From Paracoccus marcusii (GTDB taxonomy: Bacteria; Pseudomonadota; Alphaproteobacteria; Rhodobacterales; Rhodobacteraceae), in assembly GCF_006151785.1 (NCBI RefSeq), contig NZ_VDDD01000003.1, forward strand, positions 1 to 64,000: a DNA stretch of 64,000 bases. Reading direction: 5' to 3'. Position 1 is the stretch's first letter. The number at the start of each line of letters is the position of its first letter. Under the pieces are notes generated by a model, which was not told where the DNA came from, searched no databases, and saw only the letters and a list, made by a program, of their open reading frames with translations. Positions 1-64,000 of the stretch are shown one piece after another. A program made the position numbers and the translations under genes.

Positions 1-1
1 G

Positions 2-835
2 GGGGTCGCGGGGGCGTTCACCGCCTTTGCGGCCGCGCTGCGCGATCACCGCGCCCGCACCGCCGCCCTGCCCGTCGGCGGCGTGATCGAGCTGCGCCAG
101 ACCGCCGAGGCCGTGAACGCCTATGTCGCCCAGGACCGCGCCGCGCTGGAGAACCGGGCCCTGGTCCTGTCGGGGGTCAGCCACGACCTGGGCACCCCCG
201 CCACCCGCCTGCGCCTGCGCAGCGCGATGATCGAGGATGCCGCCCTGCGCGACCGCCTGGACCGCGACATCGACGAGATGACGACGATGATCGACGGCGT
301 CCTGACCTATACCCGCGCCGAGATCGGGGCCGAACCGTTCCGCCAGCTGTCCCTGACATCCCTGGCCGATGCGGTCGTGGCCGATTACCAGGACGTGGGC
401 CTGCCCGTGACGCTGCGCCAGTCGTCGCTGCCCCCTGCCCGCGCCGGCACGCTGTTTTCACGAACCACCAGCCGTCCGACGGTGGACAGCCACGCCCTGC
501 TGATGCGCGGCCAGCCCACCGCGCTGCGCCGCGCGCTGTCCAACCTCATCGACAACGCGTTGAAATACGGGCGCGAGGCGCAGGTGCTGACCGGCGGCGA
601 CGCGGACGAGGCCTGGATCTCGGTCACCGACCGCGGATCGGTCCTGACCGAGGACGACCTGGCGCGCCTGACAGGGGCCTTTCAGCGCGGAGAGAATGCC
701 GGCACCGCCAGCGGCGTCGGGCTGGGCCTGGCCATCGTGTCGACCATCGCCGCGCAGCATGGCGGACGGCTGGAATTCCACCGCGCGCCGCACGGTCTGG
801 AGGCCCGCCTGGCACTGGCGCGCAGTTGGGCGTAA
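2..835 (+). CDS. Sensor histidine kinase, C-terminal part (partial, runs off left edge)
   Basis: The frame is open to the left edge, so only the C-terminal part of a membrane two-component sensor kinase is present. The phosphoacceptor H-box (SHDLGTPATRLRLR, His codon at 182-184) is preceded by a helical stretch that looks like the end of a HAMP linker. The ATP-binding HATPase_c domain follows, with N-box NLIDNALKYG and G-box GVGLGLAIV. The layout resembles EnvZ-type kinases. The response regulator is presumably upstream, outside the window, so the signal and partner cannot be named. An internal GTG at 83 could be mistaken for a start, but it would cut the linker. Confidence 0.9.
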   Translation, partial: GVAGAFTAFAAALRDHRARTAALPVGGVIELRQTAEAVNAYVAQDRAALENRALVLSGVSHDLGTPATRLRLRSAMIEDAALRDRLDRDIDEMTTMIDGVLTYTRAEIGAEPFRQLSLTSLADAVVADYQDVGLPVTLRQSSLPPARAGTLFSRTTSRPTVDSHALLMRGQPTALRRALSNLIDNALKYGREAQVLTGGDADEAWISVTDRGSVLTEDDLARLTGAFQRGENAGTASGVGLGLAIVSTIAAQHGGRLEFHRAPHGLEARLALARSWA

Positions 836-846
836 GAGGGGCCGAC

Positions 847-872
847 GGAACTCTTGCGAACAAAACCGCGTT
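847..872 (+). promoter_or_regulatory. Putative EcfG (general stress sigma factor) promoter
   Basis: GGAAC at 847-851 and CGTT at 869-872 are separated by 17 bases, matching the alphaproteobacterial EcfG promoter consensus. The site ends about 33 bases before the ATG of the secreted protein at 905. The same window encodes EcfG, NepR and PhyR, and their own promoter has the same spacing. Confidence 0.65.
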
Positions 873-904
873 TTGTTGGGGAATTCGCAAGAAAGGCTAT
901 CATC

Positions 905-1327
905 ATGACCCGTGCAGACCGCATCACCCGCCTTGGCTACGCCGGCGTCGTGGCGCTGCTCAGCGTCACACCGGCATTGTCGGCCAGCCCCAACCAGCCG
1001 GTTCAGGGCTGGAGCGCGATGCAGGGCATCGAGCCTGCCGCCCTGCTGGAGGACATCCAGACCATGCCGGTTTCGGAAATGGCCGTCGACGACCAGCCGT
1101 ATTGCGCCGATGATGCGGAAATCGCCGCGACGTTGGAACAGGATTTCGCGGAATATCCCGTCGACATGACCGGCGTGCAAGGCACGCAGCTGTGGGGGTC
1201 CGATCAGCTGGGGACATGGACGCTGGTCGCGCCGCGCGATGATCAGACCAGCTGCATCATCGCCAGCGGCATCGGCTTCAGCGATGACCGCAGCACGCAG
1301 GCCTATTTCCAGGTCGCAGGGCTGTAA
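905..1327 (+). CDS. Small secreted protein of unknown function
   Basis: 140 residues. The ATG at 905 is chosen because AGAAAGG sits about 8 bases upstream; an in-frame TTG at 854 would place the promoter inside the gene. Residues 10-27 form a hydrophobic signal peptide ending in a TPALSA-like cleavage region, so the product is probably periplasmic. Two cysteines in the mature part (in PYCADD and TSCIIA) could form a disulfide. I recognise no family. The gene stands alone behind an EcfG-type promoter, so general stress control is the best clue to its role. Its stop codon abuts that of the convergent ABC ATPase gene. Confidence 0.75.
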   Translation: MTRADRITRLGYAGVVALLSVTPALSASPNQPVQGWSAMQGIEPAALLEDIQTMPVSEMAVDDQPYCADDAEIAATLEQDFAEYPVDMTGVQGTQLWGSDQLGTWTLVAPRDDQTSCIIASGIGFSDDRSTQAYFQVAGL

Positions 1328-2068
1328 TCAGCCCACGCGACGCAGGAAGGCCCGTGTGCGGTCGTCCTGCGGATTGCCGAAGATCTGCGCAGGCGGCCCC
1401 TGTTCCACGATCCGCCCACCTTCCATGAAGACCACCCTGTCCGCGATTTCGCGGGCAAACTGCATTTCATGGGTCACAATCAGCATGGTCTGGCGTCCGT
1501 CAGCAATGCGGCGGATCAGGTCCAGGACCTCGCCCACCCATTCGGGATCCAACGCGCTGGTCGGTTCGTCGAACAGCATCAGGTCCGCGTCCAGGGCCAT
1601 TGCGCGACCGATGCCGACGCGCTGCTGCTGACCGCCGGACATAGCCGCCGGATAGCTGTCGCCCCGATCCGCCAAGCCGATCTGGGCCAGAATGTCATCC
1701 GCCCGCGCCCGCGCCTTGTCGGCGGGCCAGCCGCGCACAGTGGTCAGCCCCTCGGTGATGTTCCCGCGGGCGGTCTTGTTGGCGAACAGCGCATAGTTTT
1801 GGAACACGAACCCCGTCCGCCGCCGCAGGCCCAGGATCTGCGCCTTGGTCGCGCGTGCGGCATCGACCGTCACGTCGCCCATGCGGATCGTGCCCTGATC
1901 GGGCGTGTCCAGCCAGTTCAGGCAACGCAGCAGGGTCGATTTCCCAGTTCCGGACGGCCCGATGATCGCCACGCGTTCGCCCGGCTCTAGGCACAGGTCG
2001 ATGCCGTCCAGAACAGTGTTGTCGCCAAAGCGCTTGACGAGTCCGGTGATCTCGATCTGACAGCTCAT
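1328..2068 (-). CDS. Amino-acid (cystine-type) ABC transporter, ATP-binding protein
   Basis: 246-residue ATPase of the polar amino acid transporter class. Walker A is GPSGTGKST, the signature is MSGGQQQRVGIGRA, Walker B is LMLFDEPTSALDPE, and the switch histidine lies in VTHEM. It starts at ATG 2068, inside the last codons of the permease gene (4-base overlap), implying translational coupling. It would energise uptake by the permease and binding protein encoded just upstream on the same strand. The binding protein resembles the cystine receptor FliY/TcyJ, so a TcyN-like role is likely; another polar amino acid cannot be excluded. Confidence 0.9.
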   Translation of the reverse strand: MSCQIEITGLVKRFGDNTVLDGIDLCLEPGERVAIIGPSGTGKSTLLRCLNWLDTPDQGTIRMGDVTVDAARATKAQILGLRRRTGFVFQNYALFANKTARGNITEGLTTVRGWPADKARARADDILAQIGLADRGDSYPAAMSGGQQQRVGIGRAMALDADLMLFDEPTSALDPEWVGEVLDLIRRIADGRQTMLIVTHEMQFAREIADRVVFMEGGRIVEQGPPAQIFGNPQDDRTRAFLRRVG

Positions 2069-2739
2069 CGCGCGACGGCCTTTCCAAGGCTGGATTCCAG
2101 CCGGCGCTGGCCGACCGACAGGGTTTCGACGATCACCCAATAGAACAGCGCGACCACCAGGAACGCCTCCAGGTACAGAAAGCTGCCTGCGGCCTCCTTC
2201 TGGGCGGCGCCCATCATCTCGGTCACCCCCAGGGTGAAGGCCAGCGAGGTGCTTTTGATCATGTCGATGAAATAGTTCATCAGCGTCGGCGCCGCGGTCC
2301 GCGCAGCCTGGGGCAGGATGATCCGGCGCAGAAGCTGTCCCTGGGTCATGCCGATAGAGGCTGCGGCCTCCCACTGGCTGCGGTCGACGCCCAGGATGGC
2401 GCCGCGGATGCTTTCGGCCATATAGGCCGAGAAATGCAGCGTCAGGCCGATGATCGCGGCGGTGACGCCGTCGATGCCGGTCATCGCCGGCACGATCTGG
2501 GGCAGGCCAAAATAGAACAGGAACAGCTGCACCAGCAGCGGCGTGCCGCGGAAGAAGCTGATGAACACCGCCACGATGCGGTCCAGGACCGGCACGCGCA
2601 GCACGCGCACGATGGCCAGCGCCGACCCCAGGGTCAGCGCCGCCACCATCGCGACGATCGCCATGAACAGCGTCAGCGGCACATAGCCCGCGATGACCGG
2701 GACGAGGTCCCACATGTAGGCGGTGTCCAGAGGCCGCAT
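2065..2739 (-). CDS. Amino-acid (cystine-type) ABC transporter, permease
   Basis: 224-residue inner-membrane permease of the His/Glu/Gln/Arg family. An N-terminal membrane helix is followed by the TLGSALAIVRVLRV segment, the FFRGTPLLVQLFLFYFGLP motif region that is diagnostic for these permeases, and the EAA-type loop EAAASIGMTQGQLLRRIILPQA, which contacts the ATPase. It lies one base after the binding-protein gene and overlaps the ATPase gene by 4 bases, so the three genes form one operon. One membrane component is enough for this family because it acts as a homodimer. Confidence 0.92.
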   Translation of the reverse strand: MRPLDTAYMWDLVPVIAGYVPLTLFMAIVAMVAALTLGSALAIVRVLRVPVLDRIVAVFISFFRGTPLLVQLFLFYFGLPQIVPAMTGIDGVTAAIIGLTLHFSAYMAESIRGAILGVDRSQWEAAASIGMTQGQLLRRIILPQAARTAAPTLMNYFIDMIKSTSLAFTLGVTEMMGAAQKEAAGSFLYLEAFLVVALFYWVIVETLSVGQRRLESSLGKAVAR

Positions 2740-2740
2740 G

Positions 2741-3496
2741 TTACTGCGACACGGGCTGCGTCACGTCGGCATCCAGCCATTTCTGAGAGATCTCGCCCAG
2801 GGTGCCGTTCTCCTTCAGGGTGGTGATGGCCGCGTCAACGCGGTCGCGCAGCGCCTGACCGGCCTCGTCGTTGCGGAAGGGCAGGGCGTTCCTGATCTCC
2901 GAGAAGGGCTCTCCGGCCAGTTCCAGCGGCAGCGGGCTCTGCGCGATCACCTGGGCCGAGGACACGCGGTCCATGACGAAGGCATCGACCCGGCCCAGCG
3001 CCGTGTCCTGTTCGATGTTGCTTTCATAGGTGCGGATGTCGATCTGGTCGGCATTGGGCAGTTCGCGCAGCAGCTGTTCGAAGTTCGACCCCAGGTTCAC
3101 CGCAACGGTCTTGCCGTCCAGGCTGTCCGGCCCCTCGATCGCGGCCGGGTTGCCCTCGCGCGTGACGATCTGGGCGCCGTCATAGACATAGGGCTGGGTA
3201 AAGGCGAATGCCGCCTCGCGTTCGGGGGTGATGGTGATCTGGTTGGCGATGGTGTCGATGCGGTTCGATTCCAGCGCGCCGATCAGGCCCGAAAAGGACA
3301 TCGTGACGAATTCGACCTCGTCGCCGGTCTCTTCGGCGATGGCGTTCAGGAAATCCACCTCGAAGCCCTGCAGTTCATCCGCACGGGTGAAGGTGAAGGG
3401 GAAATAGCCGCCGGACATGCCGACGCGGATCGTGTCGGCCGCGGCGGGCAGGGCGGTGGTCAGGGCAAGGGCGGCGATCAGGACAAGCGTGCGCAC
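2741..3496 (-). CDS. Periplasmic cystine/polar amino acid-binding protein
   Basis: 251 residues from the GTG at 3496, chosen because GGAGA lies just upstream and it places a clean signal peptide (TLVLIAALALTTALPAAA) at the N-terminus; longer in-frame starts lack this. The mature part is a type II solute-binding fold. It matches E. coli FliY/TcyJ in several places: GFEVDFLNAIAEE, NQITITPEREAAFAFTQPY, LGSNFEQLLRE and a C-terminal ENGTLGEISQKWLDADVT block. It is the first gene of the transporter operon and probably delivers cystine to the downstream permease. Specificity is inferred from similarity by eye. Confidence 0.85.
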   Translation of the reverse strand: MRTLVLIAALALTTALPAAADTIRVGMSGGYFPFTFTRADELQGFEVDFLNAIAEETGDEVEFVTMSFSGLIGALESNRIDTIANQITITPEREAAFAFTQPYVYDGAQIVTREGNPAAIEGPDSLDGKTVAVNLGSNFEQLLRELPNADQIDIRTYESNIEQDTALGRVDAFVMDRVSSAQVIAQSPLPLELAGEPFSEIRNALPFRNDEAGQALRDRVDAAITTLKENGTLGEISQKWLDADVTQPVSQ

Positions 3497-3668
3497 GGGA
3501 AATCTCCATAGGTTCTTGGACGTTACCTGCGATCTGGCAATGCGATCCGCAAGCGGGGCGGCGGCAGAAAAGGACAAAGATGCGGCAGGCCGCAGCACCG
3601 CGGAACAAGCCCTGCTGGCGCAACGGCGGGCGGGGAACTTCGTTCCATGATGGGTCCGGGGACCGCGA

Positions 3669-4295
3669 TCAAGCGCGCGAAGGCCGCGTCATCGCCTTGA
3701 TCGTGGCGACATGGGCGGGGTCGGCGGCCAGGGCATCGGTGGCCAGGGCGCGCGCGGCGTCCATCAGGTCGGGCGCGGGCAGGATGCGGTCGACCAGGCC
3801 CCAGGCCAGCGCCTCGGGCGCGTCGATCCGGGCGCCGGCCATCAGGATCATCCGCGCCCGCGCGGGCCCCACCAGCGCCACCAGGCGCGCCGGGTCGCTT
3901 GGCTGCGGGAGAAAGCCCAGCCGCATCACCGGATAGAAGAACCTTGCATCGGGCACCGCCAGGCGGATGTCGCAGGCCAGCGCCATGCCGAAGGCGCCCC
4001 CGGCCAGCGACCCGTTCAGCGCGGCGACGGTCAGGCAGGGCAGGGCGGCCAGCGCGGCGGACAGATCCTCCCATTCGGGGGCCGTGGCCAGACCCGCGCG
4101 GGCCTGGTCCAGGTCCGCGCCGGCCGAAAAGACCCGGCCCGCCCCGGTCAGGATCAGCGCCCGCGCGCCGCTGTCCAGGGCCTGCGCCACACCCGCGCGC
4201 AGGTCGCGCAGCATGTCGGCGGTCAGGGCGTTCGCCTTGTCGGGGCGGTCGATCGTCAGCAGGGACAGGCCGTCCCGGTGGTGGCTGCGGATCAC
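3669..4295 (-). CDS. Enoyl-CoA hydratase/isomerase family protein
   Basis: 208-residue crotonase-fold protein. The CoA-binding and oxyanion-hole segments are present (FSAGADL at about 60 and NGSLAGGAFGMALACD at about 95), as is the usual ACDIRLAVPDARF region. It is shorter than typical enoyl-CoA hydratases (about 260 residues), mainly at the C-terminus. The two glutamates expected of a true hydratase are not clearly both present, so the reaction could be an isomerase, hydrolase or other crotonase type. It stands alone on the minus strand; no fatty-acid pathway genes adjoin it. Confidence 0.8.
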   Translation of the reverse strand: MIRSHHRDGLSLLTIDRPDKANALTADMLRDLRAGVAQALDSGARALILTGAGRVFSAGADLDQARAGLATAPEWEDLSAALAALPCLTVAALNGSLAGGAFGMALACDIRLAVPDARFFYPVMRLGFLPQPSDPARLVALVGPARARMILMAGARIDAPEALAWGLVDRILPAPDLMDAARALATDALAADPAHVATIKAMTRPSRA

Positions 4296-4370
4296 GACTT
4301 GTTCCCTTTCCCTTTCGGCGGCACTGTGTCAGGAATCCCCCCGATTTCAGGTTTGCGAAAGGTATCCGCC

Positions 4371-5993
4371 ATGAACCGTCCCCTTGCAACCTCGGCGCTT
4401 GCGCTGATCCTGGGCGCGGGCCCGGCCCTTGCAGACGTCACCCCCGCCGAAGTCTGGCAGAGCCTGCAGGACAGCTATGAACAGATGGGCTATGCGGTCC
4501 AGGTCGGGTCCGAGGATGCCTCGGACGAGGCGATCACCCTGACCGACGTGGTCCTGACCGTCGACGGAGAGGCCGATGCCCCGGACATGGTCCTGACCCT
4601 GCCCGAAATCGTGCTGACCGCGGTCGGCGACGGCACCGTGCGGTCAGTCGTGGGCGGCCAGATGACGCTGGAGAGCAGCGCCGTGCCCGAGGGCGACGAC
4701 GAGGCCGTGGGCTTTTCCATGACCATGGACGCCCCCGGCAACGAGACGATCAGCTCGGGCACGCCCGAGGCGCTGACCCATGACGTGACCATGCCCACGC
4801 TAACCATGTCGGGCCGCGCGCTGGACGACCGGAACGAGGTTCCGCTGACCGCCACGCTGACCGGCGTCACCGGCAGCCAGACCGTCACCACCGCCGCCGA
4901 CGGCGCCAGCACCCAGACCTTCGAGGGTCGCGCCGATGCGCTGGAGGCGCAGATCACCGCCTCGGGGCCGTCGCTTGCCGCCACAGATGCGCCTGAAACC
5001 GAAACCGCGCCCGACGCCACCGACGCGCCGGAGGCATCCGAGGCGCCCGACGCCCCGGCGGCCACCGCAGAGACCGACGATTTCCAGGCCACGATCACCA
5101 TCGCCGACCTGACCATGCAGGGCGACGGCACCAGCCCTGCGGGCGAGGTCAACTTTGGCAGCCAGCCCACGCAGGCGCTGCAGGCGGGCTTTGGCGGCAA
5201 GGGCAGCTTTGCGATGGGCGCGACCAGCGGCAGCTTCACTGCCAGCACCCTGACCGCGGATGGCAGCCGTAACGATTCCGAAGGCAGCTTCCAGGCGGCA
5301 AGCGGCACGCTGGCCGTCGGCATCTCCAAGGACGGCCTGTCCTATGAAGGCGGGCTGACCGACATGACGACCAACCTGACCGCCACGGACATGCCCTTCC
5401 CGATCGCCTATGGCGCGGCGGAGAACCGGTTCCGGCTGGCCATGCCGATCGTGGCATCCGATCAGGAGCAGCCCTTTGCGCTGACCTATGTCCTGGACGG
5501 GCTGACGCTGGACGACGCGATCTGGCAGGCGCTGGACCCCGAGGCGGCGCTGCCACGCGATCCGGCCAGCCTGACCATCGACCTGGAAGGGACGGCGCTG
5601 CTGACGCAGAACTTCATGGATCCCGACTTTCCGCAGCCGGTGGAGCCCGGTCCGGACGGCGCCGCGCCCATGCCCCTGCAGCCGCGCAGCCTGACCATCA
5701 AGGAACTGGCCCTGGACGCCGTAGGCGCCACCGCCGACCTGTCCGGTGCGCTGACCTTCGGCGAGGATCCCAGCCAGCCCCTGGGCAAGATCGAGGGCAC
5801 GTTCGGCGGCATCAACGGCCTGCTGGATACGCTGGTCGCGATGGGCGTCGTGCCGCAGGAGCAGCTGATGGGTCCACGCATGATGATGGCGATGTTCGCC
5901 CGCCCGGTCGAGGGCAACCCCGACCAGTTGCAGACCGAGATCGAGTTCCGTGAGGGTGGCGCGATCTTTGCCAACGGCCAGCAGATCCAGTGA
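4371..5993 (+). CDS. DUF2125 family secreted protein
   Basis: 540 residues starting at ATG 4371, with a signal peptide of about 21 residues ending PALA before DVTPAEVWQ. The architecture (VWQSLQDSYEQMGYAV near the start, long beta-rich repeats, C-terminal TIKELALDAVGATADLSGAL block) fits DUF2125 proteins of Rhodobacterales, whose role is unknown. A low-complexity Ala/Pro/Glu/Asp segment occupies roughly residues 200-235. The protein is probably periplasmic or outer-membrane associated. A hairpin follows the gene, so it is probably transcribed alone. Confidence 0.75.
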   Translation: MNRPLATSALALILGAGPALADVTPAEVWQSLQDSYEQMGYAVQVGSEDASDEAITLTDVVLTVDGEADAPDMVLTLPEIVLTAVGDGTVRSVVGGQMTLESSAVPEGDDEAVGFSMTMDAPGNETISSGTPEALTHDVTMPTLTMSGRALDDRNEVPLTATLTGVTGSQTVTTAADGASTQTFEGRADALEAQITASGPSLAATDAPETETAPDATDAPEASEAPDAPAATAETDDFQATITIADLTMQGDGTSPAGEVNFGSQPTQALQAGFGGKGSFAMGATSGSFTASTLTADGSRNDSEGSFQAASGTLAVGISKDGLSYEGGLTDMTTNLTATDMPFPIAYGAAENRFRLAMPIVASDQEQPFALTYVLDGLTLDDAIWQALDPEAALPRDPASLTIDLEGTALLTQNFMDPDFPQPVEPGPDGAAPMPLQPRSLTIKELALDAVGATADLSGALTFGEDPSQPLGKIEGTFGGINGLLDTLVAMGVVPQEQLMGPRMMMAMFARPVEGNPDQLQTEIEFREGGAIFANGQQIQ

Positions 5994-6012
5994 TCCGCAT
6001 CCCTTGACAGCG

Positions 6013-6034
6013 GGCCGGGGCATCCGTCCCGGCC
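6013..6034 (+). terminator. Hairpin after the DUF2125 gene
   Basis: GGCCGGG and CCCGGCC form a 7-bp stem around an 8-base loop, 20 bases after the stop codon, followed by a short TCCTTTC stretch. It could be a weak intrinsic terminator between the DUF2125 gene and pmbA. Confidence 0.45.
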
Positions 6035-6059
6035 TGATCCTTTCGCCTGTGAGGCCCGC

Positions 6060-7421
6060 ATGACCGACGCCGCCGACCCCCTTCGCCTTCAGCGCCTGTC
6101 CGAGGCGCTGATCGATGCCGCGCGCCGTGCCGGGGCCGACCAGGCCGACGCGCTGGCCGTCGACGGGCGGTCCGTCAGCATCGACATGCGGGCCCGCGCG
6201 CTGGAACAGGCCGAACGCGCCGAAGGGCTGGAGATCGGGCTGCGCGTGCTGGTGGGCGGGCGCCAGGCGGCGGTGTCGTCGTCCGACCACCGCGACGCCG
6301 CCATCGTCGAGATGGCCGCCCGTGCCGTCGCCATGGCGCGCGAGGCGCCGGTGGACGATCATCTGGGCCTGGCCGATCCCGGCCAGCTGGCGCGCCATCG
6401 CGACGCCGCCGGCCTGGAACTGGCCGAGGACGCGCCCGAACCCGAACCCCAGCACCTGCAGGACCTGGCGCAGCGCGCCGAGGCCGCGGCGCTGGACGTG
6501 GCGGGGATCTCTCAGGTCGAGGCGGCCAATGCCAGCTACAGCCAGCGGCGCATGTGGCTGGCCGCGTCGAACGGGTTTTCGGGCGGCTATGCCCGAACCG
6601 GGCATTCGCTGTCGGTCGTGGCGATCACCGGCGAGGGGCTGCGGATGGAGCGCGATTATGCGGGCGAATCGCGCACCTTCGCCGCCGACCTGCCCACCCC
6701 CGAGGAGATCGGCGCCCTGGCCGCGGAACGCACGCTGGCCCGCGCAGGCGGGCGCAAGCCGCCGACGGGCGCCTATCCCATCCTTTATGACCGCCGCGTG
6801 TCGGCCTCGCTGATCGGCCATCTGCTGTCGGCGGTGAACGGGTCGTCCATCGCGCGCGGGGCCAGCTGGCTGCGGCGCGACCTGGGCCAACCCGTCCTGC
6901 CCGCCGGCATGGACCTGGCCGAGGATCCGCTGCGCCCGCGCTATCCCTCGTCGCGCCCCTTCGATGCCGAGGGACTGCCCACGCGGGCGCGGATGATCGT
7001 GGCCGACGGCGTGCTGCAGGGCTGGACGCTGGACCTGGCCACGGCGCGCAAGCTGGGGATGGACAGCACCGCATCGGCGGCGCGGGGGCTGGCCTCAAGC
7101 CCGTCCCCCAGCCACAGCAACGTCATCCTGACGCCGGGGCGCGTCAGCCGCCAGGACCTGATCGAACGGATGGGCACCGGCCTGATCGTGACGTCGATGC
7201 TGGGGGCGTCGGTGAATGGCACCACGGGCGATTATTCCCGCGGCGCGGCCGGGTTCTGGGTTCAGGACGGCCGCATCGCCTGGCCGGTGAACGAATGCAC
7301 CATCGCGGGCAACCTGCGCGACATGCTGATGACGCTGGAGGCCGCCGACGACGCCCTGCCGTGGCGCGGAACCGAGGTGCCCAGCCTGCTGGTCCAGGGC
7401 ATGACCGTTGCCGGGGGCTGA
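6060..7421 (+). CDS. pmbA: Metalloprotease PmbA/TldE homologue
   Basis: 453 residues, close to the usual PmbA length (about 450). The family pattern is clear: the N-terminal ARRAGADQADAL segment, the SNGFSGGYARTGHSLSVVAI core, HLLSAVNGSSIARGASWLRRDLGQPVLP, and a C-terminal SMLGASVNGTTGDYSRGAAGFWVQ block. In E. coli TldD and TldE (PmbA) form a heterodimeric protease that degrades unfolded peptides and matures microcin B17; TldD carries the zinc site and PmbA lacks it. The HExxxH zinc motif is indeed absent here. The start is ATG 6060. The next gene begins inside its last codons, suggesting coupling. Confidence 0.92.
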   Translation: MTDAADPLRLQRLSEALIDAARRAGADQADALAVDGRSVSIDMRARALEQAERAEGLEIGLRVLVGGRQAAVSSSDHRDAAIVEMAARAVAMAREAPVDDHLGLADPGQLARHRDAAGLELAEDAPEPEPQHLQDLAQRAEAAALDVAGISQVEAANASYSQRRMWLAASNGFSGGYARTGHSLSVVAITGEGLRMERDYAGESRTFAADLPTPEEIGALAAERTLARAGGRKPPTGAYPILYDRRVSASLIGHLLSAVNGSSIARGASWLRRDLGQPVLPAGMDLAEDPLRPRYPSSRPFDAEGLPTRARMIVADGVLQGWTLDLATARKLGMDSTASAARGLASSPSPSHSNVILTPGRVSRQDLIERMGTGLIVTSMLGASVNGTTGDYSRGAAGFWVQDGRIAWPVNECTIAGNLRDMLMTLEAADDALPWRGTEVPSLLVQGMTVAGG

Positions 7422-8184
7422 GGCCGACCTGGACCTGCTGACCGCCGCCGCGCGGGACGCGGGGCGGATCGCCCTGCGGTTCTGGCGGCGCGATCCGCAG
7501 GCCTGGGACAAGGGCGGCGGCGCGGGCCCGGTGACCGAGGCCGACCTGGCGGTCAACGACGCCCTGCACGCGACCCTGACCGCCGCGCGCCCCGATTACG
7601 GCTGGCTGTCCGAGGAATCCGAGGCCGACCCCGCCCGCCTTGACGCCGAACATTGCTTCATCATCGACCCGATCGACGGCACCCGCGCCTTCATCGACGG
7701 GCAGGACGGGTTTTCCCATTCGCTGGCCGTGGCACGGGGCGACCGGATCGTGGCCGCGGTCGTCCACCTGCCGGTGCTGGACCTGACCTATGCCGCCCAT
7801 GTCGACGGCCCCGCCACGCTGAACGGCGCCCCCATCGCCCCGACCAATGCATCGATCGAGGGCGCACGGGTGCTGACCTATCGCGCGGTGGCCGATGCGC
7901 CGAACTGGCACAGCGGCATGCCCGGATTCCGGCGCGAGTTCCGGTCTTCGCTGGCGTGGCGGCTGTGCCTTGCGGCCGAGGGACGGTTCGACGCGGCGCT
8001 GTCGCTGCGCGCGGCGTGGGAATGGGACATCGCCGCCGGGGCGCTGATCGCGGAACGCGCGGGCGCGCGCGTGACCGACCGGCGGGGCCAGCCGATGCGG
8101 TTCAACAGCGAGGCCGCGCAGGTGGACGGGCTGATCGTGGCAGGCTCGCGCCTGCACGGCGCGCTGCTGGCCGCGCTGCGCTAG
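7408..8184 (+). CDS. Inositol monophosphatase family phosphatase (CysQ-like)
   Basis: 258 residues from TTG 7408, which overlaps the end of pmbA by 14 bases. All metal-binding motifs of the lithium-sensitive phosphatase superfamily are present: SEESEAD (about residue 71), DPIDGTRAFIDG (about 90) and WEWDIAAGALIAERAGA (about 209). The sequence looks closest to 3'(2'),5'-bisphosphate nucleotidase CysQ, which recycles the PAP left by sulfate activation, but inositol or histidinol phosphate could also be substrates. Its TAG stop shares the palindrome CTAG with the stop of the convergent regulator gene. Confidence 0.85.
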   Translation: MPGAEADLDLLTAAARDAGRIALRFWRRDPQAWDKGGGAGPVTEADLAVNDALHATLTAARPDYGWLSEESEADPARLDAEHCFIIDPIDGTRAFIDGQDGFSHSLAVARGDRIVAAVVHLPVLDLTYAAHVDGPATLNGAPIAPTNASIEGARVLTYRAVADAPNWHSGMPGFRREFRSSLAWRLCLAAEGRFDAALSLRAAWEWDIAAGALIAERAGARVTDRRGQPMRFNSEAAQVDGLIVAGSRLHGALLAALR

Positions 8185-9719
8185 ATCAGCCGTGATCCCG
8201 CGACCTGCAGCAGGCCCAGCCTGCGCAGGCTGTCCACCGGGTATCCGTCGCTGCCCATCAGGTCCAGGCTGAAATCCGGCTCCAGCCTGCGCAGGGCCAG
8301 GAGGGCGCGGACGGTGCCCTCCTCGTCGCGCTGCGCGTATCGCAGGGCGGCCAGAAAGCGCAGGGCAGGGCGGTTGTCGGGGGCAAAGCGGTGCACGGCC
8401 TCCAGGTGGCGGGTGGCGGCGGACAGATCGCCCGCGCGCATCATCGCCACCCCGATTCCCAAGTGCCAATTGGCGGGGTTCAGACTGGACAGCGCCTGGT
8501 CCAGCCCGGCCCGCGCCTGCGCCGCGGAATCGGCAAAGCGGTCTACACCGGCCAGCGCGCGGGAATGGGCCAGCCGCGCCAGGGGGTTGCCCGGATCGGC
8601 CAGCACGGCCTGGCGCGACAGGTCGAAGGCGATCTGATCGCGGTCCAGATAGGCCTCGACCACCGATTGCACGGCCAGGGCGGTGGCGTGGAAGGGCGCG
8701 GCCCGACGGGCGCGGGCGGCAAGCTCTGCCGCCTCGGCGATGGCCTGGCGGGGATCGGGGGTCAGGCGTTCAAAGGCATGGGTCGTGCGGATCCAAGCGC
8801 GCAGCGACAAGGTCACCGCCGGGGTGATGCTGTCGCCCAGCTGCGCCAGGACCTGATCGGCGCGCGCCAGACGGGACGCGGAAAAGCTGAACACGTCCGC
8901 GAACGAGATTCCCATCGCCGCCCCAAGCGCCCGCCCCTGGTCCAGCACCTGCAGCATCCCCAGGCAGCAGCGCGCGGCCAGGTCGTCCAACCGTCCGTCC
9001 AGGCCGGCCAGCGGCGCCGTCAGCCTCTGTGACCACATCACCCGGCCCGACGGCTGGTGGATCAGCCGCACCAGCAGGCTGAAGACGCCGCCCTGCACGT
9101 TCGCCATCGACGATACCCGCACATAGGCCCCCCGCGGCGCAGCCCCCGGCGAAAGGACCGCGATGGGCAGCAGGTCTGCGGCCCTGCCCGCGGCCTCGGA
9201 CAGGATCATCGTGGCAAGCACCATCGCGTCCTGCCCGATGGACACCGGATCGGACAGCAGCAGGTCGGGCAGCGCATCCGCCGTGGCGACCTGGGGCATG
9301 CGGGCGGCCGCGGTCTGGCGCGCATCACGCAGCCAGTCCTCGAACTCCGGGTCGGGGATGTCCAGGTCGGCCGCGAATTCGGGCACCTGGCCGTCGGGAC
9401 CGGGGCGGGCGGCCAGATCCACCTGCACCCGGTCGGGGTCCAGCCCGACCCAGCCCGGCCCCGTGACCAGCGCGTCGCGGGCGGGGCCAAGGCACTGACG
9501 GATCTCTCTCAGCAGCTGGCGCAGGCTGGCATTGCCGTGATCGGGGTCGCGGTCGCTGAACAGCAGGTCCTGCAGCCGCGCCCGCGTGACGCGCAGGCCC
9601 CGGGCCGTGCCCAGTACCGCCAGCACCCCCCGGGCCCGCATGCCCCGCGGCGTCAGACGGTGGTCGCCCGGGCCGGTCATCTCGACCGGACCGATCAGGT
9701 GCAGGGTCAGACGGTCCAT
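8181..9719 (-). CDS. SARP-like transcriptional regulator with TolB-like and TPR regions
   Basis: 512 residues from ATG 9719 (an in-frame TTG at 9758 would add 13). Residues 1-90 look like the winged-helix DNA-binding domain of SARP/AfsR regulators: LHLIGPVEMTG, LTPRGMRARGVLAVL, and LLFSDRDPDHGNASLRQLLREIRQ. The middle (about 160-260) resembles the TolB-like domain found in such regulators (DLLPIAVLSPG, QPSGRVMWSQRLTAPL). The C-terminal half is helical, alanine-rich and TPR-like. No membrane segment or phosphorylation site is seen. It is divergent from the haloperoxidase-like gene 97 bases away and probably controls that operon; this is inference from position. Confidence 0.75.
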   Translation of the reverse strand: MDRLTLHLIGPVEMTGPGDHRLTPRGMRARGVLAVLGTARGLRVTRARLQDLLFSDRDPDHGNASLRQLLREIRQCLGPARDALVTGPGWVGLDPDRVQVDLAARPGPDGQVPEFAADLDIPDPEFEDWLRDARQTAAARMPQVATADALPDLLLSDPVSIGQDAMVLATMILSEAAGRAADLLPIAVLSPGAAPRGAYVRVSSMANVQGGVFSLLVRLIHQPSGRVMWSQRLTAPLAGLDGRLDDLAARCCLGMLQVLDQGRALGAAMGISFADVFSFSASRLARADQVLAQLGDSITPAVTLSLRAWIRTTHAFERLTPDPRQAIAEAAELAARARRAAPFHATALAVQSVVEAYLDRDQIAFDLSRQAVLADPGNPLARLAHSRALAGVDRFADSAAQARAGLDQALSSLNPANWHLGIGVAMMRAGDLSAATRHLEAVHRFAPDNRPALRFLAALRYAQRDEEGTVRALLALRRLEPDFSLDLMGSDGYPVDSLRRLGLLQVAGSRLI

Positions 9720-9816
9720 GGCGTTGTCCCAAAGGGCGATTTGCAAAAGGTTATCCAATCACGGCTTCGTGTGATAGATTAATCGGGTCACCCGTTCCTG
9801 TTTTCCCTGGTGCATC

Positions 9817-10875
9817 ATGTCCCTGTTCCACGCCAAACATGCCAAGCATGCCAAGTCCGACGACATGCCGGACGGCCAGGGGGCGCTTTTGTCCCTTGCC
9901 CTGATGCGCACGCGCGATGCGATCGCGGGGATCGAGGATCCGCAGGGCCGGGGTGGTTCCCCCGCCATGCTGGCGCCGGGTGCGCGGCTGGCGCGGCTGG
10001 ACCCGGACCACCGCGCCGCAATCCTGCTGGCGGAACTGTCCGAGGATATGCCCCTGTCGGCCGATGACGGGATCGCCGGTGCATCATCCGCCAGCCTGCT
10101 GTGCCGCCAGGCGGACGGAACCTGCGCCTCGCTGGTGCGGATCGACCGGCCCGATCTGGTGCAGTTCCGCGAGGCTGCGGCGATGGTCGGGCATTACGCC
10201 GAACTGCGCCCCGACCGCGCCCCCGAGATCGAGGTCCAGACCCACGGCCTGATGCCGTTCTTTGCCGCGATCCGCCCCTTGGAGCCGTCGCGGAACCCCG
10301 CCACGCTGGAGATGCTGGCCCGCGCGATGGACCTGACCACCGCCGCAGTCATGCGTCTCAAGCTTGCGTTGGCCTGTCCGCGCCCCACGCAATTCAGCGA
10401 CCTGATCCAGCCGATGATCGCCTGTCCCAGCCATCCTACCCTGCCCAGTGGCCATGCGACCCAGGCCTTTTGCCTGGCCACGCTGCTGACGCGGCTGGAC
10501 GACCCACGGGCGCCGCTGCGGGCCGACGACCCGCTGTTCCGACTGGCCTGTCGAATCGCGGTGAACCGGACGGTGGCCGGAGTGCATTTCCCCGCCGACA
10601 GCGCCGCGGGGGCGGTGCTGGGGATGCAGCTGGCGCATTACATGCTGGCCCGCGCCGATCCGGCCGCGACCGCCCACGGTGCGCAGTTCGACGGGCGGCT
10701 TTATCACGACGGCGGGGCCGTGCGCGATTTCCACTATGGCATTCTGACCGAAATTCTGAACGACGCCGATCCCGCCACAAGGCTCAGGGGACCTGCACTG
10801 ACCCCGCGCCCCGCACCGTTATGGGCCACGCTGGTCGCGCGCGCCCGGGACGAACGGGCAGACCAGTGGAGCTGA
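9817..10875 (+). CDS. Vanadium haloperoxidase/PAP2 superfamily enzyme
   Basis: 352 residues. The full phosphate/vanadate-binding signature is present: K182-x6-R189-P190 (KLALACPRP), P210-S-G-H213 (LPSGHATQ) and R251-x5-H257-x3-D261 (RTVAGVHFPAD). No signal peptide or convincing membrane helices are visible, which favours a soluble vanadium-dependent haloperoxidase-type protein over a membrane PAP2 lipid phosphatase; phosphatase and peroxidase activity cannot be told apart here. Residues 5-13 are three tandem HAK tripeptides. The stop overlaps the start of the protease gene by 10 bases, so the two proteins are probably made together. Confidence 0.8.
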   Translation: MSLFHAKHAKHAKSDDMPDGQGALLSLALMRTRDAIAGIEDPQGRGGSPAMLAPGARLARLDPDHRAAILLAELSEDMPLSADDGIAGASSASLLCRQADGTCASLVRIDRPDLVQFREAAAMVGHYAELRPDRAPEIEVQTHGLMPFFAAIRPLEPSRNPATLEMLARAMDLTTAAVMRLKLALACPRPTQFSDLIQPMIACPSHPTLPSGHATQAFCLATLLTRLDDPRAPLRADDPLFRLACRIAVNRTVAGVHFPADSAAGAVLGMQLAHYMLARADPAATAHGAQFDGRLYHDGGAVRDFHYGILTEILNDADPATRLRGPALTPRPAPLWATLVARARDERADQWS

Positions 10876-12692
10876 CAGCCATATGGACCACCCCGGGTGC
10901 TGCCCCGGCGGGGCTGTCGCCCGCGCTGGTGGAGTGGTGCCGGCGACACCGAGTCCCCCCGCCCACATCCGCGCCCGACCTTCCCGCGCTGATGGCGCAG
11001 GCGTTCGGGCGGATGGATCGGTCCTGGTTCCTGCCATCCGCGGTCCTGCCCCCGGACGCGGTGAACCGTGACCTGGCCCCTGCGGGCGCCGGTCCGCTGA
11101 TGGCTGCGGGCGCGCTGCCGGACCCGGACCGTGGCTGCATCATCGCCGTCATAGACGATGCCATTCCGTTCGCACATCAGCACCTGCGCCTGCCGGGGGC
11201 GCTGTCGCGGGTGGCGTCGCTGTGGGTCCAGGATGCCCGCGTCGATCCCGACGGTCCGGGCCGCGACCTGCCATGGGGAATCGAGCTGCGGGGCGACAGG
11301 ATCGGCGGCTGGCTGGCGGGACTGGAATCGGGAGCGATCGCGGCCGAGGATGCGGTTTATCGCAGGGCCGGGGTCGTGGCGATGGACCGCCGCACGACGC
11401 ACAGCGCGGCCTTTGCCGCGGGTCACGGCGCGGCGGTGGCGCTGTTGGCCGCGGGCTTTGCACCGGACGATCCGCTTGCCTGCGATCATCCGGTGATCGG
11501 CGTGACGCTGGCCCCCGGGGTGATCGCGGACACCTCGGCCACGCTGGCCCAGGACCCGCTGCTGGCCGCCATCGTCTTCGTCATCACCCGCGCCCGGATG
11601 CTGTGCCGCCAAGTCGAGGCCGCGCATGGCCTGCCTGTGGACAGCGTGCGCCTGCCCGTGGTGCTGAACCTCAGCCTGGGTCTGACAGCGGGGCCGCGCG
11701 ACGGCACGGCCCTGCTGGAACGCTTTCTGGATGCGCTGGCGACCCATGCGTCCACCAGACTGGGGCCGGTGCATGCGGTGCTGCCCACCGGCAATCATCG
11801 CATGGCGCGCCTGCGCGCGACCCTGCGTCCCCAGGGCAGGATCGGATGGCAACTGCCGCCCGACGACGCGACCCAGACCCCGCTGGAGATCTGGGGGCCG
11901 GTCCGTCCCACGCGACCGGACTGGCCCATGCGGATCGGGCTGACGCCACCCGGCGGGACCGAGGCCCGGACCCGCTTTTGCGCCCCCGCCCAGTCCAGCA
12001 CGCTGCGCGACGGGCGGGGGCGCGATCTGGGGCGGGCGTTCTATCGGGTGATGCCGCATCCCGACGGCTGGCGCGAATGCATGACGCTGATCATGGCGCC
12101 GACCTGCCCCGCGGCCGCGGGCGACAGCTGGGCGCCGCCCGGCCGATGGGGGCTGGCGCTGGTGCAGGGGGACGGCGATCACGCGGTGTCGGTCCAGCGT
12201 GACGACGTCCTGCGTGGCTTCCCGCGAGAGGCGCGGCAAAGCTGGCTGTCCCAGCCAGCCTATGCCGACATGGACGCCCGGGGGTTTCCCGTCCTGCTGG
12301 ACCCGCGGGCCACTGGCCCCGCGCGGGTGCAGCGGGCGGACACGGTGAACGCCTATGCGACGGGGCGGCACAGCCTGCGGGTGGGCGCGGTGGACCGGAG
12401 CGGGCGGGGGCTGGCCTATGCGTCGTTGATCGGGGTGGCGCAGGGCGGTGATCTCTTGGCCTGCGTGGACCGGTCGCAGGCCTGGCCCGGCATGATCGTG
12501 CGCGGCCGCACCAGCGGCAGCTTTGCCGTGATGAGCGGCAGCTCGATGGCGGCCCCTCAGGCGACACGCTGGCTGGCCGGACACCTGGCCGACGGGGCGC
12601 GGCCCGACAGCCGCGCGGCGATCATCCGGCTGGTGCAGGGGGCGACAGACGTCCCCGTGCCGGTCCTGCCGACCGACCCGCCGCGGGACTGA
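10866..12692 (+). CDS. Subtilisin-like serine protease (S8 family), atypical
   Basis: 608 residues from GTG 10866, which overlaps the previous gene; any longer start would run deep into it. The catalytic triad can be read: Asp97 in IIAVIDDAIP (the usual DTG is DDA), His187 in AGHGAAVA, and Ser at about 560 in SGSSMAAPQATRW. The oxyanion Asn is probably in VLNLSLG or PTGNH. About 90 residues precede the protease core. No signal peptide, propeptide or membrane anchor is seen, which is unusual for subtilases and suggests a cytoplasmic role. It is co-transcribed with the haloperoxidase-like gene. Substrate unknown. Confidence 0.82.
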   Translation: MELTAIWTTPGAAPAGLSPALVEWCRRHRVPPPTSAPDLPALMAQAFGRMDRSWFLPSAVLPPDAVNRDLAPAGAGPLMAAGALPDPDRGCIIAVIDDAIPFAHQHLRLPGALSRVASLWVQDARVDPDGPGRDLPWGIELRGDRIGGWLAGLESGAIAAEDAVYRRAGVVAMDRRTTHSAAFAAGHGAAVALLAAGFAPDDPLACDHPVIGVTLAPGVIADTSATLAQDPLLAAIVFVITRARMLCRQVEAAHGLPVDSVRLPVVLNLSLGLTAGPRDGTALLERFLDALATHASTRLGPVHAVLPTGNHRMARLRATLRPQGRIGWQLPPDDATQTPLEIWGPVRPTRPDWPMRIGLTPPGGTEARTRFCAPAQSSTLRDGRGRDLGRAFYRVMPHPDGWRECMTLIMAPTCPAAAGDSWAPPGRWGLALVQGDGDHAVSVQRDDVLRGFPREARQSWLSQPAYADMDARGFPVLLDPRATGPARVQRADTVNAYATGRHSLRVGAVDRSGRGLAYASLIGVAQGGDLLACVDRSQAWPGMIVRGRTSGSFAVMSGSSMAAPQATRWLAGHLADGARPDSRAAIIRLVQGATDVPVPVLPTDPPRD

Positions 12693-12770
12693 TCCTTTCA
12701 CGCCGCTTTCACGGCGGCATGCGAATCACGATGCACAGGACGAACGGATCGTCCGCACGGGGGACAGGCG

Positions 12771-13148
12771 ATGAAGGACAAGGACACCGCGGAATTCCAG
12801 GACATGCTGGCCGCCCTGCGGATGCTGGGCGCGGACCCGGCGCCCGGCGCGTCGGTCGGGCGGGCGATGGCGCGGATGCAGACCACCGGCACCGCCGACC
12901 GGCCCAGCTGGGCCGCGCTGCAGCGGCTGGAGCGCGAGAACGAGCTGTTGATCGATCACGCGGAGATGCTGGCCTGCGCGCTTGGCGCCTGTCCGAACTG
13001 TTGGGGCACGCTTGAGGATTGCGAGGAATGCGGCGGCGTCGGGCGGCCCGGCGCCTTCAACCCGGACCGCACCTGCTTTGACCATTTCGTGCTGCCGGTC
13101 ATCATCCGGGTGCTGGGCCACGGGCCCACCGAGACATCCGGCGCCTGA
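12771..13148 (+). CDS. Small cysteine-motif protein of unknown function
   Basis: 125 residues starting at ATG 12771 with GGGGGA upstream. Residues about 74-92 contain CPNCWGTLEDCEECGGVGRPG, two CxxC pairs (the second CEECGGVGRPG) similar to a DnaJ-type zinc-binding repeat; another Cys follows in DRTCFDHF. The N-terminal half is helical. I recognise no named family. It lies 78 bases after the protease gene and before a strong terminator, so it is probably the last member of the haloperoxidase-protease transcription unit and may act as an adaptor or scaffold. Confidence 0.7.
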   Translation: MKDKDTAEFQDMLAALRMLGADPAPGASVGRAMARMQTTGTADRPSWAALQRLERENELLIDHAEMLACALGACPNCWGTLEDCEECGGVGRPGAFNPDRTCFDHFVLPVIIRVLGHGPTETSGA

Positions 13149-13223
13149 TCCGCGCCGGAAGGGATACCTGCAGGGCCGTCTGTCGTGAGCGGTGTGGTGG
13201 TATTGGTGCCCGTCCTGCGGGTG

Positions 13224-13267
13224 GATCGGCGGAAGGCCGTCTGGGGCGGCCTTCCGCCGATCTTTTT
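13224..13267 (+). terminator. Strong intrinsic terminator
   Basis: A perfect 16-bp stem (GATCGGCGGAAGGCCG at 13224-13239 with its complement at 13247-13262), a 7-base loop and a T-run at 13263-13267. It ends plus-strand transcription of the protease module just before the convergent pqiC gene. Confidence 0.9.
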
Positions 13268-13932
13268 CAGAACAGCGGCGGCAGGTCGAACGGATCGGAC
13301 GCGGCCGGACGCGTGGTGGCGATGGTCGCCCCCGGCCCCGACAGCGTCGCGATCTGCTGCGCCAGGATCGAGATCGCCTGGCTGGCCGCGGCCGCCGTCG
13401 CGGCCGGCCCCTGCGCGGTCATCGGAACGCGGATGTCAAAGCTGCGCGCGTGGTTCGTGCCGCCCCCCGAAAGGCCGTCGTCGGACACGAAATACCGCCC
13501 CGACAGGCGATAGGTGGTGTCGGCCTGCGCCAAGGCGCGTTCGACGCGCACCTCCAGGATGCGGGCGGGGGGCTGGGCCAGGGGCCAGGGCTCGCTGATG
13601 ACGGTGGCGCCGGACACGTCGCTGATCGCGCGGGCCAGCGTCGTGGTGAAGGACCGGGCCGGGTCGTCCGCCCACAGGTTGTCCGAATTGGACCGCACCG
13701 CCCCGTCGCCGGTCTGGAACGCGACCTCCTGGTCGGCGGCGTATTCGGGCAGGGACACGTCCTTGAGTTCCGCGGTGCCAAGGCGGTTGGGCACCTGGAC
13801 CCCGGCCACCGGGGGGTCGATCAGGAAACGCCCGGTCTTTTCCGGATTGGAACAGGCGCCCAGCAGGGACGCCCCGATCAGGGCGGCGATGGGCAGGGCA
13901 GGCAGGCGCAGGGCGCGGTGGGGCAGCATCAT
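13267..13932 (-). CDS. pqiC: ABC-type transport auxiliary lipoprotein (PqiC-like)
   Basis: 221 residues with a lipoprotein signal peptide and lipobox (GASLLGAC, Cys about residue 27). The mature part has the PqiC/YmbA (DUF330-type) pattern: FLIDPPVAGVQVPNRLGTAELKDVSLPEYA and the R-rich LEVRVERALAQADTTYRLSGRYFV strand. In E. coli, PqiC is an outer-membrane lipoprotein that docks the PqiB needle, helping phospholipid movement across the envelope. It lies 2 bases after pqiB and ends the operon. Confidence 0.85.
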   Translation of the reverse strand: MMLPHRALRLPALPIAALIGASLLGACSNPEKTGRFLIDPPVAGVQVPNRLGTAELKDVSLPEYAADQEVAFQTGDGAVRSNSDNLWADDPARSFTTTLARAISDVSGATVISEPWPLAQPPARILEVRVERALAQADTTYRLSGRYFVSDDGLSGGGTNHARSFDIRVPMTAQGPAATAAAASQAISILAQQIATLSGPGATIATTRPAASDPFDLPPLF

Positions 13933-13934
13933 GT

Positions 13935-15986
13935 CTATCGTCCCAGAATGAAGGCGCGGGGGTTGCGTTCGATCAGCCGGGCGACCGAGCCGATGGAGGA
14001 GGTGGCACGCCGCAGCTCGCGCAGTGCCCCGATCAGTTCGTTGTTGAAGGCCGACCGGTCGCCATAGCTGGCGAACAGCGTGTCGGCCCGCGCCGCGGTG
14101 ACCTGCAGGCGCTGCAGCAGGTCGGGCAGCTGCTGGACCGAGGCCGCGATCTGGTCGGCGGCCTGGCTGGCGCTGTCCAGCGCGCTGTTCAGGCTGCCTA
14201 CGGCGTTGCCGTCGCGCAGGTCGTCCAGCAGGCCCGTGGCCGATTCCAGCACGTTGGACAGGTTGCGCGGCAGCTGTTCGGCATCTTCGCTGCCCAGCAT
14301 GGCGCGCAGGTCGGCCAGGATTCCCTCGGCCTGCAGGCTGATCTCGGCAAAGCCGAACTCCTCGACCGAGGCTGCGGCGCTGTCGATCTGTTCGACCATC
14401 TCGGGGACGCCCACGGCGGCCTCGGACACGGCGGTGAAGGCGGCGGAGGCCTCGTCCAGCATCCGGGCCAGGGTCTGGCCGCTTTCGGCCTGCCGCAGAT
14501 CGCCCGTGATGGCGCTGATGTCGGCCAAGGCAACGCTGCCCCCCTCGATCGCCTCGCGCAGCGCACCGGGGATCGCACGGGTATCCTGCGAGGTCGCAAG
14601 CGCGGTGATCCCGTCCAGCGTGTCGCGGGCCGAGGTCAGCAGCTCCTCGATGGGCAGGTTGCCGATGCGGTTGACCAGCCCCTGGGCGCTGGCGGTGAAA
14701 TCGTCCAGATCGCCGGGCACCGACGGGATCAGCGGATTCGGACCCGTTTCCAGGTCGATCGTCGCCGTGGCCGCATCGGGCATGTCGACCAGTTCGACCA
14801 TCAGGGTGGTGCCCAGGAACCCGGCGCTGGCCACACGCGCGCGCAGGCCGTCGCCGACCTCCTCGGTCAGCAGGGCCAGCGCGTCGTCGGCGGTCGATCC
14901 GTCCGGCAGGCCCATCCGCCGCGGAGAGATCACCATGCTGACCAGCTGGCGCGGCACAGTGTTGCCCTGCTCATCCTCGGTCAGGCTGACGGCCAGGTCG
15001 GTCACGCGACCGACGCGCAGGCCCTGGAACTGGACATCGGCGCCGGTGGACAGGCCCTCGACGCTGTCGTCGATCAGGATCCCCACGCGCAGCAGGCGGG
15101 TATCGTCATCCTCGAACCGGGCGGTGCGGGCCGTGCCCTCGTCCACCTGAACGGCGAATTCCTGTCCGGGTTCGATGGGCGCGCCGCCGCTGACGAAGGT
15201 CTCGAAGGCCACGCCGCCCTGCAGGAGCGACGACAGCGAATTGACGTTCAGCGCCACCCCCTGCGTCCCAAGCGAGACCGAGAAGCCGGACGTGTCCCAG
15301 AAGACGGTCGCGCTGGTCAGCCGCGCGTCATGGGGCGCCTCGACAAAGGCGTCCACGATGACGCGGTCGGTGCCGGAATCCACGCGGATGTTCTCCAGCC
15401 GACCAACTTGAACGCCACGGAACAGGACCGGGGCCCCTTCGGACAGGCCGTCGGCGGTCTCCATCGACAGGGTGACCCAGGTGCCGGGCTGATCGTTGCG
15501 GATCAGCGGCGGGCGGTCCAGTCCGGTGAAGCGTGCGGCCGGCTCGGACACCTCGGCGTCCCAGTAACCCTCGATGAAGGCGCCGCTGAGGACCGTGTCC
15601 AGACGGGTGACCCCCTGGGCGCTGACCTGCGGGCGGACGATCCAGAAGGACGCGTCGGCATCGATGAACTGCGCCACGTCGGTGTCCACGCGGACCGACA
15701 CCACGACCCGCGACAGATCGTCGGTGAACTTGACCCCCTCGACCCCGCCCACGGTGATCTCGCGAAAGCGCAGGGTGGTCTCTCCGGGCGTGATGCCGGT
15801 GGCGTCCGCGAATTCGATCTCGATCACGCTGCCCCGGTCGCGGAACGCGTTCCAGGCGATGCCAAGCGTCACGATCAGCGCCACGATGGGCACGATCCAG
15901 ATGACGTTGATACCGGCCTGGGCCGCGCGGGCGGCCGTCTTGCGCACCGGGCTGGCCGGCGTCAGGGGCGGGGGTGTGTCCGTCAT
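13935..15986 (-). CDS. pqiB: MCE-family intermembrane transport protein PqiB
   Basis: 683 residues. One N-terminal membrane helix (GINVIWIVPIVALIVTLGIAW) is followed by successive MCE domains; FADATGITPGETTLRFREITVGGVEGVKF marks the first, and LFRGVQVGRLENIRV and FQGLRVGRVTDLAV mark the second and third. The C-terminal 200 residues are long heptad-like helices (the needle). E. coli PqiB is about 546 residues, so the helical part here is longer. PqiB forms a tube linking inner and outer membranes for lipid transfer. It is encoded between the PqiA genes and pqiC in one operon. Confidence 0.93.
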   Translation of the reverse strand: MTDTPPPLTPASPVRKTAARAAQAGINVIWIVPIVALIVTLGIAWNAFRDRGSVIEIEFADATGITPGETTLRFREITVGGVEGVKFTDDLSRVVVSVRVDTDVAQFIDADASFWIVRPQVSAQGVTRLDTVLSGAFIEGYWDAEVSEPAARFTGLDRPPLIRNDQPGTWVTLSMETADGLSEGAPVLFRGVQVGRLENIRVDSGTDRVIVDAFVEAPHDARLTSATVFWDTSGFSVSLGTQGVALNVNSLSSLLQGGVAFETFVSGGAPIEPGQEFAVQVDEGTARTARFEDDDTRLLRVGILIDDSVEGLSTGADVQFQGLRVGRVTDLAVSLTEDEQGNTVPRQLVSMVISPRRMGLPDGSTADDALALLTEEVGDGLRARVASAGFLGTTLMVELVDMPDAATATIDLETGPNPLIPSVPGDLDDFTASAQGLVNRIGNLPIEELLTSARDTLDGITALATSQDTRAIPGALREAIEGGSVALADISAITGDLRQAESGQTLARMLDEASAAFTAVSEAAVGVPEMVEQIDSAAASVEEFGFAEISLQAEGILADLRAMLGSEDAEQLPRNLSNVLESATGLLDDLRDGNAVGSLNSALDSASQAADQIAASVQQLPDLLQRLQVTAARADTLFASYGDRSAFNNELIGALRELRRATSSIGSVARLIERNPRAFILGR

Positions 15987-16028
15987 GAGGTCGTGATCCT
16001 TGGGCGTTCGTACTGGAAATGCAGGTGG

Positions 16029-16691
16029 TCAGGGTTCGCGGCGGGTGCGCAAGGGCAGGCCGCGCCAGATCAATCGTGCGTCAAAGCTTTGCGCAGAAAG
16101 CATCGTGAAAGCAACCGACAGGGCAAAGGACACCGCGGCCGGTCCCGGCCGGATCGAGGCGACGAAGCCCAGCTGCACCAACGCCGACAGGATGGCCACG
16201 ACAAAGACGTCGATCATCGACCAGCGACCGATAAATTCGACGACCTCATAGACCTTCAGCCGCGAATGGGCCTGGTCCACGCTGGCCGGGCGGCCCGCGA
16301 CGACGGCCAGCCAGGCGATGGCCAGGAACTTGCCCACCGGCACGATGACCGAGGCCACGAAGACGATCAGCGCGATGTCGTAATTGCCGTAATGCATCAG
16401 CTCGACCACGCCGCCCAGGATCGTCGCCTCGGAGTTGCCGGCAAGGCCCGCGAAGGTCTGGGTGCTCATCATCGGGAAGACGTTGGCGGGGATATAGGCG
16501 ATCAGCCCGGCCAGCCACCACGCCCAGACCTTCTGCAGGCCGCGCCGGTCGGGCGCGACCAGATGCGCGCCGCAGCGGTGACAGCGGGCCTGATCCTGGG
16601 GCCAGACCCGGCCGCAACGGTGGCACCCCGACAGACCGGCGCGATGCGCGGTCAGGACGGGGGCATCGGACTGTCCGGCAGGCGCGCTCAT
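16029..16691 (-). CDS. pqiA: Paraquat-inducible protein A, second half
   Basis: 220 residues from ATG 16691. It starts with a zinc-ribbon-like CHRCGRVWPQDQARCHRCG, then four predicted membrane helices in the PqiA pattern (AYIPANVFPMMSTQTFAG, EATILGGVVELMHYGNYDIALIVFVASVIVPVGKFLAIAWL, FIGRWSMIDVFVVAILSALVQLG). It corresponds to the C-terminal half of E. coli PqiA (417 residues). The gene overlaps the preceding half-gene by 4 bases (ATGA), so two polypeptides replace the single protein, probably as a heterodimer at the inner-membrane end of PqiB. Confidence 0.88.
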   Translation of the reverse strand: MSAPAGQSDAPVLTAHRAGLSGCHRCGRVWPQDQARCHRCGAHLVAPDRRGLQKVWAWWLAGLIAYIPANVFPMMSTQTFAGLAGNSEATILGGVVELMHYGNYDIALIVFVASVIVPVGKFLAIAWLAVVAGRPASVDQAHSRLKVYEVVEFIGRWSMIDVFVVAILSALVQLGFVASIRPGPAAVSFALSVAFTMLSAQSFDARLIWRGLPLRTRREP

Positions 16692-17383
16692 GCGTCGCCG
16701 GGGGCGGTCAGGGGGGCGGGGGTCTTGGCCTGATACTCGGTCTTCATACCGGTATCCTCGATCGCGTCCCAGATCGAGGTCTGGCACATGAAGGCGCGGC
16801 TGGCGAGGTTCACGAAGATCAGCGCGCAGAATGCCCAGAAGGCCGGGCCCAGATGGACGGTGGCAAGACCTGCGACCTTGATCAGCGCGACCGCGGTGCC
16901 GATGACAAAGATCTCGGCCATGGACCAGGGGCGCAGCAGCTCGGACCAGCGGAAGGCGATGGCCGCGTGGCGATGCGGAGGACGCCCCTGCGCCAGCGGG
17001 ACCAGCGTATAGAGCAGCAGGAACGCCCGCAGGATCGGCAGGCCGATGATCATCGCCAGCACCGCCAAGACCAGCGGCAGCAGAACCCCGTCGGCAAAGG
17101 CCAAAGCCACGTCGAACAGCGAGCTGGCATTGCCGAAGCCCATCGCCGACACCTCGAGGAAGGGAAAGAACACCGCCCCCACCAGCAGCACCATCGAGGT
17201 GAAGGCCAGCGCGATCAGCTGCGCGAACGCGCCGTCGCGCGGCTTGGCCAGGACCGTGCCGCAACGGATGCAGCGCGCGGTCTCTCCGACGTCCAGATCC
17301 TCCTGGACATGCAGGGCGTCGCAGAGCGGGCAGGCGATCAGCCCTTCGCCGGTCGACAGATCATATGTTTGTTCCCGTTCCAT
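16688..17383 (-). CDS. pqiA: Paraquat-inducible protein A, first half
   Basis: 231 residues from ATG 17383 (an upstream in-frame start at 17449 adds a non-conserved basic stretch). It opens with a zinc-ribbon (CPLCDALHVQEDLDVGETARCIRCG) and has four membrane segments including VGAVFFPFLEVSAMGF and PWSMAEIFVIGTAVALIKV. This matches the N-terminal half of PqiA. It is the first gene of the pqiA-pqiA-pqiB-pqiC operon, which supports lipid transport and envelope stress tolerance. Confidence 0.88.
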   Translation of the reverse strand: MEREQTYDLSTGEGLIACPLCDALHVQEDLDVGETARCIRCGTVLAKPRDGAFAQLIALAFTSMVLLVGAVFFPFLEVSAMGFGNASSLFDVALAFADGVLLPLVLAVLAMIIGLPILRAFLLLYTLVPLAQGRPPHRHAAIAFRWSELLRPWSMAEIFVIGTAVALIKVAGLATVHLGPAFWAFCALIFVNLASRAFMCQTSIWDAIEDTGMKTEYQAKTPAPLTAPGDA

Positions 17384-17461
17384 GCGCCGAAGATAAGCCT
17401 GACGGCCTGCGGTGCAAGCATGGCGCGAGCGGGCCACGCAGAATTGCACGCAGGCGCGGCG

Positions 17462-19252
17462 CTAATGCCGCGATCCGGCCCGCGCCGCCGATGTCAGGAC
17501 GACCTGTCGCGGGCTGTTACCGCCCGCGGAACCGGCCTGGCCAAGCCGGAAGGTCAGCGCCAGGCGATAGGCGCCGGGCTGGGAATCGGTGGTGACATCG
17601 CCTTCCAGCTGCATCGAGAACGCCTCGATCAGCTGGCTGCCCAAGCCGGTGCCGCCCGCGGCCTCGTCCGGGCCGGTGGAGTTCACCACCTCCAGAAGGC
17701 CCTGCCCCGGCGTGGGAGAGGTCAACGACACGCGCACCCACGGATCGCCGCCATCCGCCGGATTGCCCGCGTATTTTATGGCGTTGGTGAAGGCTTCGGT
17801 CGTCAGCAGGGTCAGCGGCACCGCCTGGTCGGGCAGCATCGTCAGCGGCTGGATGTCGGTCTGCACCTGCAGGTGACGGCCTGCGCTGGCCGATGCGGTG
17901 GTCAGCTGGGCGATGATGTCGGTGATCAACCGGTTGGCATAGACCTGATCCAGCTGTTCGGCTTGATACAGGTTTCGGTAGATCGTGGCCAACGCCGCCA
18001 CCCGGTCCTGGACCGAGCGTAGCACGCGCTTGGCGTCCCGGTCGTCGATCAAGCGGCTTTGCATATTGATGATCGAGGCGATCAACTGAAGGTTGTTCTT
18101 GACCCGGTGATGGACCTCCTTGAGGAGGACGGTCTTTTCGGCGACGGCCTGCTCCATCGCCTCTTCGTCGCGGATCAGGATGCGGGCCATGTTGTGAAAG
18201 GTCTGGCTGACATCTGCGATCTCGGTCGGCGCATCGGCCAGGACCGGGGGCGGGCTGTCACGATTGCCGATGGCGAAACGACGCATCTGTCCGCGCAGGA
18301 CGGTGATGTGGCGCAGGACCAGCCGGAACACCGCGAAATAGGCGACCGCCAGCGACACGACCCACAGCGCCACCGGCAGCATGACCGCGCCAAAGCGCGA
18401 CAGCTGGAACAGCCCGACGCCGGCGATGCTGGGGCTCCAGCTGCCAAGGGCATAGACCAGGCCGGGGACCACCGGCACGACGGTGAAGACGCGCATCTCT
18501 CCGCTGTTGGCGCGGGTGCGAAAGGTCGCTTCTCCCTGTCCGGGCAAACTGACCAGGGGCACGTCGCGGGGCAGCAGCTGGGCCGGGTCGTCGCCTTGGC
18601 TGGTATCCGCGATCAGCACGCGGCCGGAATTGTTGAAGGTCAGGATACGCGCACCTTCGGTCCCGAAATCCATCGCATGGGTGGAACGCAGCAGCTCCTG
18701 CGTCAGGGACAGGGCGGTCAGGCCCAGGAATTCGCGGTCGCGATACAGGGGCTGCAGCACCACCACGACAGGTTCCCGGCTGACCGGCCCCTGGGCCATG
18801 GCGGTCACCGCGGTCATCGGGTTCCGCATGAAATCGCGGACCATGTCGCTGTTCGAAAGGTCCAGCTGCGGGTCGTCCGGCCCGGCGGAACTGCATTCGA
18901 CGCGCCCGTCCACCGGCACGAAGGCCGCATGGCGATAGGTGCCGCTGCGCTGCACGAAATTGCGCAGCAGATCCGAACACATGCCGGGCTGGCCCGCGCT
19001 TTCCAGGATCGCGGGGCCCAGGGCGTCGGCGGCCCCCAATGCGCTTTGCAGCAAAGCCCGCTCTCCGGCGGCGGCCGATGCGGTCCGGCCCAGCAACGCG
19101 ATTTCGGCGCTGCGTTCCGCCTCGCGCGACAGGTGCAGGTTCTGGACAAGGGAGATCAGGCCGATCGGAAGGATCGCGATGGACAACAGCGCCCCGAGCC
19201 GAAACCCGAGACGCCGCGTGAATTCCATCCGTTGGGTGATCCGCCTCAGCAC
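17462..19252 (-). CDS. HisKA_2-type membrane sensor histidine kinase of the general stress locus
   Basis: 596 residues. An N-terminal helix (GALLSIAILPIGLISLV), a periplasmic sensor domain of about 240 residues, a second helix (VMLPVALWVVSLAVAYFAVF), a HAMP-like stretch, and then the HisKA_2 phosphoacceptor LLKEVHHRVKNNLQLIASIINMQSR and an ATPase domain (EAFTNAIKYAGNP, GGTGLGSQLIEAF). This kinase type commonly phosphorylates PhyR and drives the general stress response. It starts 10 bases after ecfG on the same strand, so it is probably co-transcribed with nepR and ecfG and may form a feedback loop. Its signal is unknown. Confidence 0.88.
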   Translation of the reverse strand: MLRRITQRMEFTRRLGFRLGALLSIAILPIGLISLVQNLHLSREAERSAEIALLGRTASAAAGERALLQSALGAADALGPAILESAGQPGMCSDLLRNFVQRSGTYRHAAFVPVDGRVECSSAGPDDPQLDLSNSDMVRDFMRNPMTAVTAMAQGPVSREPVVVVLQPLYRDREFLGLTALSLTQELLRSTHAMDFGTEGARILTFNNSGRVLIADTSQGDDPAQLLPRDVPLVSLPGQGEATFRTRANSGEMRVFTVVPVVPGLVYALGSWSPSIAGVGLFQLSRFGAVMLPVALWVVSLAVAYFAVFRLVLRHITVLRGQMRRFAIGNRDSPPPVLADAPTEIADVSQTFHNMARILIRDEEAMEQAVAEKTVLLKEVHHRVKNNLQLIASIINMQSRLIDDRDAKRVLRSVQDRVAALATIYRNLYQAEQLDQVYANRLITDIIAQLTTASASAGRHLQVQTDIQPLTMLPDQAVPLTLLTTEAFTNAIKYAGNPADGGDPWVRVSLTSPTPGQGLLEVVNSTGPDEAAGGTGLGSQLIEAFSMQLEGDVTTDSQPGAYRLALTFRLGQAGSAGGNSPRQVVLTSAARAGSRH

Positions 19253-19262
19253 ACCGCCCGCC

Positions 19263-19829
19263 TCAGCGAGAACTGTAGTTGTTCTGCGCCATGACGGCCA
19301 GGGTCGCCTGGTCGGTCATGCTCAACTCCTCACCCTGTTCCAGGTGCAGCAGTTCAGCCAGCTTCCGGCGCCCGCGATTGGCGCGCGACTTGACCGTGCC
19401 GACGGCGACCTTGGTCATCTCGGCCGCTTCCTCGTAGGAAAAGCCCGATGCGCCGACCAGGATCAGTGCCTCGCGCTGTTCGTCGGGCAGCTTGTCGAAG
19501 GCCGCGCGGAAGTCGCGAAGGGCAAGGCGCCCGTCATGGTCGGGCCGCGTCGCCTGGCGGGCGGCATGGATGCCGTCGCTGTCGCTGACCTCACGCTTGG
19601 TCTTGCGGCGCGACGAATAGAACGTGTTGCGCAGGATGGTGAACAGCCAGGCGCGCAGGTTCGTTCCGGCCTGGAACTTGTCCATGTTCGTCCACGCCTT
19701 GACGATGGTGTCCTGCACCAGATCATCGGCCGACGCCCCCTCGCGGGTCAGCGACAGCGCAAAGGCCCGCAATGCGGGCAGGTGATCGACCAGCTGGTCG
19801 CGCGGATGAACCGAAGGGGAATTGGTCAT
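19263..19829 (-). CDS. ecfG: General stress response ECF sigma factor EcfG
   Basis: 188 residues. Sigma region 2 (DDLVQDTIVKAWTNMDKFQAGTNLRAWLFTILRN) and region 4 (LPDEQREALILVGASGFSYEEAAEMTKVAVGTVKSRANRGRRKL) match the EcfG (ECF15) group. It directs RNA polymerase to GGAAC-N16/17-CGTT promoters under stress. It is held by the anti-sigma factor NepR, encoded directly upstream, and released when phosphorylated PhyR binds NepR. A site of this type precedes nepR, consistent with autoregulation. Confidence 0.94.
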   Translation of the reverse strand: MTNSPSVHPRDQLVDHLPALRAFALSLTREGASADDLVQDTIVKAWTNMDKFQAGTNLRAWLFTILRNTFYSSRRKTKREVSDSDGIHAARQATRPDHDGRLALRDFRAAFDKLPDEQREALILVGASGFSYEEAAEMTKVAVGTVKSRANRGRRKLAELLHLEQGEELSMTDQATLAVMAQNNYSSR

Positions 19830-19884
19830 GGAAATGAAACACCGGAAAGCTTGGGGATCGAGGAACGCCGGGCCGGGAAACGGA

Positions 19885-20031
19885 TCATTCCTGTTCCTTC
19901 AACTTCTTCAGCAGTTCCAGAAACCGATCGGGGATCTGGTCAGTTGCATCCTGCTCATAGACGCGTTTCAGGTTCTCATCGATCTGTTTTTCCACAGCCG
20001 CTCTCCTGCGGTCGTCTCGCTTTGGTGTCAT
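19885..20031 (-). CDS. nepR: Anti-sigma factor NepR
   Basis: 48 residues, easily missed because of its size. ATG at 20031 and TGA at 19885-19887. The NepR core is visible: IDENLKRVYEQ, then IPDRFLELLKKL at the C-terminal end. NepR binds EcfG in unstressed cells and is captured by the sigma-like domain of phosphorylated PhyR. The gene lies between ecfG (same strand, 55 bases downstream) and the divergent phyR, the classic alphaproteobacterial arrangement. Confidence 0.92.
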   Translation of the reverse strand: MTPKRDDRRRAAVEKQIDENLKRVYEQDATDQIPDRFLELLKKLKEQE

Positions 20032-20070
20032 ATTCGTGTCAGTCCCGACAAACTTGTGCGCACAGCATGC

Positions 20071-20096
20071 AACCGATAGGGGGTTCAGTTGGTTCC
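20071..20096 (-). promoter_or_regulatory. Putative EcfG promoter of nepR-ecfG
   Basis: On the minus strand, GGAACC (plus-strand 20091-20096) and GGTT (20071-20074) are separated so that GGAAC-N17-GGTT results, one base away from GGAAC-N17-CGTT. It is 40 bases upstream of the nepR start, in the shared phyR/nepR intergenic region, and would give positive autoregulation of the sigma factor. Confidence 0.65.
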
Positions 20097-20126
20097 CTGC
20101 AATACGCGATTTAAGAGGACTGTGTA

Positions 20127-20930
20127 ATGACTGTTGCCGATCTGGCCCAATCCATCGGGCGCGAGCTTCCGTTTCTGCGTCGCTACGCGCGCGCCCTGAC
20201 CGGCAGCCAGCGCGCCGGCGACAATTATGCAGCCGCCACGCTGGAGGCGATCCTGACCGATCGCAGCGTTCTGGACGGCGAAGACGACCTGCGCATCGCG
20301 CTGTTCAAGACGTTCCACGTGATCTGGCAAAGCTCGGGCCAGCCGGTGGACGATGCCGAGATGTCCGAACGTGAACGCCGGGCCCAAGGCCATCTGCGCG
20401 GCCTGACGCCAAACTCGCGCGAGGCCCTGTTGCTGCGCACGATCGAGGAGCTGCGCGCCGACCAGATCGCCCGTGTGATGCAGATCGAGGCTGCCGAGGC
20501 GGAGGAACTGGTCCAGATCGCCCTGAACGAGATGGGCCAGGCGCTGCGCGGCAAGGTCATGGTCATCGAGGATGAGATGATCATCGCGATGGACCTGAAG
20601 GGCATCGTCCAGGCGATGGGCCACGACGTCACCGGCGTCGCCCGTACCCACACCGCCGCGATCGAACTGGCCGGCAAGTACCGTCCCGACCTGATCCTGG
20701 CCGACATCCAGCTGGCCGACGGATCGTCGGGCGTCGACGCCGTCAACGAGCTGCTGGGCAGCATGGGCGACATCCCTGTGATCTTCATCACCGCCTTCCC
20801 GGAACGCTTGCTGACGGGCGACCGACCGGAGCCGGCCTTCCTGATCTCCAAGCCCTACAGCGAGGAGCAGGTGCGTTCGGCGGTCAGCCAGGCGATGTTC
20901 TTCGCCTCGACCGAGGGCCTGAACGCCTGA
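20127..20930 (+). CDS. phyR: General stress response regulator PhyR
   Basis: 267 residues. The N-terminal 130 residues are a degenerate ECF-sigma-like domain (LPFLRRYARALTGSQRAGDNY, LTPNSREALLLRTIEELRADQIARVM). The C-terminal part is a receiver domain (KVMVIEDEMIIAMDLKGIV, phospho-acceptor Asp in LILADIQLADG, Lys in ISKPYSEEQVRSAV). Phosphorylated PhyR binds NepR by sigma mimicry and frees EcfG. It is divergent from nepR-ecfG-kinase and is followed by a GC-rich terminator. Confidence 0.95.
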   Translation: MTVADLAQSIGRELPFLRRYARALTGSQRAGDNYAAATLEAILTDRSVLDGEDDLRIALFKTFHVIWQSSGQPVDDAEMSERERRAQGHLRGLTPNSREALLLRTIEELRADQIARVMQIEAAEAEELVQIALNEMGQALRGKVMVIEDEMIIAMDLKGIVQAMGHDVTGVARTHTAAIELAGKYRPDLILADIQLADGSSGVDAVNELLGSMGDIPVIFITAFPERLLTGDRPEPAFLISKPYSEEQVRSAVSQAMFFASTEGLNA

Positions 20931-20940
20931 GGATAAGGAC

Positions 20941-20968
20941 AGGGGCGCCCCGGACCGGGCGCCCCTTT
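20941..20968 (+). terminator. Intrinsic terminator after phyR
   Basis: AGGGGCGCCC at 20941-20950 pairs with GGGCGCCCCT at 20957-20966 around a 6-base loop, followed by TTT. It lies 10 bases after the phyR stop and separates it from the convergent yihY-like gene. Confidence 0.8.
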
Positions 20969-21870
20969 CACTTTGCCTTCTCTGCCAGCAGTTCGTCAAA
21001 GCCGCGCCGTGCCTCGCGTGCCGCCCGCATCCGGCGACGCCGCGCCAGTTCGACATTGATCAGCGCGCCTAGCAGCACCGAGAACCCCGCCAGATAGAAC
21101 CACATCAGCAGCGCCACCACGGTCCCGATCGAGCCGTAGATGCGGTTATAGCTGTTGAAGCTGCCTAGATAGGCGGAAAACGCGATCGACCCCGCCGACC
21201 ATAGCACGGCCGCGAACAGCGCCCCCCAGGTGAAGATCGGGGTGCGCGGCGTCTTGACGTTGGGACCGTAGCGATACAGCACCCCGATGGTCACGATCAC
21301 CAGCAGGAACATCCCCGCCCAAGGCAGCACCGTCAGCAGCGATGCCCGCACGGGCGCAAAGACCAGGAAGTTCAGCAGCACCGGCACCACGACGATCGTC
21401 GCCAGCCCTGCAAGGGAGATCCCGACGATCACCAATGTCAGCGCATAGGCCAGCACGAAGCCGAAGATCGTCGAATGCGCCCGCACCCCATAGGCGGCGT
21501 TCAAGCCGCGGATCAGGGCGTCCACCCCCGCCCGCGCCGCGACGGTGGCGATCATGAACGACACGAACGACGTCCACCCGACCGATGTCTGGCCATTTTG
21601 CGTCAGCGTGGTCACCTGGTCGTCGACGATGTCGGACGCGCCGTCCGGCAGGAATTCATGCGCGACGTCCAGATAGGTCAGGACGACCATCGGGTCGAAC
21701 CACAGGCTCCACAGCGCGATGATCGCGGCCAGTCCGGGAAACACCGCGAACATCGCATAGAACGCGACGCCCGCCGCGATCAGCGTCATGTGGGTCTTGT
21801 CCATCCGTTCGAAGATGGCACCCCAGAATGATCCCAGATCCCGCAGCCAGTCCAGCATCCCGCCCCGCAT
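20968..21870 (-). CDS. YihY/BrkB family inner-membrane protein
   Basis: 300 residues with about six membrane helices (TLIAAGVAFYAMFAVFPGLAAIIALWSLWF near the start, TSFVSFMIATVAARAGVDALIRGLNAAYG, then FTWGALFAAVLWSAGSIAFSAYL and IYGSIGTVVALLMWFYLAGFSVLLGALINVEL). These are the YihY/BrkB family hallmarks. Once annotated as RNase BN, the family is now regarded as membrane proteins of uncertain, possibly transport, function. The start is ATG 21870, with M5 (21858) an alternative. It stands alone between phyR and dnaQ. Confidence 0.88.
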   Translation of the reverse strand: MRGGMLDWLRDLGSFWGAIFERMDKTHMTLIAAGVAFYAMFAVFPGLAAIIALWSLWFDPMVVLTYLDVAHEFLPDGASDIVDDQVTTLTQNGQTSVGWTSFVSFMIATVAARAGVDALIRGLNAAYGVRAHSTIFGFVLAYALTLVIVGISLAGLATIVVVPVLLNFLVFAPVRASLLTVLPWAGMFLLVIVTIGVLYRYGPNVKTPRTPIFTWGALFAAVLWSAGSIAFSAYLGSFNSYNRIYGSIGTVVALLMWFYLAGFSVLLGALINVELARRRRMRAAREARRGFDELLAEKAK

Positions 21871-21918
21871 CCCTTTTCGTCAGCATGGTCCGCGAAACCG
21901 GCCCGCGCAAGACCGCCG

Positions 21919-22626
21919 TCAGGTCGTGGCGAAGCGCGCCCAGACCGAATCCTCGCCCAGCTTGGCCACGAATTGGGCATGGGCCTGCGCCTCGTCCGGG
22001 GTCAGGCGGGGCGGCAGGGGGCGGGGACGCGCGGCGCGCGGGCGCATCTGGCCATCGGGGCTACGGGCAGCGTCGTCCTGTGCACCGGGCTTGTCCAGGA
22101 CCAGGTCAGGCTGGCGGCCACCGATCAGTTCCAGATAGACCTCGGCCAGCAGTTCGCTGTCCAGCAAGGCGCCGTGCAGCTCGCGACCCGAATTGTCCAC
22201 GCCGAAGCGGCGGCACAGCGCATCCAGCGTCGCGGGCGATCCGGGAAACTTTTCGCGTGCCAGCATCAGCGTGTCCAGCGCCCGCGACCATGGCAGCGGC
22301 TTGTGCCCCGCGCGTTTCAGTTCGGCGTTCAGGAACTTCATGTCGAAGCTGGCATTGTGGATCACCAGCTTGGCGTCGTCGGCGATGAAGTCCATGAAAT
22401 CACTGACGATCGCCGCGAATTTCGGCTTGTCGCGCAGAAAGTCGTCGCCTAGGCCGTGGACGTCGAACGCCTCCTTGGGCATCGACCGTTCGGGGTTGAT
22501 GTAGACGTGGAAGGTGCGCCCGGTGGGCAGGTGGTTCATCAGCTCCAGCGCGCCGATCTCGACGATGCGGTCGGCACCCTCGGCATCGAAGCCGGTGGTT
22601 TCGGTGTCCAGGACGATCTCACGCAT
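21919..22626 (-). CDS. dnaQ: DNA polymerase III epsilon subunit (proofreading exonuclease)
   Basis: 235 residues from ATG 22626, which overlaps the end of coaE; an in-frame TTG 9 bases earlier is less likely. The DEDDh exonuclease motifs are all present: ExoI DTETTGF, ExoII HNASFDMKFLN, ExoIII with HGALLDSELLAEVY. A Pro/Arg/Ala-rich linker follows (about residues 175-205), then a C-terminal helix that in homologues contacts the polymerase alpha subunit. It provides 3'-5' proofreading in the replisome. Part of the aroE-coaE-dnaQ operon running away from the putative origin. Confidence 0.94.
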   Translation of the reverse strand: MREIVLDTETTGFDAEGADRIVEIGALELMNHLPTGRTFHVYINPERSMPKEAFDVHGLGDDFLRDKPKFAAIVSDFMDFIADDAKLVIHNASFDMKFLNAELKRAGHKPLPWSRALDTLMLAREKFPGSPATLDALCRRFGVDNSGRELHGALLDSELLAEVYLELIGGRQPDLVLDKPGAQDDAARSPDGQMRPRAARPRPLPPRLTPDEAQAHAQFVAKLGEDSVWARFATT

Positions 22627-23206
22627 GGGGGGCAACCTCGTTCACGATGCGGGCGACGGCGGCACGGGCGCCATCCAGGCTGTCGGTCGGAATGATCCAG
22701 TCGGCGCGCGCACGCTTGTCCACGTCGGGCATCTGGCGCGCCAGGATCATGGCCAGCGTATCGCGCGTCATGCCCGGACGCGCAAGCACGCGGGCCGCCT
22801 GAGTGGCGGGATCGGTGGACACCACCGCGACCCCGTCCAGATCGGGGGGATGCGCGCTTTCGAACAGCAGGGGGATGTCCAGGACGACCAGGGGTGCGCC
22901 CACATGTCGCGCCAGGAAATCCTGCCTGTCCCGTGCGACCAGGGGGTGGACGATCCCCTCCAGCCGCGCCAGTGCGGCAGGGTCGGTGGCAAGCGCGGTC
23001 TTCAGCGCGCCCCGGTCGATTCCGTCTTGGCTTAGGGCTGCGGGAAAGGCGGCGGCGACCGGCGCCACGGCCAATCCGCCCGGGGCATACAGGCGATGGA
23101 CGGCCTGATCCGCGTCCCAGACCGGGTGACCAAGATCGCGGAACATCTGTGCCGTGGTGGATTTGCCCATGCCGATGCTGCCGGTCAGGCCAAGACGAAA
23201 GGTCAT
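22619..23206 (-). CDS. coaE: Dephospho-CoA kinase
   Basis: 195 residues from ATG 23206, where the conserved TFRLGLTGSIGMGKST (P-loop) begins; a longer in-frame start is Arg-rich and not conserved. Further family marks are the VWDADQAVHRLYAPGG segment, HPLVARDRQDFL and DIPLLFESAH. It phosphorylates dephospho-CoA in the last step of coenzyme A synthesis. It overlaps aroE by 4 bases and dnaQ by 8, so the three are translationally linked. Confidence 0.94.
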   Translation of the reverse strand: MTFRLGLTGSIGMGKSTTAQMFRDLGHPVWDADQAVHRLYAPGGLAVAPVAAAFPAALSQDGIDRGALKTALATDPAALARLEGIVHPLVARDRQDFLARHVGAPLVVLDIPLLFESAHPPDLDGVAVVSTDPATQAARVLARPGMTRDTLAMILARQMPDVDKRARADWIIPTDSLDGARAAVARIVNEVAPHA

Positions 23207-24069
23207 TCCAGCGCGACCCGCCGCGCCTCGTCGTCGACATCGGGGCGCTGGCCGAACCAACGTTCAAAGCCTGGGGCCGCCTGGTGCAGCAGCATTCCCA
23301 GACCATCGACCACGCGGCATCCGCGGGCCTGCGCCTCGGTCAGGAAGGGGGTCATCAGCGGGGTATAGACCAGGTCTGTGACCAAGGCACCGGGCGACAG
23401 CGCGTCCAGCGGCACCCGCAGCGGCTGCTTTCCATCCATCCCAAGCGAGGTGGCGTTGACGACGGTGGATGCGCCTTCCAGCATGTTGCCGACCTGGGCC
23501 CAGTCATAGACGACCAGGCGCGCCCCGAACTCTGCCTTGATCTGTTCCGCCCGCAGCCGCGTCCGGTTGGCGATGCGCAACTCCTTGACGCCGCTGTCCA
23601 GCAGGGAGGCGACCACCGCCCGTGCCGCACCCCCCGCACCGATCACCGCGGCGGGGCCCAGATCGGGCTGCCAGTCGGGTTCGTTCTGCCGCAGGTTCGC
23701 GATGAAGCCATAGCCGTCGGTATTGTCGGCATGGATCTTGCCGTCGGGGCGAAAGATCAGCGTGTTGGCGGCACCGATCAGGGCCGCGCGATCCGTGACC
23801 GTGTCAGCCAGCGTCAGGACCGCCTCCTTGTGGGGAATGGTGACATTGGCACCGACGAAACCGGCACGCGGCAGGATGCGCAGAACCTCGGCCAGATGTT
23901 CGGGCATTACCGGGATCGGCACGTAATGGCCGGGCAGGCCATAGCGGGCCAACCAATGTCCGTGCAGGCGCGGAGAGCGCGAATGCGCGATGGGCATGCC
24001 GATCACGCCGGCCAGGGGCGCGTGGGTGATCTGGCTGGCGGGCGGGTCGTCTTGCATCGGCTTGATCAT
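23203..24069 (-). CDS. aroE: Shikimate dehydrogenase
   Basis: 288 residues from ATG 24069 (GTG 24072 is an alternative). Substrate and cofactor motifs are clear: GMPIAHSRSPRLHG at the N-terminus, NVTIPHKEAV with the catalytic Lys, NTDGYGF, the NADP loop GAGGAARAV and the NRT basic motif. It reduces 3-dehydroshikimate to shikimate in aromatic amino acid synthesis. First gene of the operon, transcribed away from the DnaA-box region that starts about 100 bases upstream. Confidence 0.94.
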   Translation of the reverse strand: MIKPMQDDPPASQITHAPLAGVIGMPIAHSRSPRLHGHWLARYGLPGHYVPIPVMPEHLAEVLRILPRAGFVGANVTIPHKEAVLTLADTVTDRAALIGAANTLIFRPDGKIHADNTDGYGFIANLRQNEPDWQPDLGPAAVIGAGGAARAVVASLLDSGVKELRIANRTRLRAEQIKAEFGARLVVYDWAQVGNMLEGASTVVNATSLGMDGKQPLRVPLDALSPGALVTDLVYTPLMTPFLTEAQARGCRVVDGLGMLLHQAAPGFERWFGQRPDVDDEARRVALE

Positions 24070-24550
24070 CACATGGCGTCTTTCAGTGCAGACTAGGCAC
24101 ACGGACGGCGTGACGAAAGCCCCTGTCGGCATCTGGCGGCATATCCGTGGCGGATCGGGGCAGGCACGCTGTGGACAAATCTTCGGAGGAATCGGCGCCG
24201 GGGTTGGTGGCAACCCGCGTCAATCCCCTGCCTGTCCTGATTTGCCCTTGGAACAAAGCAGAAACAGCAGGGCGTTTTCCACAGGGGGACGAATCGGGCG
24301 GCCCGATCGGGCGGCCTGTGGAGGAATCAGCGGCCAAATCATTATCCGCAAAGTTATCCACATATGATCGCTTTGTTTACAAACAGTTTTCAGGTCGGCT
24401 TGCCGCTTTCGCACATGCTTGTCCACAACGCCCGATTCTGAGGAAATCCCGGTGAACAGAGTCCAATTCCTGCTATCCACAGGCCCTACTTCAACAACAT
24501 TCCTTTCTTTATCTTTCTTATTTAAGAGAAGACCGAAGAGAGGTTTCGCG
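24070..24550. other. Probable chromosomal replication origin (oriC)
   Basis: A 480-base non-coding gap between divergent aroE and hemJ. It holds a perfect DnaA box TTATCCACA at 24354-24362. Near matches are TTGTCCACA (24170-24178, minus strand, and 24419-24427, plus), TTTTCCACA (24275-24283), TTATCCGCA (24342-24350), CTATCCACA (24473-24481) and a weaker one at 24317-24325 (minus). An AT-rich, pyrimidine-rich stretch at about 24498-24530 could be the unwinding element. Gene context (rho, mnmE, mnmG, rsmG, parAB and two parS sites within 8 kb) is that of alphaproteobacterial origins. Confidence 0.8.
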
Positions 24551-24997
24551 ATGATCGACGGACTGGCCCTGATTTATCCCTATGTGAAGGCGTTCCACGT
24601 CATGGCCGTCATTTCGTGGATGGCGGGCCTGTTCTACCTGCCCAGGCTGTTCGTCTATCACGCCGAACGCAGTAGGGAATCGGCCGAACCGGTCGCAAGC
24701 TTCATGATCATGGAACAGAAGCTGCTGCGGCTGATCATGAACCCGGCGATGATCGCCACGTGGATCAGCGGGTTGGCCCTGGTGATGACGCCGGGCATCG
24801 TCAGCTGGGACATGACCTGGCCGTGGGTCAAGGCGGCCTGCGTGATCGCGATGAGCGTGTTTCACATGTGGTGCGCGCACGAACGGCGGCATCTGTCGGC
24901 CGGAATGGCCCTTGCCGGGCGGTCCTATCGGATGATGAACGAGGTGCCGACCCTGCTGATGGTGGGGATCGTGACCGCCGTGATCGTCAAGTTCTGA
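24551..24997 (+). CDS. hemJ: Protoporphyrinogen IX oxidase HemJ
   Basis: 148 residues from ATG 24551. It is a four-helix membrane protein with the HemJ/UPF0093 pattern: YPYVKAFHVMAVISWMAGLFYLPRLFVYHAE, EQKLLRLIMNPAMIATWISGLAL and a C-terminal EVPTLLMVGIVTAVIVKF. The conserved His in FHVMAVISW and the W-M-A-G-L-F-Y segment are typical. It oxidises protoporphyrinogen IX in heme synthesis. Located directly beside the DnaA-box cluster. Confidence 0.92.
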   Translation: MIDGLALIYPYVKAFHVMAVISWMAGLFYLPRLFVYHAERSRESAEPVASFMIMEQKLLRLIMNPAMIATWISGLALVMTPGIVSWDMTWPWVKAACVIAMSVFHMWCAHERRHLSAGMALAGRSYRMMNEVPTLLMVGIVTAVIVKF

Positions 24998-25006
24998 TCG
25001 AAAAGA

Positions 25007-25035
25007 TTGACTCGTGACCGGCGCGGCCTTATTTG
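25007..25035 (+). promoter_or_regulatory. Putative sigma-70 promoter of rho
   Basis: TTGACT at 25007-25012 and TATTTG at 25030-25035 with a 17-base spacer, about 90 bases upstream of the rho ATG. The remaining leader could hold rho autoregulatory sequence, but I see no clear structure there. Confidence 0.5.
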
Positions 25036-25124
25036 CGCCCCAACCCCGGCCGTCCGGTACGGGATTCCCTTGAACGCCTGTCTGCTCCGTCCGATACGTC
25101 GCGCGGCTGAAAGTTTGCATCAGA

Positions 25125-26396
25125 ATGACCGAAGAACGCCTGAATCTGTCCGACCTCAAGGCAAAGAGCCCCGCCGACCTGCTGTCGATGGCCGAGGAGT
25201 GGGAGATCGAGAACGCCTCGACCATGCGCAAGGGCGAGATGATGTTCTCGATCCTCAAGGAGCATGCCGAGGAGGGCTGGGAGATCGGCGGCGAAGGCGT
25301 GCTGGAGGTCGTTCAGGACGGCTTCGGCTTTTTGCGGTCGACCGAGGCGAACTATCTGCCCGGACCGGACGACATCTATGTCAGCCCGGACATGATCCGT
25401 CAGCATTCGCTGCGTACGGGCGACACGGTGGACGGCGTCATCCGTGCGCCTGGTGACAACGAACGGTATTTTGCGCTGACGAAGGTCGAAAAGATCAACT
25501 TTGAAGAGCCGGAAAAGGCCCGCCACAAGGTCGCATTCGACAACCTGACGCCGCTTTACCCGGACGAACGCCTGAACATGGAGATCGAGGATCCCACTGT
25601 GAAGGATCGCAGTGCCCGGATCATCGATCTGGTGGCGCCGATCGGCAAGGGTCAGCGGTCGCTGATCGTGGCACCGCCGCGGACGGGCAAGACGGTTCTG
25701 CTGCAGAACATCGCCCATTCGATCGAGAAGAACCATCCGGAATGCTATCTGATCGTCCTGCTGATCGACGAGCGCCCCGAGGAAGTGACGGACATGCAGC
25801 GCAGCGTGCGCGGCGAGGTCGTGTCCTCGACCTTCGACGAACCGGCCAGCCGCCACGTTGCTGTGTCCGAGATGGTCATCGAAAAGGCAAAGCGTCTGGT
25901 CGAGCACAAGCGAGATGTTGTGATTCTTTTGGACTCTATCACAAGACTTGGTAGAGCGTTCAACACCGTTGTCCCCAGCTCGGGCAAGGTGCTGACCGGT
26001 GGTGTCGATGCGAATGCATTGCAGCGACCCAAGCGGTTCTTCGGCGCGGCACGCAATATCGAGGAAGGCGGAAGTCTGACGATCATCGCCACGGCGCTGA
26101 TCGACACCGGATCGCGCATGGACGAAGTGATTTTCGAGGAGTTCAAGGGTACGGGCAACAGCGAGATCGTCCTGGACCGCAAGGTTGCAGACAAGCGCGT
26201 CTTCCCGGCCATGGACATCCTGAAATCCGGTACGCGGAAAGAGGAACTGCTGGTCGACAGCAAGGACCTTCAGAAGACTTATCTGCTGCGTCGCATCCTG
26301 AATCCGATGGGCACGACTGACGCCGTTGAGTTCCTGATTTCCAAGATGAAACAGACCAAGAGCAACGCCGAGTTCTTCGACTCGATGAACGCCTGA
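25125..26396 (+). CDS. rho: Transcription termination factor Rho
   Basis: 423 residues, normal length. N-terminal helical domain, RNA-binding OSB fold with [27 protein letters not shown], then the RecA-like ATPase with P-loop [37 protein letters not shown] (Walker B and Q-loop side) and [19 protein letters not shown] (R-loop). Rho is a hexameric RNA helicase that ends transcription of untranslated RNA. It directly precedes mnmE. Confidence 0.97.
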
Positions 26397-26406
26397 CGAG
26401 GCAGCC

Positions 26407-27672
26407 ATGGACCTGATCTTTGCAGAAGCCACCCCGCTCGGGCGGGGGGGAGTTTCTGTCATCCGTCTGAGCGGCACGAATGCTCGGCTGACTGCCGAGC
26501 GTCTTGTCGGCCAAATGCCTGACGCGCGTCATGCGTATTTTCGGACCTTGAGGCACGACGACGAGCCGATCGACCAGGTTCTGGCAATGTGGTTCCCAGA
26601 GGGTCAGAGTTTTACCGGCGACGAAGTGGCAGAATTGCATCTGCATGGTGCACCTGTGATTTCACGACGGGTAGGGTCAGCGCTGCTGTCCATGGGTGCC
26701 AGACCAGCGGAAGCCGGCGAGTTCACACGGCGAGCCTTTCTGAACGGCCGGATGGATCTTGCCGAAATCGAGGGGCTGGGTGATCTCCTTGCAGCAGAGA
26801 CCGAGGCTCAGCGTAAGTTGGCCTTGCGCACTGCGAGCGGCGAACTGGCCCAAAAGGCGTTGGATTGGCGGCAACTTCTGATCGAAGCTGGCGCCTTGGT
26901 CGAGGTCAGTGTTGATTTCGCGGACGAAGACGTTCCTGATGAGGTTCCCAATCGGGTTTTCGAAGCAATTGCAGAACTGCGCGAAGCGCTGCAGCGCGAG
27001 TTGGCAGGATTCTCATCGGCCGAACGGATCAGGATGGGGTTCGAAGTCGCTATCATCGGACCGCCAAATGCCGGAAAATCGAGTCTCCTGAACAGGTTGG
27101 CCCAGAGAGATGTAGCGATCGTATCTGATCGGGAGGGAACGACAAGAGATGTGATTGAACTCAAGTTCGATCTGAACGGGTTGCCCGTGACGTTTCTTGA
27201 TACGGCAGGTTTGCGGGAATCCGAGGATGCTGTTGAGAGGATTGGGATAGACCGCGCATTGAATCGCGCGAAAAGTGCTGATCTGCGTATCCATCTTTCG
27301 CGTGACGGGGATATCGTACAGGAACTTTGGCACCCTGATGATGTCATTGCGGTCAGCCATGCGGACATCCATGAAAGTGACGCTGATCTGACACTATCCG
27401 CAGTGACCGGGCATGGTATTGACAAAATGCTTGGTATGATTGGTGAAATACTGAGAGACCGTGTTTCATCTGCAGGTCTGATCAGTCATGAGCGGCAGCG
27501 TTTAGAAATCATTACCGCACTTGAGGCAGTTGAAGGTGTAGGGGGAGTGCCCGCAGAACTTATTGCGGAGAAGCTTCGTCTATCTGCAGCATCGTTAGAT
27601 CGTTTACTTGGAAGAATCGGTGCGGACGACTATCTTGATGTTATCTTTTCGTCGTTTTGCATCGGCAAGTAG
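26407..27672 (+). CDS. mnmE: tRNA modification GTPase MnmE (TrmE)
   Basis: 421 residues, somewhat shorter than the usual 450. N-terminal tetrahydrofolate-binding domain (EATPLGRGGVSVIRLSG, FTGDEVAELHLHG, RRAFLNGRMDLAEIEGLGDLL), an inserted G domain (P-loop GPPNAGKSSLLN, DTAGLRESED) and the C-terminal catalytic tail FCIGK. With MnmG it installs the 5-carboxymethylaminomethyl group on wobble uridine of tRNAs. From about 27100 onward the base composition becomes visibly AT-richer than in rho. It ends 12 bases before the mnmG GTG start. Confidence 0.95.
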   Translation: MDLIFAEATPLGRGGVSVIRLSGTNARLTAERLVGQMPDARHAYFRTLRHDDEPIDQVLAMWFPEGQSFTGDEVAELHLHGAPVISRRVGSALLSMGARPAEAGEFTRRAFLNGRMDLAEIEGLGDLLAAETEAQRKLALRTASGELAQKALDWRQLLIEAGALVEVSVDFADEDVPDEVPNRVFEAIAELREALQRELAGFSSAERIRMGFEVAIIGPPNAGKSSLLNRLAQRDVAIVSDREGTTRDVIELKFDLNGLPVTFLDTAGLRESEDAVERIGIDRALNRAKSADLRIHLSRDGDIVQELWHPDDVIAVSHADIHESDADLTLSAVTGHGIDKMLGMIGEILRDRVSSAGLISHERQRLEIITALEAVEGVGGVPAELIAEKLRLSAASLDRLLGRIGADDYLDVIFSSFCIGK

Positions 27673-27676
27673 GAGT

Positions 27677-27692
27677 TGTTTCACGTGAAACA
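27677..27692. other. parS: parS centromere site 1 (perfect)
   Basis: The exact 16-bp palindrome TGTTTCACGTGAAACA recognised by ParB. It spans the mnmG translation start: the GTG at the palindrome centre (27685) is the likely start codon. It lies about 3.2 kb upstream of parB. Confidence 0.95.
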
Positions 27693-29544
27693 TTACGACG
27701 TCGCAGTCATCGGTGGGGGGCACGCAGGCTTGGAAGCAGCTACCGCTGCGGCGCGCCTCGGTGCAACCGTAGCCCTGATCACCATGCGCCGCGAGGACAT
27801 CGGTACGTTATCCTGCAATCCTGCTATCGGTGGACTTGGTAAAGGTCATCTGGTCCGCGAAGTCGACGCGATGGACGGTGTGATGGGACGGCTGGCTGAT
27901 CAAGCCGGCATTCAGTTTAGACTTCTGAATCGTCGAAAGGGGCCTGCAGTTCAAGGGCCTAGGGCTCAGATGGATAGAGATCTTTATCGCGCCGCCGCTT
28001 GGGAGCTTATCTCCAGCTACGTTGGCGTTGATATCGTGTTCGGCGAGGCTGTTGAATTTCTTGGCGATGCAAAAGTTGTCGAAGGTGTAAGCCTATCCGA
28101 CGGAAGAGACGTGCGTTCTAAATCGGTTGTCTTGACAACAGGCACGTTCCTCAATGGCATGATACATATTGGCGACGTCAGCCGTCCTGCCGGTCGTTGG
28201 GGGGATAGGGCGGCAAGCAGGCTTGGTGAAAGCCTTGCCAAGTTTGCCCTGCCACTGGGTCGGCTGAAAACTGGAACGCCGCCGCGGATCAGAAAATCGT
28301 CAATCGATTGGGATATTCTTGAATCTCAACCAGGTGACGAAACGCCGGTCACCTTCTCTTATCTTCCTGCCGCGTCGTTAGTTCAGCAGATCGATTGCAA
28401 GATCACACATACAAATGCGACGACACATCGAATCATCAACGATAATATTCAGAAATCTGCGATGTATGGCGGTCACATCAGTGGTCGCGGACCCAGATAT
28501 TGCCCCTCTATAGAGGATAAAATAATTCGCTTTGCCGACAAAGATTCCCACCAGGTATTTCTGGAGCCGGAGGGATTGGATAGCGATATCGTTTACCCGA
28601 ACGGCATTTCAACTTCTCTGCCTGAGGATGTGCAGCTAGCTTATGTTCGGTCCATCCGGGGGATGGAGAACGCGGAGATCACTCAGCCAGGGTATGCGGT
28701 CGAGTATGATTATATCGACCCTACGTCCCTAGATACGACGCTCGCAGTCAGATCAGTTCGTGGCCTGTTCTTGGCAGGTCAAATTAACGGAACGACAGGA
28801 TACGAGGAAGCAGCTGCCCAAGGACTCGTTGCTGGCTTGAATGCCGCGCTTAAGGCGGCGGACAAGGCACCTGTGACCTTTAGCCGGACAAACAGCTATA
28901 TCGGTGTGATGATCGATGATCTGGTCACTAGAGGCGTGACAGAACCTTATCGCATGTTTACATCCCGCGCCGAGTTCAGATTGACCTTGCGGGCGGACAA
29001 TGCAGATCAACGTCTTACCCCGATGGCAATAGAGATAGGGTGCATTTCGAATGAACGGTCTGTGTCGTTTCAGGCGCGTCAATCGAAATACACTTACGCA
29101 CGCGATCGTCTTAGTTCTGTTTTCTTATCATCAAATGATCTGAACAATGCCGGATTCCACGTCTCAAGGGACGGCCAAAGAAGGACTGTCTTTAGCTTGC
29201 TCGGTCATAGCGATATCAATCCGGACAAACTCGCAGATATTGTTCCTGAACTGGCTGCTGTCTCCAGTGAAACATTGGTGCAGCTGCGGAACGATGCTTT
29301 GTATGAGCAATATACTGGTCGGCAAAACAAAGATGCTGAATTAATCAGAGCTAATGAGGCTACATCTCTCGACCCTGATATTGACTACAGCGGCTTGGGT
29401 GGTCTCTCGTCTGAATTGCGTGGAAAGCTTTCGGATCGTCGACCTAAGACGGTGTTCGAGGCTTCAAAGATTGAAGGAATGACGCCAGCAGCGTTGACGC
29501 TATTAATCGTCGCTTCGAAGACAAGCGTGCGTCGTACTGCATGA
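27685..29544 (+). CDS. mnmG: tRNA modification enzyme MnmG (GidA)
   Basis: 619 residues, normal length. FAD-binding motif [21 protein letters not shown] at the N-terminus, [23 protein letters not shown], and the C-terminal substrate region. It works with MnmE in wobble-uridine modification. I choose GTG 27685 because AGGAG (27671-27675) is 9 bases upstream; a TTG at 27676 is in frame but abuts the ribosome-binding site. Either way the parS palindrome is part of the initiation region. Codon use is AT-rich relative to the window (hand count of 28501-28560 gives 25 G+C of 60). Confidence 0.95.
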
Positions 29545-30131
29545 TCGTTTCACGTGAAACACATGAGAGGCTTACCGCATACGAAGCTCTCGTACGGAAA
29601 TGGAATGCGAAAATAAACTTGATTGCGCCTTCGACACTTCCGGAGTTCAACTCAAGGCATATTCAGGACAGCATTCAGATCTTCGATCACGTACAATTTC
29701 CGGAAGGGAATTGGGTAGACCTTGGAAGCGGCGCCGGGCTTCCTGGCATAGTTGTCTCTATATATGCTCAGAAGGCCCCGCTGACAGTGTCCTTAGTTGA
29801 AAGCGATCAGCGGAAGTCGGCGTTTTTGCGCACCGTCATTCGAGAGTTATCGTTGCAAAATGTATCGATCCTGACAGGTCGTATAGAAAATGTACCCCCA
29901 CTCGCCGCAAACTTTGTTTCTGCCCGCGCGCTTGCACCATTGTCGGTCCTTCTTTCGATGGTCCGAAGGCATATGCACCAGGACGGCACCGCAATATTCC
30001 TGAAAGGCCGTTCGTGGAAAGCGGAATGCGACGAAGCAAGGAAGGAATGGCGATTTGACGTTACCAACTTTCCAAGTAAAACAGATCCAGACGCAGCCAT
30101 CCTAAAAATTACCGGAGTCTCGCATGCCTGA
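29541..30131 (+). CDS. rsmG: 16S rRNA (guanine-527-N7) methyltransferase RsmG (GidB)
   Basis: 196 residues. Motifs [21 protein letters not shown] and the SAM-binding [17 protein letters not shown], then [11 protein letters not shown], define RsmG. It methylates G527 of 16S rRNA. The ATG at 29541 overlaps the mnmG stop (ATGA). Codons 2-7 (I-V-S-R-E-T) are the second parS site, so the protein N-terminus is dictated by the centromere sequence. The gene is AT-rich like mnmG. Its last codons overlap parA by 8 bases. Confidence 0.94.
29546..29561. other. parS: parS centromere site 2 (one mismatch)
   Basis: CGTTTCACGTGAAACA, identical to the 16-bp parS consensus except for the first base; the inner 14-bp palindrome is intact. 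It lies inside the coding start of rsmG, about 1.35 kb before parB. Confidence 0.9.
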
Positions 30132-30909
30132 ACAGCATATTGTGGCAATCGCGAACCAGAAGGGCGGCGTTGGCAAGACGACGACCGCTGTTAATTTGGG
30201 TGCTGCTTTGGCGCAAGCAGGCTATCCGACGATACTTGTTGACCTGGACCCTCAAGGAAATGCGTCAACGGGACTGGGGATTGGGACCGAAGACCGTGAT
30301 TTCACGGTCTATGACCTTTTGACCGGCGATGCGAATCTCATGACTGCAGCCGTCGACACTGCGGTTCCGAACCTGCGGGTTGTCCCATCGACATCCGATC
30401 TTGCGTCTGCCGATGTACAACTGTCCCAAGTTGCTGATCGCACGCGTCTTTTGGAACGCCAGCTATCTGATGCACCACATGGAACGATCGTGCTGATCGA
30501 CTGTCCGCCGGCCTTGGGTCTGTTGACGGTTAATGCGATGGTTGCGGCGTCCAGTGTTCTTGTTCCGCTTCAGGCGGAATTCTATGCCTTGGAGGGTTTG
30601 TCGCAATTGCTGGGTACGGTGAAGCAGGTCCGCCAAGGCGCCAATCCCAAGCTCCGCATCAATGGCATTCTTCTCACGATGTCCGATTATCGGAACAACT
30701 TATCGCAGCAGGTGGAGGCAGACGCGCGCGAGACGCTTGGCGATCTTGTCTATCCCACGGTCATTCCCAGAAACGTCCGCGTGTCCGAGGCCCCGTCACA
30801 TGCGCAGCCGGTGTTGATCTATGATCCGTCGTCAAAGGGCAGCCACGCCTATCGTCAATTCGCGACCGAATTCACGGCGCGCCTGAAACTGATCCCGGAG
30901 ATTGCGTGA
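30124..30909 (+). CDS. parA: Chromosome partitioning ATPase ParA
   Basis: 261 residues. Deviant Walker A KGGVGKTTTAVNLG at the N-terminus, DLDPQGNASTGLG, and IDCPPALGLLTVNAM (Walker B). ParA forms nucleoid-bound dimers whose hydrolysis is triggered by ParB, pulling origin regions apart. It lacks an N-terminal DNA-binding extension, as is usual for chromosomal ParA. Forms an operon with rsmG (overlap) and parB (one-base overlap). Confidence 0.96.
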   Translation: MPEQHIVAIANQKGGVGKTTTAVNLGAALAQAGYPTILVDLDPQGNASTGLGIGTEDRDFTVYDLLTGDANLMTAAVDTAVPNLRVVPSTSDLASADVQLSQVADRTRLLERQLSDAPHGTIVLIDCPPALGLLTVNAMVAASSVLVPLQAEFYALEGLSQLLGTVKQVRQGANPKLRINGILLTMSDYRNNLSQQVEADARETLGDLVYPTVIPRNVRVSEAPSHAQPVLIYDPSSKGSHAYRQFATEFTARLKLIPEIA

Positions 30910-31802
30910 TGTCGGACAGCAAAATTGCGAAACGTGGCCTTGGCCGGGGTCTGTCCGCATTGATGGCCGACATGGACCTTGGCGACAGCGCAGGTCCCGC
31001 GCAATCGCGAGACCGCATGATGCTCCCGATCGAGCAGATCACCGCTAATCCTGACCAGCCGCGTCGGACCTTCGATCCGGACGCGTTACAGGAGCTTGCC
31101 GCCTCCTTGCGGCAGCGCGGTGTGCTTCAGCCCCTTATCGTGCGTCCCCACCCACAGGACAAGGATCTCTATCAGATCGTCGCGGGCGAACGGCGCTGGC
31201 GTGCGGGCCAAATGGCGCAACTGCATGAGATGCCGGTCATCATCCGCGACATGTCGGATACCGAGGTTCTTGAAGTCGCCATTATCGAGAACATTCAGCG
31301 TGCCGACCTGAATGCGATCGAAGAAGCGGCATCGTTCCGGCAACTGATGGACCGTTTCGGTCATACGCAGGAAAAATTGGCCGAAGCGCTGAACAAGAGC
31401 CGCAGTCACATCGCAAACCTTCTTAGGCTGTTGTCATTACCCGATTCTGTCCAGGATATGGTCAAGGACGGCAAGCTCAGTGCGGGGCACGCCCGCGCCT
31501 TGATCACGGCTCCCAACGCCGCGCAGTTGGCCCGTAGAGTCAGTGAAAAAGGCCTGTCGGTCCGTGATACCGAAGAGATGGTGCGAAAGCTGTCGCAGGA
31601 CGGCGGTGAAAAGCCGCGCAAGGCCTCGCGAAGCGCTGCAAAGGATGCCGATACCAAGGCGCTGGAGGCAGATCTGGGTGCTCATCTGAAGATGCGCGTG
31701 CAGATTTCACATGGCGGTGCAGACGGGGGGCAGTTGACGATCACCTATCGTGATCTGGACCAACTGGATCAGCTGTGCCAGCTTCTTGGAGGCAATCGCT
31801 GA
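30909..31802 (+). CDS. parB: Chromosome partitioning protein ParB
   Basis: 297 residues from ATG 30909, which shares one base with the parA stop (GTG 30906 is also in frame). N-terminal RGLGRGLSALM, ParB/Srx CTP-binding box (LQPLIVRPHP, IVAGERRWRAGQMA), then the helix-turn-helix HTQEKLAEALNKSRSHIANLLRLLSLP and a C-terminal dimerisation helix. It loads at the two parS sites in mnmG and rsmG and organises the origin region. Confidence 0.96.
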   Translation: MSDSKIAKRGLGRGLSALMADMDLGDSAGPAQSRDRMMLPIEQITANPDQPRRTFDPDALQELAASLRQRGVLQPLIVRPHPQDKDLYQIVAGERRWRAGQMAQLHEMPVIIRDMSDTEVLEVAIIENIQRADLNAIEEAASFRQLMDRFGHTQEKLAEALNKSRSHIANLLRLLSLPDSVQDMVKDGKLSAGHARALITAPNAAQLARRVSEKGLSVRDTEEMVRKLSQDGGEKPRKASRSAAKDADTKALEADLGAHLKMRVQISHGGADGGQLTITYRDLDQLDQLCQLLGGNR

Positions 31803-31844
31803 CCATATATAGTTTATGGTAAGAAAATTACTGCCAAATCCTGA

Positions 31845-32201
31845 TTATTGGCTGGGCCGCGTTACAAGAAATAGCGCGACCAGCCCACAGATCGCCGCCT
31901 GAGTCGCGACAACCCAAGGCGGCATCCCCATCCACCACGAAATGCCGACCCCGGAGCTCATTGCGGTGATGGCCCAGATCTTGGCCAATCGCCCGACGAC
32001 ACCACGTTCCTGCCACGCACGCACGGGTGGTCCGTAGGTGGGGTGATCCAGGATCCGACGCTCCAATGTCGGAGAGGATCGTGCAAAGGCCCACGCGGCC
32101 ACCAGAAGGAAGGGGACCGTGGGCACCACCGGCAAGGCGACACCGATGATCCCGCACAAGGCAAACAGCCACCCCAAGACCAGCCACATCCGCCGCCGCA
32201 C
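31845..32201 (-). CDS. YbaN-like DUF454 membrane protein
   Basis: 118 residues from GTG 32201 (ATG 32189 is also possible). The DUF454 pattern is clear: LGWLFALCGIIGVALPVVPTVPFLLVAAWAFARSSPTLERRILDHPTYGPPVRAWQE near the N-terminus and two further membrane helices at the C-terminus. Function unknown. It starts 3 bases after the hemW stop and is the last gene of the rph-rdgB-ridA-hemW operon, convergent with parB. Confidence 0.85.
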   Translation of the reverse strand: MRRRMWLVLGWLFALCGIIGVALPVVPTVPFLLVAAWAFARSSPTLERRILDHPTYGPPVRAWQERGVVGRLAKIWAITAMSSGVGISWWMGMPPWVVATQAAICGLVALFLVTRPSQ

Positions 32202-32204
32202 CGG

Positions 32205-33371
32205 TCAGGCCGCCAGTTCGCGCAGAATCGCGTTCAGCACCGGCCGGCCCTGCGCAGTTGCCTGGATGCGCCCATCACGGCGGTCGATCATCCCCATATC
32301 GATCAATGACGTCACCGCATGCTCCTCCAGGGGCTTGCCGGACAGGGCTGCATAGCGCGCTTCCTCCAGGCCTTCGGTCAGGCGCAGGGACATCAACAGG
32401 TACTCGGTTGCCTGCTCATGCGCGGGAATGGCGTCGCGCGGCACCTCTCCGGTTCCGGTTGTTTCCACCGCCTGAATCCAGGCTCCGGGCATGCGATGCG
32501 CCTCGGTCGCCATGCGTCCGTTGGGCAGGGTCAGCCGACCATGCGCACCGGGCCCAACGGCCGCCCAGTCCCCCTGGCGCCAATAGACCAGATTGTGACG
32601 GCTCTGCGCGCCGGGGCGGGCGTGGTTCGAAATCTCATAGCATCCCATGCCGGCAGCCTCGCACAGGTCCTGGGTGTCGAAATACATGTCGGCCGACAGG
32701 TCGTCATCGGGCAGGTCGCGCAGCTTGCCCGCCTCGGCCCGTGCGCCAAACGCCGTGCCGGGCTCGATCGTCAGCTGATACAACGACAGATGATCTACGG
32801 CCATGGACAGCGCCTCGCGCAGTTCCGCCCGCCAAGCGGTGCTATCCTGGCCCTGTCTGGCATAGATCAGGTCGAAACTGACCCTGTCGAAGACGCTGCG
32901 CGCGACGTCGAATGCCGTGCGCGCCTCGGCCACGGAATGCATGCGGCCAAGCCGGTGCAGGTCGGTGTCGTTCAGTGCCTGTATCCCCATCGACAGGCGG
33001 TTCACACCCGCATCGGCAAATCCGCGAAAGCGGCCCTTTTCGACGCTGGTCGGATTGGCTTCCAGCGATATCTCGATATCGTTGGCAAAGCCCCACCCGG
33101 CCTGGGCGGCGCGGATCACCGCATCGACCGTCTCGGGCAGCATCAGCGATGGGGTACCGCCGCCAAAGAAGATGCTGCCCAGATGCCGGTCCGGCGTTTC
33201 GGCGGCAAGGCGCACGATCTCGGCGGACAGGGCGTCTGCCCATCGGCGCTGATCGACATGGGCCACGACATGGCTGTTGAAATCGCAATAGGGGCACTTG
33301 GCCGCGCAGAAGGGCCAATGCACATAAAGGCCGAACCCCCCGGCACGCCAATCCTCGCCCGCGACCGTCAT
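32205..33371 (-). CDS. hemW: Radical SAM heme chaperone HemW
   Basis: 388 residues from ATG 33371. The radical SAM cluster motif CAAKCPYCDF is near residue 22, followed by FFGGGTPSL, EANPTSVEKGRF, GVNRLSMGIQALND and the HemW-type NLVYWRQGDWAAVGPGAHGRL region. HemW (formerly coproporphyrinogen oxidase-like) delivers heme to apoproteins. It overlaps ridA by 4 bases. Confidence 0.93.
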   Translation of the reverse strand: MTVAGEDWRAGGFGLYVHWPFCAAKCPYCDFNSHVVAHVDQRRWADALSAEIVRLAAETPDRHLGSIFFGGGTPSLMLPETVDAVIRAAQAGWGFANDIEISLEANPTSVEKGRFRGFADAGVNRLSMGIQALNDTDLHRLGRMHSVAEARTAFDVARSVFDRVSFDLIYARQGQDSTAWRAELREALSMAVDHLSLYQLTIEPGTAFGARAEAGKLRDLPDDDLSADMYFDTQDLCEAAGMGCYEISNHARPGAQSRHNLVYWRQGDWAAVGPGAHGRLTLPNGRMATEAHRMPGAWIQAVETTGTGEVPRDAIPAHEQATEYLLMSLRLTEGLEEARYAALSGKPLEEHAVTSLIDMGMIDRRDGRIQATAQGRPVLNAILRELAA

Positions 33372-33742
33372 CCGCGGAACGCCGTGACTTCGATCTCGAC
33401 GCGCATCTCGGGCCGGATCAGGCCCGCGACCACCATCGTGGCCGCAGGCCGGATGTCGCCAAGCGCATCGGACAGGGCAGGGGCGATGACGTCGACCAGC
33501 GCAGCATCGGTGATCGTGTACTGCACCCGAACGATGTCGGCGGGCGCAAAACCCGCCTGCTTCAGCACCGAGAAGATCGTCGTGAAACAGTTGCGCGCCT
33601 GCTGGCAGGGATCCTCCGGCATGGTCATGTCGGCATAGTCGTAACCGGTGACGCCCGACACGAAGCACCAGTCGCCCTTGACCACGGCGCGGCTGTAGGC
33701 CAGCCGCGCTTCGAAGGGCGATCCGGTGGTCAGCCTATGCAA
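33368..33742 (-). CDS. RidA/YjgF family protein
   Basis: 124 residues. The family core YSRAVVKGDWCFVSGVTGYDY, the PEDPCQQARNCFTTIFSVLKQAG helix and the substrate-binding Arg in LIRPEMRVEIEVTAF are visible. Classical RidA deaminates reactive enamine or imine intermediates, but this sequence belongs to a divergent branch, so the exact activity is unsure. It overlaps rdgB (8 bases) and hemW (4 bases). Confidence 0.82.
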   Translation of the reverse strand: MHRLTTGSPFEARLAYSRAVVKGDWCFVSGVTGYDYADMTMPEDPCQQARNCFTTIFSVLKQAGFAPADIVRVQYTITDAALVDVIAPALSDALGDIRPAATMVVAGLIRPEMRVEIEVTAFRG

Positions 33743-34343
33743 AGCAGGCCTCGATCATGCGCGACACGGCGCGGGCGCGATGGCTGAGGCTGTTTTTGGT
33801 CTTGGCGGGCATCTCTCCAAGGGTGACGGGGTGTCCGTCGGGCTGGAAGATCGGGTCATAGCCGTGACCCTCGGCCCCGCGCGGCGGCCAGACGACCTGG
33901 CCCGGCAGAACGCCCTCGAACACCTCCTCGTGGCCGTCGGGCCACATCAGCACCAGCGTGCAGCGGAACTGCGCACGACGCGGGGCAGGGGCGTCCACGG
34001 CCTCCAATTCGCGCCAGGTGCGCTCCATGGCCATGGCGAAATCGCGGCCCTGGGGCGTTTCGGCCCAGTCCGCGGTCTGGACGCCCGGCGCGCCGCCCAG
34101 GGCATCGACGCAGATGCCGCTGTCGTCCGACAGGACGGGCAGGCCGGTCGCCTGCATGGCGGCGCGTGCCTTGATGCGGGCATTGCCGACGAAGCTGTCC
34201 TCGGTTTCGGCGGGTTCGGCCAGACCCATCTGGGCCGCGCCGACCACCTCGACGCCATAGGGCGCCAGCAGGGCGCGCATCTCGTCGAGCTTGCCGGCGT
34301 TGTGCGTCGCGACCAGCAGCCGCTTGTCGGTGAACTGCCTCAT
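33735..34343 (-). CDS. rdgB: Non-canonical purine NTP pyrophosphatase (Ham1/RdgB)
   Basis: 202 residues. Nucleotide-binding [50 protein letters not shown] and [10 protein letters not shown] are the RdgB/Ham1 hallmarks. It hydrolyses ITP, dITP and XTP, keeping deaminated purines out of nucleic acids. Overlaps rph by 4 bases. Confidence 0.95.
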
Positions 34344-35053
34344 GCCACGGCCGCCTTCTGCGCGGCGACCAGATCGGCCATCCCGGCCTCGGCCAGGTCC
34401 AGCAGACGTCCCATCTCGTCGCGCGAGAAGGTCGCGCCTTCGGCCGACATCTGCACCTCGATCAGGCGGCCCGCACCGGTCAGCACGAAGTTGCCGTCGG
34501 TCCCGGCCTCGCTGTCCTCGGCATAGTCCAGGTCCAGAAGCGGCTGACCCGCATAGATGCCGCAGCTGACGGCCGCCACGTGGTCCAGGATCGGGTCGCT
34601 GGAGATCGCGCCGGCCTTCAGCAGCTTGTTCACCGCCAGCCGCAGCGCCACCCAGCCCCCGGTGATGGACGCACAGCGCGTGCCGCCGTCCGCTTGGATC
34701 ACGTCGCAGTCGATGCTGATCTGGCGTTCGCCCAGGACGCTGCGGTCGATGCCCGCGCGCAGGCTGCGGCCGATCAGGCGCTGGATCTCCTGCGTGCGGC
34801 CCGACTGCTTGCCCTGGGCTGCCTCACGGCGGTTGCGCGTGTTCGTGGCGCGTGGCAGCATGCCGTATTCGGCCGTGACCCAGCCCAGGCCGGTGCCTTT
34901 CAGGAAACGCGGCGGGTTGTCCTCGATGGTGGCGGTGCACAGGACATGCGTGTCGCCGCACCGGATCAGACAGGACCCCTCGGCGTGGCGCATCACCCCG
35001 GTTTCAATTGAAATCGGACGCATTTGGGCTAGATTCCGGCCGGACGGGCGCAT
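34340..35053 (-). CDS. rph: Ribonuclease PH
   Basis: 237 residues from ATG 35053, where the conserved [18 protein letters not shown] begins. [80 protein letters not shown] and the [16 protein letters not shown] tail are typical. It trims the 3' ends of tRNA precursors by phosphorolysis. First gene of its operon, divergent from hrcA with 86 bases between. Confidence 0.96.
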
Positions 35054-35139
35054 GACTGTTCCTTTTCGTGAGGTTAGGATGCCCATACCGTCCGGGGGCA
35101 CCATCACGCAACCCCACCGAGGGTCACAAGACGGGGCGC

Positions 35140-36195
35140 ATGAACCAGGAATCGCTGCTGCACGAGATGAACGACCGGTCCCGCGAGGTGTTTCGCCGGG
35201 TCGTCGAATCCTATCTGGAGACCGGAGAGCCGGTGGGCTCTCGCACCCTGACCCGCGCGCTGTCCGAAAAGGTCAGCGCCGCGACCATCCGAAACGTGAT
35301 GCAGGACCTGGAATTCATGGGCCTGCTAGACAGCCCGCATGCATCCGCAGGGCGCCTGCCGTCGCAGATGGGCCTGCGCCTGTTCGTCGACGGCATGATG
35401 GAGATCGATGCCGTCAATTCGACCGACCGTGCCGCCATCGACCAGACGCTTGGCAATGACGACCCCGAGACCGGGGTGCTGCTGGACCGTGTCAGCACGG
35501 CGCTGTCCTCGATCACGCGCGGCGCGTCGCTGGTCCTGATGCCCAAGCACGAAGCGCCGATCCGCCATATCGAATTCGTCAGCCTGGGTCCGGATCGGGC
35601 GCTGGTGGTTCTGGTCTTTGCCGACGGCCATGTCGAGAACCGCATCTTTACCCCCCCGCCCGGCCAGACCCCGTCATCGATGCGCGAGGCCGGCAATTTC
35701 CTGAACGCCATGGCCGAGGGCAAGACATTGGCCGAACTGCGCGGCCATCTGTCCCAGCAGATCAACGCCCGCAGGCGCGAACTGGACGTGCTGGCCGCAG
35801 AGCTGGTGGAATCGGGCATCGCGCTGTGGGGCGCCGAGGCCACCGACCCGCGCCTGATCGTGCGGGGACGCGCGAACCTGCTGGACCGCGAGGCCGCCGA
35901 CCTGGACCGCATCCGCGTGCTGTTCGACGACCTGGAACGCAAGCGCGACATCGTCGAGTTCCTGGAACTGACCGAACGGGGCGAGGGTGTGCGCATTTTC
36001 ATCGGCTCCGAGAATAAGCTTTTTTCACTTTCGGGTTCCGCTCTGGTGGTTTCACCCTATATGAATGCCGACCGGAAAATTGTGGGTGCGGTGGGTGTCA
36101 TCGGGCCGACCCGGCTGAATTACGGCCGGATCGTGCCGATCGTCGATTATACCGCGCAGCTGGTCGGGCGGGTGCTGTCCGGCCGGAAAGGATGA
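35140..36195 (+). CDS. hrcA: Heat-inducible transcription repressor HrcA
   Basis: 351 residues from ATG 35140. Winged-helix N-terminus ([40 protein letters not shown]), followed by [18 protein letters not shown] and a C-terminal GAF-like domain ([44 protein letters not shown]). HrcA represses groESL through the CIRCE element; I see no CIRCE in this window. It is followed by grpE after 6 bases, so they share an operon. Confidence 0.95.
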
Positions 36196-36201
36196 AGTGA
36201 A

Positions 36202-36732
36202 ATGACCGAGCAGAACGAACAGCCCATGGACGAATTCATGGATGACCCCCTGGCAGAGCCCGATGACGCGCTGGCCCAGCTGACCGCCGAGCGCGACGAG
36301 CTGCGCGACAAGTGGATGCGCGCGTTGGCCGATGCCGAAAACTCGCGCAAGCGGGCCGACAAGGACCGCCGCGACGCCGAGAATTACGGCGGATCGCGCC
36401 TGGCACGCGATCTGCTGCCCGTGCATGACGCCCTGACCCGCGCGCTGGACGCCGCGGGAGAGGAGCAGCGCACCGCCGCCGCCGCCCTGATCGAGGGGGT
36501 CGAACTGACCCTGCGCGAGCTGTCCAACGTGTTCACCAAGCACGGCGTGACCATCATCCGCCCCGAGGCCGGCGACAAGTTCGACCCCACCCACCACGAG
36601 GCGATGTTCGAGGCCGCGGTCCCCGGCACCGTCGCGGGCCACATTATCCAGGTGATGGATAACGGCTTCATGCTGCACGATCGCCTGCTGCGCCCGGCCA
36701 AGGTCGGCGTGTCCTCGACCCCCGCCAGCTGA
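36202..36732 (+). CDS. grpE: Nucleotide exchange factor GrpE
   Basis: 176 residues. Long N-terminal helix ([52 protein letters not shown]) and C-terminal beta domain ([52 protein letters not shown]). GrpE releases ADP from DnaK. A GC-rich hairpin follows. Confidence 0.95.
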
Positions 36733-36739
36733 CCGATTC

Positions 36740-36765
36740 GCAGCCCGGTCCGCGGGCCGGGCTGC
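36740..36765 (+). terminator. Hairpin after grpE
   Basis: GCAGCCCGG (36740-36748) pairs with CCGGGCTGC (36757-36765) around an 8-base loop, 8 bases after the grpE stop. There is no long T-run, so termination strength is uncertain. Confidence 0.6.
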
Positions 36766-36779
36766 TACCTTCCGCTGAC

Positions 36780-36798
36780 TTGCCGAATGTTCCCGATG
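36780..36798 (+). promoter_or_regulatory. Shared C1-regulon motif, copy upstream of gfa
   Basis: TTGCCGAATGTTCCCGATG, 19 bases, found again with only two differing central bases upstream of xoxF (40722-40740). The centre GAATGTTC is a near palindrome. It ends 41 bases before the gfa ATG. Probably a binding site for an activator common to formaldehyde and methanol oxidation. Confidence 0.6.
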
Positions 36799-36839
36799 GC
36801 GCGACGCTTGGTCACACCGGTCAGCCAGAGGAGGGGATG

Positions 36840-37424
36840 ATGACCAGCACTCAGGGGGTGCATATCCACCCTGCCGTCGATCACGGCATCGCGAAAGGCA
36901 GCCCGGGCTTCTCGGGCGGGGTCCTGACGTGTAACTGCGCGACCAACCCGGTCAAGGTCCGGGTCAGCGCGCAGACCGCCCACAACCATGTCTGCGGCTG
37001 CACCAAGTGCTGGAAACCCGACGATGCGGTGTTCAGCCAGATCGCCGTGGTGTCCCGCGATTCCGTCGAAGTCCTGGAGGGCGCCGACAAACTGGAGGTC
37101 GTGGACGCTGGTGCCGCCATCCAGCGCCACCGCTGCCGCGAGTGCGGCGTGCACATGTACGGCCGGATCGAGAACAAGGACCATCCGTTCTATGGGCTGG
37201 ACTTCGTGCATACCGAACTGTCGGGGGAGCAGGGTTGGTCGGCGCCGGAATTCGCGGCATTCGTCAGCTCCGTCATCGAATCGGGGGTCGAACCAAGCCG
37301 CATGGACGGCATTCGTTCGCGCCTGCGCGAACTGGGGCTGGAGCCCTATGACGCACTGTCCCCGCCGTTGATGGACGCGATCGCCACCAGCATCGCCAAG
37401 CGCTCCGGTGCGCTGCCCGCTTGA
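36840..37424 (+). CDS. gfa: S-(hydroxymethyl)glutathione synthase
   Basis: 194 residues from ATG 36840, with AGGAGG 7 bases upstream (the ATG at 36837 is closer to it). The zinc ligands of the Gfa family are present: [20 protein letters not shown] and [15 protein letters not shown]. The length matches what I recall for the Paracoccus denitrificans enzyme. It speeds condensation of formaldehyde with glutathione; some workers see it more as a glutathione carrier. It precedes flhA, which uses the product. Confidence 0.93.
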
Positions 37425-37455
37425 CGGGGATGCGCATTAGACTGGAAGAACAGCC

Positions 37456-37478
37456 AAGGGGCCGCTTGTCGGCCCCTT
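37456..37478 (+). terminator. Hairpin between gfa and flhA
   Basis: AAGGGGCCG (37456-37464) and CGGCCCCTT (37470-37478) form a 9-bp stem with a 5-base loop. Without a T-run it may reduce rather than stop transcription into flhA. Confidence 0.5.
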
Positions 37479-37532
37479 AGACCTGACTGAAACGCCCGAC
37501 CGACAAGCCCGTGAGGGAACAGGAGAATAGTC

Positions 37533-38663
<1,131 letters not shown>

Positions 38664-38742
38664 TCCTTCATGGCTGCTTAGGTAAAAGAACGGCAGGGCC
38701 CCGGCCCCGCCGTCGCCATGAGAGAGAACAAGGAGCAGGCCG

Positions 38743-39375
38743 ATGCGTCACCAGTGGCTGGACGATGACGACGACGAACCGCAAGAAGACGACCGCCGCC
38801 ACAAGGAAGAGGGCGGGCTGGGCCTGCCCGAAGGCGACAAGATCGGCAAGCTGTACTTCAAGTCGCGCACGGTGATCGTCGCCGGCGCCATCAACGACAA
38901 GCTGGCGCAGCGCACCGTGGCCCACCTTCTGGCCTTGGCCGAGGAAAGCGACAAGCCGATCAACATGCTGATCTCGTCCCCCGGCGGGCATGTGGAATCG
39001 GGCGACATGATCCACGACGTGGTCAAGTTCATCCGTCCCACCGTGCGCACCATCGGGTCGGGCTGGGTCGCCAGCGCCGGCGCGCTGATCTTCGTCGCGG
39101 CGAAGAAGGAAAACCGCTACTGCCTGCCCAACACCCGCTTCCTGATCCACCAGCCCTCGGGCGGGATCGGCGGCACGTCCTCGGACATGATGATCCAGGC
39201 GGAACAGGTGCGCCTGATGCGCGATCGCCTGAACCAGATCTTCGCCGAGGCGACCGGTCAGAAGGTCGAGCGGATCGAAAAGGACACGCAGCGCGATTTC
39301 TGGCTGAACACGCAGGAGGCGCTGGATTACGGCCTGCTGGGCCAGGTGATCCGCAGCGCGGACGACCTGAAATGA
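38743..39375 (+). CDS. ClpP-like serine protease
   Basis: 210 residues. The ClpP fold is clear: INMLISSPGGHVESGDMIHDVVKFI, the nucleophile in GSGWVASAGALIFVAA, the histidine in FLIHQPSGGIGG, and DTQRDFWLNTQEALDYGLLGQVI for the acid. The usual ASMG is ASAG, and the N-terminus is a highly charged DDDDDEPQEDDRRHKEE segment not found in ordinary ClpP. This suggests a ClpP paralogue without the standard ClpX partner surface. It lies between flhA and fghA with a GNAT gene overlapping its end. Confidence 0.85.
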   Translation: MRHQWLDDDDDEPQEDDRRHKEEGGLGLPEGDKIGKLYFKSRTVIVAGAINDKLAQRTVAHLLALAEESDKPINMLISSPGGHVESGDMIHDVVKFIRPTVRTIGSGWVASAGALIFVAAKKENRYCLPNTRFLIHQPSGGIGGTSSDMMIQAEQVRLMRDRLNQIFAEATGQKVERIEKDTQRDFWLNTQEALDYGLLGQVIRSADDLK

Positions 39376-39893
39376 CGGCAGGGGGCGGATTGACCATCCG
39401 CCCGGCCACCCCCGCCGATCACGATGCGATCTGGGCCATCCTGGAGCCCGTCTATCGTGCCGGTGAGACCTATTGCATCCCCCGCGACATCACCCGCCCC
39501 GAGGCGATCGCCGACTGGTTCGCGCATCCCTTCACGGCCTTCGTCGCGGTGCTGGACGGCCGCATCCTGGGGACCAGCCATGTGGGCGCGAACCGCCCCG
39601 CAGGCGGGTCGCATGTCGCCAACGCGTCCTTTGCGACCCATCCGGACGCGCGGGGCCGGGGCGTCGCCCGCGGGCTGGTCGAACATGCGAAATCATGGTC
39701 CGCCGCGCAGGGATTCGCCGCGATGCAGTTCAATTTCGTGGTGTCGACCAATGCCGATGCCGTCCATTTGTGGCAGAAGGCCGGATTTTCCATTGTCGGC
39801 CGGCTGCCGGAGGCGTTTCGTCATCCCCAGCTTGGACCGGTCGATGGGCTGGTCATGTTCCACACCCTGAAGGGAGAGCCCGATGAGCCTTGA
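39372..39893 (+). CDS. GNAT family N-acetyltransferase
   Basis: 173 residues, ATG 39372 overlapping the protease gene by 4 bases. The acetyl-CoA site is seen in ATHPDARGRGVARGLVEHA, and the C-terminal AMQFNFVVSTNADAVHLWQKAGFSIVGRLPEAFRH is typical of the phosphinothricin acetyltransferase-like branch. Substrate unknown. It overlaps fghA by 11 bases, so the two are co-translated. Confidence 0.88.
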   Translation: MTAGGGLTIRPATPADHDAIWAILEPVYRAGETYCIPRDITRPEAIADWFAHPFTAFVAVLDGRILGTSHVGANRPAGGSHVANASFATHPDARGRGVARGLVEHAKSWSAAQGFAAMQFNFVVSTNADAVHLWQKAGFSIVGRLPEAFRHPQLGPVDGLVMFHTLKGEPDEP

Positions 39894-40716
39894 GACCCTG
39901 TCCGAAACCCGCAGCTTCGGCGGCACCCAAGGCGTCTATCGCCACAAGTCGCAGGCCACCGGCACCGACATGACCTTTGCCGTCTACCTGCCGGAGATGG
40001 CGCTGCACGGGCGCGTACCGGTTCTGTGGTACCTGTCCGGCCTGACCTGCAACCACGAGAACGCGATGACCAAGGCCGCCGCCCAGCAGTGGTGCGACGA
40101 GGCCGGCATCGCGATCATCTTTCCCGACACCTCGCCCCGCGGCGAGGGTGTGGCCAACGACGAGGCCTATGACCTGGGCCAGGGCGCGGGCTTTTACGTG
40201 AACGCCACGCAGGACCCGTGGAAGCCACATTTCCAGATGTGGCACTACATCGTTCATGAACTGCCCGAACTGGTGTCCGACAATTTCGCCATCGACCGCG
40301 ATGCGATGGGCATCACCGGCCATTCGATGGGCGGGCACGGCGCGCTGACCATCGCGATGACCCATCCAGACCGCTACAAGTCGGTGTCGGCCTTCTCTCC
40401 GATCGCGAACCCGACGGAATCGGACTGGGGTCGCAAGCAGTTCACGGCCTATCTGGGCGAGGATCGCGCCACGTGGCGGGCCCATGACGCGACGCTGCTG
40501 ATGACCGAGAAGGGCTATCCCGGAGAGGTGCTGATCGACCAGGGCGCCAACGACCAGTTCCTGGACCTGCTGCGTCCCGAATCGTTGGCTCATGCGATGA
40601 TGGCACGCCGCCAGCCCGGTCAGTTCCGCATGCATCCGGGCTATGACCACAGCTACTTCTTCGTCCAGAGCTTCATGGCCGACCATGTCTTCTGGCATGC
40701 CGAACGGCTGACCTGA
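39883..40716 (+). CDS. fghA: S-formylglutathione hydrolase
   Basis: 277 residues. Esterase D family: LWYLSGLTCNHENAMTKA, FPDTSPRGEGV, nucleophile elbow TGHSMGGHGAL, and C-terminal HPGYDHSYFFVQSFMADH with the catalytic His. It releases formate and glutathione, completing the glutathione-dependent formaldehyde route started by Gfa and FlhA. It is followed by the xoxF promoter region. Confidence 0.96.
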   Translation: MSLETLSETRSFGGTQGVYRHKSQATGTDMTFAVYLPEMALHGRVPVLWYLSGLTCNHENAMTKAAAQQWCDEAGIAIIFPDTSPRGEGVANDEAYDLGQGAGFYVNATQDPWKPHFQMWHYIVHELPELVSDNFAIDRDAMGITGHSMGGHGALTIAMTHPDRYKSVSAFSPIANPTESDWGRKQFTAYLGEDRATWRAHDATLLMTEKGYPGEVLIDQGANDQFLDLLRPESLAHAMMARRQPGQFRMHPGYDHSYFFVQSFMADHVFWHAERLT

Positions 40717-40721
40717 ACCGA

Positions 40722-40740
40722 TTGCCGAACATTCCCGATG
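40722..40740 (+). promoter_or_regulatory. Shared C1-regulon motif, copy upstream of xoxF
   Basis: TTGCCGAACATTCCCGATG, matching 17 of 19 bases of the copy upstream of gfa. The two differing bases are the central CA/TG pair, so each copy keeps the GAA-NN-TTC dyad. It lies 146 bases before the xoxF start and 50 bases before a TTGACG (40791-40796) that could be a -35 box. Confidence 0.6.
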
Positions 40741-40832
40741 CCCCTGCCGTTTTCCCATAAGACTTTAGGGGCAAAGGGCAGGGGCCGCGATTGACGCAAG
40801 GGGGTGCCCGACCAACTACTTGGACATGGAAT

Positions 40833-40857
40833 GCCGCGGGGGGAGGAAATCCGCGGC
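40833..40857 (+). promoter_or_regulatory. xoxF leader hairpin with a Shine-Dalgarno-like loop
   Basis: GCCGCGG (40833-40839) and CCGCGGC (40851-40857) pair around an 11-base loop containing GGGGAGGA. The true ribosome-binding site (GGAGGAG at about 40873) follows. The element could stabilise the mRNA or act in post-transcriptional control. Confidence 0.45.
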
Positions 40858-40885
40858 GCTTATCCAGGGAGCGGAGGAGCACTCG

Positions 40886-42688
40886 ATGAAACATCTCTTG
40901 AACAGCGCGGCTGTCGCGCTGCTTTTGACCGGCGCATCGGCTTACGCGAATGAAAGCGTCCTGACCGAGACCGCCGAGGCCGGACAATGGGCCATCCAGA
41001 CCGGCGACTATGCCAACACCCGGTATTCCGAACTGGACCAGATCACCCGTGAGAACGTCGGCGATCTGCGCGTCGCCTGGACCTTCTCGACCGGCGTGCT
41101 GCGCGGACACGAGGGCGGACCGCTGGTCGTGGACAACGTGATGTATGTCCACACGCCCTTTCCGAACAACATCTTCGCGCTGGACCTGAACGACAATGGC
41201 AAGATCCTGTGGCGCTATACGCCCCAGCAGGACCCCGAGGTCATCGCGGTCATGTGCTGCGACACCGTCTATCGCGGTCCGGCCTATGCAGACGGACTGA
41301 TCCTGTCGCACCAGGCCGACACGACGCTGGTGGCGCTTGACGCCAAGACCGGCGAGGTCAAGTGGTCGGTCAAGACCGGCGATCCGGCCATCGGCGAGAC
41401 GAACACCGCGACCGTGCTGCCCGTGGGCGACAAGGTGATCGTGGGCGTGTCGGGCGGCGAATACGGCGTGCGCGGCCGCGTCACCGCCTACAGCCTGGCC
41501 GACGGGTCCGAGGTCTGGAAGGCCTATTCGACCGGCCCCGACGAGGAGATGCTGGTCGATCCGGAAACCACCATGCACCTGGGCAAGCCCATCGGTGCCG
41601 ACAGCTCGCTGAACAGCTGGGAAGGCGATCAGTGGAAGATCGGCGGCGGTTCGACCTGGGGCTGGTATTCCTATGACCCGGACCTGAACCTGATCTATTA
41701 CGGCACCGGCAACCCGTCGACCTGGAACCCGTCGCAGCGTCCCGGCGACAACCGCTGGTCCATGACCATCATGGCCCGCGACGCCGATACCGGCATGGCC
41801 AAATGGTTCTACCAGAAGACGCCCCATGACGAATGGGACTATGACGGCGTGAACGAGAACATCCTGGTCGACAAGGAAATCGACGGCCAGATGCGCAAGC
41901 TGCTGGTGAACTTCGACCGCAACGGATTCGGCTACACGCTGGACCGCGAGACGGGCGAACTGCTGGTGGCCGAAAAGTTCGACCCGGCCGTCAACTGGGC
42001 GACCGAAGTCGACATGAACAAGGACTCCGAGACCTACGGCCGTCCGCTGGTCGTGTCGGAATACTCGACCGCCCAGAACGGCGAGGACACCAACACCACC
42101 GGCGTCTGCCCGGCGGCGCTGGGCTCCAAGGACCAGCAGCCGGCGTCCTATTCGCCGAAGACCGGCCTGTTCTATGTGCCGACCAACCACGTCTGCATGG
42201 ACTATGAACCCTTCCGCGTCGCCTATACCGCGGGTCAGCCCTATGTCGGCGCGACGCTGTCGATGTATCCGGCCCCCGAAAGCCATGGCGGCATGGGCAA
42301 CTTCATCGCTTGGGACGCCGTCGCGGGCGAGATCAAGTGGTCGCTGCCGGAGCAGTTCTCGGTCTGGTCGGGCGCCCTGGCGACCGCGGGCGACGTGGTC
42401 TTCTACGGCACGCTGGAAGGTTACCTGAAGGCTGTCGACGCCGAGACGGGCGAGGAGCTCTACAGCTTCAAGACGCCGTCGGGCATCATCGGCAACACCA
42501 TGACCTACGAGAACAACGGCAAGCAGTATATCGCGGTTCTGTCGGGTGTCGGCGGATGGGCCGGCATCGGTCTGGCGGCCGGTCTGACCAACCCCAATGA
42601 CGGTCTGGGTGCCGTGGGCGGCTATGCGGCTCTCAGCGACTATACCGAACTGGGCGGTCAGCTGACCGTGTTCGAACTGCCGGACTGA
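40886..42688 (+). CDS. xoxF: Lanthanide-dependent methanol dehydrogenase XoxF
   Basis: 600 residues from ATG 40886, with signal peptide ([21 protein letters not shown]). Eight-bladed PQQ propeller with adjacent Cys124-Cys125 (VMCCDTV) for the vicinal disulfide that stacks on PQQ. Metal ligands are Glu192 (GGEYGVRG), Asn276 ([12 protein letters not shown]) and catalytic Asp318. Asp320, two residues later (EWDYDG), is the extra acid that distinguishes lanthanide XoxF from calcium MxaF, which has Ala there. It oxidises methanol in the periplasm and passes electrons to XoxG. Confidence 0.97.
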
Positions 42689-42751
42689 TCTGCCGGCCGC
42701 GGGGCGTCTCATACTTTCGTTCCGCATACGCAAGCGTGACCTATGACGGCG

Positions 42752-42776
42752 CCGCCCCAGCATTAGACTGGGGCGG
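42752..42776 (+). terminator. Hairpin between xoxF and xoxG
   Basis: CCGCCCCAG (42752-42760) and CTGGGGCGG (42768-42776) form a perfect 9-bp stem with a 7-base loop. No T-run follows, so it is more likely an attenuator or mRNA-stability element that lets XoxF be made in excess over XoxG. Confidence 0.5.
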
Positions 42777-42817
42777 AACCGTCTGAGGAGACAGACGACT
42801 TTGGGAGGACTTCCGAC

Positions 42818-43480
42818 ATGAAAGCCATCACCAGCCTCACGGCGCTGGTCCTGGGCGCGTCCTTGGCCGGCATGGCCTGGGCGCAGACCGAAACGACGCC
42901 CCCGGCGGATGCGGGCGCTGGTGCGGCCGCCGCCGTGTCGGGTGATGCCGCGGCAGAGGCCCCCGCCGATGCCGCAGCCGCCGAACCTGCAGCCGACGCA
43001 GCCGCCGAAGGGACCGAGACCGCAGCGGCAGGCGCCCATGTCCTGCCCAACGGCCAGGACATGACCCCGGTCGAGGAGCTGGACGGCCGCTGGCGCAATG
43101 ACGAGGGCATTCCGACCTTCAAGGTCGAGGATGGCGTCGTCGATTTCGCTACCTTCAATGGTTTCCGCCGCTATCACGCGGAATGCCATGTCTGCCACGG
43201 TCCCGACGGTGAGGGGTCGACCTATGCCCCCGCGCTGAAGGAATCTGTGCTGCGCATGGATTATTACGACTTCATGCAGGTCGTGGCGTCAGGCCGGCAG
43301 GGCACGAACTCGGTCATGCCCGCCTTTGGCACCAACAAGAACGTCTGGTGCTATATCGACGACATCTACGTCTATCTGGTGGCGCATGGTACCGGCGAGA
43401 TCGGTCGCGGTCGTCCGGCGGAACGCGCCGACAAGTCCGAAGACTATACCGCGCAGGAAGATTCCTGCATGTCCAGTTGA
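42818..43480 (+). CDS. xoxG: Cytochrome c XoxG (c553i-like), electron acceptor of XoxF
   Basis: 220 residues. Signal peptide to about residue 22, then an unusual linker of about 50 residues that is mostly Ala, Asp, Glu and Pro, then a single heme domain with CHVCH at residues 123-127 and probable axial Met in SVMPAFG. It takes electrons from XoxF. Similar to CycB of Paracoccus. It starts 129 bases after xoxF, with GGGAGGA upstream. Confidence 0.92.
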   Translation: MKAITSLTALVLGASLAGMAWAQTETTPPADAGAGAAAAVSGDAAAEAPADAAAAEPAADAAAEGTETAAAGAHVLPNGQDMTPVEELDGRWRNDEGIPTFKVEDGVVDFATFNGFRRYHAECHVCHGPDGEGSTYAPALKESVLRMDYYDFMQVVASGRQGTNSVMPAFGTNKNVWCYIDDIYVYLVAHGTGEIGRGRPAERADKSEDYTAQEDSCMSS

Positions 43481-44298
43481 CGGCCCTTGGACGCCTTGCT
43501 GCGCTGGTGCTGGCGGCGGGGGTGCTGTCCACCCCGGCTGCGGCACAGGTGGCGGACCTGCGCTCCACCACCCAGTTCCGGGTCTGCGCCGACCCCGCGA
43601 ACGCGCCGATGTCCAGCCGCGACGGTAGTGGGTTCGAGAACAAGCTGGCCGAGTTCTTCGGCCAGCAGCTTGGACTGCCGGTGACCTATTTCTGGTTCCC
43701 GTCGGGCATGGGGTTCGTGCAACGCACCCTGCGGGAGGGCAACTGCGACGTGGTGATCGGCTATGCCCAGGGGGACGAACTGGTCCAGAACACCAACCAC
43801 TACTACACCTCGGTCTATGGCATCGTGACGCGCAAGGACGGTCCGCTGGCCAAGGTTGACCGCCTCAGCGACCCGGCGCTGAAGGAGGTCGGCATCGGCG
43901 TCGTGGCTGGAACGCCGCCTGCCACGCATCTGGCGCGGGCGGGTCTGGCGCCCAACATGCGCGGCGCGGACCTGTTCGTTGACCGCCGGGTCGAGGATCC
44001 GATGGGCGATCTGCTGGAGGATGTCCGCAGCGGTGCGACGGGCGCCGCCGTGCTGTGGGGCCCGTTGGCCGGACCGCGCGTCAAGGACGACCCCGACCTG
44101 CAGTTCACGCCCCTGCTGCACGAGGAGGCGTCGCCGCGCCTGTTCTTCCGCATCACCATGGGCGTGCGCCCCGAGGAGCAGGAATGGAAGCGCGAGCTGA
44201 ACAGCTTGATCCGTCGCAATCAGGACGGCATCAACCAGATCCTGCACGATGCCGGAGTGCCGCTGGTCGACGACTATGGCAAGGAAGTGCTGCCGTGA
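43477..44298 (+). CDS. xoxJ: XoxJ/MoxJ periplasmic binding-like protein
   Basis: 273 residues from TTG 43477, which overlaps the xoxG stop as TTGA; this start gives a proper signal peptide (ALVLAAGVLSTPAAA). The fold is that of a periplasmic solute-binding protein: FRVCADPANAPMSSRDGSGFENKLAEFFGQQLGLPVTYFWFPSGMGFVQRTLREGNCDVVIGY. XoxJ is thought to help assemble or activate XoxF. Translationally coupled to xoxG and to the next gene. Confidence 0.9.
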   Translation: MTALGRLAALVLAAGVLSTPAAAQVADLRSTTQFRVCADPANAPMSSRDGSGFENKLAEFFGQQLGLPVTYFWFPSGMGFVQRTLREGNCDVVIGYAQGDELVQNTNHYYTSVYGIVTRKDGPLAKVDRLSDPALKEVGIGVVAGTPPATHLARAGLAPNMRGADLFVDRRVEDPMGDLLEDVRSGATGAAVLWGPLAGPRVKDDPDLQFTPLLHEEASPRLFFRITMGVRPEEQEWKRELNSLIRRNQDGINQILHDAGVPLVDDYGKEVLP

Positions 44299-44825
44299 TC
44301 CGGCTGCTGGTGCTGGCGCTGCTGCTGGCACCCGCGGCGCGGGCCGAAACCGTGCCCGAGCCCGACACCTATCACGGCGAACCCTATCGCTCTCCGGTTC
44401 CTGCGACGCTGGCCGGGGCGCAGGTCATCGATGTGGGTCAGGCCATCGCCCTGCAGGGGCAGGCGGCGTTTCTGGACGTGCTGCCGCGGCCCAAGGCCAA
44501 GCCCGCGGGCCTTCCAGAAGGGACGATCTGGAACGAGCCGCCCCACCGCTCGATTCCCGGCGCCGAATGGTTGTGGGACACCGGGTACGAAGCCCTGTCC
44601 CCTGCCGAGGAGGCGCGCCTGCGCGACGGCCTGACCCGCGCCAAGGCCGGCGATCCCGATCGCCCCGTGGTGATCTTCTGCCGGTCCGACTGCTGGATGA
44701 GCTGGAACGCCGCGCGGCGGGCGGTCGAATGGGGCTTTGACCCGGTGATCTGGTTCCCCGGCGGTACGGATGCCTGGGAACAGGCCGGCCAGCCGCTGGT
44801 CACCGTGGAGCCTGTCGCCCCGTAA
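44295..44825 (+). CDS. PQQ-dependent catabolism-associated CXXCW motif protein
   Basis: 176 residues from GTG 44295, overlapping the xoxJ stop. Signal peptide (LLVLALLLAPAARA), then a rhodanese-like domain whose active loop is FCRSDCWMSWNAA, the CXXCW motif that names this family. Such proteins occur only near PQQ-dependent alcohol dehydrogenases; a redox or maturation role in the periplasm is suspected but unproven. Its 3' end overlaps the convergent beta-propeller gene by 26 bases. Confidence 0.9.
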   Translation: MIRLLVLALLLAPAARAETVPEPDTYHGEPYRSPVPATLAGAQVIDVGQAIALQGQAAFLDVLPRPKAKPAGLPEGTIWNEPPHRSIPGAEWLWDTGYEALSPAEEARLRDGLTRAKAGDPDRPVVIFCRSDCWMSWNAARRAVEWGFDPVIWFPGGTDAWEQAGQPLVTVEPVAP

Positions 44826-45729
44826 AGCTGCCGAAGGCGCGGGGACCTGATGGCATGTCGATGCTGTGCGTCACCACCAGCGTCTTGGCGTCCAGAATCG
44901 TAAGCGTGTCCGAATCCCAGTTCGCGACGGCGACGCCGCTGCCGTCGGGCAGGGTCGCGATTCCTTCGGGATAATCGCCCACGGTGACGGTCGCCACCGG
45001 GTCCAGCGTGGCCGCGTCGAACACGGTGACGGTGCCGTCATACTGATCGGTGACGAAACCCCGCCCCCCGGCAAAGGCGACGGCATAGGGATGGCTGCCG
45101 GTTGGCACCTGGCCCGTCAGCAGCCCCGCGACAGGATCGATGACCGACACCACATCCCCTTGTACATCGGCCGAAAACAGCTGTCCGTCATGGAAGGTCA
45201 CGCCGAAGGGATGCGCCCCGGCCGTCGCCACGCGATGCAGCAGCGCCCCGGTTCCGGCGTCGAATATGCTGACCTGATCCGAATCACGATCGGCCGTCGC
45301 CACCAGGCCCATACCGTCGGTCGCCACGCCTGCCGGCGCGTCGCCGGTGGGCGCGCTCCAGACCGGCTGCAGGTCGGCATCCAGCCGGGTCAGCCGCGCA
45401 CCGTACCAGTCGGTGACGAAGACCCCGCCATCGCCCGCCGCGGCCAATCCGAAGGCCCCGGCGCCCAGGTCCCGATGGGCCAGCGGTCGGGCGTCTTCGT
45501 CCAGCACGTGCAGGCGTCCGCTGTCGGCGGCAATGACATACACGCATCCGGCCTGCGGGTCATAGGCCACAGGCGCAGGGGCATCGGGAATGTCGGCCGT
45601 CGCAATGATCGCGCCCGTCCCCAGGTCGATCACCGACAACGCATCGGCGTTCTGCGAGGTCACGAACGCAAGATCCCCGGCCAAGACCGGGGACCCTGTC
45701 AGCAGCAGCGCCAAGAACGCGCCCCGCAC
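44800..45729 (-). CDS. Secreted YVTN-type beta-propeller protein
   Basis: 309 residues from GTG 45729. Signal peptide (AFLALLLTGSPVLAG), then about seven repeats of the YVTN type (LAFVTSQNADALSVIDLGTG, VSVIDPVAGLLTGQVPTGSHPYAVAF, VFDAATLDPVATVTVGDYPEGIATLPDG). Probably periplasmic. It is the last gene of a minus-strand unit with the SRPBCC and DUF2380 genes. A second propeller protein of this kind is encoded at 48147. Role unknown; the context suggests methanol oxidation or metal handling. Confidence 0.82.
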   Translation of the reverse strand: MRGAFLALLLTGSPVLAGDLAFVTSQNADALSVIDLGTGAIIATADIPDAPAPVAYDPQAGCVYVIAADSGRLHVLDEDARPLAHRDLGAGAFGLAAAGDGGVFVTDWYGARLTRLDADLQPVWSAPTGDAPAGVATDGMGLVATADRDSDQVSIFDAGTGALLHRVATAGAHPFGVTFHDGQLFSADVQGDVVSVIDPVAGLLTGQVPTGSHPYAVAFAGGRGFVTDQYDGTVTVFDAATLDPVATVTVGDYPEGIATLPDGSGVAVANWDSDTLTILDAKTLVVTHSIDMPSGPRAFGSFTGRQAPR

Positions 45730-46287
45730 CTATTCGACGCGGCCAAAGCGTTCCGCCAGGGCGTCCAGCCCGGCCTGATAGACGCCGTCGACCGCTGCGA
45801 TGGCGGCATCGTCGTTCAGTTCGGCCGGGGGTTCGTTGTTCGGGAAACCGCGATAGAAGCCGCCCTTCCACAGGACCTCGGCCTTGCCGTCCTTGTCGCT
45901 GACCTGCAGCGTCGAGGAGTAGTTGGTCACCGGCAGGACCGCCGTGTCGACCTCGGTAATCATGTACTTGTACATCATCTTGTCGTTGTCGATGGCCATC
46001 AGCTGTTCGGTGATGGTGGGCGCCCCATCGCCGTTCAGTGTCAGCACGCGGGTCGATTCGTCGGGAACGTCCGCTGCCGCGCCCTCGGGCGTCATCGCGG
46101 TCGAGGCAACCACCGGATGCCAGCTCATGTCGTCGAAGCGGCCGATCACCTCCCATACCTCGGCGGGGGTGGCATCCAGCGTCACGGTCTTTTCCGTCTT
46201 CAGGCGCGACGGGCCATGCGCCCCCGCCATCCCCGTCAGGGCCAGCACCGCACCAAGCGCGCCCGCCAGAACTGTCGTCGTCCTCAT
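45730..46287 (-). CDS. Secreted SRPBCC family protein
   Basis: 185 residues with a signal peptide (LAGALGAVLALTGMAGA). The START/Bet v1-like core is clear: KTVTLDATPAEVWEVIGRFDDMSWHPVV near the start and VLWKGGFYRGFPNNE near the end. Such domains form hydrophobic pockets. Close relatives with signal peptides occur beside XoxF genes, with unknown roles. ATGA overlap with the DUF2380 gene and direct contact with the propeller gene show a three-gene operon. Confidence 0.82.
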   Translation of the reverse strand: MRTTTVLAGALGAVLALTGMAGAHGPSRLKTEKTVTLDATPAEVWEVIGRFDDMSWHPVVASTAMTPEGAAADVPDESTRVLTLNGDGAPTITEQLMAIDNDKMMYKYMITEVDTAVLPVTNYSSTLQVSDKDGKAEVLWKGGFYRGFPNNEPPAELNDDAAIAAVDGVYQAGLDALAERFGRVE

Positions 46288-46790
46288 TCCTTCCGTTCCT
46301 CCCGAAAGATCACATTTCTCAGCAGATAGCTGTAGCCGCGCCGAAACGCGTCATCGGTGTTGCCGCGGATCTCGACCGATCCGGCGCGCACGGTCTCTCC
46401 GGTTTCGGCATCGCGCAGGGTCAGATTGACCGACTGGATCAGGTTGGAGACCTTCTGCACCTCTCCGGCGATGGCATAGTCCGATCCCATCCCGCGGGCG
46501 ATCCTGGTATCGGCGCCGTTCGACCGGACCGGGTTCAGGATGCCCGCCACCGCCTCGGCCGGGGGCGGGGTCAGGGCAAAGCCGCGTCTGGTCAGGTCTT
46601 CGGCGATGAAATCCTCGACCATGGCGATGCGCGCGGTCTCGTCCGCGCGGACGCCGTTGATGGCGCCCTCGGTCGAGGTGTCGATGTAATGCAGGCCGAA
46701 CCAGGTCGCGGTCCCCGGGGGCGGTGCCGGCTGGGCAAGGGCGGCCATGGGGGCCAGCAGCAAGGTCGATATCAGGCCGAAACGGGTCAT
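46284..46790 (-). CDS. DUF2380-like secreted protein
   Basis: 168 residues from ATG 46790. Signal peptide (LISTLLLAPMAALAQ), then FGLHYIDTSTEGAINGVRADETARIAMVEDFIAEDL and ALTPPPAEAVAG, ending in a region like LPS- or TolB-assembly proteins (LIQSVNLTLRDAETGETVRAGSVEIRGNTDDAFRRGYSYLL). This resembles DUF2380. Function unknown. It is the first gene of the minus-strand operon and is divergent from the substrate-binding protein gene, with an inverted repeat between. Confidence 0.75.
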   Translation of the reverse strand: MTRFGLISTLLLAPMAALAQPAPPPGTATWFGLHYIDTSTEGAINGVRADETARIAMVEDFIAEDLTRRGFALTPPPAEAVAGILNPVRSNGADTRIARGMGSDYAIAGEVQKVSNLIQSVNLTLRDAETGETVRAGSVEIRGNTDDAFRRGYSYLLRNVIFREERKE

Positions 46791-46871
46791 TCCCCGACCA
46801 TGCGCCGGGGTCGGGCAGGCGTCCATTAAGACAAAAGGTGCAGCCGCCCCCGACTTTGGGTTGAGGGAAAA

Positions 46872-46892
46872 GTTCCCGGACGAAACGGGAAC
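46872..46892. promoter_or_regulatory. Inverted repeat in the divergent PQQ-accessory intergenic region
   Basis: GTTCCCG (46872-46878) and CGGGAAC (46886-46892), a perfect 7-bp dyad with a 7-base spacer. The half-site TTCCCG is also in the shared motif upstream of gfa and xoxF. It lies between two divergent operons and could be the operator for both. Confidence 0.5.
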
Positions 46893-46950
46893 AATAACCG
46901 GCTTGCCGCATCCCGGATCACCCCCCACCATGCCTGCAGGGAGAGACGAA

Positions 46951-48138
46951 ATGTTCAAAGGAATCATGGGACTTTTGGCTGGTGCCGTGGCACTGGCCCA
47001 GCCCGTCGCGGCCCAGACCCCGGACCCGGTGCAGATCCGCACGGCCGTGCTGCGGGTCGACGACCCTGGCCTGCCGCCGATCTCGCGGCTGGACCTGATG
47101 CCCGCCGATCTGGGTTTTGCGGGCGCGCGCCTGGCGATCGAGGACAACGACACCACCGGCCGCTTCATGGGCCAGGACTTCGAGGCCGAGGAGGTGGCTG
47201 CCACCCCCGAGACCGCCGAGGCCGAGATGGCACGCCTGCTGGACGAGGGGGTGCAGTTCATCGTGCTTCTGGCCGATGACGCGACGACCCTGGCCCTGGC
47301 CGATCAGGCGGGGGACCGGGCGATGGTCTTCAATGCGATGGCGCGCGGCGACAACCTGCGCGGGACCGATTGCCGGTTCAACACGATCCACGTCGCGCCA
47401 AGCCGCGCGATGCTGACCGACGCCATGACGCAGTTCCTGATGTGGAAGAACTGGCCCCGCTGGTTCCTGATCCACGGCAGCCATCCCGAGGACCAGGCCC
47501 TGGCCCAGGCCTGGCGCACCAGCGCCGCCAAGTTCGGCGCCCAGATCGTCGAGGAGCGTGAATACACCGATACCGGCGGCGCGCGCCGCACCGACAGCGG
47601 TCACGTGCAGGTCCAGGCGCAGATGCCCGTCTTTACGCAGCGCGCCGCGGACCATGACGTGGTCATCGCCGCGGACGAGGCGGACGTCTTCGCCGCCTAT
47701 CTGCCCTATCTGACCTGGGACGCGCGCCCGGTGGCGGGATCCGCCGGGCTGGTGCCGCGCAGCTGGCACCCGGCGATGGAGGCCTGGGGCGGCACCCAGT
47801 TCCAGAACCGCTTCGAGAAGCTGGCCGCCCGCCCGATCCGCGAGGAGGATTACCAGACCTGGCTGTCGCTGCGCATCGTCGGAGAGGCGGCGACCCGCAC
47901 CAATTCCGGCGACCCCGCCGCGCTGAAGGAGTTCATCCTGTCCCCCGATTTTGACGTCGCGGGATTCAAGGGCCAGGCCCTGACGGTGCGCGACTGGGAC
48001 CACCAGGTGCGCCAACCCATCCTGCTGACCACCGGCGTGCTGACCACCTCGGTCAGCCCGCAGGACCAGTACCTGCATCAGACCAGCCAGCTGGACACGC
48101 TGGGCGTCGACCGCCCCGAAACCCAATGCCAATTCTGA
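46951..48138 (+). CDS. PQQ-associated ABC transporter substrate-binding protein
   Basis: 395 residues from ATG 46951 (GGGAGAGA upstream). Signal peptide (LLAGAVALAQPVAAQ), then a type I periplasmic-binding fold: LMPADLGFAGARLAIEDNDTTGRFMGQ, FIVLLADDATTLALADQAGDRAMVFNAMA, and a C-terminal WLSLRIVGEAATR. It fits the TIGR03863-type protein found with PQQ-dependent alcohol dehydrogenase systems. The related Pseudomonas putida ped ABC system is reported to be needed for growth with rare earth elements, so lanthanide or PQQ-related cargo is plausible. Confidence 0.88.
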   Translation: MFKGIMGLLAGAVALAQPVAAQTPDPVQIRTAVLRVDDPGLPPISRLDLMPADLGFAGARLAIEDNDTTGRFMGQDFEAEEVAATPETAEAEMARLLDEGVQFIVLLADDATTLALADQAGDRAMVFNAMARGDNLRGTDCRFNTIHVAPSRAMLTDAMTQFLMWKNWPRWFLIHGSHPEDQALAQAWRTSAAKFGAQIVEEREYTDTGGARRTDSGHVQVQAQMPVFTQRAADHDVVIAADEADVFAAYLPYLTWDARPVAGSAGLVPRSWHPAMEAWGGTQFQNRFEKLAARPIREEDYQTWLSLRIVGEAATRTNSGDPAALKEFILSPDFDVAGFKGQALTVRDWDHQVRQPILLTTGVLTTSVSPQDQYLHQTSQLDTLGVDRPETQCQF

Positions 48139-48146
48139 GAGGCCGC

Positions 48147-49118
48147 ATGCGACATCTTCTGAGTGCCACCACCGGGCTTGCGCTGATGCTTGCCGCCGGA
48201 CCCGCCCTGGCGAACCGCGTCTTCGTCACCAACGAACGCAGCAACGACGTCACCGTCCTGGACGGAGAGACGTTCGAGGTCATCGGGACCTATCCCGTGG
48301 GCAACCGCCCCCGCGGCATCACCATCAGCCCCGACGGGACCGAGCTGTATGTCTGCGCGTCGGACGACAACCTGGTGCGCGTCTTCAACCCCGAGACGAT
48401 GGAGGAGATGCACACCCTGCCGTCCGGTCCCGACCCGGAACTGTTCGTGCTGCACCCGTCGGGCAACCCGCTGTTCATCGCCAACGAGGACGACAACATC
48501 GTCACCGTGGTCGACACCAAGACCCACCAGATGCTGGCCGAGGTGCCGGTCGGCGTCGAGCCCGAGGGCATGGGCGTCAGCCCCGATGGCAAGGTCGTGA
48601 TCAACACGTCGGAAACGACGAACATGGCGCATTTCATCGACACCGAGACGTTCCAGATCACCGCCAACGTGCTGGTCGACAGCCGCCCGCGCTTTGCCCA
48701 GTACACGGCCGACGGAACCAAGCTGTACGTGACGTCCGAGATCGGCGGCACGGTCAGCGTGATCGACCCGGCCACGCAGACGATCACCAAGAAGATCAGT
48801 TTCGACATCCCCGGCGTCCTGCCGGAGGCGATCCAGCCGGTCGGCGCGCGTGTGACGTCCGACGGGTCCAAGCTGTTCGTGGCCCTGGGGCCGGCCAACC
48901 GGGTCGCCGTGATCGACGCTGCCACCGACGAGGTGACCGATTACCTGCTGGTCGGGCAGCGGGTCTGGCAGCTGGCCTTCAGCCCGGACGAGAAATACCT
49001 CTATACCACCAACGGCAATTCCAACGACGTGTCGATCATCGACGTGGCCGCCAACGAGGTCGTCCGCTCGGTTCCCGTGGGGCAGCAGCCCTGGGGTGTC
49101 GTCGTCGCCCCGGACTGA
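48147..49118 (+). CDS. PQQ-associated YVTN beta-propeller protein
   Basis: 323 residues from ATG 48147 with GAGAGG upstream. Signal peptide (TTGLALMLAAGPALA), then seven YVTN repeats (RVFVTNERSNDVTVLDGETFEVIGTYPVGNRPRGITISPDG onward to the end). It matches the TIGR03866 family encoded with the PQQ-associated ABC transporter. It lies 9 bases after the binding-protein gene. The exact role in transport or in handling the methanol dehydrogenase is unknown. Confidence 0.9.
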   Translation: MRHLLSATTGLALMLAAGPALANRVFVTNERSNDVTVLDGETFEVIGTYPVGNRPRGITISPDGTELYVCASDDNLVRVFNPETMEEMHTLPSGPDPELFVLHPSGNPLFIANEDDNIVTVVDTKTHQMLAEVPVGVEPEGMGVSPDGKVVINTSETTNMAHFIDTETFQITANVLVDSRPRFAQYTADGTKLYVTSEIGGTVSVIDPATQTITKKISFDIPGVLPEAIQPVGARVTSDGSKLFVALGPANRVAVIDAATDEVTDYLLVGQRVWQLAFSPDEKYLYTTNGNSNDVSIIDVAANEVVRSVPVGQQPWGVVVAPD

Positions 49119-49155
49119 TCCGGCATCCCTGCATATCCTGAGGAGGAGAGATTCC

Positions 49156-49773
49156 ATGACCACGCTGACGAAACTGATGTCCGGTGCCGCCTTGGCCCTG
49201 ATCCTGGCGGTGCCCGCTACCGCCCAGGATGCCGCGGTCCCCGACGCCTCTGCTGAGCAGGCACCCGGCGGCGATGCCGTTGTGGGCGAACCCGCCGAGG
49301 CGGGCACCCAATCGGGCGAGGCCGTCGAGGCGGACGAGGATGATGACGACGAGGAGGAGGAAGAGGCCCCGTCCGAGGGGACCTATGACGCGACCGGCAT
49401 GTTCGATTACGGCTTTTCTGGCCTTCTGGCGCGAGAGAACCGCACCGACCTGGCGCCCCTGACGCTGGCATCCGGCCAGCCCGTCGCGGGCGGCGAATAC
49501 ACGATCAAGTCGGGCGGTTACTATCGCATCAACATCGTGGCCGACGGCAGCCAGGAGCTGGCCCTGTCGGGCGGCGACTTCTTCCGCGCGATCTGGATCA
49601 ACGAGATCGTCATCGGCGACACCGAGATCCGGCCGATGGGCGTGCACAGCATCGAATTCGATGCCGACGGCACGGCGGTCCTCAGCTTTGTCGCGGTGCT
49701 GCCCGGTCGATACACCTTGTCAGTGCCGGGTTCTTCGGGCGACAGTCTGCAAGCCGTCTTCAACATCCAGTAG
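49156..49773 (+). CDS. Secreted protein with dense acidic stretch, unknown function
   Basis: 205 residues from ATG 49156 (GAGGAGGAGAG upstream). Signal peptide (LALILAVPATAQ), an acidic/Ala-rich region, then residues 58-70 in which 12 of 13 residues are Asp or Glu (EADEDDDDEEEEE). The C-terminal half is a beta-sandwich-like domain (YTIKSGGYYRINIVADGSQEL, FFRAIWINEIVIGD, VLPGRYTLSVPG). I do not recognise a named family. Its place inside the XoxF/PQQ-transport operon and the acidic run suggest binding of hard cations such as lanthanides or calcium; this is a hypothesis. Confidence 0.7.
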   Translation: MTTLTKLMSGAALALILAVPATAQDAAVPDASAEQAPGGDAVVGEPAEAGTQSGEAVEADEDDDDEEEEEAPSEGTYDATGMFDYGFSGLLARENRTDLAPLTLASGQPVAGGEYTIKSGGYYRINIVADGSQELALSGGDFFRAIWINEIVIGDTEIRPMGVHSIEFDADGTAVLSFVAVLPGRYTLSVPGSSGDSLQAVFNIQ

Positions 49774-49779
49774 GGTTCA

Positions 49780-50502
49780 TTGACCGCCGCGTTGCAGATC
49801 GACCATGTCAGCCACAATTTCGGTGCCGTGCAGGCACTGGACGATGTGTCGCTGACGGTGCCGCGCGGCGGATTCACCGCCCTTCTGGGGGTGAATGGCG
49901 CGGGCAAGACCACGCTGTTCTCGCTTGTGACGCGGCTCTACAACAACCGGTCGGGGATGATCCGCGTGGCGGGCCACGACCTGCGGCGCGAACCGTCGCA
50001 GGCGCTGGCCCGTCTGGGCGTGGTCTTTCAAAGCCGCGCGATGGATGCCGACCTGACGATCCGCCAGAACCTGATCTATCACGCCAGCCTGCACGGGATA
50101 CCCGGCAGGCTGGCGCGGCCACGCATCGACCAGGTGCTGGGCCAGGTCGATCTGGCCGACAAGGCCGACACCCGCGTCACCGCCCTGTCCGGCGGCCAGT
50201 CGCGCCGGGCCGAGATCGCGCGCGCCCTGATCCACAGCCCCGACCTGCTGCTGCTGGACGAGGCGACGGTGGGCCTGGACGTGAAGTCGCGGGCCGAGGT
50301 GCTGGCCCTGACCCGCCGCCTGATCGCCCGCGATGGCGTGTCCGCCCTGTGGGCCACCCATATCATGGACGAGATCGACCCCGCCGACGACCTGGTGATC
50401 CTGCATCGCGGCCGGGTGCTGCGGCAGGGTCGCGCCGCCGACATCGCCGGGCCGCACGGGCTGACGCGGGCCTTCCTGGACCTGACCGGAGTCGCGCCAT
50501 GA
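49780..50502 (+). CDS. PQQ-associated ABC transporter ATP-binding protein
   Basis: 240 residues from TTG 49780 (6 bases after the previous stop). Walker A GVNGAGKTTL, Q-loop VFQSRAMD, signature LSGGQSRRAEIA, Walker B LLLLDEATVGLD, switch His in WATHIMDEI. It fits the TIGR03864 group linked to PQQ-dependent alcohol dehydrogenases. It pairs with the ABC-2 permease that follows with an ATGA overlap. Confidence 0.92.
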   Translation: MTAALQIDHVSHNFGAVQALDDVSLTVPRGGFTALLGVNGAGKTTLFSLVTRLYNNRSGMIRVAGHDLRREPSQALARLGVVFQSRAMDADLTIRQNLIYHASLHGIPGRLARPRIDQVLGQVDLADKADTRVTALSGGQSRRAEIARALIHSPDLLLLDEATVGLDVKSRAEVLALTRRLIARDGVSALWATHIMDEIDPADDLVILHRGRVLRQGRAADIAGPHGLTRAFLDLTGVAP

Positions 50503-51323
50503 CCGCACCCACCGACCGCCCCCGCGGCTGGCTGACCGCCTTTCTGGGCATCGCGCGCCGCGAGACGCTGCGCTTCGTCAACCAGCGCGGGCGGTTCTTG
50601 GCGGCACTGGTGCGCCCGCTGGTCTGGCTGTTCATCTTTGCCGCCGGGTTCCGCGCCGTGCTGGGTCTGTCGATCACGCCGCCCTATCAGACCTATGTCC
50701 TGTACGAGGTCTACGTGACCCCCGGCCTGGTCGCGATGATCCAGCTGTTCAACGGCATGCAGTCGTCGTTGTCGATGGTCTACGACCGAGAGACCGGGGC
50801 CATGCGCACGCTGCTGGTCAGCCCGTTTCCGCGTTGGTACCTGCTGGGATCCAAGCTGATCGCGGGGGTGATCGTGTCGATCATCCAGGTCTTCACCTTC
50901 CTGGCCATCGCGTATTGGTGGGGCATCCGCCCGCCCGTCTGGGGCTATGTCACCGTGATCCCGGCGCTGATCCTGTCGGGGCTGATGCTGGGCGCGATGG
51001 GTCTGTTCCTGTCCAGCGCGATCCGCCAGCTGGAGAATTTCGCGGGTGTCATGAACTTCGTGATCTTCCCGATGTTCTTTGCCTCGTCCGCGCTGTACCC
51101 GCTGTGGCGCATGCGCGAAAGCAGCCCGCTGTTGCACGACATCTGCGCCGTCAATCCCTTCACCCACGCGGTCGAGCTGATCCGGTTTGCGCTGTACATG
51201 CAGGTGAACTGGACCGCCCTGGCGGTGGTCCTAGGATGTTTGGCGGGGTTCTTCGGCGCGGCGGTCTTCATGTATGATCCGCAAAAGGGCCTGTGGGCCC
51301 GGCGGAAAGGAGGTCCCGCATGA
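50499..51323 (+). CDS. ABC-2 type permease of the PQQ-associated transporter
   Basis: 274 residues with six predicted membrane helices (LVWLFIFAAGFRAVLG, IIQVFTFLAIAYWWGI, VIPALILSGLMLGAMGLFL, FAGVMNFVIFPMFFASSALYPLW, ALAVVLGCLAGFFGAAVFMY). The ETGAMRTLLVSPFPRWYLLGSKL loop is the usual ABC-2 coupling region. ABC-2 permeases are usually exporters; with the ATPase at 49780 this may form the PedC-like membrane part of a rare-earth-related system. Confidence 0.9.
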   Translation: MTAPTDRPRGWLTAFLGIARRETLRFVNQRGRFLAALVRPLVWLFIFAAGFRAVLGLSITPPYQTYVLYEVYVTPGLVAMIQLFNGMQSSLSMVYDRETGAMRTLLVSPFPRWYLLGSKLIAGVIVSIIQVFTFLAIAYWWGIRPPVWGYVTVIPALILSGLMLGAMGLFLSSAIRQLENFAGVMNFVIFPMFFASSALYPLWRMRESSPLLHDICAVNPFTHAVELIRFALYMQVNWTALAVVLGCLAGFFGAAVFMYDPQKGLWARRKGGPA

Positions 51324-51910
51324 TCCGCATCACCCTGGCCCTGGCGCTGCTGGCCGGTCCCGCCTTCGGCGCGGCGGGGACCGATCCCGACTGGCCCTGC
51401 ATCCAGCGCAAGCAGCCGCATCTGTCGATGGGCCAGGTCTGGACCGGCCCCATCCCGGACGACGAGACGCTGGCCCTTGCCCGCGATCCCGACATCGCCC
51501 GCCTGGCCGAACGCCTGGAACAGCGCCGCCTGCCGATCGAGGAGGCCGAGACGGAGATCGCCGAATTCGGAGCCGAGGCCCCAGACACGCATCTGGTCGC
51601 ACTGATGCAGGCGATCTTCGACCGGATCGACAGCGACCGCAGCGCGCTGATCGCGGGCATCGCGCGCTATGGCCGGTCGCAGGTGGACCTGTCAGAACGG
51701 ATCGAGGAACGCCGCGCCCGCATGGCCGAAATGGAGGCCGCCGAGGCCCCCGATTTCGACGCCATCGACGCCGAGGAAAAGGCCCTGGACTGGGATCAGC
51801 GTATCTTCACCGAACGCCAGCAGTCGCTGACCTATGTGTGCGAGACGCCGGTGATCCTGGAACAGCGCATCTTCACGCTGGGCCGCGCCATCGCCGGCCA
51901 GCTGGACTAG
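51320..51910 (+). CDS. Secreted helical protein of unknown function
   Basis: 196 residues from ATG 51320, overlapping the permease stop. Signal peptide (TLALALLAGPAFGA), then DWPCIQRKQPHLSMGQVWTGP and long charged helices with coiled-coil character (about residues 100-165), ending with TYVCETPVILEQRIF. The two cysteines may form a disulfide. No family recognised. It closes the PQQ-transporter operon; its stop shares CTAG with the convergent glycosyltransferase gene. Confidence 0.75.
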   Translation: MIRITLALALLAGPAFGAAGTDPDWPCIQRKQPHLSMGQVWTGPIPDDETLALARDPDIARLAERLEQRRLPIEEAETEIAEFGAEAPDTHLVALMQAIFDRIDSDRSALIAGIARYGRSQVDLSERIEERRARMAEMEAAEAPDFDAIDAEEKALDWDQRIFTERQQSLTYVCETPVILEQRIFTLGRAIAGQLD

Positions 51911-52893
51911 GGCGCGTCGCTGCGCGACAGTCGCAGGATGTCGTCATGGCTGCGGTCCAGCCGTCCAGCCAGCCCGTCGCGCACTGCCTGATCCAGGATG
52001 GTCCGGAACAGGGCGGCGTCCGGTCCGTAATCCGCGGCCTTGCGCCGCCACTTGCACAGCAGCACCGGGACCAGCGGCCAGAACCACGGTCCCGCCGCTA
52101 CCCGATAGGCCATCAGCGCATTGCGATACATGTAGAATACCTTCCACATCGGGCGCAGCACGACACCGCCCTGCGCCTGCAGGGCCGTGGTGTCGTGATC
52201 GAACCGCACCTGCGGCGCGAACCCGATGCGCAGTCCGGCACGGCGCATCTGCAGCGTGTACAGCTGGTCGTCGCCATAGATGAACAGGCGCGGGTCGGGT
52301 AGCCCGGCCCGCTGCAGCGCCGCGCGCGACAGGAACAGGCCGACGAAGCTGCTCATGTCCACCGGCAAGACCGGTGACCCGGTCCGGTAATCACCGTCGC
52401 CCAGATGGAACCCGGCACGGCCGCGGCCCAGTGGCATCCGCGCCAGGGTGCGCAGGAAGGCCCCCGGATTCCAGAACGGGTTGCGATAGGGGCGGTTCAT
52501 CTCGCAGATGCGGCCGTCGGGGTGATGCACCGCGGCGCCGATCGCGTCCCATTCCGACAGATCCATTGCCCGGAAGGCGTCGATGGCGCCGGGCGCGGGG
52601 CGACCGTCATCGTCCGTGACCAAGGTCCAGTCGGCCTGCGCCTCGTCTCGCGCAAGCTGCATGCCGACGGAAAACCCGCCCGCCCCGCCTTGGTTCGTGG
52701 CGCTGCGATGGACGCGCAGGCGCGGGTCGTTCAGCGCCGAAAGCCAATCGGCGGTCCCATCGGTCGAGGCATTGTCGACCACGATCACGTGATCGACCGG
52801 CTGGTCCAGCAGGCGCGCGACCGTGACGGTCAGCTTGTCCAGCCGGTTGTGCGTGACCACCACGGCGGCGATCGAGGGTCGGGTATGGGCCAT
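51907..52893 (-). CDS. GT2 family glycosyltransferase (GlfT-like)
   Basis: 328 residues. GT-A fold: AAVVVTHNRLDKLTVTVARL, VIVVDNASTDGTADWL, GGAGGFSVGMQLA, metal-binding TLVTDDDGRPA, and FIYGDDQLYTLQMRRAGLRIGFAPQVRFDHD. The layout resembles galactofuranosyl and rhamnosyl transferases, in keeping with glf and rfb genes nearby. Acceptor and linkage unknown. It faces away from rfbC. Confidence 0.85.
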   Translation of the reverse strand: MAHTRPSIAAVVVTHNRLDKLTVTVARLLDQPVDHVIVVDNASTDGTADWLSALNDPRLRVHRSATNQGGAGGFSVGMQLARDEAQADWTLVTDDDGRPAPGAIDAFRAMDLSEWDAIGAAVHHPDGRICEMNRPYRNPFWNPGAFLRTLARMPLGRGRAGFHLGDGDYRTGSPVLPVDMSSFVGLFLSRAALQRAGLPDPRLFIYGDDQLYTLQMRRAGLRIGFAPQVRFDHDTTALQAQGGVVLRPMWKVFYMYRNALMAYRVAAGPWFWPLVPVLLCKWRRKAADYGPDAALFRTILDQAVRDGLAGRLDRSHDDILRLSRSDAP

Positions 52894-53065
52894 GGCGTGC
52901 CGATCATGTCATCTGCCGGCAGGCTGCGGCCGGGTTCGACCGCGCGATACCACGAAGGGCATTTGTGCAGCAACCGCCACCCATGCTGGTTTTCCGTGCC
53001 GGACGGGGCTGACAAGGCGCGTCGATGCCCCTAGACATCGTGCAGGACAACCGCCCGAGGCAAAG

Positions 53066-53626
53066 ATGCAGATCGAAACAACCCCGCTGCCCGGAGTGCT
53101 GCTGCTGACGCCGGCCCGTCATGGCGATGCGCGCGGCTTCTTCTCGGAAAGCTGGAATCGCAGGACGCTGGCCGATTCCGGGGTCGTGCTGCCCGAGTTC
53201 GTGCAGGACAACCATTCAATGTCCGCGCAGACCGGCACGCTGCGGGGTCTGCATTATCAGTCGCCCCCCTTCGCGCAGGGCAAGCTGGTGCGCTGCGGGC
53301 GTGGCCGGCTGTTCGACGTGGCGGTGGACGTCCGCGTGGGCAGCCCGACCTATGGCCAATGGTTCGGGACCGAGCTGAGCTTCGAGAACGGCCGCCAGCT
53401 GTGGATTCCTGCAGGCTTCCTTCACGGCTTCGTCACCCGCGAACCCGATACCGAGATCGTCTACAAATGCACGGCCCATTACGACCGCGCGTCGGACGGG
53501 GCGGTGGCTTGGGACAGCGTCGGCATTGACTGGGACGTCGCCGATCCGTTGCTGTCCGACAAGGATCGGGATGCGCAGCCGCTGGCAGAGTTGAAATCGC
53601 CCTTCGTCTTTGAGGAGCAGGCATGA
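53066..53626 (+). CDS. rfbC: dTDP-4-dehydrorhamnose 3,5-epimerase
   Basis: 186 residues. Hallmarks: [40 protein letters not shown] with the catalytic His, and [10 protein letters not shown]. It epimerises dTDP-4-keto-6-deoxyglucose at C3 and C5. First gene of the rfbCBDA operon; about 170 bases of promoter region separate it from the divergent glycosyltransferase. I saw no clear sigma-70 boxes there. Confidence 0.95.
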
Positions 53627-54660
53627 AGATCCTGATCACCGGCGGCGCCGGATTCATCGGCTCTGCCGTCGTTCGCCTGGCGATCGCACGTGGGCATCAT
53701 GTCGTGAACCTGGACGCGCTGACCTATGCCGCGAACCTGGAGAACGTGGCCGAGGCCGCCCGGTCCGACCGCTACGCGTTCGAGCAGGCCGACATCCGCG
53801 ACCGCGCGGCGCAGGACCGCATCCTGGCGCAGCACCGCCCCGACGCGATCATGCACCTGGCCGCGGAGAGCCATGTGGACCGGTCCATCGACGGCCCTGC
53901 GGCCTTCGTGGAGACGAACGTGATCGGCACGTTCAACATGCTGGAGGCCGCCCGCGCCTACTGGACGGCCCAAGGGCGCCCCGACAGCTTTCGCTTTCAC
54001 CACATCTCGACCGACGAGGTCTTTGGATCCTTGGGCGAGACGGGGCAGTTCACCGAAACTACGCCCTATGACCCGCGCAGCCCCTATTCGGCCAGCAAGG
54101 CGGGGTCCGACCACCTGGTCCGCGCGTGGGCCGAAACCTATGGCCTGCCCGTCGTGCTGACGAACTGTTCGAACAATTACGGCCCCTATCATTTCCCCGA
54201 AAAACTGGTGCCTGTGGTGATCCTCAAGGCGCTGTCGGGCCAGCCGATCCCGGTCTATGGCGACGGTGGCAACATCCGCGACTGGCTCTATGTCGAGGAT
54301 CACGCCGATGCGCTGCTGCTGGTCCTGGAAAAGGGCCAGTTGAACCGCAGCTACAATATCGGCGGAGAGAACGAGGCCACCAACATCGACCTGGTCCGAA
54401 CCATCTGCGCCCATATGGACAAGCTGCACCCGACGGGCGCGCCGCATGCGGACCTGATCACCTTCGTGACCGACCGTCCGGGCCATGACCGCCGCTATGC
54501 AATCGACCCGACCCGCATCCGCACCGAACTGGGCTGGCGCCCGTCCGTGACGGTCGAGGAGGGGCTGCGCCGCACCGTCGAATGGTATCTGGCCAATCGC
54601 GACTGGTGGCAGCCGCTGCTGGACCGCGACGGCGTGGGCAAGCGCCTGGGAACTGCGTGA
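53623..54660 (+). CDS. rfbB: dTDP-glucose 4,6-dehydratase
   Basis: 345 residues. NAD-binding [27 protein letters not shown], catalytic [11 protein letters not shown] and [12 protein letters not shown] (YxxxK), [17 protein letters not shown]. It converts dTDP-glucose to dTDP-4-keto-6-deoxyglucose. Overlaps rfbC by 4 bases and rfbD by one base. Confidence 0.96.
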
Positions 54661-55520
54661 TGCAGGGATTGCTGGTCTTTGGCCGCACCGGCCAGGTCGC
54701 ACGGGAACTGGCCGCGCTGGCGCCAGAGGCGACATTCCTGGGCCGCGACCGGGCCGATCTGACCGACCCCGCCGCCTGCGCCGCCCTGATCCGCGCGGCG
54801 CGTCCGCGTGCGGTCATCAACGCCGCCGCCTACACCGCCGTGGACCGGGCCGAGACGGACCCGGACACCGCCCGCCTGGTCAATGCCGACGCGCCTGCCG
54901 CGATGGGGCAAGCCTGCGCGGATCTGGGCATCCCGTTCCTGCACATCTCGACCGACTATGTCTTTGACGGATCGGGCGACCAGCCGCGGGCCGAGGATGC
55001 ACCAACCGCGCCCCTGGGCGTCTATGGCGCGACCAAGCTGGCCGGAGAGCAGGGCGTGTCCGCCGCGGGCGGAGCCTGGGCCGTGATGCGGACCTCCTGG
55101 GTGTTCTCCGCCCATGGCGCGAATTTCGTCAAGACGATGCTGCGCCTTGGCGCGGAACGCGACCGCCTGACCGTGGTGGCCGACCAGATCGGCGGGCCGA
55201 CGCCTGCCGCCGACATCGCCGCCGCCTGCCTGCGGATGATCCGCGTGATGCGCGACAGGCCCGACACCACGGGCGGGATCTATCACTTCGCAGGCACGCC
55301 CGACGCCTCCTGGGCCGATTTCGCGCGCCAGATCATGGCGCAGGCGGGCTTGGCTGCGCAGGTGGCGGACATCCCGTCATCCGACTATCCGACGCCCGCC
55401 GCGCGGCCGCTGAACTCGCGGCTGGATTGCGGACGCATCGCGCGGGATTTCGGGATCGCGCGTCCCGACTGGCGGGCCGGGCTGACCCGCGTTCTGGATC
55501 AACTGAAGGACAAGGCATGA
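54660..55520 (+). CDS. rfbD: dTDP-4-dehydrorhamnose reductase
   Basis: 286 residues from ATG 54660. NADPH motif [45 protein letters not shown] (YxxxK) and [10 protein letters not shown]. It reduces the 4-keto sugar to dTDP-L-rhamnose. Overlaps rfbA by 4 bases. Confidence 0.95.
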
Positions 55521-56389
55521 CACAGCGCAAGGGCATCATTCTGGCCGGCGGATCGGGCACCCGGCTGTATCCGATCACCATGGGCGTGTCCAAGCAGCTG
55601 CTGCCGCTATACGACAAGCCGATGATCTTCTATCCGATCAGCGTCCTGATGCTGGCCGGCATCCGCGAGATCGCGATCATCACCACCCCCGAGGATCAGG
55701 ACCAGTTCCGCCGCCTGCTGGACGACGGCAGCCAGTGGGGAATCAGCTTCACCTATATCGTGCAGCCCAGCCCCGACGGCCTGGCGCAGGCCTATATCCT
55801 GGCCGAGGATTTCCTGGCGGGCGCACCGTCCGCGATGGTGCTGGGCGACAACATCTTCTTCGGGCACGGTCTGCCGGAACTGCTGGCATCCGCAGATGCG
55901 CGCGACGGGGGCGGCACGGTCTTCGGCTATCGCGTGTCGGACCCCGAACGCTATGGCGTCGTCGATTTCGACGACCAGATGCGGGCCCGCGCCATCGTCG
56001 AAAAGCCCCTCGTGCCGCCGTCGGATTATGCCGTGACGGGGCTCTATTTCCTGGACGGCACCGCGCCGGAACGGGCCCGCGCCGTCCAGCCCTCCGATCG
56101 CGGAGAGCTGGAGATCACGACCCTTCTGGAAAGCTATCTGCATGACGGGTCGCTGACCGTCGAACGCATGGGCCGCGGCTTTGCCTGGCTGGACACCGGC
56201 ACCCATGCCAGCCTGCTGGATGCAGGCAACTTCGTGCGCACGTTGGAGAACCGCCAGGGTCTGCAGACCGGCTGCCCCGAGGAGATCGCCTTCGAGGCCG
56301 GCTGGATCTCGCCTGACCAGCTGCGCGCGCGTGCGGCAAAGTTTGCCAAGAACGATTATGGGGCCTATCTGCTGCGTCTGATCGACTGA
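55517..56389 (+). CDS. rfbA: Glucose-1-phosphate thymidylyltransferase
   Basis: 290 residues, normal length. Nucleotidyltransferase signature [13 protein letters not shown] and the [12 protein letters not shown] block, [30 protein letters not shown]. It makes dTDP-glucose, the entry step of the dTDP-rhamnose route. Last gene of rfbCBDA; two glycosyltransferases follow. Confidence 0.96.
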
Positions 56390-56422
56390 CCCTTCCTCCC
56401 GACAGACGGATTGACCTCGCCC

Positions 56423-58042
56423 ATGTCCGACCTTGCCTCGCACACGCCCGCAGATCCTGCGCTGGTGGCCCATCTGACCGCCGGCATCGCCGAGGCCCGT
56501 GCGATCTATGAGCTGCTGTTTCCCACGCAGCAGCTGTTCTTCGTCCTGTCGCAGGGCAACAATCCGATCTGGGCCGCCCCCGAGGTGGTCGAGGGTACGC
56601 ACAATCCGCGTCCCCAGGACCTGGGTGCGGATTATCTGGGCACCCTTACCCGGCCGGGTGCCTATGACGGCGCGCAGCAGGTGACCATCCGCCTGGCCAT
56701 CCCGCGCCTGCCTCTGCCCGGAGAGATCAAGCAGATCGATGCGCCCTGGAGGCCCATGCGCGGCCTGGGCGCGCTGTTCCGCGCCAGCCCGCTGTGGTAC
56801 GAACAGGTGCGCTATGGTGCCGAGATGGCCCGCAAGCGGCAGGCCGACCGACGCACGGACCAGACGGCCATGCCCCTGGGCGACGGCTCGGCCCTGTTGC
56901 CCGTGCCCGTGGCGCCCGACAGCGACAAACGTCCCGCCATCCTGATCGGCATGCACTGGCTGGAGATGGGCGGCGCCGAGAAGCTGGGCTTCGACACCAT
57001 GCGCTGGGCGCTGGCGGCCGGGCTGCGTGTGTTCGTCGTGGCGTCGGTTCCGGCCGTGCAGCGGCTGGCGGACAAGCTGCCCGACCATCCGGACCTGACC
57101 TTCATCCGGCTGGATCGCTATCTGCCGCACCACCTGTGGCCGCGCTATGTCCAGCGGCTGGCGATGGCGGAAAACATCCGCGCCGTGCACATCCACCATT
57201 GCACGCCGCTGTACGAAAGCCTGACCATGCTGCGCATGCACCTGCCGTGGGTGCAGACGATCGACAGCACGCATATCGTCGAACACGCGAATGGCGGCTA
57301 TCCGAGGATCTCGGGCGTGTGGTCCAACTATCTGGACATGCAGCATGTCATCAGCGGAGAACTGGTCCGCTATTTCCGCGACCGATTCCATGCCCCTGCT
57401 GGCAAGGTCGTCCTGGGCCGCATGCTGGACCGCGAGAACAACGATGCGCTGCCGCCGCTGCGCCTGCAGGCGGGACAGAAAACGCTGCATGCCTGCTTCA
57501 TCGGGCGGCTGTTCTATCAGAAGCGTCCGGTCGTGGTGGTCGAGGCCCTGCGCGCGCTGAATGCCTGGGCCGGGCGGAACGGCGTCACGTTGACCGCAAC
57601 CATCGTCGGCGAAGGTCCCTATGACGGCACGCTGACGCGTCTTCTGCGCAAGCACGGTCTGTCGTCCAAGGTCGACCTGCTGCCCGGCAATACTGACATT
57701 CCGGCCCTGCTGGAACGGTCCGACATCCTGCTTCTTCCCTCGAACAACGAGGGTCTGGCGCTGGTCTGCTACGAGGCCGTGGCCCATGGCTGCATCCCCA
57801 TCTCGACCCGCGTCGGATCCCAGGACGAGGTGCTGCCCGACGGCCTGCTGGTGCCGCTGGCGCCGCGTGCGGCCGTGGCGGGCACCGTGGCCGCAGTCGA
57901 CGCGATGTGGCGCGATGCAGGCACCCTGGCGCGCCACAAGGACGCCCTGCAGGCTGCGTGGACGCGTCTGACCGCCGATCCGACCGCCGAGGAGGTGCTG
58001 ATGCCCGTCTATCGCCGTCTGGCCCAAGGGGACGCGGCATGA
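56423..58042 (+). CDS. GT4 family glycosyltransferase with N-terminal extension
   Basis: 539 residues from ATG 56423 (TTG 56411 is also possible). The last 350 residues are a GT-B glycosyltransferase: IGMHWLEMGGAEKLGFD, FIGRLFYQKRPVVVVEALRAL, and the E-x7-E motif in NNEGLALVCYEAVAHGCIPISTRVGSQDEVL. The first 170 residues are unfamiliar. It probably adds rhamnose or another sugar to the surface polysaccharide; the acceptor is unknown. Overlaps the next gene by 4 bases. Confidence 0.85.
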   Translation: MSDLASHTPADPALVAHLTAGIAEARAIYELLFPTQQLFFVLSQGNNPIWAAPEVVEGTHNPRPQDLGADYLGTLTRPGAYDGAQQVTIRLAIPRLPLPGEIKQIDAPWRPMRGLGALFRASPLWYEQVRYGAEMARKRQADRRTDQTAMPLGDGSALLPVPVAPDSDKRPAILIGMHWLEMGGAEKLGFDTMRWALAAGLRVFVVASVPAVQRLADKLPDHPDLTFIRLDRYLPHHLWPRYVQRLAMAENIRAVHIHHCTPLYESLTMLRMHLPWVQTIDSTHIVEHANGGYPRISGVWSNYLDMQHVISGELVRYFRDRFHAPAGKVVLGRMLDRENNDALPPLRLQAGQKTLHACFIGRLFYQKRPVVVVEALRALNAWAGRNGVTLTATIVGEGPYDGTLTRLLRKHGLSSKVDLLPGNTDIPALLERSDILLLPSNNEGLALVCYEAVAHGCIPISTRVGSQDEVLPDGLLVPLAPRAAVAGTVAAVDAMWRDAGTLARHKDALQAAWTRLTADPTAEEVLMPVYRRLAQGDAA

Positions 58043-58938
58043 GCGTCCTGAACAAGACGGCTGCGGTCATCGTCACCTTCAACCGCTCGGGCAAGCTGAT
58101 GGCGGTGCTGGACGCGCTGGCGGCGCAGACCATGCGCCCCGACATCGTGCTGGTCGTGGACAATGCCTCGACCGACGACACCGCAGCGCTGGTGCAGGCG
58201 CGGGCCGACGCCGACCCGACCATCCGCCACCTGCGGCTGCCGGCGAATGTCGGCGGGGCGGGGGGGTTTCATGCCGGGATCAAGGCCGCCTACCAGATGG
58301 GCGCGCAGTATTTCTGGGTGTCGGACGACGATGCCTATCCCCGACCGGACGCCCTGCAATCCCTGCATCGGGCCCTGACGGGTTTCCAGGCCGATAACGG
58401 CTGGCGCCCCAGCTTTGCCTGTTCGCGGGTCGAGTGGATCGACGGATCGCTGTGCGAGATGAACTGTCCTCGCACGGTGTGGGACTGGGCACGCTTCGTG
58501 CGGCCGGGCAGTGCCTGGGCGCTGGTGGACAGCGCGTCCTTCGTGTCTGTGATGATCCCGCGCTGGGCCGTCAGCGAACACGGACTGCCGATCGCGGATT
58601 ACTTCATCTGGTTCGACGATGCCGAATACACCCGCCGCATCGCGCGCAGCTATCCGGGCATCTTCGTGCCCGAAAGCGTCGTGGTCCATGACACGCCCGA
58701 CAACCGGGGCGTCAACTTCGGCCTGGTCGACGACAAGAGCCTGTGGAAGTTCAAGTACGGAGCCCGCAACGAAACCTCATGGCGCCGGCGCGAGATGGGC
58801 CTGATGGGCGTGCTGGCCTATGCCTATGGGGTCCGGGGGCAGATGCGCCGCGGCGACGTGCCCTCATCCCTGCGCCGCCAGATCTATGGCGCGATCATCA
58901 AAGGCTTGGGGTTTCGCCCGGCCATTGAGCGCGTTTGA
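58039..58938 (+). CDS. GT2 family glycosyltransferase (GlfT-like)
   Basis: 299 residues. GT-A fold: AAVIVTFNRSGKLMAVLDALAAQT, VLVVDNASTDDTAALV, GGAGGFHAGIK, metal site FWVSDDDAYP, and YFIWFDDAEYTRRIA. It resembles the galactofuranosyltransferase group and the glycosyltransferase at 51907. The UDP-galactofuranose supplier glf is encoded 1.7 kb away. A strong terminator follows. Confidence 0.87.
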   Translation: MSVLNKTAAVIVTFNRSGKLMAVLDALAAQTMRPDIVLVVDNASTDDTAALVQARADADPTIRHLRLPANVGGAGGFHAGIKAAYQMGAQYFWVSDDDAYPRPDALQSLHRALTGFQADNGWRPSFACSRVEWIDGSLCEMNCPRTVWDWARFVRPGSAWALVDSASFVSVMIPRWAVSEHGLPIADYFIWFDDAEYTRRIARSYPGIFVPESVVVHDTPDNRGVNFGLVDDKSLWKFKYGARNETSWRRREMGLMGVLAYAYGVRGQMRRGDVPSSLRRQIYGAIIKGLGFRPAIERV

Positions 58939-58950
58939 CGGACAAGGTGA

Positions 58951-58985
58951 TGCTGACGCGGCATGCGCGTCAGCACTGATTTTTA
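58951..58985 (+). terminator. Intrinsic terminator after the rfb-glycosyltransferase operon
   Basis: TGCTGACGCG (58951-58960) and CGCGTCAGCA (58966-58975) make a perfect 10-bp stem with a 5-base loop, followed by CTGATTTTT. It ends the rfbCBDA-GT transcript; the convergent gene stops inside the T-run. Confidence 0.88.
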
Positions 58986-60626
58986 ATGGGTCAACCGAGT
59001 GGTCAACACATCTGCAATCTTCTGTTGATCGAACGGTTCTTGCAGCATGTCGAACAGCGGCTTGATTGCATTTGGATCCTGTGAAAATCTTTCATAGGAC
59101 ATCATGATAGAACATTCTTTGTGTCGATCGTGATACTCCGAAAACCTCTGATCCATGTCGCGCACAAGCTTCTCAACATCTTGTAACTTCCAATCTTTCC
59201 ACCAAGCAGATTTTGCGACATCTTCAATGTTGCGCGTATTGAATATGAAAATCGGATCTTTGAAATGAAAGCGCATAAAGTCGAGTAAGTCGGGAAATCT
59301 ATCGCCAAGTGCGTTGTATCGGATTTCCTTGAATCCAAAATATTTTGCGTTCCGTGGTGGGGTGATTACGTTGTCGATCATAGAATCGATCATGCCAGCA
59401 GCAAATAGCGCAGGACGAATATTTTCTGCGCCAAACCACGGATGATTCGACTTTCGTTCTTCGTTCCCCCAAGTGCCTCGCGTCATTCGCGCCCTCATGG
59501 CAGCATTCCAAATTGTTTCAATAACGTTATGGTTCTCACCCCGGATTGTGCAGTCCGGCAGCGTTTGTACAAGACTTTGAAGAAGGGTTGATCCGGTTCG
59601 GCCATAGGTGACAATAAAGATATTGCGTTTTAACGCAGGAAACCGCGCATTGAGCCTATGAGTATTGGATATCGTCATCCCTGTATTCCCAGTGTTTGAT
59701 TGAGAAATCGCAGCGGTTGCCGCATTGCCGCCAGCGTCTGATCTGGCCGCCATCGCTTTTGCTTTTATGTTTGCGAGATCTGATAGAGGAAATTTTGGAA
59801 GGGCGGCGTCACATATCTGTTGGGCACATGCAAATTTTTTTCTTTTTATCGCGTGATTTGCCATTACACGATGATATTGAACGGCAGCTTTACGGTTTCG
59901 TGCAAGAATCTGAAATTCGCTTTTATCGAGCGACATTTCGATCATTTTCTGGGTTGTTAGCTTTAGCAGCCCCATTTGAGAGAGGAGAGGAGAAACCCCA
60001 TGACCACCACCAGGAAGGTTGAGGTGCGTTGTTTTCGCCGGGTTACCAAATCGACGTGCGTGCCGCCTATCCGGTCGATCAAGTCCATCATACACTACGT
60101 AACAGTGCCTAGCATAAGCAACTCCTTCAGCGGCTTCACTGTAAGGCAAGCTCCAATCCTGGGCCTTCCCTTCGGAATATCGCCACTCCCACGGAACTTT
60201 TTTTGCATCTAATGTGCTCTGCGGACTGAACGCAATAACAAGAGAATTAGGCGCAAGAGGTGCAAATGCTGCTGCAGCAAAACCACCCATTGATCCTCCG
60301 CTCATGATCACCCTGTCAAATGATGCGAAAAACCCGCCATCTCGGAGCGACTCTAACGCTTCTATTATCTTCAGATCTCTATACCAAATAGCGCGACGAG
60401 CTATAACACCAAGGATGGAAAAGCCTTCGCTGCGATAAAACTTGTCTCCCCATGTCGGTCGACCAATATACGGCTCTTGCGCTGGACGTGCGGCGTTGTC
60501 GAAACTTACGATTAGAGTTTCATTTCCTGGTTCAAACTGAAGCCTATGATCGCCAAGCTCCCGAACGAAGGCTTCTTGTGGTCTGGGCGTGCTCTTTGCC
60601 TTGCGTTGAAAAAGATGCCTAAACAT
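58983..60626 (-). CDS. Fusion of alpha/beta-hydrolase-like and sulfotransferase domains
   Basis: 547 residues. N-terminal half: hydrolase-like with a nucleophile motif GGSMGG (Ser about 112) and GGGHG (His about 209). A helical link and a Ser/Asn/Thr/Gly-rich spacer (about 295-325) follow. The C-terminal half is a sulfotransferase with PAPS 5'-phosphate loop YGRTGSTLLQS at 341-351, GENHN and FIFNTRNIEDVAKSAWW. The gene is much AT-richer than its neighbours (hand count 59221-59280: 21 G+C of 60; in glf 61261-61320: 37 of 60), a sign of import. Probably decorates the surface polysaccharide. Confidence 0.78.
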   Translation of the reverse strand: MFRHLFQRKAKSTPRPQEAFVRELGDHRLQFEPGNETLIVSFDNAARPAQEPYIGRPTWGDKFYRSEGFSILGVIARRAIWYRDLKIIEALESLRDGGFFASFDRVIMSGGSMGGFAAAAFAPLAPNSLVIAFSPQSTLDAKKVPWEWRYSEGKAQDWSLPYSEAAEGVAYARHCYVVYDGLDRPDRRHARRFGNPAKTTHLNLPGGGHGVSPLLSQMGLLKLTTQKMIEMSLDKSEFQILARNRKAAVQYHRVMANHAIKRKKFACAQQICDAALPKFPLSDLANIKAKAMAARSDAGGNAATAAISQSNTGNTGMTISNTHRLNARFPALKRNIFIVTYGRTGSTLLQSLVQTLPDCTIRGENHNVIETIWNAAMRARMTRGTWGNEERKSNHPWFGAENIRPALFAAGMIDSMIDNVITPPRNAKYFGFKEIRYNALGDRFPDLLDFMRFHFKDPIFIFNTRNIEDVAKSAWWKDWKLQDVEKLVRDMDQRFSEYHDRHKECSIMMSYERFSQDPNAIKPLFDMLQEPFDQQKIADVLTTRLTH

Positions 60627-61799
<1,173 letters not shown>

Positions 61800-61815
61800 T
61801 CATGCTTTGGCCGAT

Positions 61816-61844
61816 GCTATAGCGTGCCGGGAAGGGCAGGCCAA
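61816..61844 (-). promoter_or_regulatory. Possible sigma-70 promoter of glf
   Basis: On the minus strand TTGGCC and TATAGC are separated by 17 bases, about 50 bases before the glf ATG. Each box matches the consensus at four of six positions. Confidence 0.35.
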
Positions 61845-61855
61845 CAGGCCGCCGC

Positions 61856-62792
61856 CTAGGCGACGGCTGAAACCTGCTGCTGCTGACAGATCCAGTCCCA
61901 GCTGTCGCGCATGCCCTGCTCCAGCGGGATGGTGGGGTTCCATCCGACCGCCTTTCGAATGCGCGCGATGTCCAGGATGATCCTGGGCACGTCGAAGCCG
62001 CGGCCGGGTCGATAGAGCGGCGACAGATCCCGCCCGGTGATCTGTGCCGTCAGCTCGACGATGCGCTTGACCGACGCGCCTTCGCCCGAACCGGCATTGA
62101 AGCAACCGTTGATCGGCGATTCCAGGGCGATCGCCGACAGCGCCGCAAGGTCGCGGACGTCGATGAAGTCGCGGATGACGCTGCCGTCGCCCCATACCTC
62201 GATCTGTTCGCCGCGGGCTATCTTCCACAGATAGGTGCCGATGATGCCCTGCAGGCCGGCATGACCCTGGCGCGGGCCATAGGGATTCGAGGCCCGCAAG
62301 GCGACGAAATCCAGCCCATGCAGCTTGCGCTCCATGTGCAGATAGTTCTCGATGGCGACCTTGACGATCCCGTAGGAACTGATCGGCTGCAGGGGGTGGC
62401 TTTCGGGCACCTCCTCGCACTGGGGCACGCCATAGACGGTGCCGCCCGACGACAGGAACACCAGCTTGTGAATGTTGCGGGCCCGCATCGCGTGCAGCAG
62501 CCGGACGGTCGCAATCAGGTTGCCCTCGATGTCGGCGCACGGGTTCAGGTTGGAAGTCGCGGGCACCGTCGTGCTGGCGCTGTGGATCACTGAATCGACA
62601 TCGCGCAGGGCAACCTTCAGGACATCCTCGGATGAGAAGCTGCCCTTGACGTATTCCACCCCGGGCAGGGGGGGGGCGGAAGGCTTCGGGTTTCATGTCC
62701 AGCACGCGGACGTTGTGTCCGCGGGCGACAAGCGCGTCGACGATATGAGATCCGATGAAGCCGCAGCCGCCGATCACTAGGGTTCGGTTCAT
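61856..62792 (-). pseudogene. NAD-dependent sugar epimerase, frameshifted in a C9 tract
   Basis: The first 39 codons (ATG 62792; TLVIGGCGFIGSHIVDALVARGH with Rossmann GxxGxxG) are in one frame. The rest (from EYVKGSFSSEDVLK to QQQVSAVA, including STTVPATSN, SSGGTVYG, SYGIVK and NPYGPRQG) is in another. The shift lies in nine consecutive C (minus strand). With eight C the two parts join as RPPLPGVEYVK, giving an intact extended-SDR epimerase of 311 residues, like GalE-type enzymes. So as read the gene is off. It could be a phase-variable gene, decay or a base-count error. Confidence 0.85.
62668..62676 (-). repeat. Nine-base C homopolymer in the epimerase gene
   Basis: Plus strand shows nine G from 62668 to 62676. 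This is the site where the reading frame of the epimerase shifts by one. Tracts of this kind are prone to slipped-strand mispairing, so length changes could switch the gene on and off. Confidence 0.9.
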
Positions 62793-63012
62793 GAATGATA
62801 ATCCGTAATTGTCGCGGTATTCCGTCGAAACGCGGGCTGATCGTGACTGACATGCGCGGCGCAACGTGGCCTTGGCACGATCACCCATACCGGAAACATG
62901 CTGCATTGCAAACAACTGCAGGGCTGGCCATAAGCCCTGTACGGTCACCGCAATCCGGGTCTTTGGACAGCACCGCGTCGGCGGAACAGGTCACCCCGAG
63001 GGAGCAGGCACA

Positions 63013-63483
63013 GTGTTGATCCTACACGCGAAGGCAAGCCAGCAGGCACAGGCATTGTCTGCCGAGCTTTTGAAAGAAAACGACTTCCTTGTGCTTGCCG
63101 GGCCGGTGGGGGCATTCGATGCCACCGCCTTGCACCCCGGGCCGGGTCGGGTCGGCGGGACCGTTCTGCGCTTTACCCACCTGACCCCCCGGCCATCTGC
63201 CTTTCAGGTGTTGGCCGACTGCGCCTGCCTCTGTCAGCGGCTTCTTGCCGAACATCTGTGCGCCCTGCGCTATCGTCAACCGCAGGACGAACAGACTGCC
63301 TTTTCCGGCGATGCCCCCGTCGCCTGGTCGGCGCAGGCGGACGGAACCGTGACCGCATTCCGCCTTGCGCCGATCATCGCCAGCAGTCCGCTGCTGATGT
63401 CGCTGTCACGCGATCTCTGTGGCCGGTCGATGTCGGACGACCGGCGCTTTGCCTTTCTTGCCGCCGCCTTTGCAGGAGCCTGA
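63013..63483 (+). CDS. Hypothetical protein in the polysaccharide region
   Basis: 156 residues from GTG 63013, with GAGGGAG upstream. N-terminal ILHAKASQQAQALSAELLKENDFLVLAGP, then HLTPRPSAFQVLADCACLCQRLLAEHLCALRYRQP and a C-terminal SSPLLMSLSRDLCGRSMSDDRRFAFLAAAF. No signal peptide or membrane helix, and no family recognised. Its stop touches the start of the next gene (TGAATG), so the two are co-transcribed and may act together in glycan synthesis. Confidence 0.65.
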   Translation: MLILHAKASQQAQALSAELLKENDFLVLAGPVGAFDATALHPGPGRVGGTVLRFTHLTPRPSAFQVLADCACLCQRLLAEHLCALRYRQPQDEQTAFSGDAPVAWSAQADGTVTAFRLAPIIASSPLLMSLSRDLCGRSMSDDRRFAFLAAAFAGA

Positions 63484-64000
63484 ATGCCACAACTGAACGA
63501 CATCTGGATGGCCATTGCCAGTCGCGCCGGGATCGCGGACCGACGCCCTGATTTTCGCTTCGACCCGGCATTCTACGCCCGCACCTATCCCGAGATCGAC
63601 GGTGACGATGCCGCGCTGCTGCGCCATTTCGTCGACTGCGGAAAGGCCGAAGGCCGCAACGGTACATATTACAGTCTCCTGCGCCGACAGGCGCCCCATA
63701 TCGACGGTGCCCTGGACAGGCTGGTCACGGACCCGGGCATTCGCGCGGCGATCGACGCCGGGCATCCCGAGGCGCTGCACTTGGCGTTCGAGGCGATCCT
63801 GCTGGGCGCTCCGGTCGATGCGGCCATCTCGGACTTTTCGATGTCGGCCTATCTGGAATGGTATCCCGACATCGAGGCGGCGGGGATGAACCCGTTGATG
63901 CATTATCTGCGCTTCGGATCGGTCGAGGGTGGGCGCCGCACCCTTGCGGATCTGCGCAAGGGGCTGCACCGGGGCCAGCAGGTGTTCCGGCCCGAACTGC
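63484..64000 (+). CDS. Probable glycan-synthesis protein, N-terminal part (runs off right edge)
   Basis: 172 codons visible, no stop before the window ends. Two copies of a short repeat are visible: FDPAFYARTYPEIDGDDAALLRHFVDCGKAEGRN and SAYLEWYPDIEAAGMNPLMHYLRFGSVEGGRR. Such DP-x-FY...YPD...HY-x-x-x-G-x-x-EGR units often head large bacterial glycosyltransferases or rhamnan-synthesis-like proteins. This one is therefore probably a multi-domain transferase, but the catalytic part is outside the window. Confidence 0.7.
   Translation, partial: MPQLNDIWMAIASRAGIADRRPDFRFDPAFYARTYPEIDGDDAALLRHFVDCGKAEGRNGTYYSLLRRQAPHIDGALDRLVTDPGIRAAIDAGHPEALHLAFEAILLGAPVDAAISDFSMSAYLEWYPDIEAAGMNPLMHYLRFGSVEGGRRTLADLRKGLHRGQQVFRPEL

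Follow-up and report, generated by a model that had tools for sequence, protein, structure and literature searches.

The 64,000-nucleotide stretch of Paracoccus marcusii DNA analysed here (the window) contains a regulator gene facing the genes of a haloperoxidase-fold enzyme, a subtilase and a small cysteine-motif protein, which raises the question of what holds such a set of genes together and what they do in common. A preliminary description placed four open reading frames at 8181-13148, closed by a strong terminator, and all of these features were recovered (Table 1). The gene of the regulator (REG), which has an alternative ATG start at 9719, is divergent from that of the enzyme (PAP2), the GTG start of the subtilase gene (S8) overlaps the PAP2 stop by 10 nt, and the terminator (folded as 13222-13268) reaches -39.2 kcal/mol, with z=-7.56 and 0/200 shuffled sequences as good.

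Table 1. Features of the locus, in positions of the window
Feature	Position	Strand	Remarks
REG	8181..9758	-	SARP-type winged-helix N-terminus, presumably TolB-like middle, C-terminal TPR superhelix
PAP2 / vanadium-haloperoxidase-fold enzyme	9817..10875	+	anion site intact
(HAK)3 tag array, PAP2 N-terminus (MSLF-HAKHAKHAK-SDD)	9829..9855	+	
Csp-like S8 subtilase	10866..12692	+	triad intact, GTG start
Small four-cysteine protein (CxxC-x6-CxxCxGxGxPG)	12771..13148	+	
Intrinsic terminator, strong	13223..13264	+	

The proposal that these genes form a coupled unit holds for three of the four, and the lack of co-occurrence elsewhere that would have refuted it was not observed. REG, PAP2 and S8 were found mutually adjacent in 80/80 loci retained from a search of a genome collection, REG adjoins 182 of the 187 unique PAP2 homologues, and three S8-bearing modules among these 187 loci lack a detected REG; REG, PAP2 and S8 are a conserved module. 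The cysteine protein, which matches no Pfam family, failed the same co-occurrence check: within the window's genus it is the neighbour of S8 in 5 of the 8 module-bearing genomes, always at the same chromosomal site, while outside the genus 2 of 198 family genomes gave true matches, which belong to another cluster of genes, and a further match in locus L052 (E=2.9e-4) proved to be a cysteine-rich chance frame. It is therefore a genus-level companion and not part of the general module. In an all-against-all comparison of 20 loci no other gene recurred in more than four of them and no biosynthetic genes accompany the module, nor did we find an account of such a module in the literature.

The window PAP2 protein matches the Pfam family PAP2 with E=5.5e-12. 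In an alignment of 34 module PAP2s the residues K182, R189, S211, H213, R251 and H257 are invariant and G212 is conserved in at least 90% of the sequences, so that the motifs K-x6-RP, PSGH and R-x5-H are all present (PSAH replaces PSGH in 3 of 18 sequences, L042, L043 and L053), and the vanadate/phosphate site is, as had been claimed, intact. H206, located seven residues before the PSGH histidine, is likewise invariant in the 34 sequences and aligns with a histidine of the bromoperoxidases 1qi9 and 1qhb, but not with acid phosphatase 7f17. The enzyme thus has the anion-site residues of the vanadium haloperoxidases and class A acid phosphatases of the PAP2 superfamily, together with the bromoperoxidase-type histidine, the latter being absent from the P. 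aeruginosa acid phosphatase. It differs from both groups, however, in carrying an N-terminal repeat array and in its weak overall fold match: beyond the core, the predicted structure (pLDDT 91.1) matches acid phosphatase 7f17/7f18 with a query-normalised TM-score of at most 0.42, and the bacterial iodoperoxidase with 0.27. A transmembrane-like stretch (hydropathy, Kyte-Doolittle at least 1.9) is present in 6/187 PAP2s.

The third gene usually encodes an endopeptidase, drawn from several unrelated classes (two S8 groups, the glutamic A4/G1 and the papain-like C1 proteases); 13 of the 187 loci have no identifiable protease, and therefore a protease is not obligatory. The window S8 matches Pfam Peptidase_S8 with E=7.3e-5, and its Asp97, His187, Ser560 and oxyanion Asn310 are invariant in an alignment of 32 S8 sequences. 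Both its best matches in a structure search (Foldseek, E about 1e-19) and its best profile matches are the Csp germination proteases; unlike these, the module S8s do not occur in spore-formers, have no Csp partner genes and are linked to REG and PAP2. The earlier characterization of the subtilase as signal-less agrees with the lack of any transmembrane-like stretch in all 156 S8s, judged by hydropathy alone (same threshold).

REG is characterized by a constant C-terminal TPR superhelix and an exchangeable N-terminus, which is SARP-type in 67, a class III cyclase in 57 and an OmpR-type winged helix in 31 of 156 members; given the 57 cyclases, what stays constant in REG is not DNA binding. The window REG yields solely weak, sub-cut-off Pfam matches (NNH6, TPR), and its middle region we take to be TolB-like. 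A profile of 11 REG N-termini, searched against the PDB, matches EmbR (4.7e-5) and AfsR (5e-4), and Pfam Trans_reg_C is found in 6 of the 11 at E up to 1 (best 0.0018), the window's own sequence not being among them; the profile of the C-terminus finds CTPR proteins and also OGT, a peptide-binding superhelix. The full-length window REG has no BTAD domain at E up to 1, whereas the true SARP of locus L050 gives a BTAD match of 2.2e-12. No transmembrane-like stretch was found in 182 REGs by the same hydropathy measure. Of the suggested SARP/TPR regulator, the winged helix and the TPR part thus stand: by profile, REG has the winged-helix N-terminus of SARP, AfsR and EmbR regulators, from which it differs by the missing BTAD, the presumably TolB-like and TPR C-terminus and the interchangeability of three N-termini. 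With 67 of 156 REGs of SARP-type, the remark that SARPs are rare in this group is not borne out, and the idea of control as in secondary metabolism finds no support, the SARP-type being one of three interchangeable N-termini. A SARP-S8 fusion in L048, whose S8 lacks its N-terminal part and whose genome is 78% complete, was taken as decay or an assembly error.

What distinguishes the module PAP2 is a homogeneous array, shortly after the start, of a unit of two to four residues. It is (HAK)3 in the window and also in the syntenic locus L305, and elsewhere, for instance, (GGF)12, (SAY)10, (GTQ)12 or (NGL)16; the unit is NSF in Phaeobacter inhibens and SGA or GGA in Bradyrhizobium. The preliminary description makes no mention of the repeat at 9829-9855. 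An array occupies the equivalent position in 182/182 PAP2s with an adjacent REG, starting at a median of 5.5 residues past the closest Met ahead of it (in the 168 arrays that have such a Met). The sole PAP2 without it, L257, has no REG within its 9.5 kb locus. In a control with ordinary PAP2s of relatives, 29 of 30 ORFs were recovered, of which five were of the module type, all with arrays, and the 24 others had none; comparable arrays are also missing from all 2471 non-PAP2 ORFs of the module loci. A REG with constant TPR part and variable N-terminus is therefore encoded beside an array-bearing PAP2/haloperoxidase-fold enzyme.

The unit is uniform within a protein and is replaced as a whole between lineages. 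Among the first 131 proteins there are 67 distinct units, close relatives have the unit swapped across the entire array, and Paracoccus sp. AK26 has a mixed array, (NAH)3(TAQ)4. Ten loci read in Phaeobacter strains have 5, 6 or 7 copies and vary by whole units, so that gain and loss of individual units continue. None of 20 within-genome module pairs (16 genomes) share their unit, but most of these pairs are distant and the observation is weak alone. Copies within one array are identical as protein, and recent slippage as the full cause of this homogeneity was ruled out because the copies differ in codons: adjacent copies are saturated at synonymous positions (pS 0.89) and rarely differ at nonsynonymous ones (pN 0.024). 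In 125 arrays adjacent copies use the same codon in 28.0% of cases against 37.0% after shuffling of copy order (0/1000), and a control with like amino acids three positions apart in the remainder of these genes shows no such avoidance (0.383 against 0.376 expected), where the arrays give 0.279 against 0.402 expected. The arrays are under strong selection to stay identical as protein repeats, and at the same time identical codons in neighbouring copies are avoided.

Which partner follows the array when its unit changes? Mutual information, computed globally for the residues of the unit against the columns of the alignments, pointed mostly to REG columns, but it ignores relatedness and was replaced by paired tests (54 disjoint nearest pairs, 2000 permutations). 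A change of unit goes with an extra divergence of 0.112 in the TPR half of REG (t=4.88, 0/2000), with a lesser signal in the first half of REG (t=2.65, 13/2000) and in PAP2 itself (t=2.52, 29/2000), and with none in S8 (t=-1.43, 1770/2000); unit replacement is accompanied by divergence of the REG TPR half, and not of S8. Joint recombination could mimic such covariation, because in modules with all genes on the same strand the REG 3' end adjoins the array. In the subset with divergent REG (17 pairs), which has the C-terminal end of REG distant from the array, t is 4.44 for the REG TPR half (85/2000) and 0.37 for PAP2. A scan of the 54 pairs by protein windows, uncorrected, has its top window in PAP2 (t=4.2) and REG just below (3.9); in likewise uncorrected scans the 11 pairs of new loci on their own give little signal (a single REG window at t=4.1), and the divergent subset contains an S8 window with t=4.5. 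Residue-level candidates (REG column 585, PAP2 256, S8 1430) fail correction for 1247 columns. As far as covariation can tell, we also rejected the possibility that the unit serves the neighbouring Csp-like S8 as its P1 specificity site, since the two do not covary (whole-protein t=0.31, then t=-1.43). At clade level the unit is associated with protease class, with R/K dipeptides in 6/7 loci of the other S8 group, tetrapeptides in 5/5 C1 loci and xxN tripeptides in 5/5 A4 loci, for which clade structure alone could be sufficient.

We propose, giving the idea even chances, that this is a tag-and-reader signalling module, in which the TPR part of REG recognises the array and so connects the enzyme with an output that is either transcriptional or cyclase-based. 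The TPR superhelix would bind the array, the many identical units would make binding multivalent and independent of register, and the enzyme and REG would thereby be tied into one complex. Less surely, the protease may cut the tag or its surroundings and end the bound state, upon which REG, through DNA binding or its cyclase output, and the soluble enzyme might be switched. A bolder version, which we put forward tentatively and would not expect to hold in full, regards the array as a re-codable peptide barcode: the TPR would read a polymer of almost any di-, tri- or tetrapeptide, lineages and within-genome paralogous modules would keep private codes, and the exchangeable protease would be the eraser.

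An alternative that we consider unlikely is that the protease frees short array peptides, which are bound by the REG TPR, whether in the cell of origin or in its neighbours, and switch the output domain at the REG N-terminus, as in RRNPP(A) quorum sensing. It draws on the co-divergence of the unit with the REG TPR half, on the protease in the operon and on the architecture of REG, whose N-terminal output domain and C-terminal TPR match the RRNPPA layout of a variable N-terminus and a peptide-binding C-terminal TPR, with the peptide gene usually immediately downstream (PMC9765709). In RRNPP(A) systems (Rap, NprR, PlcR, PrgX, Rgg, AimR) the peptide gene lies beside the gene of its receptor and the two diversify together, according to PMC9765709, PMC10075063 and PMC11343458, and the last of these also reports propeptides with several pheromone copies. 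The module peptide, however, forms, as a homogeneous array, the N-terminal part of an intact enzyme with no apparent export signal, no separate exported propeptide was found beside the module in a search covering small ORFs unsystematically, and S8 shows no co-divergence with the unit. Moreover, REG begins with a SARP-type, OmpR-type or cyclase domain and the hosts are mainly Alpha- and Betaproteobacteria, whereas RRNPP is described for Firmicutes and their mobile elements (PMC10075063). Peptide processing, among the roles first suggested for the locus, may still be one of its functions, the candidate peptide being the PAP2 N-terminal array.

Quite unlikely, in our opinion, is a role in cell suicide or defence, with REG sensing a threat, the protease and PAP2 acting as effectors and the tag keeping the enzyme sequestered or silent. 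The sporadic distribution of the PAP2 family (120/394 family genomes), its presence in 35 plasmid records, 11 of them typed as conjugative, the exchangeable proteases and the fast evolution of the module (in L305, PAP2 stands at 85% and the flanking proteins at 95-98%) would fit this role; on the other hand, the module has no match in phages, and anti-phage defence models gave nothing meaningful, the one match being the small cysteine protein at E=0.033. That the array is a silk-like or glycine-rich tail for self-assembly or condensate formation, its regularity being selected without partner recognition, seems less likely still to us. Many units are indeed small-small-aromatic/aliphatic (GGF, SAY, GAY, SGF) and the array is of low confidence in the predicted structure (residues 1-15, pLDDT<50), but many others are charged or polar (SGD, NAE, NR, NGK, GTQ) and share no stickiness, and the tie of the array to REG and the co-divergence of the REG TPR would be left unexplained. 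The original picture of a four-gene, SARP-controlled operon for secondary metabolism, oxidative defence or peptide maturation, which rests on the divergent SARP-type regulator and the haloperoxidase-type histidine, deserves hardly any credence in view of the cyclases in place of the REG N-terminus, the lack of travelling biosynthetic genes and the genus-specific fourth gene.

Hundreds of genes now labelled 'phosphatase PAP2 family protein', 'S8 family serine peptidase' or 'hypothetical protein' thereby obtain a shared, testable frame, and the codon pattern of the arrays is nature's parallel to the codon scrambling by which engineers stabilise repetitive genes. If REG reads the array, the family would be a large natural experiment in the recognition of repeat peptides, with the reader encoded next door, and would supply matched TPR-peptide pairs with which recognition could be studied and designed, together with a collection of orthogonal tags made by nature. 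If the barcode were true as well, it would amount to a novel kind of address code between proteins and would be the first example from proteobacteria of peptide signalling of the RRNPP-like type.

The PAP2-superfamily enzyme of the window carries near its start a short tandem peptide repeat, (HAK)3, and lies between a regulator with an exchangeable N-terminus and a C-terminal TPR superhelix (REG) and a protease of the S8 family. An exactly repeated short peptide was found beside the start in all 17 PAP2 homologues collected first and then in 81 of 81, including one partly masked sequence (L110) in which (WVA)7 is readable ahead of the masked part. An adjacent REG accompanies 182 of the 187 unique PAP2s, and in all 182 the array has three or more copies; among the others, three have the array and S8 with no REG detected, one (L256) has its array near the end of a contig and is followed by a papain-like ORF, and one (L257) has neither array nor REG. 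The repeated unit comprises three residues in 156 cases, four in 20, two in nine and six in one, and the arrays span 9-57 residues (median 27). Arrays are absent from the ordinary PAP2s of 21 window-related genomes (0/24) and from the other ORFs of the same loci (0/2471, just one of which has six repeated residues within its first 45), so the window's (HAK)3 is not a chance feature.

Genes of the module in the window and the adjacent cysteine protein
Feature	Position	Strand	Remark
Regulator (REG)	8181-9758	-	faces PAP2 gene
PAP2-superfamily enzyme	9817-10875	+	
S8 protease	10866-12692	+	GTG start overlaps PAP2 stop
Small four-cysteine protein	12771-13148	+	very stable terminator next

The structure of the window PAP2 is predicted confidently (pLDDT 91.1); its core fits class A acid phosphatases and, less closely, vanadium peroxidases, and the bromoperoxidase-type histidine ahead of PSGH is retained. 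In the PAP2s of L042, L043 and L053, PSAH replaces PSGH in the active-site loop. The S8 model (pLDDT 80.6) is best matched by the Csp germination proteases. Upstream of the module, the ORF at 6060-7421 presumably resembles the TldD/PmbA protease family. The GC content falls to 0.51-0.59, against 0.65-0.73 around, at 24001-32000 and 58001-62000, stretches that are perhaps acquired DNA.

The PAP2 family is present in 120 of 394 genomes of the window's family, and in 13/385 class and 20/398 phylum genomes (E<=1e-20); S8 was found in 41/198 family genomes. The best 80 of 375 relatives, retained from a scan of GTDB species genomes, have mostly Alpha- and Betaproteobacteria as hosts, and REG, PAP2 and S8 are adjacent in 80/80 of their loci, the S8 of L107 being truncated at a contig end. 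An Oceanobacillus-titled record (L100) is probably mislabelled or contaminated, as it seems to correspond to G004 (L043) of the window's family, and the Anaerolineae MAG match L080 may be a similar case. RefSeq annotates the three Phaeobacter genes as 'winged helix-turn-helix domain-containing protein', 'phosphatase PAP2 family protein' and 'S8 family serine peptidase', and the REG of Paracoccus sp. AK26 as 'SARP family transcriptional regulator'. A decayed-looking module in Phaeobacter inhibens M647 (L182:1-4415) has a regulator annotated as two pieces, a shorter PAP2 and a short hypothetical ORF in place of S8.

Both flanking partners of PAP2 vary. Typed with profiles built in this analysis, the 156 REGs from loci 8 kb or longer comprise 67 SARP-type, 57 cyclase and 31 OmpR-type N-termini and one without a type, with Pfam support for cyclase in L037 and L039 and for Trans_reg_C in L038; every one of the 37 REGs in divergent position has the SARP type. 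The third gene encodes a Csp-like S8 in 156 of 187 loci (plus L107), another S8 group in seven (Pfam E 2e-14 to 4e-20), Peptidase_A4/G1 in five (E 2e-18 to 2e-28) and a papain-like C1 protease in five (the Pfam cut-off is passed by three of them but not by L253 and L255); in 13/187, some with only short ORFs downstream, no protease was identified by a scan of the longer ORFs. A (DAR)7 module (L264) is followed by a 1120-aa SAM-cyclase-AAA-TPR protein (L264:5103-8462).

Modules occur in at least eight of 13 genomes of the window's genus. Five (the window's, G1117, G1119, G1126 and G1128) have the module and the cysteine protein at one site with the same neighbours, and their units are HAK, HAK, QHG, QGQ and QHG, respectively; in G1121, G1122 and G1124 modules lie at other sites, with no cysteine protein within the stretches read. 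The syntenic same-genus locus L305 is 91% identical to the window in DNA over 10.5 kb, with the cysteine protein 97.6% identical and PAP2 only 85%; at L305:2648-7105 REG and S8 are each divided over two frames, while open frames remain for PAP2 and the cysteine protein. Outside the genus, the cysteine protein was found in 2/198 family genomes, with a true SARP and another S8 as neighbours. These relatives belong to a different cluster (L050:5136-11800 and L051:4046-9697) of a glycine-rich protein, the cysteine protein, a very acidic protein and S8, with a BTAD-containing true SARP and a coiled-coil protein in L050 and a phage-tail-lysozyme domain within the S8 frame in L051.

The unit is identical in 40/42 PAP2 pairs of >90% identity, 16/36 at 80-90%, 15/30 at 70-80% and 10/78 at 60-70%, and rarely the same below 60%. 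In close relatives a single unit residue is changed in all copies, as in (GGV)12 and (GGI)12 (90.6% identity), (GGF)12 and (GGL)11 (89.7%), or (SGF)11 and (SGL)11 (89.4%). Within arrays pS is 0.89 and pN 0.024, a low pN being favoured by the similarity-defined array borders. Adjacent copies in 125 arrays share a codon in 28.0% of cases, against 37.0% with copy order shuffled (0/1000 shuffles as low), and with one array per 60% cluster they are less alike than non-adjacent copies in 54 of 68 arrays, with the reverse in 13 (Wilcoxon p=6.5e-8). For identical amino acids spaced three residues apart, sharing in arrays is 0.279 against 0.402 expected, and elsewhere in the same genes there is no effect (0.383 against 0.376 expected). 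The protein repeat is thus maintained, and DNA repeats prone to slippage are either avoided or lost. The mixed array (NAH)3(TAQ)4 of Paracoccus sp. AK26 (L185:5728-6959), where a 57-aa ORF is annotated between PAP2 and S8, looks like a unit caught mid-replacement.

In 54 disjoint nearest module pairs, 30 with differing units, divergence was regressed, for each part of the proteins, on that of S8 plus unit change (for S8 itself, on that of PAP2 plus unit change). Unit change adds 0.112 to the divergence of the TPR half of REG (t=4.88, 0/2000 permutations); the corresponding values are t=2.65 (13/2000) for the first half of REG, 2.52 (29/2000) for PAP2, 1.58 (182/2000) for the first 60 PAP2 columns past the array and -1.43 (1770/2000) for S8. 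Among the 17 pairs (12 differing) with divergent REGs, whose C-terminal end is encoded far from the array, t is 4.44 for the REG TPR (85/2000), 0.37 for PAP2 and 0.27 for S8, and in the first set of 40 pairs the top window fell in the REG C-terminal part (variable residue 2/500, unit 0/500). Against this, the enlarged window scan placed a PAP2 window (t=4.2) slightly above REG (3.9), a single S8 window reached 4.5 in the divergent subset (all uncorrected), and the 11 new-only pairs were nearly uninformative. A profile search with the REG C-terminus hits consensus TPR proteins and OGT, the superhelices of which bind extended peptides.

We found no description of the gene combination or the repeats in the literature searched, and the novelty of the module is bounded by the multi-term queries and by coverage of few subscription journals. 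A variant resembling RRNPP systems, in which a peptide would be released from the array, is possible. The best supported account is a tag-reader module, in which the TPR of REG would recognize the PAP2 array and the protease, since it is constantly present in many unrelated classes, may act as an eraser or releaser.
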